In this document: piece after piece, positions 1 to 33,441 of the stretch
Numbering within the stretch: the stretch's first letter is position 1
Layout: every line of letters starts with the position of its first letter
Source: Deltaproteobacteria bacterium
Lineage (GTDB): Bacteria; Desulfobacterota; Syntrophorhabdia; Syntrophorhabdales; Syntrophorhabdaceae
DNA length: 33,441 bases
Direction: 5' to 3'
Assembly: GCA_022711595.1 (NCBI GenBank)
Contig: JAKLET010000034.1
Location: 1-33,441 of the forward strand
The notes under the pieces: generated by a model
Databases searched by the model: none
What the model was told of the DNA's origin: nothing
Seen by the model: the letters and a program-made list of their open reading frames with translations, nothing else
Program-made: the position numbers and the translations under genes

Positions 1-126
1 CTGGCGATCCGGGACGCGGCGCTCAAGAACGGAATGAAGGACCTCAAGGAATACTGCCTCATTCTTCTTGAGGAGGGGCTTACCACCATCGACGAAGTCC
101 TGCGAACGGTCATCGTTCAAAATTGA
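1..126 (+). CDS. C-terminal end of a PilB/GspE-type secretion ATPase (partial)
   Basis: The window opens inside a reading frame that runs 41 codons to TGA at 124-126. The readable tail has an Arg-Asp-Ala-Ala-Leu start, then Gly-Met-x-x-Leu, and ends with a Gly-Leu-Thr-Thr-Ile-Asp-Glu-Val-Leu-Arg segment. That arrangement is typical of the extreme C terminus of type II secretion / type IV pilus assembly ATPases (GspE/PilB). In the family, these hexameric cytoplasmic ATPases power pilus extension or pseudopilus assembly. No Walker motif or zinc motif is visible because the rest of the gene lies outside the window, so the assignment rests on the tail alone and another member of the secretion ATPase superfamily is possible. 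Confidence 0.55.
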   Translation: MAIRDAALKNGMKDLKEYCLILLEEGLTTIDEVLRTVIVQN

Positions 127-255
127 TGAAACCGGTTAAAAGAAAAGGAAGCAAAGACGGCGCCGCCGCGCTTTTCGCTGCTGTCGGATCATGGTCCGGA
201 CTTAATCCCTCCCCGGTGATCCCGGCTGTTTGAATACCGGACTTTATAAATTTCA

Positions 256-283
256 TTGAAAAATGATCCCGATAGCGTAAAAT
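256..283 (+). promoter_or_regulatory. Candidate sigma70-type promoter for the M48 protease
   Basis: TTGAAA (256-261) and TAAAAT (278-283) are separated by 16 bp, about 50 nt upstream of the protease start at 335. Both hexamers are one mismatch from consensus. This is pattern matching only. Confidence 0.35.
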
Positions 284-334
284 AGAACTGTTGATATGAT
301 TGTTACAGTATTTTTAAAAATGGGGTGATCCTGT

Positions 335-1093
335 ATGAAAAAACTCTTTATTATCATGGCGATCATCCTGGGCATCATGACGGGCAGCGAATTGCAGGCC
401 GGGAATTTCTTCACCAGCACGGAATTCGACCCCGTTCTTATAAGCCAGGAAAGCGAGATAGGCATCGGGAAAAACACCGACCAGCAGTTAAGGCAGCAAT
501 ACAAGGTATCCATGAACGAGAAGCTGAACCAGCAGATCAACGCCATAGGACAGAGGCTGGCAGCCCGTTCCAACAGAAATGATCTGAAATATACCTTTAC
601 CGTCCTCGACGACGAACTGGTCAATGCCTTTGCCGCCCCCGGCGGGTATATATATATCACGACAGGCATATTGAAAAAATTAAAGAACAACAACGAGATC
701 GCCGGTGTGCTGGGCCACGAGATAGGCCATGTCGTCCACAAGCACTCGTTGAAGGCCCTCCAGCGCCAGATGATCGCCCAGTTCGGCCTGCAGCTCATCG
801 CCAGCGGGCTCGGCGACGGCGGTATGTCCAGTACATTGATACTCAAAGCCTCCGAGATCAGCGCCGGCCTTTTGCTGCTCAAGAACTCACGGGAAAACGA
901 ACTTCAGGCCGACAGCGAAGGGGTAAGGATCATGTACCTCGCCGGTTTTAACCCGCGGGCCATGATCGACATCCAGAAGATGCTCCTTGGCATGTCCCAG
1001 GGCAAGGACCCTCCCGCGATCATCTCCACCCATCCGCCTTCACAGGAAAGGATCACCGCGATAGAACAGGCAATAAAGAACATGAAAAAATAA
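335..1093 (+). CDS. Secreted M48-family zinc metalloprotease
   Basis: 252 residues. The N terminus (about 1-22) is a signal peptide: Lys-Lys, then a hydrophobic stretch, ending near Leu-Gln-Ala. The zinc-binding HExxH is at residues 128-132 (HEIGH). The third zinc ligand is probably Glu189, in the pattern E-L-Q-A-D that matches the family's ExxAD. This is the layout of small periplasmic M48 peptidases (BepA/LoiP/YcaL-like) that degrade or edit misfolded envelope proteins; the length suits the stand-alone catalytic domain without TPRs. The start was chosen because it directly precedes the signal peptide and has GGGGTGA upstream. Family assignment is firm; the substrate is unknown. Confidence 0.9.
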   Translation: MKKLFIIMAIILGIMTGSELQAGNFFTSTEFDPVLISQESEIGIGKNTDQQLRQQYKVSMNEKLNQQINAIGQRLAARSNRNDLKYTFTVLDDELVNAFAAPGGYIYITTGILKKLKNNNEIAGVLGHEIGHVVHKHSLKALQRQMIAQFGLQLIASGLGDGGMSSTLILKASEISAGLLLLKNSRENELQADSEGVRIMYLAGFNPRAMIDIQKMLLGMSQGKDPPAIISTHPPSQERITAIEQAIKNMKK

Positions 1094-1280
1094 TCTGCCC
1101 GAACACGGACACAAATCTTCAATTATCCGCGTACAGGCGGCCCGGAAGTCAGGGGGCGGGTGGTCCGTTTGATAATAGACGTGATTTTTACAGAAAAATC
1201 CTGTAGGATACTATCGAAAGCTCTCCAGTTATTTCAGCTAATGGTAAACATCTGAGAGTACGAGATGGGTTTAAACGGGG

Positions 1281-1308
1281 CCCGATCTTGACGAAAGACC
1301 GGGTTTTC
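1281..1308 (+). terminator. Terminator-like hairpin downstream of the M48 gene
   Basis: CCCGATCTT (1281-1289) can pair with AAGACCGGG (1295-1303) with one mismatch, and TTTT follows. It lies about 190 nt past the protease stop, so it could end that transcript late; the T-run is short. Confidence 0.35.
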
Positions 1309-1364
1309 AGCAATTAAGTCAATATTACAGGCTTGAGACAGGTATTTGAACGGAAAAAAGACCT

Positions 1365-1449
1365 GGTTTCTCTGGTTTCTTGGGTTTATATGATTCCTGA
1401 ATAACCAAAGAAACAAGAAAAACCAAACAAACCCGAGAAACACGAGACG
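1365..1449. repeat. 9-bp-period array in head-to-head orientation
   Basis: Three units of the type GGTTTCTCT / GGTTTCTTG / GGTTTATAT (1365-1391) are followed after 13 bp by five units of the complementary type CCAAAGAAA (1405-1449), all in strict 9-bp phase. The two arms are imperfectly complementary and could fold into a hairpin. Related arrays lie at 11927, 22591, 27472, 31462 and 31823. Confidence 0.75.
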
Positions 1450-1536
1450 GTTTGAGTTTTAATGCAGGACATGACCCTGTCATTCGTGCTTTTATGAAAA
1501 GCCGAAAGACAAAAATCTTATTGGAAAGAGGAAATA

Positions 1537-1920
1537 ATGGCATACACAGCTCCCAATGCTTCCGCAGACAAAGACGAAAGACCAGACACGGTATTTGCCG
1601 GTGACCTGGAAGTCCAGGGCACCATAAAATTCAAAGGCTCTCTTCTGATAGAAGGCGTCTTCAACGGAGAGATCCTCTCCGAGGGACTTCTTGTGGTAGG
1701 GCCCGACGCAAAGGTCACCGCCACCATCAGAACCAAAAACCTCGTATCGAAAGGCGAGATCAGCGGCGACGTCTATGCCGGCGAACAGGTTGTATTGGAG
1801 GAAACGGCAGTCCACAACGGCAACATCACCTCGCCCGGCATCGTGATCGAAAGGGGTTCGACCTTTAACGGATCCTGCTCAATGAAAAGAGGCCCCTCCA
1901 CCGGCTCCGGCACTTTCTGA
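1537..1920 (+). CDS. Bactofilin (polymer-forming cytoskeletal protein)
   Basis: 127 residues. After a short polar tail of about 20 residues there is a continuous right-handed beta-helix-like domain with regularly spaced Gly and Val/Ile, seen in segments such as GDLEVQGTIKFKGSLLIEG and GEISGDVYAGEQVVLEE. A short Gly/Ser/Pro-rich C-terminal tail follows. This is the bactofilin (DUF583) pattern. Bactofilins polymerise without nucleotide and scaffold cell-wall enzymes, stalks or polar complexes. The start has an AAAGAGG-type site just upstream. It is probably a single-gene transcript, given the long upstream gap and the terminator downstream. The partner protein is not evident here. Confidence 0.92.
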   Translation: MAYTAPNASADKDERPDTVFAGDLEVQGTIKFKGSLLIEGVFNGEILSEGLLVVGPDAKVTATIRTKNLVSKGEISGDVYAGEQVVLEETAVHNGNITSPGIVIERGSTFNGSCSMKRGPSTGSGTF

Positions 1921-1973
1921 CCTCATTTCCGCCAGGAGACCTTACAGGGTCTCATCTTCATATGTTTTTTTAC

Positions 1974-2018
1974 ATGGGTCACCCATGAGAGAACGCTCTC
2001 GAGGGTGACCCATTTTGT
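1974..2018 (+). terminator. Rho-independent terminator after the bactofilin gene
   Basis: A perfect 11-bp stem pairs ATGGGTCACCC (1974-1984) with GGGTGACCCAT (2003-2013). A further inner GAGAG/CTCTC pairing sits inside the loop, and the stem is followed by TTTTGTTT. It separates the bactofilin from the downstream operon. Confidence 0.85.
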
Positions 2019-2116
2019 TTGTGCATGATGCCTTCCGTTCTTTGCCATTGCGTGCACGGCACCCCGGCTGATATCTATTATGCAAGACAATAGAATTTTC
2101 AAACGAGGAGGCAGCG

Positions 2117-2416
2117 ATGGCGGACAAAGAACTCCAGGAAGGCATTAAGGCATTTGAAGAGGCCCTGAGGTACGGGGCAATGGCATCGACACGGGAAGAC
2201 CTTGCCGGCGTCGAGGAGAACTATTGGATAGCCTTCAACCGGCTCAAGGGTTCGCCCGTTGAAGAGCACCGGAACATCTGCGCCCTGTGTCTCGAAGCCG
2301 TGGCGCGCATTCTCGACGGGGAGGGCCGCCCCAGCGCCGCCGATGATCTTCGCAGGCAGGCCGTTTCTCTGCGCAGGAGCGACGGGCGGGATGCCTCCCG
2401 CATCAGCAAAGGATAG
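2117..2416 (+). CDS. Small helical protein, first gene of the WD40/Clp operon
   Basis: 99 residues, not recognised. The protein is predicted to be largely alpha-helical, with alternating acidic and basic residues and a central stretch (about 45-85) that resembles one or two TPR-like helical hairpins. There is no signal peptide and no membrane segment, so it is probably cytoplasmic. The start is preceded by a good ribosome site (CGAGGAGGCAGCG). It stands about 100 nt after the bactofilin terminator, so the operon promoter should lie in 2020-2116; I see no convincing hexamers there. The stop is 24 nt before the next start. Its place at the head of a compact operon suggests a regulatory or adaptor role, which is inference. 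Confidence 0.75.
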   Translation: MADKELQEGIKAFEEALRYGAMASTREDLAGVEENYWIAFNRLKGSPVEEHRNICALCLEAVARILDGEGRPSAADDLRRQAVSLRRSDGRDASRISKG

Positions 2417-2440
2417 CCGCAGGCGACGGGCGGGAAAAGC

Positions 2441-3043
2441 ATGGAACACCATGAGCTCATAGCGTGGATACGAAGCGAGATCACATCAACCAAGGTTGTC
2501 CTATGCCAGGAAGTGGTCGGCTATAACGAGTCTTTGGAACCTAACCCCGAGATGTGTTTCTGTGAATTCACCAGTCATCCGGTGACATCCGATGGGCAGC
2601 ACATCATCGTTCAAAAACCTGTCTACGGGACCGTGGCCCGCACGGTCCTTGACGAAACACGCGCCTCAGCGGCAGCCGAGGCCCTTGCGGCCCTCATCCT
2701 TGCCGATGAACGCTACATTTACCTGGCAGAAGAACTGATGGTGAAACATCATTTGTTCACGAAATACTGGGAGCACCTGCGCCTGCACGGCAAAAGCGTG
2801 AGAACAATAAAGACCGCGCTCCGTCATCTCGGAAGGGCGCCCTCCCAGCTCTTCGTGAGAAAGATCGGCAGGATCGCGGCGAAGCTGAGACCTCCTTTTG
2901 AATTTGCCGGGAAGTTTTCCGCGGTCATCTGTTTCTATGGTACGATTATTTATCTTGTCTGGCCGAACTCAAAATTGGGGCTCTGGATCGGCAGGATCAT
3001 TAAGGGGCTCCTTCTTGAGTCGAAAAGGATAATATACGGTTAG
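2441..3043 (+). CDS. Protein of unknown function with a C-terminal hydrophobic segment
   Basis: 200 residues, not recognised. The N-terminal half is a mixed alpha/beta soluble region; residues about 75-150 are helical and very basic; residues 159-174 form a hydrophobic segment (FSAVICFYGTIIYLVW) and a second amphipathic segment ends in basic residues. A peripheral or single-pass membrane association is possible. Three Cys (22, 39, 41) are near the N terminus, without a clear metal motif. The stop lies 9 nt before the first WD40 gene, so co-transcription and possibly coupled translation are expected. It may tether the operon's machine to a membrane; that is inference. Confidence 0.72.
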   Translation: MEHHELIAWIRSEITSTKVVLCQEVVGYNESLEPNPEMCFCEFTSHPVTSDGQHIIVQKPVYGTVARTVLDETRASAAAEALAALILADERYIYLAEELMVKHHLFTKYWEHLRLHGKSVRTIKTALRHLGRAPSQLFVRKIGRIAAKLRPPFEFAGKFSAVICFYGTIIYLVWPNSKLGLWIGRIIKGLLLESKRIIYG

Positions 3044-3052
3044 AAGGAAAGT

Positions 3053-5293
3053 ATGAAACATCCCGGAACTTCTGACAAAACGGCAAATATGCGGCTGACA
3101 CCGGTGAAACGGTCGGCCGCGGCTGCGTCCCGGGATATTATCCGGGACATACTGGCGGATTTCTGCGATACGGGAAGGATCACGCACCGCGTAGGGATGC
3201 ACCTTCACCAGTATCACGGCGTACACATAACCGCCGACGGATCGAGGATGATCACGGCAAATCGTGATCACACGGCCCGCCTCTGGGACATCGCAAGCGG
3301 CCAGTGCCTCGTGGTCTTCCGGGGCCACACGGATGAACTCCGGCGCGCGGCATTCACTATCGACGGGAAGCGCGCCGTCACCTGCGCGAACGATGGGACC
3401 ATCCGCCTCTGGGACTGTACGACCGGCGAATGCCTCCTGACCCTGAACAGCCACGAGGGAGATGTCTACACCGTCGCGGTCAGCCCTGATAACAATTATA
3501 TAGTAAGCGGCGGCTCCGATGGGACCCTGCGGATATGGTCCCTCCTGTCCGGTGCCTGCGAGCACGTTGCGATACCTGCGGTCGGCAGCATCGTAAAAGT
3601 TCTTTTCACCGGGGACGCCGGCACGCTCGTCACGCTGGATTCAAGCGGCCGTGTCTGCCGATGGGGTTTTCCCGATCCCGGCAGCCCATTTTTGATCACC
3701 GAAGGGAGATTCGAATACAAGGTCCGGGACATCGCCCTCATGGGGGACGGGAAGCTCATCAGCGCGTCCTGGGCCGGCCTGCACTGCTTCGATGTCCGCA
3801 GCGGCAAAATGGAGAAGGCCTTTTCCCTGGAACCCTGCAAACCTTACAAGGTAGCGGTCCCGACAGACGGTACACGGATCGTGGCCTGCTGCTACCCGAA
3901 GACGGCCATCCTCGTCGTGGACTGCCAGAGCGGCACGATCGAGAGGCGCTTCGACGGCCACAGGGACGATGTGACCGGCATGGCCCTCTCGTCCGATGGA
4001 AAGACGCTCTGCACGGCAAGCCTCGACTGGACATGCAGGATATGGGACACCGGCACGGGGACATGCCTGCGGACCATCAGGCGCGCGTGGAACCTGGTAC
4101 GTCTTTTTCCCTCAGGTGACGGCACACGCCTTGCCGCCTTTGACGTGGACGGCACGGCGAAGACCTGGAGCCTCACCGACGGTTCGCAGCGGATTTTGTC
4201 CCGTGATGTATGGTCAGTCGCCTCTCTTGACCCCGTGAACCTCATCGCCACCGGCCATAAGGACGGGAGGATATGCCTGTGGGACGGCAAGGGGGAGCCT
4301 GCAGCGGTCCTCGAGGCCCACGAAAAACATGTGAGCTGCCTCGCTTCGCTGCGGTCAGGAACATACCTCGCGAGCGCTTCATATGACGGGACGGTGAAGC
4401 TCTGGGACATAGACAGGCGCGTTTGCACAAGGTCCTTTTCCATATCGGGAAGGATCACCACGCTCGCAGTCGACGAAAAATCGCAGCGTATCGCGACCGG
4501 CCGGATCCTCGAGAACCACATAGAAATGTACGATCTCGGCTCAGGTGACAGGCTTGCGGCCCTGAAGGGCCACACATGGCCGACCATGCGCAGTCTGGGC
4601 GCCGCCATCAGGTGCCTTTATTTTCTTCCCGATGGAAAAGGCCTGGTATCATGCGCGCACGACGGGCGGGTCATCCTGTGGGACCCCGTCACATTCGAAG
4701 CGGTGCAGGTCATTGAAGAACCCCGCTATGCCATCCTCTCAATGGCCGTGCAGAAAGACGGGCGCCATGTGGTGATCGGCACCCTCGAACAAGGGGTGCA
4801 CCGGTGGGACCTCGAAAGCGGCCGCCGGGAGTCCCTCTATCACGGTGAAGGGCTGGCGGCGCTCTCGGTCGCGCTCTCCCCTGACGAAAAAACACTTTTC
4901 GCTGCCTTCGGCGACGGGACGGCGAGGATCATCGACGTGAAGAGCGCCGCGCTGCTCTGCACGATCTGGAACATAAACGACGGCTTTTTCTGGTTCACGC
5001 CGCCTGACGAGCACGCCCCGGACGGCTGGGTATGGACCGACCGCAACGACCTCCTCCACGTTGTCGAGCAGGACAATGGCGGCGGTGTGCTCGGGGCGGT
5101 CCCCCTTGATGATGAAAGGCGCAGGGCCTATGTCCATACCCGAAACAATGCGGCCATGGTACTGGCGCGCATCAAGGGGCCCACCACGTATGCGCGCACA
5201 GCCGGTCGGTATCTGCGTGCCTTTGCAAAAAAACAGCAGGAAGCGATGGAACGTCCGCGTCTGCTTCCCCCGAAAGGAGACGGGAATGCGTAA
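3053..5293 (+). CDS. WD40-repeat beta-propeller protein, paralogue 1
   Basis: 746 residues. After a roughly 55-residue N-terminal segment there is a long run of WD40 units, shown by recurring ends such as ARLWDIASG, IRLWDCTTG, CRIWDTGTG, VKLWDIDRR and VILWDPVTF together with GH...V and D-G-T/K turns. Enough units are present (about 13-14 by eye) for two seven-bladed propellers. After the last blade, residues about 643-720 form a separate C-terminal module with the signature TPPDEHAPDGWVWTDR (649-664). The same module ends the next gene's product. There is no signal peptide, so it is cytoplasmic. Propellers of this kind bind proteins or peptides, and in this operon it could be a substrate receptor or scaffold for the Clp-type ATPase; that role is inference. 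Its stop overlaps the next start by 8 nt. Confidence 0.92.
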   Translation: MKHPGTSDKTANMRLTPVKRSAAAASRDIIRDILADFCDTGRITHRVGMHLHQYHGVHITADGSRMITANRDHTARLWDIASGQCLVVFRGHTDELRRAAFTIDGKRAVTCANDGTIRLWDCTTGECLLTLNSHEGDVYTVAVSPDNNYIVSGGSDGTLRIWSLLSGACEHVAIPAVGSIVKVLFTGDAGTLVTLDSSGRVCRWGFPDPGSPFLITEGRFEYKVRDIALMGDGKLISASWAGLHCFDVRSGKMEKAFSLEPCKPYKVAVPTDGTRIVACCYPKTAILVVDCQSGTIERRFDGHRDDVTGMALSSDGKTLCTASLDWTCRIWDTGTGTCLRTIRRAWNLVRLFPSGDGTRLAAFDVDGTAKTWSLTDGSQRILSRDVWSVASLDPVNLIATGHKDGRICLWDGKGEPAAVLEAHEKHVSCLASLRSGTYLASASYDGTVKLWDIDRRVCTRSFSISGRITTLAVDEKSQRIATGRILENHIEMYDLGSGDRLAALKGHTWPTMRSLGAAIRCLYFLPDGKGLVSCAHDGRVILWDPVTFEAVQVIEEPRYAILSMAVQKDGRHVVIGTLEQGVHRWDLESGRRESLYHGEGLAALSVALSPDEKTLFAAFGDGTARIIDVKSAALLCTIWNINDGFFWFTPPDEHAPDGWVWTDRNDLLHVVEQDNGGGVLGAVPLDDERRRAYVHTRNNAAMVLARIKGPTTYARTAGRYLRAFAKKQQEAMERPRLLPPKGDGNA

Positions 5294-7745
5294 GGAAAGC
5301 AAGGCGCCGCCTGCCGATCGAACGGTATCAGCCACAGGGGTGAGGCCCGCGAACATCTCAACTCAGGCGGTTGCCGCTATTCTGGAAAACTCCTCTCCGC
5401 TTAGCCGGTTGACCCACGACGTGGGGTTCCACAAAGAAAAGATCACCAGGATTTCACTGGCCTTTGGCGGAACACACCTCGTTACGGGAAGCACCGACGG
5501 CATGGTGCGCCTGTGGGATATATCCTCCGGGACATGCCTGCGAGCGTTCCAGGACCGGGACTCCACCCTTTCAGGGATCCTCACGGCCCCCGGGAGGGCC
5601 CGCATGATCACAGCGGCGCCGTTCGGAGGGAAAAAGATCTGGGACCTCGAAACCGGGGACTGCCTGGCCAGCCTGCGCGATCAGCCGGGTACGCCTGTCT
5701 GCTGCGACGATGTCCATTTCTTCTGCAAGCAGAATTGGGATGTAACGCCGCTCTTTGATAAAAACCGTCCCCGTTCGAAGAGGTCCGAGGCCCTGGTCTA
5801 CGAGATCGATTCGGGAAAAAGGGTCCGCGCCTTCGAGATCGAGGGCGTCCACATCGATTCTCTCGCGGTGAGCCCCGACAGTAAAAAGATCGCCGTGACC
5901 AGTGACGATCATTACCTGAGGATATGGGACCTCGGATCGGGAGAGCTCCTCCATCAGCTCTCTCCCGGGCGCTATTTCCGGGAAATCATAGGCATCACCC
6001 CCGACAGCCGCTATATCGTCCTGAGTTCGGCGCTCACCATCGATGTCCGGGACATGGAAACTTCAGCAACGGTCTTTGCCATGGCGATACATCCGAACAA
6101 CTATCAGCCCCGGTACTTTTTGCAAGGCTCTCTCCTCTTCGAGAAGAGGGTGGATTTTGCCTCTCCCGGATTTTTGTCAACGGTCCGCGCCATAGACATC
6201 GAAAGAGGCGCGATATCGCATATTGCCAGATTCGAGGGAGACATCGAACTCAAGTCCATCACTCAAGGGGAAGGATATTGCCTGGGGTCCCGCCATGGCA
6301 TGATCGATATATGGGATATGAGAAACCGCGAGATAATAGCTTCTGAAGTGCTTGATCCGTATGACTTCGATTGGAATGCCAATCTCAATGCGGCCACGCC
6401 GGGAAAAAGTCAGATAGCCATTTCCCGCGAGGAATCAGTGGTGCGGCTCATCGATCCCCCATCAGGGCAATTTACCACATTCCCCGCCAGGGAACCTGTC
6501 AGGGACGTCCTGATCACCCCCGACGGGAAAGGGCTGCTGACCATGGGCCCATCCGCGGTGAAACACTGGGACCTCGCAGGCGGCCGACACCTCAGGGAAT
6601 TCAGCATTCCGAAGACGCAGCTCAGGGGCGGCCTGCCCCAGGGCGCGCCGCAGATGGCGATCACACCCGATGGAAGCCGCATCGTGCTGCCGGGGAAAGA
6701 CGGGGCCATCCTCTTCGATCTCTCCACGGGCGGAAAGATACGGGAATTTCCCTTCGAATTGCACGCCGCGACAGAAAGATCAGATAATCAAGGCGCTTTC
6801 GCCCTCCATGTGACCCCGGATGGGAAGAGGCTCATGGTCGTATCGGGGCCGGGCGGTTTCCTGGGGTCGTACGATATCCTCACGGGAGCCCCCGCCGCAG
6901 GTTTCCCCTTGAACGACGTAGGCCGGTTCCACGCCTTTTGCGCGGGCGGCGATCTCTTCGCCACATCAGCCGGCAGCATCCTGTCGCTCCGGGACGGCCA
7001 GACGGGAAGGCCCCTTCGGCGATACGACCAGGGCGATAGCATTCAGAGCATCGCCTTCCTCCGGTCGGGAACGCAGATGATCACCACGAGCGTGTTCAGA
7101 CTGAGCTTCCGGGACCAGGCAAGCGGGGAGTTGACGCATGAACCCGACATAAACACCGGATTGGGCTATAACAGGTTCGGCAGGTGGCTCTGTCCCGTGC
7201 CCGGCGACAGGCAATTGCTCGTTCACCACGACAATTGCGTCGCCTTATGGGATATGGACAGGCACAGGTTCCTCTGGCAGGACAGTTCCTGGCGGAAGAA
7301 CAGGGTGAGGAAGGCCGCGGTCTTCCCTGACGGCAAACGTTTTGTCACAGTGGACGCAACGGGAATGGTCGAAGTGAGGGGTATCGAAAAAGGCGGGGTC
7401 CTTGCGACCCTCCATGTGCTGCCCGGCGGGTTCATCTGGGAGACCCCGCCCGACACCCATGCCCCCTCGGGATGGCTGTGGACGGACAGGGAAGACCTGG
7501 TCAGCGTCGTTGCCCGGTCAAGGCGGGGCCGCAGCACGAAAATATTCAGGAAGGGGGACAATGAGCACGCCTCCTATCTGAAAATCTATAATAACCGGAA
7601 AATGGTCATGGCAAGGATCGAGTCGACAGGAGCATACAGGCGCCAGGCCGGGCTCTACGCGGCCGCCATGGACAAGGCACGGATCGCCGGCGCATCCGGC
7701 CGGTCCCCTGCCGCTCTCCCCGCCGGAAGAAAAGGAGACAGGTAA
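5286..7745 (+). CDS. WD40-repeat beta-propeller protein, paralogue 2
   Basis: 819 residues from ATG at 5286. The frame is open upstream to 5061 but that part lies inside the previous gene; the chosen ATG has AAAGGAGA upstream and gives the compact 8-nt overlap. WD40 units are clear at the N-terminal side (VRLWDISSG near residue 80, LRIWDLGSG) and become more degenerate toward the middle, again suggesting two propellers. The C-terminal module begins near residue 716 with TPPDTHAPSGWLWTDR (720-735), followed by an N-N-x-x-MVMARI stretch, matching its upstream paralogue. The two genes look like an old tandem duplication with diverged blades, consistent with two different binding specificities. 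The stop and the next ATG share one base (TAATG). Confidence 0.92.
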   Translation: MRKESKAPPADRTVSATGVRPANISTQAVAAILENSSPLSRLTHDVGFHKEKITRISLAFGGTHLVTGSTDGMVRLWDISSGTCLRAFQDRDSTLSGILTAPGRARMITAAPFGGKKIWDLETGDCLASLRDQPGTPVCCDDVHFFCKQNWDVTPLFDKNRPRSKRSEALVYEIDSGKRVRAFEIEGVHIDSLAVSPDSKKIAVTSDDHYLRIWDLGSGELLHQLSPGRYFREIIGITPDSRYIVLSSALTIDVRDMETSATVFAMAIHPNNYQPRYFLQGSLLFEKRVDFASPGFLSTVRAIDIERGAISHIARFEGDIELKSITQGEGYCLGSRHGMIDIWDMRNREIIASEVLDPYDFDWNANLNAATPGKSQIAISREESVVRLIDPPSGQFTTFPAREPVRDVLITPDGKGLLTMGPSAVKHWDLAGGRHLREFSIPKTQLRGGLPQGAPQMAITPDGSRIVLPGKDGAILFDLSTGGKIREFPFELHAATERSDNQGAFALHVTPDGKRLMVVSGPGGFLGSYDILTGAPAAGFPLNDVGRFHAFCAGGDLFATSAGSILSLRDGQTGRPLRRYDQGDSIQSIAFLRSGTQMITTSVFRLSFRDQASGELTHEPDINTGLGYNRFGRWLCPVPGDRQLLVHHDNCVALWDMDRHRFLWQDSSWRKNRVRKAAVFPDGKRFVTVDATGMVEVRGIEKGGVLATLHVLPGGFIWETPPDTHAPSGWLWTDREDLVSVVARSRRGRSTKIFRKGDNEHASYLKIYNNRKMVMARIESTGAYRRQAGLYAAAMDKARIAGASGRSPAALPAGRKGDR

Positions 7746-9349
7746 TGAAGATCTACACGAAGCTTGGCGACGACCTCGATATGATGATACGCTCCTTCGA
7801 GACAAACCCGGCTGTCTCGGACCGGCAGAAAGAAACCTGGCGGCAGGAAGGCAAAAAAAGGGCGATCACCCATGGCATGTTCGGTTACGACCACGAAAAG
7901 GCCCTCGCCTTCGAAGACGGGACAAAGGTGGGCTCCATGAAACAAAACAGCGCCCGCCGTTTCTGGGACTACGCCGGGGGGCACGTCTTCCCGCCGGAAG
8001 AGGACGTGGCCCGCTTCTGTCTCTTTATGCATCTCGACATCTACAGAACCCTGGCGCTTTTGCTCAAGGCCCGGTGGGAGCGGTTCTTTGCCCACGACGT
8101 GAACGAATGGAGGGCGGCCGACGGGACAAATCTGACGGATATCCTTCTCGACGCGGACGAACATGCCCTGAGGGAGGCGCTTGTCCGGTTCCAACCCCGG
8201 GGCGATGATCTTTACAACCTCCTGACGGAGCTTGCCTGCCGTCATGCAGCATTGCCGGAGAGGTCCGGCGGCGCTGACATACCATTTCTCGAAGGACACA
8301 CGCCTTCCACCTTCGCGGCCCTCGTAGATGAAATGCTCATGGGGCGATATCACTTTCTTTCGATGGAAAGTGCGGAGCTCACCCATTTCACGGCCCAGGC
8401 ACGCAAAGAATTTTTCCTTCTCGTCGAAGGCACCCGGGAGCAGCAGCGGATCTATCCCCTCGAGAAGGCGAGATGGGTTTCGCTGCGGCAGGAGCTGGAA
8501 GACCTTTACCTCCTTATCGAGAACCAGCGCCTCAGGAACGCCCATACGCGCCGCGAGTGGCTCGCCGTCTTCGGCGGGGAAGAGATCGGTCTCAGAGAGG
8601 CCGCCCTTGACTACGAACGCAGCGATATCCGCTACAACCTGAAGGCCGCCAATCCCGGGTGGACCATCGAGGACATCGAACGATGCCTCGGGGAGGAAGA
8701 GATAAAGAGACAGCTCGAGCTGTCACGGCTCAGGACCGATGCGGCGCTGGCCCCCCACCTTGTGAGGCAGCCCGGAGATCAAAGCACGGCTGGAAAGTCA
8801 GTTGAACCCGACCGGTACCTGAAAGAGTGCAAAACGGTGCTCCGGCAGATACACAGGCTCCTGCACCCCGACAAGCTCATGCACCATCCCTCCTACAAGG
8901 ACCTCACGGACGGCCAGAAGGAGCGCCTCCAGGAAATGCTGCTGTCGGCCCTCGAGGTCCGCCCCGAGGAACTGGGCTATCCAGAGGGATACCTGCTCCA
9001 CGATATGCGGTCCCTCGACGGCCTGAAAAACGCACTGTCACGGATCGAGGCCATTCTCGGCAATCCTGGGATCGATACGGATGAACGTCTCTCGATCAAA
9101 GGCGAGACCCTGCCCGAAAAACTCAAATGGCTGCAAATGGAGAACAGGGTGCTCGAAGACGAGATCCTCAGCGGGAAAGCGGAAATGCAGGCGCTTTTCG
9201 AGGACGATGATGCGGTGAAAAAACGGGCGGTCCTCAACGATCCGTCATGTCACGAAAAGGTGAAGGACGATTTCAGGGCCCGTACCGCGCAGCTCAGGCT
9301 CGACGCCGAACGCCTTCAGGGGGCTTTCGATGCGCTCTTCGAACAGTAA
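7745..9349 (+). CDS. Large protein with a J-domain-like HPDK motif and C-terminal coiled coil
   Basis: 534 residues. No known full-length family is recognised. Residues about 357-405 look like a J domain or a relic of one: a basic helix (ECKTVLRQIHRLL), the HPDK tetrapeptide at 374-377, a loop, then a second amphipathic helix rich in Gln/Glu/Leu. J domains stimulate Hsp70 ATPase through His-Pro-Asp. Unlike DnaJ, the motif is internal and no Gly/Phe or zinc region follows. Residues about 450-534 are heptad-like and probably coiled coil. The N-terminal 340 residues are helical with several Trp and no recognisable motif. It is translationally coupled to the upstream WD40 gene by a one-base overlap and lies 12 nt before the Clp ATPase, so it may be a co-chaperone or assembly factor. 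Confidence 0.8.
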   Translation: MKIYTKLGDDLDMMIRSFETNPAVSDRQKETWRQEGKKRAITHGMFGYDHEKALAFEDGTKVGSMKQNSARRFWDYAGGHVFPPEEDVARFCLFMHLDIYRTLALLLKARWERFFAHDVNEWRAADGTNLTDILLDADEHALREALVRFQPRGDDLYNLLTELACRHAALPERSGGADIPFLEGHTPSTFAALVDEMLMGRYHFLSMESAELTHFTAQARKEFFLLVEGTREQQRIYPLEKARWVSLRQELEDLYLLIENQRLRNAHTRREWLAVFGGEEIGLREAALDYERSDIRYNLKAANPGWTIEDIERCLGEEEIKRQLELSRLRTDAALAPHLVRQPGDQSTAGKSVEPDRYLKECKTVLRQIHRLLHPDKLMHHPSYKDLTDGQKERLQEMLLSALEVRPEELGYPEGYLLHDMRSLDGLKNALSRIEAILGNPGIDTDERLSIKGETLPEKLKWLQMENRVLEDEILSGKAEMQALFEDDDAVKKRAVLNDPSCHEKVKDDFRARTAQLRLDAERLQGAFDALFEQ

Positions 9350-9361
9350 AGGGAGGTCCCT

Positions 9362-11605
9362 ATGACCCTGAACCGTCTTTGTGAACTTGTGAGCATATTT
9401 TACCCGGACGGAGAGAGGACCCTTCCCCGGATCCTTTTTGTGTGGGCCATGAACGACGAGGACGGAGGCCTTACGCTTCTGCTCTCACAGGCAAAGACAA
9501 GGATGAGCGTCTTCTCCCTCGCCGTTGAATCCTTTATCGACGATCGCCTGGATGAAGATCGGCGCCTCCTCACCCGGGCCATCATCGAGACGCGTAAAAA
9601 ACCCGTGACGGGGTACGATCTCCTCTCCATTTTATGCGACAGCCCTGATCACCGCATACACCGCACCCTTCGGTCGGCCGGCATCGACATGACAACGCTC
9701 GCTATATGCGCAAAGCATGCCGGCTATGCCGCGCGCCGCCGGCCGCTGGAGGAGAATGTAGATCCCCCGCGGAACGACGCCGCGCTCCTGCGATACGGCA
9801 GGGACCTTACCTCGCTTGCCGAAAAGGGGGATTTCGATGACCTCTCAGACCGGCCGGACGAGATCGACCGGCTCTTTGAGGTGCTGTTGAGAAAACGCAA
9901 ACGCAACGCCATGATCACCGGGGCGGCCGGCATCGGCAAGACCGCCCTCGTTGAGCTCCTGTCGCGGCGCATCGCCCAGAACCGCGCGCCGTCAAGACTC
10001 TCGGGAACCAGGGTGTACGAGATCAGCATGGGGAGTCTCCTCGCGGGGACAACACTCCGCGGCATGTTCGAAGAGAGGATGTCGAAGGTGATAGAGACGC
10101 TCGTGTCATGTCAGCCGGCCATCCTTTTCATCGATGAGGCCCACCTCATCTGGGGCGCCGGCAGGGCGGAAGGCGCGCCCATGGATGCGGCAAACATCCT
10201 CAAGCCGGTCCTCGGGGGATCGAAGGTATCGGTCATCGGCGCCACGACAACCGGTGAATATCATCACTATATCGCCCGCGACCCTGCGCTCGCCCGCCGT
10301 TTCCAGGAAATCATGGTCGAGGAGCCCGGCAAGGCAACGACTATCGCGATCCTGCAGCGCCACGCGCAGACCCTGGAGGCACATCACGGCATAATGATAG
10401 GGGCGGACATCCCCTCCGAGGCCTGGAGGGCAACCGAGCTCCATTTGTCCAACCGCACCCAGCCCGACAAGAGCGTGGACCTCCTTGACAGCACGGCGGT
10501 CCTCGTCGAGAGGGAAGGCCGCGGCGAGATGGGAACAGACGACCTCTATCGCGTCCTCGCGCGCCAGACCGGACGGATGATGAGCGCCCTCGGGGAGGGC
10601 GCCGCCAGGGACTTGAGGGGCCTCGAAGCGTCCCTGAACAAGCGGGTGATAGGCCAGGAAGAAGCGGTGAAAAGGATCGTTTCCACGCTCGTCTCGCGAA
10701 GATACGGTGAAGCGGCGCCGGGACGGCCGCTGGGGACCTTCCTCTTCTCAGGCGCCACCGGGGTGGGCAAGACAGAGCTTGCCCGGACCCTTGCCCGGGA
10801 GTATTTCGGGAGCGCAAGGGACTTCCTCCATATCGATCTCGCGGAATACAGCGGGCACGACGGGGTGCACAAGCTCATCGGGATGCCCTATGGTTCCTCC
10901 GTGGGAACCGCGGAAGGGATCCTTACCCGGTGGCTCCGGGAGAGGTCCAGCGGCGTGGTCCTCTTCGATGAGATCGAGAAGGCCCACCCGGATATCCACA
11001 GGCTTCTCATGGGTCTGCTCGATGAGGGGAGGATAACCTCCGGTATGGGGGAGCGCTTCGATGTGCGCCGCTGTGTCGCCATACTCACCACAAACGTCCT
11101 GGGCCACCAGGACATGCATCGGGTGAAACTGGGGTTTTCCCCGCTTGAAGACCACGACGATCCCTTCGCGCTCATGTCGAAGTACTTCCCGGAAGAGTTC
11201 CTGGGAAGGCTCGATGAGATCATCATTTTCAGGACGCCCACGGTGCAGGAGTTCAGGAAGATCCTCAGTCAGAAGCTCACAGAGGCGCTGGGGCGTCTTC
11301 AGGACAAAGGGGTCTTCCTTGTCTACGAGCCGGAACGCCTCCTTGACCACCTCCTCGCCGGGGATGAAAAACCGTGGGGAGGGGCAAGAGACATGGCGAG
11401 GCTCGTCGAACGAAGACTGATCCAGCCCATTGCCCGCCGGCTGCTCGATCTCGATGCGGGGGAATGGGTTTGCATCGAGCTCACAGAATCCTTTTACCGC
11501 TTCGGGGACATCGACCCTGTGCCGTTGACCAGGCATCCCCGGCCGGCCGGGCCGCCGCCGGGTTTTTCCGGCAGGCCGAATGCGGCCCCCGAAGCCCGAC
11601 AATGA
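9362..11605 (+). CDS. ClpA/ClpC-like double-AAA+ protein unfoldase
   Basis: 747 residues. The N terminus (about 30-115) resembles a diverged Clp N domain. AAA module 1 has Walker A GAAGIGKT (187-194), Walker B LFIDEA (255-260) and an ARRF arginine-finger region (311-314). Module 2 has Walker A GATGVGKT (464-471), Walker B VLFDEIEKAHP (533-543), sensor 1 TTN (576-578), Arg616 in EEFLGRLDEI and sensor 2 in GGAR (673-676). There is no long middle domain between modules, unlike ClpB. The tripeptide LGF at 590-592 occupies the position of the ClpP-docking loop of ClpC/ClpA, about 22 residues before FLGRLDE. A ribosome site GGGAGGT precedes the ATG. Both ATPase sites look intact, so it should be an active hexameric unfoldase; partnership with ClpP and the WD40 proteins is inferred. 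Confidence 0.93.
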   Translation: MTLNRLCELVSIFYPDGERTLPRILFVWAMNDEDGGLTLLLSQAKTRMSVFSLAVESFIDDRLDEDRRLLTRAIIETRKKPVTGYDLLSILCDSPDHRIHRTLRSAGIDMTTLAICAKHAGYAARRRPLEENVDPPRNDAALLRYGRDLTSLAEKGDFDDLSDRPDEIDRLFEVLLRKRKRNAMITGAAGIGKTALVELLSRRIAQNRAPSRLSGTRVYEISMGSLLAGTTLRGMFEERMSKVIETLVSCQPAILFIDEAHLIWGAGRAEGAPMDAANILKPVLGGSKVSVIGATTTGEYHHYIARDPALARRFQEIMVEEPGKATTIAILQRHAQTLEAHHGIMIGADIPSEAWRATELHLSNRTQPDKSVDLLDSTAVLVEREGRGEMGTDDLYRVLARQTGRMMSALGEGAARDLRGLEASLNKRVIGQEEAVKRIVSTLVSRRYGEAAPGRPLGTFLFSGATGVGKTELARTLAREYFGSARDFLHIDLAEYSGHDGVHKLIGMPYGSSVGTAEGILTRWLRERSSGVVLFDEIEKAHPDIHRLLMGLLDEGRITSGMGERFDVRRCVAILTTNVLGHQDMHRVKLGFSPLEDHDDPFALMSKYFPEEFLGRLDEIIIFRTPTVQEFRKILSQKLTEALGRLQDKGVFLVYEPERLLDHLLAGDEKPWGGARDMARLVERRLIQPIARRLLDLDAGEWVCIELTESFYRFGDIDPVPLTRHPRPAGPPPGFSGRPNAAPEARQ

Positions 11606-11620
11606 TCAGGAGGTATTGAA

Positions 11621-11791
11621 ATGGAAGAACAGGACAACAAGAAAAAAATGGACGAACATAACTGCAGCGAACATGTCCGTTATGACGGCGGACAGAAGAT
11701 CAACCGGGACGGCGTCAGGATATGGATCGAAACATACTATTGCAGCGTCTGCGGAAAACGTCTCGATATAAAGGAAGAGATACTGGACTGA
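11621..11791 (+). CDS. Small zinc-ribbon-like protein (56 residues)
   Basis: ATG at 11621 is preceded by an excellent ribosome site (CAGGAGG) and lies 15 nt after the Clp ATPase stop, so it is the last gene of the operon. The 56-residue product starts with a very polar Lys/Glu/Asp segment, then has Cys15 and His18, and a C-terminal CxxC at Cys41 and Cys44 in YYCSVCGKRL. The pattern C-x2-H ... C-x2-C fits a compact zinc ribbon or knuckle. Such small proteins often serve as adaptors or nucleic-acid-binding factors; no specific function is assigned. Confidence 0.75.
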   Translation: MEEQDNKKKMDEHNCSEHVRYDGGQKINRDGVRIWIETYYCSVCGKRLDIKEEILD

Positions 11792-11810
11792 TGGGGGAAA
11801 ACAGAAAGAT

Positions 11811-12029
11811 AGTTTAACAGTTTATGATGCGTTTGAAAGTTTGAAAGTCAAAGACAAGAGGCTCCTTCTTTTTTTTAACGTTCCAAAAACCCTCAAACGC
11901 CCCATAAACTTTCAAACTGTCTTTTTGGTTTTTTTGGTTTCTTCTGTTTCTATGGTTTCTATGGTTTATTAAGGACTTTTTAAAACGTTTCAAAAACCCT
12001 CAAGCGCCCCATAAACTTTCAAACTGTCT
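11811..12029. repeat. Composite intergenic repeat between convergent genes
   Basis: The 241-base space between the operon end and the convergent ppnN is almost all repeat. A segment rich in GTTTGAAAG (11811-11847) is followed by its near-complement at 11886-11918. A second direct copy of the latter block lies at 11984-12029 (shared core CGCCCCATAAACTTTCAAAC). Between them is a 9-bp-period array at 11927-11971 (units such as GGTTTCTAT). The inverted pair could fold and act as a two-way terminator. Related blocks are at 22648-22698 and 33262-33300. Confidence 0.7.
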
Positions 12030-12032
12030 TTA

Positions 12033-13409
12033 TTATTTGACGATGCGGTATGAAGGTATATATTTCGTCCCCGGCAGTTTCATGCGCCTCTGCGCCACAA
12101 AGGATGACAGCAGGGAATCCATCGGGTCCAGGATGCCGGCATCGCCGCGGATCTCGAAATGACCGTACCGCTCAACGGCCCTGATCCCCTCATCCTTCAC
12201 GTTGCCTGAAACAATGGCCGAGAAAGCGCGGCGCAGGTTAGCGGCGAGCAGGTGCCGGTCCTGGTCCTTGCTCAATTCGAGACCGCGGGTATTTTCATGT
12301 GTCGGGATGAAGGGCCTTTGAAATTCCGGTTCGATCCTGAGCAGCCAGTTGAAGTAATACGCATCATCGGTGGCTTTCCGAAACTCCCGCACCTGTTTTA
12401 TCCCTGCCTGCACTTCACGGGCGACCGACGCCGGGTCGCCGATGATGATCTTGTAACGGCGCTGTGCCTCCTCGCCCAATGTTTCACCGATGAACTGATG
12501 GACCTGGTCGAAAAAAGCCTTTGATTTCCTGGGACCCGTAAAAATCAGCGGGAAAGGCAGGTTCGCGTTGTCCGGGCAAAGCAGGATGCCGAGAAGGTAA
12601 AATATCTCCTCCGCGGTCCCCGCTCCGCCGGGGAACACCACGACAGCGTGGGCAATACGAACGAAGGCTTCAAGGCGCTTTTCAATATCCGGAAGGATGA
12701 CGAGGTCGTTCACGATGGGGTTCGGCGGCTCGGCGGCGATGATCCCCGGCTCCGAGATACCAAGATACTGGCCTTCCGCGATCCGCTGCTTGGCGTGCCC
12801 GATGGTGGCCCCTTTCATGGGCCCCTTCATTGCACCCTGGCCGCATCCGGTGCATATGTCCATGCCTCGCAGCCCCATCTGGTAGCCGACCTCCTTGCTG
12901 TAATCGTATTCCACGGGGATGATCGAATGCCCGCCCCAGCAGACGACCAGGTGAGGGTTCTTCACAGGGCGCATTATGTCAGCATTGCGCAGAATATGGA
13001 AGACCGCGTTGGTGATGCCGTCGGAGGACCCAAGGTCGAACTTCCGGCTGTCGTTGATCTCGTCGCTTATAAATATGATATCCCGCAGGACCGCGAACAG
13101 GTGTTCGTTGATTCCCCGGATCAGCTTCCCGTCCACGAAAGCGCTGGCAGGCGCGCCTTTTACCTCGAGCTTCACACCGCGCTCTTCCTGAATTACGCGG
13201 ATGTCGAAAGACTTGTAGCGCTCGAAGAGCTCCTTGCCGTCATCCAGTTCAATGCCGGAACTGAGCACCGCGAGAGAACAGTTCCTGAACAACTTGTAGA
13301 GGCCGCCCTTACTGGTGTCGAGCAGCCTGTTTACCTCCATCTTTGACAGAACATCGAGATTGCCTTCCGGTGTGATCCTCGCGTCGATCGTCTCGTGCTT
13401 CATTCGCAT
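12033..13409 (-). CDS. ppnN: Pyrimidine/purine nucleotide 5'-monophosphate nucleosidase (LOG family)
   Basis: 458 residues from the ATG at 13409. The sequence follows E. coli PpnN (YgdH, 454 residues) from end to end: an N-terminal PpnN domain with QLFRNCSLAVL-like and ERGVKLEV stretches, VVCWGGHSI, CTGCGQGAMKGPMKG, the Rossmann-type PGGAGTAEE motif of LOG proteins, and an FVAQRRMKLPG C-terminal end. PpnN hydrolyses nucleoside 5'-monophosphates to base and ribose 5-phosphate and is a (p)ppGpp target in E. coli. The frame is open to 13574, but the extra 55 residues have no counterpart in the family, and an AAGAGG site sits just upstream of 13409. It is a stand-alone minus-strand gene. Confidence 0.93.
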   Translation of the reverse strand: MRMKHETIDARITPEGNLDVLSKMEVNRLLDTSKGGLYKLFRNCSLAVLSSGIELDDGKELFERYKSFDIRVIQEERGVKLEVKGAPASAFVDGKLIRGINEHLFAVLRDIIFISDEINDSRKFDLGSSDGITNAVFHILRNADIMRPVKNPHLVVCWGGHSIIPVEYDYSKEVGYQMGLRGMDICTGCGQGAMKGPMKGATIGHAKQRIAEGQYLGISEPGIIAAEPPNPIVNDLVILPDIEKRLEAFVRIAHAVVVFPGGAGTAEEIFYLLGILLCPDNANLPFPLIFTGPRKSKAFFDQVHQFIGETLGEEAQRRYKIIIGDPASVAREVQAGIKQVREFRKATDDAYYFNWLLRIEPEFQRPFIPTHENTRGLELSKDQDRHLLAANLRRAFSAIVSGNVKDEGIRAVERYGHFEIRGDAGILDPMDSLLSSFVAQRRMKLPGTKYIPSYRIVK

Positions 13410-13940
13410 GTATCCTCTTAAAGAAAAACGTTTTTCTATTCTATTTTCCTTTAATTTCAAGCAATTTTCAAGGAAGAACCCCCGATCGCCAGGCAAAGGG
13501 GCCGATAGAAGAACAAAACATTTTCTCTCGGCATCCCCGGCATCATAGCGTACAGGGTCGTTGAAAGAAAGCAAAAGATAGCTGCATAGCGGGAAACTTC
13601 TTCAAATCGTATTTATCTGACTATCGAAGAGCAAGTTTACCTCAGCAACGAAAACCGCAAGTTTTTTATAGACATGGGAAAAACTAAATAATCCCGCGGA
13701 AAGCACTGACCTTCTTATTTGCAACCGCCAACTGATGGGGCCACCAGTGAAAAAACGGTTGCGACCGTTCTCCCGAGCGCCCCTGGCAAGTAAAATGGTT
13801 GTTTTTTATTCTTTCTCACAGTATATTTAAAAAAACAGTATAAAGGCAGTAATGATGTTATATTGCGGATCAGGCACCTCAAAAGATCTATACTATCTTG
13901 CCCATACAAATACTGATGGCAGCAAGGAGGGACAGCGCTT
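13410..13940. other. Intergenic region between divergent ppnN and fecR-like genes
   Basis: 531 bases carrying the leader and promoter space of two divergent genes. I see no gene. A potential structured patch lies at 13721-13769: GCAACCG (13721-13727) can pair with CGGTTGC (13756-13762), and alternatively AACGGT (13754-13759) pairs with ACCGTT (13764-13769). These pairings exclude each other. No known riboswitch consensus is recognised. The ribosome site AAGGAGGG for the FecR-type gene lies near the right edge. Confidence 0.4.
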
Positions 13941-14387
13941 ATGAAAAAACTTTTTGTCCTCTGTCTCATGACGGCACTTCTTTTGCCATGCCTTGCCATG
14001 GGGAAAGAACTGCCCATAGGAAAAACAAAGACAATCAAGGGTGATGTCGTCGTTGTGCGCGGCGGCAAAGAGCTTTCCGTTAATATCGGCGACAGGGTTT
14101 ACCGGAACGATACGATACGAACGGGATCGGACAGTACGGTGGGGATCATTTTCGAGGACAACACGATCCTGTCGCTGGGACCGAACAGCGCGATAGTGAT
14201 CGAAGAATACATATTTGCCCCCGAAAAGGGCGTGCTGTCCATGGTTGCCCGCATTTTACGGGGCACCGCCTCCTACCTGTCCGGCATCATAGGCAAGCAG
14301 TCGCCGGAAGCGGTGAAGTTCCACACTCCCGACGCAACGATCGGCATCCGCGGAACACAGTTCCTTGTCAGGGCGGAAAATCAGTAA
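13941..14387 (+). CDS. FecR-domain secreted protein
   Basis: 148 residues. Residues 1-20 form a signal peptide (Lys-Lys then a hydrophobic core ending near Leu-Ala-Met-Gly). The rest is a compact FecR domain: GDVVVVRGGKELSVNIGD, then ND-T-I-R-T, G-I-I-FEDNT, LGPNS, and a final TPDATIGIRGTQF motif that is diagnostic of the family. FecR domains in such stand-alone proteins are periplasmic or surface modules, often found beside CHASE2 receptors and OmpA proteins. A strong AAGGAGGG ribosome site precedes the ATG. It is the first gene of a run continuing into the OmpA lipoprotein and the CHASE2 kinase, with which it probably shares a signalling role; it lacks the inner-membrane anchor of classical anti-sigma FecR. 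Confidence 0.9.
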   Translation: MKKLFVLCLMTALLLPCLAMGKELPIGKTKTIKGDVVVVRGGKELSVNIGDRVYRNDTIRTGSDSTVGIIFEDNTILSLGPNSAIVIEEYIFAPEKGVLSMVARILRGTASYLSGIIGKQSPEAVKFHTPDATIGIRGTQFLVRAENQ

Positions 14388-14458
14388 CCCGCGGTCTTTT
14401 GCCGTGGTCCGCTGATGGCCGTTACTTTATCGATCTGTCACAGAATGGGGGGGGAGAC

Positions 14459-15067
14459 ATGAAGAACATTATCACCGCGCTGATCTGTCTGGGTGTTGTC
14501 CTGTCCGTTGCGTCCTGCGGCTGCGGGATAAGGAGCATGGTGGTGCTGATCCCCGACCCGGACGGCCGTGTCGGGCAGGTGGTAGTTGAAAACGACAGCG
14601 GGCAAAAGGTCTTGAACGAGGCCAACCAGTCGGTGGAATTGACGGACCGCAAGACACCGCCGGGCAAAGTGACAAAGCTCAGCAATGAAGAGATCAGCTC
14701 CATATTTTCCGACGCGCTGGCCGCACGGCCGATGCCGCCTGCACGATTTATCCTTTATTTCCTGCACGACTCAACCGAACTGACCGTCGAATCCAGGGCC
14801 GTTGTCCCAAAGGTCATTCAAACTATCAGGGAGAGGAACTCCACTGATGTGGTCATCTCGGGACACACCGATACGGTGGGCACGAAGGAGCACAACTACA
14901 AGCTGGGCCTCGACCGGGCAAACGCGCTCTACGATATCCTTATCACCAGCGGCGCGGTCCCTGCGAGTGTCACCGTCACATCTCACGGGGAAGGAAACCC
15001 CCTTGTTAAAACAGCCGATAATGTCACGGAACCAAGGAACCGGAGGACTGAGATAGCGATAAAATAG
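14459..15067 (+). CDS. OmpA-family outer-membrane lipoprotein
   Basis: 202 residues from the ATG at 14459. The frame opens earlier at 14399, but this ATG is preceded by GGGGGGAGAC and starts a proper lipoprotein signal peptide with lipobox V-A-S-C (Cys20). Residues about 100-202 are an OmpA C-terminal peptidoglycan-binding domain: ILYFLHDSTELT, VVISGHTDTVGT, N-x-x-L-x-x-x-R-A and a terminal NRRTEIAI. In the family the Asp and Arg of the GHTD and RR segments grip diaminopimelate. It should anchor an outer-membrane assembly to the cell wall. It lies between the FecR protein and the CHASE2 kinase, 71 nt and 28 nt apart, and so belongs to the same transcription unit. Confidence 0.92.
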   Translation: MKNIITALICLGVVLSVASCGCGIRSMVVLIPDPDGRVGQVVVENDSGQKVLNEANQSVELTDRKTPPGKVTKLSNEEISSIFSDALAARPMPPARFILYFLHDSTELTVESRAVVPKVIQTIRERNSTDVVISGHTDTVGTKEHNYKLGLDRANALYDILITSGAVPASVTVTSHGEGNPLVKTADNVTEPRNRRTEIAIK

Positions 15068-15095
15068 CTTCCTCCGCCACCCGGCAAGGTCATTC

Positions 15096-18017
15096 ATGAA
15101 ACCAGGGTCGAACAGACTTCCAGTTAACGATCACAGCAATGATGCCTCAACCGTCAGGCAGGGAAGCCGCCGCATCCTGGTCTGGGGGCTCCTGTCCACC
15201 CTGTTCTTTGCCGCCCTCTTCGTGTTCAAACCGAACCTGTTCCAGCCCCTTGACCTTATAAATTATGACTTTCTCCTTAAAAGATTCCCCAACAACCACA
15301 TCGGCGGCAGGGTGGTGATCGTCGAACTCGATGAAAAAACCCTGAATCGTTACGGCCAGTGGCCCTGGCCCCGCTACCGGGTGGCAGGACTGCTCGACAA
15401 GATCGCCGCCATGGAGCCGGCTGCCGCAGGCCTCGACATGGTTTTTGCCGAACCCGACAGGACCTCCGCGGGGCAGCTGCTGAAAGACCTCAGGACCGTT
15501 TACAAACGCAGTATACCCCTTGACCGTCTTCCCGCCGAGTTGAGCGACAACGATCGCATCCTTTCGAAGGCGCTCGCCCGGGGCCCCTTTGTCCTTGGCA
15601 TCCAGTTCCATTTCAACGGGCACGCGGGCAATCCGGAACAATGTCTTCTGCATCCCGTCAGGGTTTCCCTCCTGAGGGATACGGGAAAAAGGAGAGAGGG
15701 CCCCGATATTCCGGGAAGCCCCGGTGCCCTGTGCAACCTGGCGATGCTGGCGCGGAGCGTCAGCGCTTCAGGATTTTTAAACTTCAGCCCGGACCACGAC
15801 GGCATGCTGAGACGCCTTCCTCTGCTCATCCAATACAACGGAGAGACCTATGCCAGCCTGGCCCTAGCCACTGTCCTGAAATTCAGGGGAGCAGGCGGTA
15901 TCCTTCTTAAAAAAGACGGGAGCACCCTGCGGTCGCTCAATTTCAACGGGACCTCCGTTCCCGTTGACACTCACGGCCAGCTGCTGATCAAATTCCGGGG
16001 GCCGAAGAGAAGCCTTGACTATGTGTCTGCCGCGGACATCATGGACGGGAGCGTCCCGCCGGAGAGACTGCGGGGGCGGATCGTTTTCGTCGGCGCCTCT
16101 GCGGCGGGCCTTGCCGAATCGCTTGCAACACCTCTGGGCCCTACATACCCTGGCGTAGAGGTGCATGCGACCGTTGCCGACAACCTCCTGGCGGGCGATT
16201 TCATTTCCGTACCGGGCTGGTCAGGCGGGCTTACCCTGCTGCTTATCCTTGTTCCGGGCGCATTGCTGGGCCTGCTGCTCGGTTTTCGAAACGCCATTCC
16301 CTACTGCTTCGCTGCCGTGCTGCTCTTTATCGCCGGGTTATGGCTGATGACGCAACAGGTGTTCTTTCGCTCGGGACTGTTCGTGGGGACGGCATTCCCG
16401 ATCGCGTCCGTTGTCTGCGCTTACCTGCTGCTTGCCTTCATGAAACACCGTTCGGACCAGAAACTGGCGGAAGAAAAGACCCGCCAGTCCGAGGAAAAGT
16501 TCATGAACATCTTCATGTCCGCGCCCTACTGCATTGCCATCACCCGGATGAAGGACGGTCTCATACTCGACGCGAACCGCGGCTTTGAAGAAACCCTGGG
16601 ATGGAAGCGCCAGGAAGCCATCGGCATACGGTCGACAGACCCGCACTTCAATTTCTGGGTCGACCCCGGGGAACGTGAGTTCATGGTGGAAGAGCTGAAA
16701 GCCGGCAGGGAGATTATGCAGCGGGAATTCCAATTCAGGGGATCCGACGGTGTCCCGCGCCCGGGCATTTACTCCGCAAGGCCCACCCGGATCACGGGCG
16801 AGGCCTGCCTTATCTTTATCCTGCAGGATATCACGAGCCGGAAACGATTGGAGGAAGATCGCCAAAAACTGGAGCACCAATTGCTTCAGACCCGGAAAAT
16901 GGACGCCATCGGGCAGTTGGCAGGAGGCATTGCCCATGACTTCAACAACATGCTCAGCGTGATCATCGGCAATACCGAACTGGCGCTCAGCAAAGTTTCC
17001 CCCTCTGAACGCCTCTATGAGGCACTTCAGGATATCCTGAATGCGGGAAGGCGGTCCGCGGACCTGACCCGCCAACTGCTGGCCTTTGCCCGCAAGCAGA
17101 CCGTCAGCCCAAAGGTGTTGGACCTGAACGACACCGTGGCGGGCATTCTCAAGATGCTTCAGAGGCTTATCGGCGAGAACATCAATCTGGTATGGAAACC
17201 CGGGCAGGCGCTCTGGCATGTCAGGATAGACCCGTCCCAGGTCGACCAGCTCCTTGCAAATCTGACAGTGAACGCCCGTGACGCCATGAACGATGCAGGG
17301 GAGGTCATTATCAGAACCTCCAATATTGTCTGTGATGAAGCCTATTTATCAGCTCACCCGGAATCCGCTCCCGGGGAATACGTATCGCTGGAGGTGAGCG
17401 ACGAGGGCTGCGGAATAGAGAAAGAGACAATGGCGAACATCTTCGAACCCTTCTTCACCACCAAGAAAGAAGGCGTGGGGACAGGCCTCGGCCTGGCTAC
17501 CGTATACGGGATCGTCAAACAGAACGGAGGGTTCATCAATGTAGACAGCGAGCCGGGGCGGGGCACGACCTTCCGGATCTGCCTGCCCCGATTCAGTGCC
17601 GGGCTTAAGGAAACCTCAGACCACGATTCGTCGGATAGGGTCGAGGGAGGCACCGAGACGGTCCTGATCGTGGAGGATGAGGGGTCGGTTCTGAGCCTCG
17701 GCAAAGAAATGCTTGAAACGCTGGGCTACAAGGTGCTGGCGGTCGACGGGGCGGACCATGCCCTCCGATTGGCCGGGGAATATGGCGGGAACATCGACCT
17801 GCTGCTCACCGATGTGGTGATGCCGGGCATGAACGGGAGGGAACTTGCCCGAAGGATCGTTGCCATTAAACCGGGCCTGAAATGCCTGTACATGTCCGGG
17901 TACGCGGCAGACCTGATCACGCGCCAGGGTTTTCTGGAGGAAGGCATTCAATTCATCAGCAAACCGTTCTCTCTGGCTGATCTGGCCGACAAGATCCGGA
18001 GAACGCTGAAATCCTGA
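15096..18017 (+). CDS. CHASE2-PAS hybrid histidine kinase with receiver domain
   Basis: 973 residues. Order: one membrane helix (about 27-48), a periplasmic CHASE2 sensor domain (about 50-345, with VIVELDEKTLNRYGQWPWPR and FVGASAAGL landmarks), two or three more membrane helices (about 370-445), a PAS domain (about 465-590), and a HisKA domain with His614 in GGIAHDFNNML. The HATPase_c domain has N-A-R-D-A, DEGCGI and the FFTTKKEGVGTGLGL loop, and the C-terminal receiver domain has the phospho-acceptor Asp906 in LLLTDVVMPG. All catalytic motifs appear intact. CHASE2 commonly senses extracytoplasmic signals next to FecR genes. No separate response regulator with an output domain lies nearby, so the phosphorelay partner is elsewhere. 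Confidence 0.93.
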   Translation: MKPGSNRLPVNDHSNDASTVRQGSRRILVWGLLSTLFFAALFVFKPNLFQPLDLINYDFLLKRFPNNHIGGRVVIVELDEKTLNRYGQWPWPRYRVAGLLDKIAAMEPAAAGLDMVFAEPDRTSAGQLLKDLRTVYKRSIPLDRLPAELSDNDRILSKALARGPFVLGIQFHFNGHAGNPEQCLLHPVRVSLLRDTGKRREGPDIPGSPGALCNLAMLARSVSASGFLNFSPDHDGMLRRLPLLIQYNGETYASLALATVLKFRGAGGILLKKDGSTLRSLNFNGTSVPVDTHGQLLIKFRGPKRSLDYVSAADIMDGSVPPERLRGRIVFVGASAAGLAESLATPLGPTYPGVEVHATVADNLLAGDFISVPGWSGGLTLLLILVPGALLGLLLGFRNAIPYCFAAVLLFIAGLWLMTQQVFFRSGLFVGTAFPIASVVCAYLLLAFMKHRSDQKLAEEKTRQSEEKFMNIFMSAPYCIAITRMKDGLILDANRGFEETLGWKRQEAIGIRSTDPHFNFWVDPGEREFMVEELKAGREIMQREFQFRGSDGVPRPGIYSARPTRITGEACLIFILQDITSRKRLEEDRQKLEHQLLQTRKMDAIGQLAGGIAHDFNNMLSVIIGNTELALSKVSPSERLYEALQDILNAGRRSADLTRQLLAFARKQTVSPKVLDLNDTVAGILKMLQRLIGENINLVWKPGQALWHVRIDPSQVDQLLANLTVNARDAMNDAGEVIIRTSNIVCDEAYLSAHPESAPGEYVSLEVSDEGCGIEKETMANIFEPFFTTKKEGVGTGLGLATVYGIVKQNGGFINVDSEPGRGTTFRICLPRFSAGLKETSDHDSSDRVEGGTETVLIVEDEGSVLSLGKEMLETLGYKVLAVDGADHALRLAGEYGGNIDLLLTDVVMPGMNGRELARRIVAIKPGLKCLYMSGYAADLITRQGFLEEGIQFISKPFSLADLADKIRRTLKS

Positions 18018-18126
18018 AATACGATTTTCAACCGTTCTTTCTTAACATCTCTTATATTGACAAATAATTCATTATCATGTTTTAGATATTAATGACGGCA
18101 AACCAAAAAGCTTCAGGAAATTCTTG

Positions 18127-18194
18127 ATCCGTTGAAAAGGGCCCTGAAAGACCGGGGGTAGGCCCTATGGGTTTCTTTGAAACGGATAGCCGTT
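18127..18194 (+). promoter_or_regulatory. Candidate structured leader with mutually exclusive stems
   Basis: ATCCGTT (18127-18133) can pair with AACGGAT (18181-18187) around an inner GGGCC/GGCCC stem (18139-18143 with 18161-18165). Alternatively AACGG (18181-18185) pairs with CCGTT (18190-18194) over a four-base loop. The two outer pairings share the same strand, as in a switch or attenuator. A TTGACA hexamer at 18057-18062 could be a -35 element, though no good -10 follows. No known riboswitch consensus is recognised. Confidence 0.35.
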
Positions 18195-18233
18195 CCACAC
18201 ACAGCATCTAAAAACAATTAACTGGAGTCCGCA

Positions 18234-18998
18234 ATGATAAGAACGATCAAGTTCCTTGTTCTCTTGCTCTTCCTGACGGCAGTGTCCGAACCCGTTGCCA
18301 CGGCCGGCAGTGTCATCTGTGAATGCCCTTCAAAGAGATGCTTCAGCGCCGGTCAATGGTGGCCGTACTGCCCCGAATGTGTATGCAGCGCCACCACGGC
18401 CACTTACGGGCCGGAGCCTTACACGCAGCCCGTTGATTCCAGCTTTCTCAAGAATAACTTCAACATCGACTACAACAACCTGATGCAGTTCATCCGGGAC
18501 GCCTTCGAGCCTCCTCTCACCCAGAAGCAGATCTCCGATCTTCTCGGCCAGGCGGGACAGGCGACCTCGGACGGACTGCCGACCTACGAGATCAGAAGTC
18601 TCTATGAGCCCTCCTATCAGTACTCGATGCTGGAGATCAAGTACGACACCATCAAACTGAGCGATAATGCGCTCGATCGAAAACTGCTGGAGGCTGCCCT
18701 GAAAAATGTAGGGAAAGTGGAGACCATTTTCGGGCCCATGGACATGAACCTTCTCGCTGCCGCGGCGGCCGCTGCCCAGCATGGATTGAGCAAGGAAGAC
18801 ATGGGATTGGCGGACAAGGTGTTTGACCGTTTCAAGGAAAAGATGCAGGCCCTGGAGCAGATATTTCCCAACGCCATGAAGAACCTCGATGATGCCACCA
18901 CGGCAAAGCTATACCAGGATGCGGTCAATGAGGTCAAGGCGGGTGAGGAGCTGCGTAAGAACCTGGACGATGTTTACGGGGGAAGCCTTCCGGAATAG
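18234..18998 (+). CDS. Exported Cys-rich protein of unknown function
   Basis: 254 residues, family not recognised. Residues 1-24 are a signal peptide (IRTIKFLVLLLFLTAVS, cleaved near A-T-A-G). The mature N terminus is Cys-rich, with five Cys between residues 29 and 51 (C-E-C-P ... C-F ... C-P-E-C-V-C), likely disulfide-linked. The remaining roughly 190 residues are helical, with an Ala-rich segment near 180 and a heptad-like C terminus. The ribosome site is CTGGAG. It lies between the CHASE2 kinase and a TPR/beta-barrel protein, 79 nt before the latter, so it is probably a periplasmic or surface partner of that protein. Confidence 0.75.
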   Translation: MIRTIKFLVLLLFLTAVSEPVATAGSVICECPSKRCFSAGQWWPYCPECVCSATTATYGPEPYTQPVDSSFLKNNFNIDYNNLMQFIRDAFEPPLTQKQISDLLGQAGQATSDGLPTYEIRSLYEPSYQYSMLEIKYDTIKLSDNALDRKLLEAALKNVGKVETIFGPMDMNLLAAAAAAAQHGLSKEDMGLADKVFDRFKEKMQALEQIFPNAMKNLDDATTAKLYQDAVNEVKAGEELRKNLDDVYGGSLPE

Positions 18999-19076
18999 CC
19001 GCAGTATGAACAATATATCTATTACTGACCTTCCGGCAAAAGGACATGATGACATGACCATCAGGAGTGGACAAAT

Positions 19077-20585
19077 ATGAAGATCAAGATCACGCTCACC
19101 GTATTTCTCGCATTGCTTATTTCCTGGACAGCCGCCCACGCCGATGTCGACATGATCGGCGCGGTCGTGACCCTGGCGGACAAAGCCTGCATGGAAAAGA
19201 GGTACGACGACGCCGCCAGGTCCTACGAGGCCCTGCTCAAGGCCCTCGACCCGAAGTCCGCCTGGACACCCTACGTCAAATATCGCCTGGCAAGGATACG
19301 GCTCGTAAAGGGCAAGACCGCCGAAGCCCTCGCAGGCATGGAAGACCTCGCGCGCCTCTACCCCGAAAACGCCTTCGTTGCCTACGACCACGCCCTCGCC
19401 CTCTTCTATAACAGGAAGTATAAAGAGGCAATCCCTGCCTTCGAGAAGGCCGCTTCGGGCCATAAGAACTTCGAGCCCCAATGCCGCTACTACATAGGCG
19501 CCTGCCGGATAGCACTGGGTGAAGTTGACGAGGGGAAAAAAGACCTCAAGAAGGTCACGGAAACAGCCCCCGGTTCGGTGGACGCAAAGAAGGCGCAGGA
19601 ACTGCTTGCCAGAGTGGAGCAGGCCCTTGCAGAGGTTTCCGGCATGGAAAAACTGGCTTCCGTCACCGCCGCCCCGAGACGGCCCACCAAGGAAAAACCA
19701 TGGGCTTTTTCTATCTCTTTGGGCATTGAGTACGATTCCAACGTGGGCCTCATACCTTCGCAACAGGAAAAACCGGAGGATGTCTCAAACACCGGTGACT
19801 GGCGGGCGGTCTACAGCCTCGGCGGTGTCTATGAGTTCCTCAACACGGGCAAGGATTTCGCCGGTGTCAGGGCCAGCCTGTACGGGACCACCCAGTTGCA
19901 CGACACCCCGTTCAATGTTGAGAATGGCTTGCTGAGCCTTTATTACAAGCACAACTTCGGCGACACCTTCCAGTTCAGGATCAGCCCCTTCATCTCCAAG
20001 ACCTGGCTCAAGGACTCTCCGCAGAGCTGGTTCTGGGGAATAACCCCGGGTTTTTCCTGGCAGCCTGTCCGATGGACGTGGACGGACCTGGACTTCACCT
20101 ACACAAAGGCGGCATTCCTGACCACGCCCGACTACCCGCAGGAAGACCGCAGCGGCGATAACTATTTTTTTACGCTCAAACAGAACTTCACCTTCACCTC
20201 GCTGCTCATCAACAAGAAAAATACCTATTTCGGCGTATGGCTGAACTATGGGAAATCCAACACGGACGGGTCGTCCTATGACAACAACAGCCGGGGTTTC
20301 GGAGCGCAGGTCCAGCAGGAGTTTCCTTATACCTTCACGGCGCTCTTGAGCTACGGCTACGGGAAAACGCACTACGACAACCCCAATATCCGAAGCGCGA
20401 CGCTGGAAAAGAGGGACGACAGCAGCCACATCCTTTCCCTGAACCTCTTCAAGAGGCTTGACACCATCTCAGACCATCTTTCGGCATATGCGGGCTGGCG
20501 ATGGTACAAGAACGATTCCAACATCCGGGATTACTATTCGTACAGCTCCAACACCTACTCGATGGGGATCATACTCGATTTCTAA
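19077..20585 (+). CDS. TPR-containing outer-membrane beta-barrel protein
   Basis: 502 residues. A signal peptide (1-22, cleaved near AHA-D) is followed by a TPR-like helical region (about 25-200), shown by repeated A-x-x-x-Y-x-x-L-L and LYPENAFVAYDHALALFY-type helices. After a linker, residues about 215-502 are a transmembrane beta-barrel: alternating aromatic strands, the YDSNVGL motif common at the start of such barrels, and a C-terminal Phe (ILDF) that suits BAM recognition. Architecture resembles surface lipoprotein assembly modifier (Slam-type) and other TPR-porin proteins, but I do not claim that function. The ribosome site AGGAG is 8 nt upstream. It probably exports or displays the neighbouring Cys-rich protein, which is inference. 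Confidence 0.82.
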   Translation: MKIKITLTVFLALLISWTAAHADVDMIGAVVTLADKACMEKRYDDAARSYEALLKALDPKSAWTPYVKYRLARIRLVKGKTAEALAGMEDLARLYPENAFVAYDHALALFYNRKYKEAIPAFEKAASGHKNFEPQCRYYIGACRIALGEVDEGKKDLKKVTETAPGSVDAKKAQELLARVEQALAEVSGMEKLASVTAAPRRPTKEKPWAFSISLGIEYDSNVGLIPSQQEKPEDVSNTGDWRAVYSLGGVYEFLNTGKDFAGVRASLYGTTQLHDTPFNVENGLLSLYYKHNFGDTFQFRISPFISKTWLKDSPQSWFWGITPGFSWQPVRWTWTDLDFTYTKAAFLTTPDYPQEDRSGDNYFFTLKQNFTFTSLLINKKNTYFGVWLNYGKSNTDGSSYDNNSRGFGAQVQQEFPYTFTALLSYGYGKTHYDNPNIRSATLEKRDDSSHILSLNLFKRLDTISDHLSAYAGWRWYKNDSNIRDYYSYSSNTYSMGIILDF

Positions 20586-20589
20586 ACCG

Positions 20590-20662
20590 CCTGCCGCGTG
20601 AAGACGCCAGGCAAAAGAAATCTTTTGCCGCATATCGACAACAAGGAAAGCTTCACGGCAGG
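20590..20662 (+). terminator. Nested hairpin after the beta-barrel gene
   Basis: An outer stem pairs CCTGCCGCGTGAAG (20590-20603) with CTTCACGGCAGG (20651-20662) with a two-base bulge. An inner perfect stem pairs GGCAAAAGA (20610-20618) with TCTTTTGCC (20621-20629). There is no clean T-run, so it may protect or process the 3' end rather than terminate intrinsically. Confidence 0.45.
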
Positions 20663-20810
20663 AAAAGTCTCCCGTTTCTTGCGCTCAAGGTATCTGCGTT
20701 TACCTGCGGTGAAAAAGTCTCTTCATTTTTCTAACCGGACAAACCGATCCTTTTGAAAGGAAAAGATCATTTACAGGTAACCAGATGGAATATTGGGATC
20801 ATCTTGACAC

Positions 20811-20840
20811 TTGACACGGGCAGTGATCTTTTACTATAAA
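20811..20840 (+). promoter_or_regulatory. Sigma70-type promoter for the 65-residue protein
   Basis: A consensus TTGACA (20811-20816) and TATAAA (20835-20840) are 18 bp apart, 36 nt before the ATG at 20876. A second TTGACA overlaps just upstream (20804-20809). The predicted leader carries an AGAGGAG ribosome site. Confidence 0.65.
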
Positions 20841-20875
20841 ATATAGTCGTACTAATACTAAAGAGGAGTAGCAGA

Positions 20876-21073
20876 ATGGATGAGATCGTCAAAATAGCAA
20901 TTGATGAATACGAGAAAAAGCCGGACGGTTCCTGGGTTTGTGTCAAAAATTCAGATGTTACCACTAAAACCGGGAAGGTGATCAGAATAGCTCCTGGCAC
21001 CGCTTTCAGCAAAGGCCGCACATTCCTGGGACTTGACATTGCAGAAGCGCTGGATAAGATCAGCGGAAATTAA
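20876..21073 (+). CDS. Small protein of unknown function (65 residues)
   Basis: 65 residues, not recognised. The composition is soluble and mixed, with a central beta-like segment (VTTKTGKVIRIAPGT) and a short C-terminal helix. It has its own near-consensus promoter and a strong ribosome site (AGAGGAG, 7 nt before the ATG), so it is very probably translated. It is not part of a larger operon: about 290 bases separate it from the preceding gene and 250 from the next. A perfect inverted repeat follows 37 nt after its stop. Confidence 0.72.
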   Translation: MDEIVKIAIDEYEKKPDGSWVCVKNSDVTTKTGKVIRIAPGTAFSKGRTFLGLDIAEALDKISGN

Positions 21074-21110
21074 AAAAACAAAATATTTTACACTCTGGGA
21101 GGGACGCTTG

Positions 21111-21140
21111 TCGAGCGAGAGAGGGATGATTCTCGCTCGA
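21111..21140. repeat. Perfect 10-bp inverted repeat
   Basis: TCGAGCGAGA (21111-21120) and TCTCGCTCGA (21131-21140) are exact inverted copies separated by 10 bases. No T-run follows on either strand, so it is not a standard intrinsic terminator; it may stabilise the small gene's mRNA 3' end or bind a dimeric protein. Confidence 0.6.
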
Positions 21141-21272
21141 TGACATTCATTCTCCAGCATTTTATTTGTTCCAGCCGTTAAGTTTCTCTTGTTTAATGGA
21201 GAAACAACGGACGCCCCGTTTGACTCCCAAACGGTCTAAATCCACTCATAAGGTGTAGATGCTCCGGGCATC

Positions 21273-21333
21273 TGTCATAAATTATATTGACGATATGTCA
21301 TTATGACAGTATAATTGGTTTAATTATGACATA
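21273..21333 (+). promoter_or_regulatory. Promoter with palindromic operator; near-leaderless start for the AAA ATPase
   Basis: TTGACG (21287-21292) and a perfect TATAAT (21310-21315) are 17 bp apart. The spacer holds the palindrome TGTCATTATGACA (21296-21308). Half-site-like copies flank it: TGTCATAA at 21273-21280 and ATTATGACATA at 21323-21333, the latter covering the ATG at 21326. Transcription from this promoter should start near 21322, leaving only a few bases before the ATG and no ribosome site. The layout suggests repression by a dimer and leaderless translation. Confidence 0.65.
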
Positions 21334-22540
21334 TTTCGACAGGGAGATAAGCGATCTGATACTTGCGGCCGCGGCAGACATGCCCGTGATCGTCCTTACG
21401 GGAATGCGCCAGACGGGCAAGAGCACCTTTCTGCAATCCCAGAAGGAACTTCGCTCCTGGAAGTATGTAACCCTTGACGACTTCAACCAGCTCGCTGCCT
21501 GCAAAGAAAACCCCGATGGATTTGTCGCCTCGGAAGAGCACATGATCATTGACGAGGCGCAGCGCTGCCCGGAACTCTTCGTTGCGATCAAGAGCTCCGT
21601 CGACCGCAAGCGTTTGCCGGGAAGGTTCATTCTTTCCGGCTCTGCCAATTTTCTCTTGATGAAGGGGATCTCCGAAAGCCTTGCCGGCCGTGCCGCCTAT
21701 TTCAACATGCATCCCTTCACACGGCGAGAGTGCACAAAAAAGACGGCTGCGCCCCCTTTCATCAAGACTTTCTTTGAAACGCTCTCTTTTTCCACAAATC
21801 AGGATACAACACCCGTCGGGCCTGATGAGATCAGAAGGGGGGGGATACCGCCTGTCGCCCTCGGGCTCGTCAAAGACAGCGATCTGTGGTTTCGCGGCTA
21901 CGAGCAGACATACCTTGAGCGGGACATCCGGGACCTGGGCAGGATCGGGGACATCATTCCTTTCAGGGCGCTTCTGCGTCTGCTCTCTTTGAGGACCGGT
22001 AAGATCCTGAGTGTAAGCGAACTGGGACGCGATGCCAGAATGCGGTCTGCGGCTGTTTCGAATTACCTGTCGTTAATGGAGGTCTCCTGCATTTTTTACC
22101 GGCTTGCCCCGTTCCTGGAAAACCGCGCGACCCGTCTGATCAAGTCTCCCAAGGTCTATATGTCTGATTCAGGCCTGGCCTCATTTCTCGCGGGAGCGGA
22201 CGATGTGGAAAAAGACCCCCTGTACGGTGCCCTGCTCGAAACCTATGTCGCTCAGAACCTCACGGGGATACTGCATTCCACCTGGCCGAAGGCGGAACTC
22301 TTTTTCTGGAACATCCAGGGCAGGCATGAGGTTGATTTCGTCATTAGTGCGGGCAAGAAATGTATCGCGGTGGAAATAAAGGGATCTTCTCGGTGGGACC
22401 GGCAGGACCTGTCCGGGCTGAAAGCGTTCCTGGCTGCGACACCGCAATGCGTCGCGGGGATCCTGGCATACAACGGTCCATCTCCGATAAGCGTTGGGGA
22501 GAGGCTCTGGGCAATCCCGATCGGCATGCTCATTTCCTGA
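21326..22540 (+). CDS. DUF4143-type AAA ATPase (AAA_14 family)
   Basis: 404 residues. Walker A is GMRQTGKST (26-34), Walker B is MIIDEAQ, and sensor-like LSGSANFLL follows; this is the AAA_14 module. The C-terminal part is a DUF4143 region ending in a PD-(D/E)xK-like pattern: EVDFVI followed by CIAVEIKGS. The family is very common and poorly understood; its members are single-gene, mobile, and thought to act on nucleic acid or as regulators. The frame opens at 21287, but that would begin inside the promoter's -35 element, so the ATG at 21326 is chosen although it has no ribosome site. The gene stands alone, with its own operator-bearing promoter. Confidence 0.88.
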   Translation: MTYFDREISDLILAAAADMPVIVLTGMRQTGKSTFLQSQKELRSWKYVTLDDFNQLAACKENPDGFVASEEHMIIDEAQRCPELFVAIKSSVDRKRLPGRFILSGSANFLLMKGISESLAGRAAYFNMHPFTRRECTKKTAAPPFIKTFFETLSFSTNQDTTPVGPDEIRRGGIPPVALGLVKDSDLWFRGYEQTYLERDIRDLGRIGDIIPFRALLRLLSLRTGKILSVSELGRDARMRSAAVSNYLSLMEVSCIFYRLAPFLENRATRLIKSPKVYMSDSGLASFLAGADDVEKDPLYGALLETYVAQNLTGILHSTWPKAELFFWNIQGRHEVDFVISAGKKCIAVEIKGSSRWDRQDLSGLKAFLAATPQCVAGILAYNGPSPISVGERLWAIPIGMLIS

Positions 22541-22878
22541 CGCGCACGACATCGATCTCGGTCACAGGACCGCATACATCCGGCTTCAACCGTTTCTATG
22601 GTTGTCTGGTTTTTACGGTTTATATGGAAAGGAGTTCCTTCTTCTTTTAACGCTTCACAAACTTTCAAACGCCTCATAAACTCTTAAACTGTCTTTTCGG
22701 GTTTGTTCGTTTAGCAAGAACCAGATAAAACAAAGATAATCAACAAAATGTATCTATTTGCCGTTTGTGTATGGCCATAAATTAAACAGATGTGATATTA
22801 TGTTCATTAATTCGACGACTCCACCGGAAAGCTTATTGACGAATCAAGGTGGTCGTTGACCGCAACAAGGGGATGGAC
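22541..22878. other. Intergenic region with two repeat blocks
   Basis: 338 bases between the AAA ATPase and mntA. The left half is the composite repeat described at 22591-22698. The right half is AT-rich and probably contains the mntA promoter, but no convincing hexamer pair is seen. No gene is supported. Confidence 0.5.
22591..22698. repeat. Composite repeat: 9-bp array plus CTTTCAAAC block
   Basis: A short 9-bp-period array (22591-22625, ending in units GGTTTTTAC and GGTTTATAT, the same last two units as at 27508-27525) is followed by a pyrimidine-rich GGAGTTCCTTCTTCTTTT linker. Then comes a block CGCTTCACAAAC / TTTCAAACGCCTCATAAAC (22650-22698) related to 11984-12029. The whole order recurs inverted at 31786-31863. 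Confidence 0.65.
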
Positions 22879-23172
22879 ATGGAAAACCTCGAGGAAATAA
22901 AAAAAATATTAAAAGAACACAAAGGAACGCTCAGAGAGAGGTTCCACGTGGACAATATCGCGATCTTTGGTTCTTATGCCAGGAAGGAAGCATCGCGTGA
23001 AAGCGATATCGATATACTTGTGGAATTTTCAAAACCCGTGGGATTTGTAACTTTCATAAGGCTTGAGAACTATCTCACCGAACTTATCGGCAAGAAGGTT
23101 GACCTCGTTACTAAAAAGGCGCTTAAACCCAACATCGGCAAGATCATCCTGCAAGAACTTGTTCATGTATAA
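22879..23172 (+). CDS. mntA: MNT-domain nucleotidyltransferase antitoxin
   Basis: 97 residues from the ATG at 22879. The minimal nucleotidyltransferase motif is complete: GSYAR (31-35), then SDIDIL with Asp43 and Asp45, and a third acidic residue at Asp75. The length and the downstream HEPN partner fit MntA of the HEPN/MNT toxin-antitoxin systems, where MntA neutralises HepT by adding AMP to a tyrosine near its active site. The frame is open from a GTG at 22849; I chose 22879 because AAGGGG lies 6 nt upstream and the family starts near the first helix. The stop overlaps the hepT start by 8 nt, so translation is coupled. Confidence 0.9.
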   Translation: MENLEEIKKILKEHKGTLRERFHVDNIAIFGSYARKEASRESDIDILVEFSKPVGFVTFIRLENYLTELIGKKVDLVTKKALKPNIGKIILQELVHV

Positions 23173-23512
23173 TAAGAGACAGCCTCTCGATTACCTCAAT
23201 GATATCCTGGAATCAGTCAACGACATACGCGAGTTCACCAAAGATATGCGCTATGAGGATTTCATCGGTGACCGCAAAACGCTGAAGGCAGTGATCCGTT
23301 GTTTCGAAGTCATAGCTGAGGCAACAAAGGCTTTGCCGTCCGATATCAAAGAGAACCACAAGAAAATACCATGGGCCGAGATCGTCGGTATGCGAAACAA
23401 GCTCATCCATGAATATTTCGGAATCGATACGGAGATCCTGTGGCAATCCATACAGGAAGACCTTGAACCCCTTGAATCCACGGTAAAGACAATATTCTTA
23501 GATTTGAAATAA
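23165..23512 (+). CDS. hepT: HEPN-domain RNase toxin
   Basis: 115 residues from the ATG at 23165. It is a small all-helical HEPN protein (DUF86 family) with the catalytic RX4HXY motif complete: Arg77, His82 and Tyr84 in RNKLIHEY. In characterised pairs HepT cleaves RNA, and its tyrosine in this motif is AMPylated by MntA. The gene overlaps mntA by 8 nt and follows it directly, the usual order of the module. All key residues are intact, so both members are probably functional. It borders the AT-rich island. Confidence 0.92.
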   Translation: MYNKRQPLDYLNDILESVNDIREFTKDMRYEDFIGDRKTLKAVIRCFEVIAEATKALPSDIKENHKKIPWAEIVGMRNKLIHEYFGIDTEILWQSIQEDLEPLESTVKTIFLDLK

Positions 23513-23545
23513 CTGGTTTCTTATTTTTCTTTAGTTTTTCCCGTT

Positions 23546-23795
23546 CAAGCGGTTCAAGCATTCAAGCCGTTTTTCTGTTTCACGCCCGCTCTACAAAGAC
23601 CGTGAAGCGTAAGGCGTGAATCGTAAAACGTTCAAAAAGAATGAAGCCAAAAGGCTGTTTCACGCCCGCTCGTCATGCCCGCGGCTTGACTCGCTGGAGG
23701 CAACAGAGCATGGGGAGAAGGCCATACCTTGCATCCTGATCTTCGAGAATACCAAGATCAGGATGCACTCCGATCGCCTTCGGCGAAGAAATGCT
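23546..23795 (+). repeat. Dispersed hairpin repeat, copy A
   Basis: This copy begins with AAGCGGTTCAAGCATTCAAG and runs through CTGTTTCACGCCCGCTC, which is duplicated here around a roughly 75-base insert. It continues through CTGGAGGCA and a 13-bp perfect hairpin (23731-23743 with 23754-23766, loop CGAGAATACC), ending with a small hairpin GATCGCCTTCGGCGAA. Its counterpart is inverted at 31579-31745. The hairpin stems differ by compensatory changes between copies. Confidence 0.8.
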
Positions 23796-23848
23796 TCCTG
23801 GGAAATTAAATGGTTTTAAGCGGACTTGATCATCTTGCCGGCAAATTG

Positions 23849-23883
23849 ATCGATATTTAATTTTTGAAGAGCGTCCCGCAAGC
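23849..23883 (+). repeat. 35-bp direct repeat, left copy
   Basis: Identical over 35 bases to 27524-27558; begins ATCGATATTTAATTTTTGAA and ends GAGCGTCCCGCAAGC. Degenerate relatives lie near 25806, 25857 and 27433 (shared theme TTTAAGAACGTCCC). Confidence 0.8.
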
Positions 23884-24100
23884 GCCCCCTTTCCACATCG
23901 AAAGCTTCAATAAAATGCTTGACAGTAAAATATTAAAGATGGATTATTAGAATAGAAAGTAACTAAATATCATATTAAGAGTTCTATTTAGGCCTAAGAA
24001 CGAGAACAAGATACTTCTGAGATGTCGGATATTTGTAAATGAGGCGCAATAGCTAATAGCATCCTAATTTAGCTTCTTCGGCCATGCTTTGCAAATAACC

Positions 24101-25000
24101 ATGACAAAAACACTCTTAAACAACCCCGCACAAATTATCGCTGAAGCTGCAAAAAGTCCACTTGGGATAATCTCACTGATCATTATTGTTCTCGCCTTCT
24201 TAGCTTTGAAATTCTTTTATAAAGAATCTCGTAACGTCCGTATTGTAGTTTTTTGCCTCATGTTTATAATTGCTATTTTTTCTTTCGTCCTTGCTATTTA
24301 TCCACTAGCCCACCCAACTAATCGTCCAGCACATCCTGAAGGTAAACCTGTATCATATTCTGCATATGGAATTGAGATACAAAAAACTATATGGAAACAT
24401 TACTATTTAGAAAACTACGATTTTAAAGGTGAAATTGAATACTTCATCAAAAATGTTTCTAGCACCAATATATCAATATTGCCCCCACAACAAGGTGGGT
24501 GGTTTGGATGGAATGTAAAATCATTTGAGCTTCAGCCGATAATCTACGGTACCGACGAAGGCAAACACAATCTAAATAGACTCCTTCTCTCGAAAGACAT
24601 GATTATTAGGAGAGATATTACCGGCAACGATAATCAAGTTACCCTATACACCTGGCAATTCAAGATAGAACCAGCGCTTGCCCCTGGTAAAACATTACAT
24701 TACGGTCAAATATTCAAGACCGAAGGTACTGAGCTGGATGCTTTCACTGAAAAAGGTTCATTTGCTGGCGCATCATCGCCATTTCCAGTTGATACCCTGG
24801 TATCAGAGGTTTACGCTCCACAAGGATATCGATTGATCAGCAAAGGCTATTTTATAAGAGATAGCATGGGAATCGACGTAGCCACCAAAGTAGATGAACC
24901 AGAATTTTCTAATGATGGGAGTAAAATCGTCTGGACAATAACTAAACCCGTTCCGTCTCTCAAATACTACCTGAGAGTCTCCATTGTTAAAAAAACTTGA
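24101..25000 (+). CDS. Membrane-anchored protein of unknown function
   Basis: 299 residues from the ATG at 24101 (an in-frame TTG lies at 24089). Two hydrophobic helices occur near the N terminus, about residues 22-42 and 49-72, followed by a roughly 225-residue soluble C-terminal region rich in beta-forming residues and aromatic positions (YGIEIQKTIWKHYY, GGWFGWNV). By charge, the large domain could face the cytoplasm or periplasm; I cannot decide. No family is recognised and no ribosome site is visible. Codon use is AT-rich, unlike the first 23 kb, pointing to acquisition by transfer. The end overlaps the next gene by 17 nt, so the two are likely co-expressed. Confidence 0.7.
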   Translation: MTKTLLNNPAQIIAEAAKSPLGIISLIIIVLAFLALKFFYKESRNVRIVVFCLMFIIAIFSFVLAIYPLAHPTNRPAHPEGKPVSYSAYGIEIQKTIWKHYYLENYDFKGEIEYFIKNVSSTNISILPPQQGGWFGWNVKSFELQPIIYGTDEGKHNLNRLLLSKDMIIRRDITGNDNQVTLYTWQFKIEPALAPGKTLHYGQIFKTEGTELDAFTEKGSFAGASSPFPVDTLVSEVYAPQGYRLISKGYFIRDSMGIDVATKVDEPEFSNDGSKIVWTITKPVPSLKYYLRVSIVKKT

Positions 25001-25496
25001 AAACAAAATATTCCCATTCAGATTTCACTGCACTCGGTGTGGCGCATGTTGCACACATATGTTAATGGGTGTTCCATTATTCCACACAGATATACAGGAT
25101 ATCTCCGGTATCCTTAAGACAAATAAGGGTGATTTCATTAATCGATATTGCGACCTGATCGTTCATAAGATCCCTAACAACCAAAATACGTTAAGAGTCC
25201 ACGCTTTCTATCTAAAACTGTTTGATAGTAGATGCATTTTCTACGAAAACAATGGGTGTGCAGTTAATGATGTTAAACCATACCTTTGCAAAACGGCTCC
25301 TTTTATTTCTTTGCTATTTCAAGATAGCACGGTGATCGATAATTTTAAGAAGCGATGTAAAGGTTTCGGTCATGGACCATACTATAACAAAAAAACGATC
25401 AAGTTCATGCTCAAACAAGAAGCGAAACTGGAAAAAGCAGAATGGGAATTATTCAATAATGGATTTTACGATAACCTGATGAAGAAAGCTTTATAA
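24984..25496 (+). CDS. YkgJ-type cysteine-cluster protein
   Basis: 170 residues, starting at TTG 24984. The diagnostic cluster is C-x2-C-x2-CC at Cys16, Cys19, Cys22 and Cys23, with later Cys84, Cys92 and Cys102 (the last in YLCKTAPF). This is the YkgJ/Fe-S or zinc cysteine-cluster family (formerly UPF0153), thought to bind a metal cluster; the reaction is unknown. No ATG precedes the cluster, so TTG is the only credible start; it overlaps the upstream stop by 17 nt, which suggests coupled translation. The usual follow-on C-x-I-Y-x-x-R-P-x-x-C region is recognisable but diverged (C-A-V-N-D-V-K-P-Y-L-C). Confidence 0.85.
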   Translation: MLKKLENKIFPFRFHCTRCGACCTHMLMGVPLFHTDIQDISGILKTNKGDFINRYCDLIVHKIPNNQNTLRVHAFYLKLFDSRCIFYENNGCAVNDVKPYLCKTAPFISLLFQDSTVIDNFKKRCKGFGHGPYYNKKTIKFMLKQEAKLEKAEWELFNNGFYDNLMKKAL

Positions 25497-25514
25497 ATAT
25501 CAAAGGAGGAAAAA

Positions 25515-25655
25515 ATGTTCACGAGCTTTTATGATGTAAGGCGCCTTATCCCAAGCGGTCCCGAACCTAATTTAACGAATCTTTCAATAATTAAGGTTCA
25601 GACTTGGAAGAAACATTATCCCAAAGGAAAGGGAACAAAAAGCAAAGCCAATTAA
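25515..25655 (+). CDS. Small basic protein (46 residues)
   Basis: An excellent ribosome site (AAAGGAGG, 6 nt before the ATG at 25515) and position 18 nt after the YkgJ stop support translation. The product has 46 residues, with a neutral N terminus (FTSFYDVRRLIP) and a strongly basic Lys-rich C-terminal tail. No homologue is recognised. It is probably the last gene of the three-gene plus-strand unit of the island; the basic tail could bind nucleic acid. Confidence 0.55.
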   Translation: MFTSFYDVRRLIPSGPEPNLTNLSIIKVQTWKKHYPKGKGTKSKAN

Positions 25656-25667
25656 TAATCGCGAATG

Positions 25668-25735
25668 AGAACGAAGGGGGCGTTCGTTAAAAGGCAAGCA
25701 ACTCAACCCATCAAATGCCTTTAGCGTTATATTTC
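25668..25735. repeat. Dispersed island repeat, copy 1
   Basis: Contains GGGGGCGTTCGTTAAAAGG followed by AAGCAACTCAACCC. Related copies sit at 29931-30110 and 31258-31430. Each copy lies in the space between genes. Confidence 0.55.
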
Positions 25736-25799
25736 GGTGGTTCGCCAGGACAGGGACATTGCTGGTTATGATAACCTAAAACTGACCCACCCCCGGAGG

Positions 25800-25895
25800 A
25801 TCGAGTTATTTAATTATTTAAGAACGTCCCCTCCGTTCTCCCCTCAGCGTCGATTCAATAATAACTTAATTTCTTAAGAACGTCTCCTGTCTGCC
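25800..25895. repeat. Two tandem degenerate TTAAGAACGTC elements
   Basis: TTTAATTATTTAAGAACGTC near 25808-25827 and CTTAATTTCTTAAGAACGTC near 25864-25883 are diverged relatives of the 35-bp repeat at 23849 and 27524. The second overlaps the 3' end of the following minus-strand gene. Confidence 0.5.
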
Positions 25896-26983
25896 TTCTC
25901 TAATGATCTCTCAATCAGTTCATCATAATTCCAAGGTTCTCTTGGTGGGTTTTCCTGAAGCCATTTCTTTGTTGGAAAACGTGCATCGGGAACAATACCA
26001 CATGATTTATTAAGGCTATTGCAAAGTCTTTTTATATCGTATGTCTCGTATGTTAATTCGTTAAAGTAACGAACCAACCGATATGGTATGAAAGAGCTGT
26101 GCGTTTTGATAAAATCAATGAATTCTTTCCGCTTTTCTACATAGAGGTGGGTGTAAAAACTATCACAACGAAATGTACCATCGAGAAGCTCCCGGTGCAA
26201 TATATAGTTCGAAGAATCAATAATTGCATCATAGTACATCATGGCAATATGGGGAGATTTGAAACGTATTACATTCAACGTTTCGGGATGATTATTCCAA
26301 TAAGTCTTACACATGGTAAGCCATGTAACGATTCTTTTGTGGCGGTCTATTAAATCTCTGTGATTAACATAACGTATCTTGCGTTTTGGGTTTGGTAGGT
26401 TACCGACAAGATATGTTTTATTAATTGAATAATAGTGTGCGAGAAATGGTATTGCTTTATAACGTTCTCTATCGATATCCTTATCTGCTATCTGTTTTGT
26501 TCCTAATGCCTCCATGGTATTGTAGATATCGTCAAGTAGTTTCACCCAAGCAGGAGAAACTGCATCAACAGTTATAGGGGTCCCATCATCTGGGTAATTA
26601 CTTTTTAATATGTCATAGGAGTAAAGATGTTTAAATCTCCAGAATGCTCCCTCACCGTCATTTTGTGGTATATAGGACATACCCTTTTCTGTAAGATAAA
26701 ACTGAAGATTATTAAGAGGTGACAAAGCAGGACCGTGGATATAAAAAACCTTTGCTATGAGCATACGGTAGAAATAAACCATCTCACCTAGTATGAAATA
26801 TTCTTTCGCGGTATGATTAGGATGATTTCCATTAATCCAACGATCATGTAAACTGTTATAGAAAAACCAGTTTATGAGGAAAATAATGGCAATCACAATA
26901 ACAACGCCATACCGTAAAAACACCATCAAGTTTTTTCCGTTCTTTATTCGGTTTTCGTTTCCATGTTGTACCGGATAGTGCAT
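25874..26983 (-). CDS. Single-pass membrane protein of unknown function
   Basis: 369 residues, minus strand. A basic N terminus (about 1-23) leads into one membrane helix (about 24-42, FLRYGVVIVIAIIFLINWFFY), and the remaining roughly 325 residues are soluble and rich in Tyr, His and Arg. This predicts an N-in orientation with the bulk of the protein outside the cytoplasm. No catalytic motif is recognised. The start is supported by AAGGAAAC just upstream. The gene is isolated, with 726 bases before it and convergent genes after it, and has the AT-rich codon use of the island. Confidence 0.75.
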   Translation of the reverse strand: MHYPVQHGNENRIKNGKNLMVFLRYGVVIVIAIIFLINWFFYNSLHDRWINGNHPNHTAKEYFILGEMVYFYRMLIAKVFYIHGPALSPLNNLQFYLTEKGMSYIPQNDGEGAFWRFKHLYSYDILKSNYPDDGTPITVDAVSPAWVKLLDDIYNTMEALGTKQIADKDIDRERYKAIPFLAHYYSINKTYLVGNLPNPKRKIRYVNHRDLIDRHKRIVTWLTMCKTYWNNHPETLNVIRFKSPHIAMMYYDAIIDSSNYILHRELLDGTFRCDSFYTHLYVEKRKEFIDFIKTHSSFIPYRLVRYFNELTYETYDIKRLCNSLNKSCGIVPDARFPTKKWLQENPPREPWNYDELIERSLEKADRRRS

Positions 26984-27471
26984 ATTTGTTTCCTTATAAT
27001 TTATTGTTTTTTTTATTCGCTCTTTACTTGTTCCAGTTTTATTATCAATAAAACTTTTTTCACTATGGTATCGTTATACAATTCATTTGAATACATAAGT
27101 ATTCTTATATAATTCAATTGTGGGAAATCCAAGTTGTAATAACGAATTTGCATCCCCCCGGACGCTTCATTATCCGACTGCCGGAAACAATGTTAGCAGC
27201 AAATATAGTTGCTGTCTTTTTTAATCTTCGGGAAAATTAACTATGATGTTGTTTCAGAGATGCGTCTTCTCCCCCATTATGAAGACCACACGATGAATGT
27301 AAAGAAATGTAAATAAGAATAAGATATTGTGTCAAGGGATATTTTAGTCCGAGCGGGAGGGATCAAATCCCGCCTTAAATGTTATTTGCTTCTTAACGAA
27401 GACCTCCTGATTGCTCCCTTGCTTTATAAAAAATGGTTATTGAATTATTTAAGAACTTCCCGCATGCCCCC

Positions 27472-27525
27472 GGTTTATTTGGTTTGTACGGTTTGTCTGG
27501 TTTGTCTGGTTTTTACGGTTTATAT
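27472..27525. repeat. Six-unit 9-bp tandem array
   Basis: Six consecutive in-phase units: GGTTTATTT, GGTTTGTAC, GGTTTGTCT, GGTTTGTCT, GGTTTTTAC, GGTTTATAT. GGTTT is invariant and the last four bases vary as [AGT]T[ACT][CT]. It is the cleanest member of the family. Confidence 0.85.
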
Positions 27526-27558
27526 CGATATTTAATTTTTGAAGAGCGTCCCGCAAGC
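27524..27558 (+). repeat. 35-bp direct repeat, right copy
   Basis: Exact copy of 23849-23883, abutting the 9-bp array on its left. Together the pair brackets about 3.6 kb of the island's left part. Confidence 0.8.
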
Positions 27559-27709
27559 CCCCCTTCCTACAAAAACAGAGGGTACGCTGGATGAAGACCC
27601 GGGGAAGACGTGCGCACAAGGAAAGATGGAAAACCGGATATGCCCGATATCATTGAGTATCGATATTTGTGTTGACAGGAGGACTATAGGATGTCACCTG
27701 CCTGCTCTC

Positions 27710-28984
27710 CTATTGGAAAAAAACCCTATAGGTATCAACTAGCGCACCAAGTCTGTGTATAGTTCCGTTAAATTTTTGGATGCCCAATTCTTCAATGATA
27801 TGGTTATAGTCATCGATGAACTTTTCGATGTCTTTTTCTTTAAAATCGTTAGGCCTATAAATAGGGTTGAAATGATCATATAGGGATAGATCATTCGTAA
27901 TGTAATTGTCGCGCACCAGACCGTAATATTTCAGGCCAGGGTGAGGTGTAAAGAAGACAAAAAACAACTCTATTCCGTTCTCAATTCTCCAGTCTCTTAT
28001 AATTGGCAATATTTGAGTCAAATATTCTCTTTTCATTCCAGGGTGTAACAGTTGCAGAACTGGCCTGACTATAATTCCTTCTTTATTGCATGAGGATATT
28101 GCATTTGTTACCATAGATAGCCAGTTCTTTTTGGAATACTTTAAAGAATACATTAAAAAATGTTCGTCGAAGCTTTCTACTCCAATCATCAAGTGCGTAA
28201 TGCCGAATTGCTTAAGTATATTGACCGCTCTTTGGTCAGTCTTCTCTACTCTGGTTTCAGCTATGACCTTGTTGAACTTTTTGCTCAAACTCAAATTAGT
28301 TAATGCCTTTACAGATAACAATATATCGTCATCGATAATCTTCAAGCTCTTCCATTTGTTCATTTTTCCGAGATCATATGAAATGTTATCAATACTACGA
28401 TACGAATAATGTCCGCTTTCCCATATGTATCTCATTGTACAGAATCTACATTCATATGAGCAACCAAATCCAAGATCATAGCAGACAGGATCATTATTAT
28501 AGATATCAAAAAGCGTCTTGTTTAATAGGTCGGATAGTCTGTAATCTATGTCTGGTTTCCGACTTCCCCGTATTATTCTTCTTTGTTTAGCATCTTTGTC
28601 TATAACGTTACTGGGTGGAATCCCTTCGACTATCAAATCAAAGTCTTTGTAGTGATCAAAAATGATTCTTGAATTTAAAGTCGCAAAGGCTCCTCCTAGG
28701 ATTACTATGCATTCGTATCGTTTTGCAATCTTGGCGAATTTTACAGCACTGTGAAACGTTGCACTAATGGCTGTAACAAATAAATAATCAGGTTTCTCTC
28801 TTTCAAGAAATGCCTCAAATGGTTCATCGGTTAAACCCTCCACAAATAAACTATAATTGTAATTATCATAGTCAGAAAACATGTGAATCAAAGATGGAAA
28901 CGTCAGAGCCAATGCATGCCGGTGTTCGCAAGTGGTATTTTTATTTGATGTTTGTAGAAAACATACATTAATAGTTTCTTTCAT
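27710..28984 (-). CDS. B12-binding-type radical SAM protein
   Basis: 424 residues, minus strand. The N-terminal part (about 1-125) is a Rossmann-like cobalamin-binding-type domain (DYLFVTAISATFHSA, then IVILGGAFATL). The radical SAM cluster motif CxxxCxxC is at Cys175, Cys179 and Cys182 in GCSYECRFC. A TIM-barrel part follows (LKIIDDDILL, LMIGVESFDE). The family uses SAM and a 4Fe-4S cluster for methyl transfer or other radical chemistry; the canonical DxHxxG cobalamin-ligand loop is not obvious, so B12 binding is uncertain. It starts 3 nt after the stop of the split gene upstream, so both are in one minus-strand unit. Its low GC fits transfer. Substrate unknown. Confidence 0.87.
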   Translation of the reverse strand: MKETINVCFLQTSNKNTTCEHRHALALTFPSLIHMFSDYDNYNYSLFVEGLTDEPFEAFLEREKPDYLFVTAISATFHSAVKFAKIAKRYECIVILGGAFATLNSRIIFDHYKDFDLIVEGIPPSNVIDKDAKQRRIIRGSRKPDIDYRLSDLLNKTLFDIYNNDPVCYDLGFGCSYECRFCTMRYIWESGHYSYRSIDNISYDLGKMNKWKSLKIIDDDILLSVKALTNLSLSKKFNKVIAETRVEKTDQRAVNILKQFGITHLMIGVESFDEHFLMYSLKYSKKNWLSMVTNAISSCNKEGIIVRPVLQLLHPGMKREYLTQILPIIRDWRIENGIELFFVFFTPHPGLKYYGLVRDNYITNDLSLYDHFNPIYRPNDFKEKDIEKFIDDYNHIIEELGIQKFNGTIHRLGALVDTYRVFFQ

Positions 28985-28987
28985 TGC

Positions 28988-29572
28988 TCAGCTATATGGA
29001 TTGATTTTATAATGTATTACGCGTTTGATTTCAGAAATATCATCATCCTGAATGTTGGCGTATAGACCCAATTCCTTCAAAAGGTCTTTCAGGTTTTCAT
29101 CGGTCACTTTTCCTTCCACAACAAACTGTTTTGTCATGTCTATTTGCTTGGATTGTTCAAAAGCTTGCCTTAAATCTTCAAGATACGCGTCATAAAAGAA
29201 AGTTCCTTTTTCATACAGAATAGCTGGTTCTTTGGGGTCTTCTCTTGTTAAGATTGCTCGCGTTGATGATAAGTCAATGCGAAACAAAGAAAAATGGTCT
29301 TTTAGCCCGATTTTTATCTTCAACAACGGTTGCTCTGTTTTCAATATAAAGGCACTTACAATTGTTGAAAGCAACTCCAAGCGGACTTTATTCCCGTCGG
29401 TCAACGAACCGTTTTTGCTACTAGCTGTACGCAAGCCCCTTCTGTAGCTGGCGTAGCTGTCGCAAACCCCAAGATTACTAGGATTTAGAATCAGAATTAC
29501 AACATCAAAGGAACGATTCATCAGCAAAATACGGTAAAGTTTGATTTCTGGTATATCTGCCAGTTGAACCAC
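28988..29572 (-). CDS. C-terminal part of a split membrane-associated protein
   Basis: 194 codons are open from a GTG at 29572, but meaningful sequence starts near 29504, where it continues the upstream frame (see 29505-29891). The segment SFDVVILILNPSN continues naturally after TGRYTRNQTLP of the N-terminal part. It then has SLFRIDLSSTRAILTREDPKEPAI and a helical C terminus. No ribosome site supports independent initiation. I read it as the second part of one protein interrupted by a one-base frame change; it is either a damaged gene or one using programmed +1 frameshifting. Family not named. Confidence 0.6.
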   Translation of the reverse strand: MVQLADIPEIKLYRILLMNRSFDVVILILNPSNLGVCDSYASYRRGLRTASSKNGSLTDGNKVRLELLSTIVSAFILKTEQPLLKIKIGLKDHFSLFRIDLSSTRAILTREDPKEPAILYEKGTFFYDAYLEDLRQAFEQSKQIDMTKQFVVEGKVTDENLKDLLKELGLYANIQDDDISEIKRVIHYKINPYS

Positions 29573-29891
29573 TATACCACCACTTTTCAGTATCTATCCG
29601 TGCCTCTATCAACTGCTCGCCTATTTCTCCAGCCTGCAAGATCGTTACTTGGGCCTTGTGCTTGTCGCTTGGAGCTATCCAGAATGTAAACAATGAAATA
29701 ACAGTCGCAACTAGGACACTAATCAGTAATTTGTCAACAATGGATATTAGTACGGTCTTGCTTATGGCTATGGGCAGGTCAAAGCACCAAGGTAATAAAA
29801 AATATTCAACCGCAAACAATCCAAATAGCAACAGAAGGATTACGATGCAAAAAAGCCGCCTACTTTCCTTTGTCTGAAATTTCTCCAACAT
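29505..29891 (-). CDS. N-terminal part of a split membrane-associated protein
   Basis: 128 residues from the ATG at 29891 (AAGGGAG site upstream; an in-frame TTG at 29939 is less likely). Two membrane helices (about 15-36 and 44-72) are followed by a soluble segment WWYSGSTGRYTRNQTLP, and the frame stops at TGA 29505-29507 right after CTT. The C-terminal part is in the +1 frame and overlaps. CTT-TGA is the same codon pair at which prfB mRNA shifts +1, but the prfB upstream stimulatory SD-like sequence is not present. A loss-of-function indel is therefore equally possible. Confidence 0.6.
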   Translation of the reverse strand: MLEKFQTKESRRLFCIVILLLLFGLFAVEYFLLPWCFDLPIAISKTVLISIVDKLLISVLVATVISLFTFWIAPSDKHKAQVTILQAGEIGEQLIEARIDTEKWWYSGSTGRYTRNQTLPYFADESFL

Positions 29892-29930
29892 GACGGTAAT
29901 TCTCCCTTTTTTTAATGAATCCAATAATCC

Positions 29931-30110
29931 ATGGAGCAAAGGGGGCGTTAGTTAAAAAAAGCAACTCAACCCCCTCGGGTGCCCTTAAAGTTTCCTCATT
30001 TTTTCTTCTACCAAGTCAGAGCTAGCGATGATGATTATAGGTGGTATTCGGCAAATGATATTGCTCTCCCACGAAATTGTCAATAAAGTCGTGTTTCCCG
30101 CTATAGGCGG
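29931..30110. repeat. Dispersed island repeat, copy 2
   Basis: Begins with GGGGGCGTTAGTTAAAAAAA and AAGCAACTCAACCCC. It continues with a second conserved block (TTCTTCTACC ... GATGATGATTATA ... GCTCTCCC) that aligns with 31340-31430. Confidence 0.6.
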
Positions 30111-30192
30111 GAATAAACTCACCTGAAAAAGTCACTTACTTTATAATGAACGTCTTCTAACCGTCTTATTATTAAAGTACAGGAGCTTGAAA

Positions 30193-30915
30193 TCAATATT
30201 TTTGTGCAAGTTTAATCCCCCCATAAAATAAATTGTTAAGACTGTTTGAAAGCCAGTGGAGTTGTTCATTAAAAAAAGTATCATCCCCAGATAAAGCCCT
30301 GGTACTCCAAGTTGCCGCAAACTCTAACGGTTTTTCTGGTGTTGGCGAATCATTAGTTCCCGCATAGTGCATACGTGGAATGTTCCCTCTATGCGTCATG
30401 GCGTTGCGAAACTCTTTCCAAAGACTCCATTCATCAGACGTGATAAGGTCTTCCAACGCTGAAACAAGTGTTATTGATGAATCAATCGCTTTGAGTTTTT
30501 CTTTTAATTGTCCGAGGCCACTACTATACTGCCTTATCTTTTCGTTAAAAGGTAATCCGAACACATTTGGATCACTGGCAAGAGCATAACAACTATAAAC
30601 CGTTGCTTCTATGCAAGACAATCCAGAAACAAATATTCCAAAAAGAAAACGTTCCCTAAAGTATCTTTCCTCAAAGGAATCATTTGAACCATATAATTTC
30701 CAAGATTCCATATAGTTCTCTTTATCTTCAACACACGCCCGAAATCTCCAACCAATAATATTTGATGCCCTGCCAAATTCATGCCTTGCTTCGGAGCCAG
30801 TTTCAAACGTATTTCGGCTAATATGTACAAACTCTTCAAAAGTCTTCAAGGGAAATAAGGATGGCATATTTAGTTGCAACACATTAGAAAAAGGCATCAA
30901 AACAAGCCCCCCCAT
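30193..30915 (-). CDS. Protein with a HEPN-like Rx4H motif
   Basis: 240 residues, minus strand. The first ATG is at 30915, but an ATG six codons later (30897) has a G-rich tract at a suitable distance, so the true start is uncertain. The protein is mostly helical; the motif EFRNAMTHRG (Arg170, His175) has the Rx4H spacing of HEPN RNases, and it sits near a region of paired long helices. A HEPN-superfamily relative is a reasonable guess; no partner nucleotidyltransferase lies beside it. Low GC and no recognised close family support a horizontally acquired defence-type gene, which is inference. Confidence 0.65.
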   Translation of the reverse strand: MGGLVLMPFSNVLQLNMPSLFPLKTFEEFVHISRNTFETGSEARHEFGRASNIIGWRFRACVEDKENYMESWKLYGSNDSFEERYFRERFLFGIFVSGLSCIEATVYSCYALASDPNVFGLPFNEKIRQYSSGLGQLKEKLKAIDSSITLVSALEDLITSDEWSLWKEFRNAMTHRGNIPRMHYAGTNDSPTPEKPLEFAATWSTRALSGDDTFFNEQLHWLSNSLNNLFYGGIKLAQKY

Positions 30916-30938
30916 TAAAACTGATGGTATAAACGCAA

Positions 30939-31235
30939 TTATAATAAGCTAGGCCAACTACCAAGAATCCAAAAAATGCCTGACGCTAAACCAATACAAC
31001 CCGCACTTATGCATGATAATCGATTTGGAGCCTTTATTATTTCTCCCTTTTTGGGTGGACGAAAATAATCTAGTGCAATGCAACAAATCGCTTCAATCCC
31101 AAGGAATGCAGCCCCAACATTAAACCACCCCTGGAGTCCTCGCACAAAAGCACAAAGAGCAAACACAACGATTGTAGCCAAAGCAACGGGCCACATTGCA
31201 ATTGCAATTTTCGATTCTTTTTTAATATCAGTCAT
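30939..31235 (-). CDS. Small multi-pass membrane protein of unknown function
   Basis: 98 residues from the ATG at 31235 (GAAGGCG ribosome-site-like sequence upstream; the frame is open to 31286). Three hydrophobic segments are visible: about residues 11-32, 36-58 and 75-95. A basic loop with a Pro-Pro-Lys-Lys run separates the second and third. It lies 23 nt upstream of the HEPN-like gene on the same strand, so the two probably form one unit. No family is recognised. A membrane partner of a nuclease-like protein is a frequent defence layout, but nothing here proves it. Confidence 0.65.
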   Translation of the reverse strand: MTDIKKESKIAIAMWPVALATIVVFALCAFVRGLQGWFNVGAAFLGIEAICCIALDYFRPPKKGEIIKAPNRLSCISAGCIGLASGIFWILGSWPSLL

Positions 31236-31257
31236 ATTCCACGCCTTCAAACATCGA

Positions 31258-31430
31258 CTAAGGGGACAGGTGGGGGACATTAACAATCAAACAACTCAAC
31301 CTCCAGACCCCCTTCATGGTTATTAAATTCTTCCTTCTACCGATTATGAGCGAGCAATGATGATTATAAATGGCGCTAGGTAAATGCTATTCCTCTCCCT
31401 CGAAAAAGTCAATGATATGTGTGTCTTGCA
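31258..31430. repeat. Dispersed island repeat, copy 3
   Basis: Shows CAAACAACTCAACCTCC and a block TTCTACCGATTATGAGCGAG ... GATGATTATAAATGG ... CTCTCCCTCGAAAAAGTC that aligns over about 100 bases with copy 2 (29998-30095). Confidence 0.6.
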
Positions 31431-31461
31431 TGGTATTGCGTGCTGAACGATGAAAAAACAT

Positions 31462-31550
31462 GGTTTATATGGTTTGTTCGGTTTATCTGGTTTGTCTGGT
31501 TGTAACCAAAGAAACAAGAGAAACTAAAGAAACCATAGAAACCCAAAAAA
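31462..31550. repeat. 9-bp-period array in head-to-head orientation
   Basis: Units GGTTTATAT, GGTTTGTTC, GGTTTATCT, GGTTTGTCT (31462-31497) are followed by CCAAAGAAA, CAAGAGAAA, CTAAAGAAA, CCATAGAAA, CCCAAAAAA (31506-31550). The layout matches 1365-1449: sense units then antisense units, able to form an imperfect hairpin. Confidence 0.8.
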
Positions 31551-31578
31551 GACAGCGATTATTGTAAGAAGCAAAGGT

Positions 31579-31745
31579 CTTGCTTCGCCGAAGGCGATCG
31601 GGGTGCGGACTGATCTTGGTATTCTCTAAGATCAGTCCGCAAAGTAAGGTTTCCTCCTTATGCTCCCCTGCCTCCAGCAAAGCCCGAAGGGCGAAGCGGG
31701 CGTGAGACAGAAAAACGGCTTGAATGCTTGAGCCGCTTTAATGGA
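31579..31745 (-). repeat. Dispersed hairpin repeat, copy B (inverted)
   Basis: Reverse-complement counterpart of 23546-23795. The hairpin is at 31605-31640: GCGGACTGATCTT and AAGATCAGTCCGC around a ten-base loop. It shares CTGGAGGCA, CACGCCCGCT, GCATTCAAGCCG and the GATCGCCTTCGGCGAA end with copy A but lacks copy A's internal duplication. Confidence 0.8.
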
Positions 31746-31785
31746 AAGGCGAAAGATGGCTTCAATGCTTGAATGTTACCGTGTT

Positions 31786-31863
31786 TGTGAAGCGGTTCAA
31801 AAAAGAAGATGAGTTCCTCCTTATAAACCAAACAAACCGTATAAACTGAACAAACCGAATAAA
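31786..31863 (-). repeat. Composite repeat, inverted relative of 22591-22660
   Basis: Contains GTTTGTGAAGCG, an AAAGAAGATGAGTTCCTCC linker, and four-plus antisense 9-bp units (ATAAACCAA, ACAAACCGT, ATAAACTGA, ACAAACCGA). Read on the minus strand this is the same order as at 22591-22660. Confidence 0.65.
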
Positions 31864-31868
31864 CGCTC

Positions 31869-33200
31869 TTATGTCTTTTCAATGAGGGCGATCTGTATAT
31901 CCATAACATTCGTCCCCGTCGGGCCGGTGATGACGAGCTCCCCTGTCTCCTTGAAGAAGCTGTATGAATCGTTGCGTTCGAGGTAGGCCTCGGGGCTGAG
32001 CCCCTTCGCCCTGGCATTCTTTATGGTCGCGCCGTCCACGACCGCACCCGCCGCGTCGGTGGGGCCATCGGTGCCGTCGGTACCCGCTGACAGGAACGCT
32101 ATGCCCTCCACCCCCTCAACAGCGATGGCGAAGGCCAGGGCCATCTCGGTGTTGCGCCCGCCTTTGCCGTCTCCTTTCACGGTGACCGTCGTCTCGCCGC
32201 CGTAGATGAAGCACATGCTTTCCCTTCCCGGCACCTGAAGTCTCTTATGCGTCGATATCACGGCGGAGGCGAAGCGCTCGCCTATCCTTTTCGCCTCACC
32301 CTCTATGTTGTTTGCCGGGGCGACTGCGACGAAGCCGAGTTCGGACGCGCGCAGCCTTGCCGCGTCGGTCGCCTTTTGGTTGCCGGCTATTATGATGTTC
32401 TCGAAGTTTGCGAAAAGCGGCTCGTCCTTCTTCGGTGTCTCCGGGATGCCGCCCGCCGTGCCGCCTTGCAGGACCTTCATCGCCGCGGCAGGCACGCTTT
32501 CCGCAAGGCCGTACTTTTCCAGCACGGCGATGGCGTCGGCATACGTGGATGGATCGGGCGATGTGGGGCCGGAGGCGATGACATCGAGCCGGTCGCCTAT
32601 CACGTCGGAGAGGATAAGCGATATCCCGTGCGCCGGGTGGGCCGCCCGGGCAAGCCTGCCCCCCTTGACGCGGGAGAGGTGCTTGCGCACGGTGTTGAGC
32701 TCGTCGATGGTCGCGCCCGCATTGAGAAGGAGCCCCGTCACGGCCTGCTTGTCGGCGAGCGTTATCCCCTCGGCCGGTGCCGCGAGCAGGGCGGAACCTC
32801 CGCCGGATATGAGAAAGAGCACCAGCGTCTTCTCGTCCGCGCCCGCAAGGAGCTCGAGGGCCCTTTGCGCCCCGGCGCGTCCCGCTTCATCGGGTATGGG
32901 GTGGCCCGCCTCGTGGACCTCGACGGAACCCGGCAGCATTGCTCCTTTCGTGTGGCCGTATTTCGTGATAACGATGCCCCTGACAGGTATATCGCCGGGA
33001 ATGCTTTCGACGGCGGCGCCCGCCATGACCGCGGCCGCCTTGCCGAAGCCGACAATGAGGATGCCCGAGGTCAGGGCGCGCTCCCGGCAGGCATCAAGCA
33101 CACGCGGCATGTACTGCTTCACCGATTTGGCCGGATCGACGGCGCGAAGCGCCGCCTGGAATATATCGAGTGCCGTCTCCCTTCTCTCTGATGGCGTCAT
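31869..33200 (-). CDS. Glycerate 2-kinase (DUF4147/MOFRL family)
   Basis: 443 residues, minus strand. The N-terminal DUF4147 domain contains ILIVGFGKAA, the HEAGHPIPDE stretch, FLISGGGSALL and the VRKHLSRVKGGRLA segment. The C-terminal MOFRL domain contains FIYGGETTVTVKG, RNTEMALA and a final FLSAGTDGTDGPTDAAG region. Length and motif order match class II glycerate kinases (GckA/TtuD type), which phosphorylate glycerate to 2-phosphoglycerate and feed it to lower glycolysis; in the family the reaction supports serine, glyoxylate or sugar-acid use. GC content is high again, so it is part of the core chromosome. No metabolic neighbour in the window narrows its pathway. Confidence 0.93.
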   Translation of the reverse strand: MTPSERRETALDIFQAALRAVDPAKSVKQYMPRVLDACRERALTSGILIVGFGKAAAVMAGAAVESIPGDIPVRGIVITKYGHTKGAMLPGSVEVHEAGHPIPDEAGRAGAQRALELLAGADEKTLVLFLISGGGSALLAAPAEGITLADKQAVTGLLLNAGATIDELNTVRKHLSRVKGGRLARAAHPAHGISLILSDVIGDRLDVIASGPTSPDPSTYADAIAVLEKYGLAESVPAAAMKVLQGGTAGGIPETPKKDEPLFANFENIIIAGNQKATDAARLRASELGFVAVAPANNIEGEAKRIGERFASAVISTHKRLQVPGRESMCFIYGGETTVTVKGDGKGGRNTEMALAFAIAVEGVEGIAFLSAGTDGTDGPTDAAGAVVDGATIKNARAKGLSPEAYLERNDSYSFFKETGELVITGPTGTNVMDIQIALIEKT

Positions 33201-33261
33201 GATATTTAGGTTATACGAACGAAACGGGCAAAGTAAATAAAAAACAGGTTGAGATAAAGAT

Positions 33262-33300
33262 AGTTTGAAAGTTTGTGAAGCGTTTGAAAGTTTGTGGGGC
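33262..33300. repeat. GTTTGAAAGTTTGTG repeat block
   Basis: Two copies of GTTTGAAAGTTTGTG in tandem, 20 bp apart (33263-33277 and 33282-33296), related to 11811-11847 and, inverted, to 22650-22698. Confidence 0.65.
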
Positions 33301-33305
33301 GATTT

Positions 33306-33441
33306 AAAAAAGTCTGACCCCTGATGTCAATAATGGACATGAACAATCATGCCGCTGTGATCCTCTCCCTGTAATATTTCTGTTCATAGGCAACGGGGGA
33401 TAGATATCCCAGCCGTGCCTGTGTCCGCTGCCTGTTGTAGA
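33306..33441 (-). mobile_element. Right end of an IS3-family insertion sequence (partial)
   Basis: The transposase end at 33347-33441 and the non-coding tail outside it (about 33306-33346, with GTCTGACCCCTGATGTC) look like the terminal part of an IS3-group element that continues beyond the window. The exact terminal inverted repeat cannot be set without the other end. Confidence 0.6.
33347..33441 (-). CDS. IS3-family transposase OrfB, C-terminal end (partial)
   Basis: Read on the minus strand from 33439, the frame gives YNRQRTQARLGYLSPVAYEQ and a short basic tail ending in TGA at 33347-33349. The YN-x-R-R ... LGYLSPxAYE pattern is the hallmark C terminus of IS3-family DDE transposases (IS150/IS3 OrfB). 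The rest, including the catalytic DDE residues, is outside the window, so activity cannot be judged. It sits next to the dispersed repeats, consistent with a mobile-element-rich stretch. Confidence 0.88.
   Translation of the reverse strand, partial: YNRQRTQARLGYLSPVAYEQKYYRERITAA

What the first reader, a model, noticed from the sequence alone, without database searches (positions are those of the whole stretch)
2117..11791. Compact operon joining WD40 propellers, a J-like protein and a Clp-type unfoldase
Seven genes are packed with 9-24 nt gaps or 1-8 nt overlaps: two small unknown proteins, two large WD40 proteins, a HPDK-containing protein, a ClpC-like double AAA+ ATPase and a zinc-ribbon-like protein. 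I do not recognise this combination as a described system. Established knowledge: Clp ATPases unfold proteins delivered by adaptors, and WD40 propellers act as substrate receptors in eukaryotic ubiquitin ligases. Inference: the propellers choose targets and the ATPase unfolds them. The absence of an obvious toxin effector argues for protein quality control or regulated proteolysis rather than classic defence.
Basis: partly seen in the sequence, partly recalled or inferred. Interest (0 to 1): 0.85.

Follow-up and report, generated by a model that had tools for sequence, protein, structure and literature searches.

The report
WD40, J-like and Clp chaperone operon
Some Syntrophorhabdus bacteria carry a seven-gene unit, kept or lost as a whole, that pairs two WD40 propeller proteins and a J-like helper protein with a Clp-type protein-unfolding motor that carries the docking signal for the ClpP protease, so it may be an undescribed machine that picks out particular proteins for remodelling or destruction.

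Summary
In detail: seven co-directional genes (2117-11791), gaps from -8 to +24 nt. The set is kept or lost as a block. In Syntrophorhabdus, 7 of 12 genomes have the J-like gene, the Clp-specific N domain and both WD40 genes, and 5 have none; flanking genes change. Outside the genus the Clp is absent, but the J-like gene and a WD40 gene with the same C-terminal tail occur in exactly the same three other families among 395 phylum genomes, overlapping in two and at matching contig ends in the third. J-like + WD40 is thus the core, and the Clp a genus-specific addition.

The ATPase is not an ordinary ClpC. It is ClpA-like (no M domain), with intact catalytic motifs in both rings and an invariant ClpP-docking tripeptide (LGF), but lacks the canonical pore tyrosines (D1 Y to L, D2 GYVG to GSSV/GSAF). 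The genome has one ClpP.

Best reading: propellers and J-like protein select targets and hand them to the Clp ring, probably with ClpP. Target selection and J activity are inferred, and the altered pore loops leave non-threading remodelling or defence open. I found no description of this gene set; a general DnaJ-WD40 gene association is published for cyanobacteria.

The parts
2117..2416 (+). A99: small helical protein, faint TPR-like match; conserved family seen only in this operon so far
   Evidence: TPR_12 E=0.038, below cutoff; 66-69% identity to genus homologues; its position in the operon varies
2441..3043 (+). B200: protein with a beta hairpin, helices and a C-terminal hydrophobic helix (about residues 154-173), probably a membrane anchor; duplicated in one homologous locus (L018)
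   Evidence: peak hydropathy at 155; model of moderate confidence, mean pLDDT 66; no homologue in 286 other phylum genomes; no fold match
3053..5293 (+). WD1: 746-aa WD40 protein with C-terminal tail GFxWxTPP...GWxWTDRxDL...NN
   Evidence: tail shared with WD40 proteins beside J-like genes in other families
5286..7745 (+). WD2: 819-aa divergent WD40 paralogue of WD1 with the same tail; less constrained than J534 and Clp
   Evidence: dN/dS 0.28-0.38 against 0.11-0.19 for J534 and Clp
7745..9349 (+). J534: mostly helical and coiled-coil protein with a J-like helix-HPD-helix segment (about residues 355-410)
   Evidence: HPD invariant in 8 of 8, down to 26% identity; DUF4460 E=0.0019 in the G170 homologue; auxilin J domain, E=0.77; low-confidence model
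9362..11605 (+). Clp: 747-aa two-ring AAA+ ATPase with divergent Clp_N-like N domain, no M domain, LGF ClpP-docking tripeptide (residues about 590-592), altered pore-1 loops
11621..11791 (+). Zr56: 56-aa zinc-ribbon-like protein, invariant C15-x2-H18 and C41-x2-C44
   Evidence: 80-85% identity; no Pfam family

Best explanation
This is one multi-protein machine for target-selected protein remodelling, most likely regulated proteolysis. The two WD40 propellers and the J-like protein form the recognition core: the propellers bind target proteins or complexes and the J-like protein probably recruits DnaK or acts as a scaffold. They hand the target to a dedicated ClpA-like ring that docks on the cell's ClpP through its LGF loop. 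B200 probably ties part of the complex to the membrane. Shown: the genes are real, are inherited as a block, and the J-like + tailed-WD40 pair co-occurs beyond the genus; the ATPase keeps both catalytic sites and a ClpP-docking tripeptide. Inferred: target binding by the propellers, Hsp70 recruitment by the J-like segment, physical complex formation, ClpP partnership and actual threading.
For: All-or-none inheritance of three markers in 12 genus genomes. Same seven genes with changed flanks and internal order. J-like family and WD40 tail in the same 4 of 395 phylum genomes, about 1e-9 by chance if genomes were independent; overlapping genes in G170 and G337. LGF aligned with the ClpP-docking IGL of ClpA and the docking loop of ClpC, invariant 6 of 6 and absent from the genome's ClpB and ClpV-like protein. 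One ClpP in the genome; a search with this ATPase found no other two-ring Clp than those two. Walker A/B, sensor and arginine-finger motifs intact in both rings. Propellers are 2-3 times less constrained than J534 and Clp. Precedents for J-proteins sending chosen enzymes to destruction: J20-Hsp70-ClpC in Arabidopsis plastids (PMC4729485) and TCAIM, which binds folded E1o and promotes its loss (PMC13311838); TCAIM carries DUF4460 (my own knowledge), the family weakly matched by one homologue here.
Against: Pore-1 tyrosines of both rings are replaced; these are described as key for unfolding and translocation (PMC9663308), although ClpE uses isoleucine in its first ring (PMC13125188). The J-like segment rests on HPD and weak matches only. 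The Clp is absent from the three distant J+WD40 loci, so the pair works without it there. No target is known, the structural model of J534 is poor, and no complex was modelled.
Confidence: 0.45

Rival explanations
1. A remodelling or disassembly ATPase that does not thread its substrate: WD40 and J-like proteins form a scaffold and the Clp ring pries a complex apart, in the spirit of ClpV acting on the type VI sheath; the LGF loop would be a remnant.
For: Both pore-1 loops lack the canonical tyrosine: D1 GTTLRG, D2 PYGSSV/PYGSAF/PYSSSR, in all 6 homologues.
Against: LGF is invariant in 6 of 6 although its neighbours vary; a non-aromatic D1 loop works in ClpE; an invariant tyrosine two residues earlier in the D2 loop (PY[GS]) might take over the role; no contractile or other large assembly is encoded nearby.
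Confidence: 0.2
2. An anti-invader (conflict) system: propellers sense a phage or plasmid product and the Clp-J machine destroys it or releases B200 as a membrane effector.
For: Patchy all-or-none distribution in the genus, different chromosomal sites, less constrained propellers, a predicted membrane protein, and a TIR-NTPase-WD40 gene divergently beside the J+WD40 pair in G170.
Against: No effector domain and no PADLOC match for the unknown genes; no J-family relatives in phage, plasmid or viral contig collections; neighbours here are housekeeping and signalling genes. dN/dS stays well below 1.
Confidence: 0.2
3. A DnaK-DnaJ-Hsp100 disaggregation module (ClpB-like) specialised for stress.
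For: J-like gene next to an Hsp100 gene; ClpB is the top NCBIfam match of the ATPase.
Against: No middle domain, the part of ClpB that DnaK binds (my own knowledge); a ClpP-docking loop is present, which the genome's ClpB lacks; the genome already has a ClpB.
Confidence: 0.1
4. Fortuitous gene cluster: the genes are co-transcribed but do not act together.
For: Internal order differs between genomes; the Clp is missing from distant J+WD40 loci.
Against: Block inheritance in the genus and matching phyletic pattern of J-like family and WD40 tail across families.
Confidence: 0.05

Closest known systems
ClpA/ClpC/ClpE ATPases of the ClpP protease
   Same: Two AAA+ rings with intact catalytic motifs, Clp_N-like N domain, [LIV]-G-[FL] ClpP-docking loop; ClpA likewise has no M domain
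   Different: Pore-1 tyrosines replaced in both rings, very divergent N domain, fixed operon partners (WD40, J-like)
J20-Hsp70-ClpC pathway (Arabidopsis plastids, PMC4729485)
   Same: A J-protein marks a particular enzyme for a ClpP-linked Hsp100
   Different: No WD40 receptors known there; J20 is a recognised J-protein; the parts are not in one operon
TCAIM (DNAJC, DUF4460), mitochondrial E1o control (PMC13311838)
   Same: HPD-type protein outside classical DnaJ; DUF4460 is the best Pfam hit of the family; TCAIM lowers the level of a folded enzyme
   Different: Similarity is faint (E=0.0019 in one homologue) and not shown for the window protein
Beta-propeller and FtsH vWA-MoxR conflict systems (PMC7159879)
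   Same: AAA+ chaperone with beta-propeller partners and lineage-specific helical proteins; no conventional effector in the propeller type
   Different: AAA+ is of the MoxR clade with a vWA partner; here a Clp with a J-like partner and no vWA protein
DnaJ-WD40 gene neighbourhoods in cyanobacteria (PMC5587647)
   Same: DnaJ-domain genes reported as frequent neighbours of WD40 genes
   Different: No Clp gene mentioned; relation to this J-like family or WD40 tail not tested
WD40-receptor ubiquitin ligases of eukaryotes
   Same: Propellers as proposed target receptors
   Different: No ubiquitin-like tag or ligase here; analogy only

Membership tests
ClpP-partner Hsp100 (ClpA/ClpC type) | Two AAA+ modules with Walker A, Walker B and arginine fingers | tested here: met
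   GxxGxGKT, ILFIDEAH and VxLFDEIEKAH, ARRFQ and GRLDE invariant in 6 homologues
ClpP-partner Hsp100 (ClpA/ClpC type) | ClpP-docking tripeptide in the second ring | tested here: met
   LGF invariant 6 of 6, aligned to ClpA IGL in 5ofo and to the ClpC loop in 6em8
ClpP-partner Hsp100 (ClpA/ClpC type) | Aromatic pore-1 loop residues (KYR, GYVG) | tested here: not met
   D1 TLR; D2 GSSV, GSAF or SSSR
ClpP-partner Hsp100 (ClpA/ClpC type) | Clp_N domain | tested here: inconclusive
   Clp_N in 3 of 6 homologues, best E=0.059; none for the window protein
ClpP-partner Hsp100 (ClpA/ClpC type) | Binds and feeds ClpP | not testable with these tools
   Needs biochemistry; one ClpP gene is present
ClpC / ClpB | Middle (M) coiled-coil domain between the rings | tested here: not met
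   Linker lacks the insert present in the genome's own ClpB
J-domain proteins | HPD between helices II and III | tested here: met
   HPD invariant 8 of 8; a low-confidence model gives helices 355-373 and 389-403 around it
J-domain proteins | Match to a DnaJ-type profile | tested here: not met
   No DnaJ (PF00226) match in any of 8 members; DUF4460 E=0.0019 in one; auxilin E=0.77
J-domain proteins | Stimulates an Hsp70 ATPase | not testable with these tools
   Needs biochemistry
vWA-MoxR ternary conflict systems | MoxR ATPase plus vWA protein | tested here: not met
   ATPase is Hsp100-type and no vWA domain was found in the operon
Known anti-phage systems (PADLOC-DB 2.0.0) | Component profiles matched over most of their length | tested here: not met
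   Only generic AAA+ and WD40 cross-matches

The most novel reading that the evidence does not exclude
A bacterial receptor-guided degradation machine without any ubiquitin-like tag: diversifying WD40 receptors and a J-like adaptor deliver specific native proteins to a dedicated ClpA-like ATPase on ClpP, built on a J-like + WD40 core that occurs in several families with other partners.
Probability: 0.3. Interest if true: 0.85.

Novelty: new variant of a known kind. Interest (0 to 1): 0.62.

Why it matters
Bacterial Clp proteases are usually steered by small single adaptors. A Clp-type ATPase with its own operon of WD40 and J-like partners, inherited as a block, would be a receptor-based way to choose proteins for destruction or remodelling, comparable in logic to WD40-receptor ubiquitin ligases. 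The J-like + tailed-WD40 pair, found together in four families here, gives a defined two-protein core that can be tested biochemically, and the altered pore loops pose a clear question about how such a ring acts on proteins.

Tried and rejected
Genome-contig scan with the single J534 protein found nothing; with the alignment only genus members. Phage, plasmid and viral contig searches for the J family were empty. The weak G293 hit (E=9.5e-4, only the C-terminal coiled coil) was dropped; one search did not recover it. The structure of J534 was too poor to interpret (mean pLDDT 46); that of B200 gave no fold match. The idea that the ATPase is an ordinary ClpB, ClpC or ClpV was rejected by the motif alignment. 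One pair of control values (modA/modC, G006-G010) is invalid, apparently read in the wrong frame for G010, and was not used. WD40 genes alone were not taken as evidence because they are common; the specific tail was used instead.
Full report
WHAT IS THERE. Upstream (196 nt) is a bactofilin gene and an M48 peptidase gene; downstream (241 nt, opposite strand) is a PpnN-type nucleosidase gene. No tRNA or Rfam element lies in the window. The window is contig 28 of a 3.5 Mb genome; GTDB contigs that carry the operon in the same genus are titled Syntrophorhabdus sp. or Deltaproteobacteria/Syntrophobacterales MAGs, so I call the genus Syntrophorhabdus. This naming is an inference from those titles.

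CONSERVATION IN THE GENUS. A J534 search of relatives hit 6 of 11 same-genus genomes and none of 48 other relatives. Loci from these genomes carry A99, B200, WD1, WD2, J534, Clp and Zr56 close together; one genome's locus is cut by a contig end after the start of Clp and another's is split over two contigs. The order of A99 and B200 differs: in several genomes A99, with or without B200, sits between WD2 and J534, and one genome has two B200 copies. The genus was searched separately with the Clp N domain and the WD40 tail: the same 7 of 12 genomes are positive for all three markers, with two tails each, and the same 5 are negative for all. Two of the five negatives are only 66% and 74% complete; three are 92-96% complete. 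Flanks show at least two chromosomal settings: the window and G011 share downstream genes but not upstream ones, while G002, G005, G006 and G010 share an upstream transporter cluster that is not beside the operon in the window. The unit is therefore sharply bounded.

BEYOND THE GENUS. A profile of J534 against 395 genomes of the phylum found good homologues in G170, G337 and G318, three other families (confirmed with an enlarged profile). They are 26-30% identical and keep the HPD motif. In G170 and G337 the next gene, overlapping by 26 and 20 nt, encodes a WD40 protein that ends with the same tail as WD1 and WD2. A profile of that tail alone, run over 395 genomes, hit only G000, G170, G318 and G337, the same four. 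In G318 the two genes lie at the ends of two contigs in an arrangement that fits J followed by WD40 across a contig break. If genomes were independent, the match of four with four in 395 has probability 1e-9; shared ancestry and the use of the distant WD40 tails in building the tail profile make the true figure less extreme, but the genomes belong to four families, and the G318 WD40 was not part of either profile. None of the three has the Clp nearby, and the Clp N domain was found in no other of 395 genomes, nor B200 in 286 others. G170 instead has a sigma-54-type AAA+ protein upstream and a TPR protein downstream, with a divergent TIR-NTPase-WD40 gene; G337 has a histidine kinase and a sigma-54 response regulator upstream.

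THE ATPASE. It is a two-ring Hsp100 with no M domain, hence ClpA-like in plan although ClpB is the best single family score. Both rings keep Walker A, Walker B, sensor and arginine-finger residues in six homologues. In the second ring the sequence VKLGF is invariant while its surroundings vary; LGF aligns with IGL of the ClpA loop built into the 5ofo chimera and with the ClpC loop of 6em8. ClpE carries VGF in this place and mutating it makes ClpE deficient in ClpP interaction (PMC13125188). The genome's ClpB and ClpV-like protein lack it, and one ClpP gene is present. The pore-1 loops are unusual: D1 KYR is TLR and D2 GYVG is GSSV, GSAF or SSSR. The tyrosines are described as key for substrate binding, unfolding and translocation (PMC9663308); in ClpE the D1 position is isoleucine. 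An invariant tyrosine two residues before the usual D2 position might substitute. The N domain is a divergent Clp_N at best.

THE OTHER PROTEINS. J534 is mostly helical and coiled-coil. Its J-like segment rests on HPD, the helix-HPD-helix pattern in a low-confidence model, DUF4460 in one homologue (E=0.0019) and a non-significant auxilin match. I treat it as J-like, not as a proven J domain. WD1 and WD2 are 26% identical paralogues with a common tail. In most genome pairs their dN/dS is 0.24-0.38 against 0.11-0.19 for J534 and Clp: constrained, but less so, as expected of recognition parts and equally of relaxed constraint. B200 has a C-terminal hydrophobic helix. Zr56 has invariant CxxH and CxxC pairs.

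HOW IT MOST LIKELY WORKS. I take the J-like + WD40 pair as the recognition core and the Clp as the genus-specific motor. Propellers bind targets; the J-like protein couples them to DnaK or directly to the Clp N domain; the Clp ring acts on the target and passes it to ClpP. J-protein to Hsp100 hand-over with destruction is known from J20-ClpC (PMC4729485), and a DNAJC protein that lowers one folded enzyme from TCAIM (PMC13311838). Shown here are gene content, co-inheritance and motifs. Binding, hand-over, proteolysis and targets are inferred.

NOVELTY. Literature searches found no description of this set. DnaJ-domain genes as frequent neighbours of WD40 genes in cyanobacteria are published (PMC5587647), and AAA+ chaperones with propeller partners are known as vWA-MoxR systems (PMC7159879), which this is not. 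I rate it a new variant of a known kind (an Hsp100 machine with dedicated adaptors). The library holds only open-licence papers and no other phylum was searched, so absence of a description or of wider occurrence is not shown.

Noticed in passing
window 13941-18017: FecR-like, OmpA-family and CHASE2 histidine-kinase/receiver genes in a row downstream of the operon, also downstream of the operon in G011 (L014); PMC5587647 reports a WD40 cluster with a CHASE2 gene in one Nostoc strain.
   Followed up: partly
L026:13001-16060: TIR - NPHP3-type NTPase - WD40 protein gene divergent from the sigma-54 activator/J-like/WD40 genes in G170; looks like an NLR-type immune protein.
   Followed up: partly
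L026:11018-12772: Sigma-54-interaction AAA+ protein with no detected DNA-binding domain directly upstream of the J-like gene in G170.
   Followed up: no
G000:C21:2801-4852 (L041): An 896-aa Hsp100 gene that resembles ClpV (type VI secretion); whether a full secretion cluster is present was not checked.
   Followed up: no
window 23000-31500: GC content falls to 35-44% against 48-65% in most of the rest of the window; holds unknown ORFs and a radical-SAM gene, possibly a foreign insertion.
   Followed up: no
L018:2725-3312 and 8552-9148: Two divergent B200 copies in one operon (G006), one before WD1 and one after A99.
   Followed up: partly
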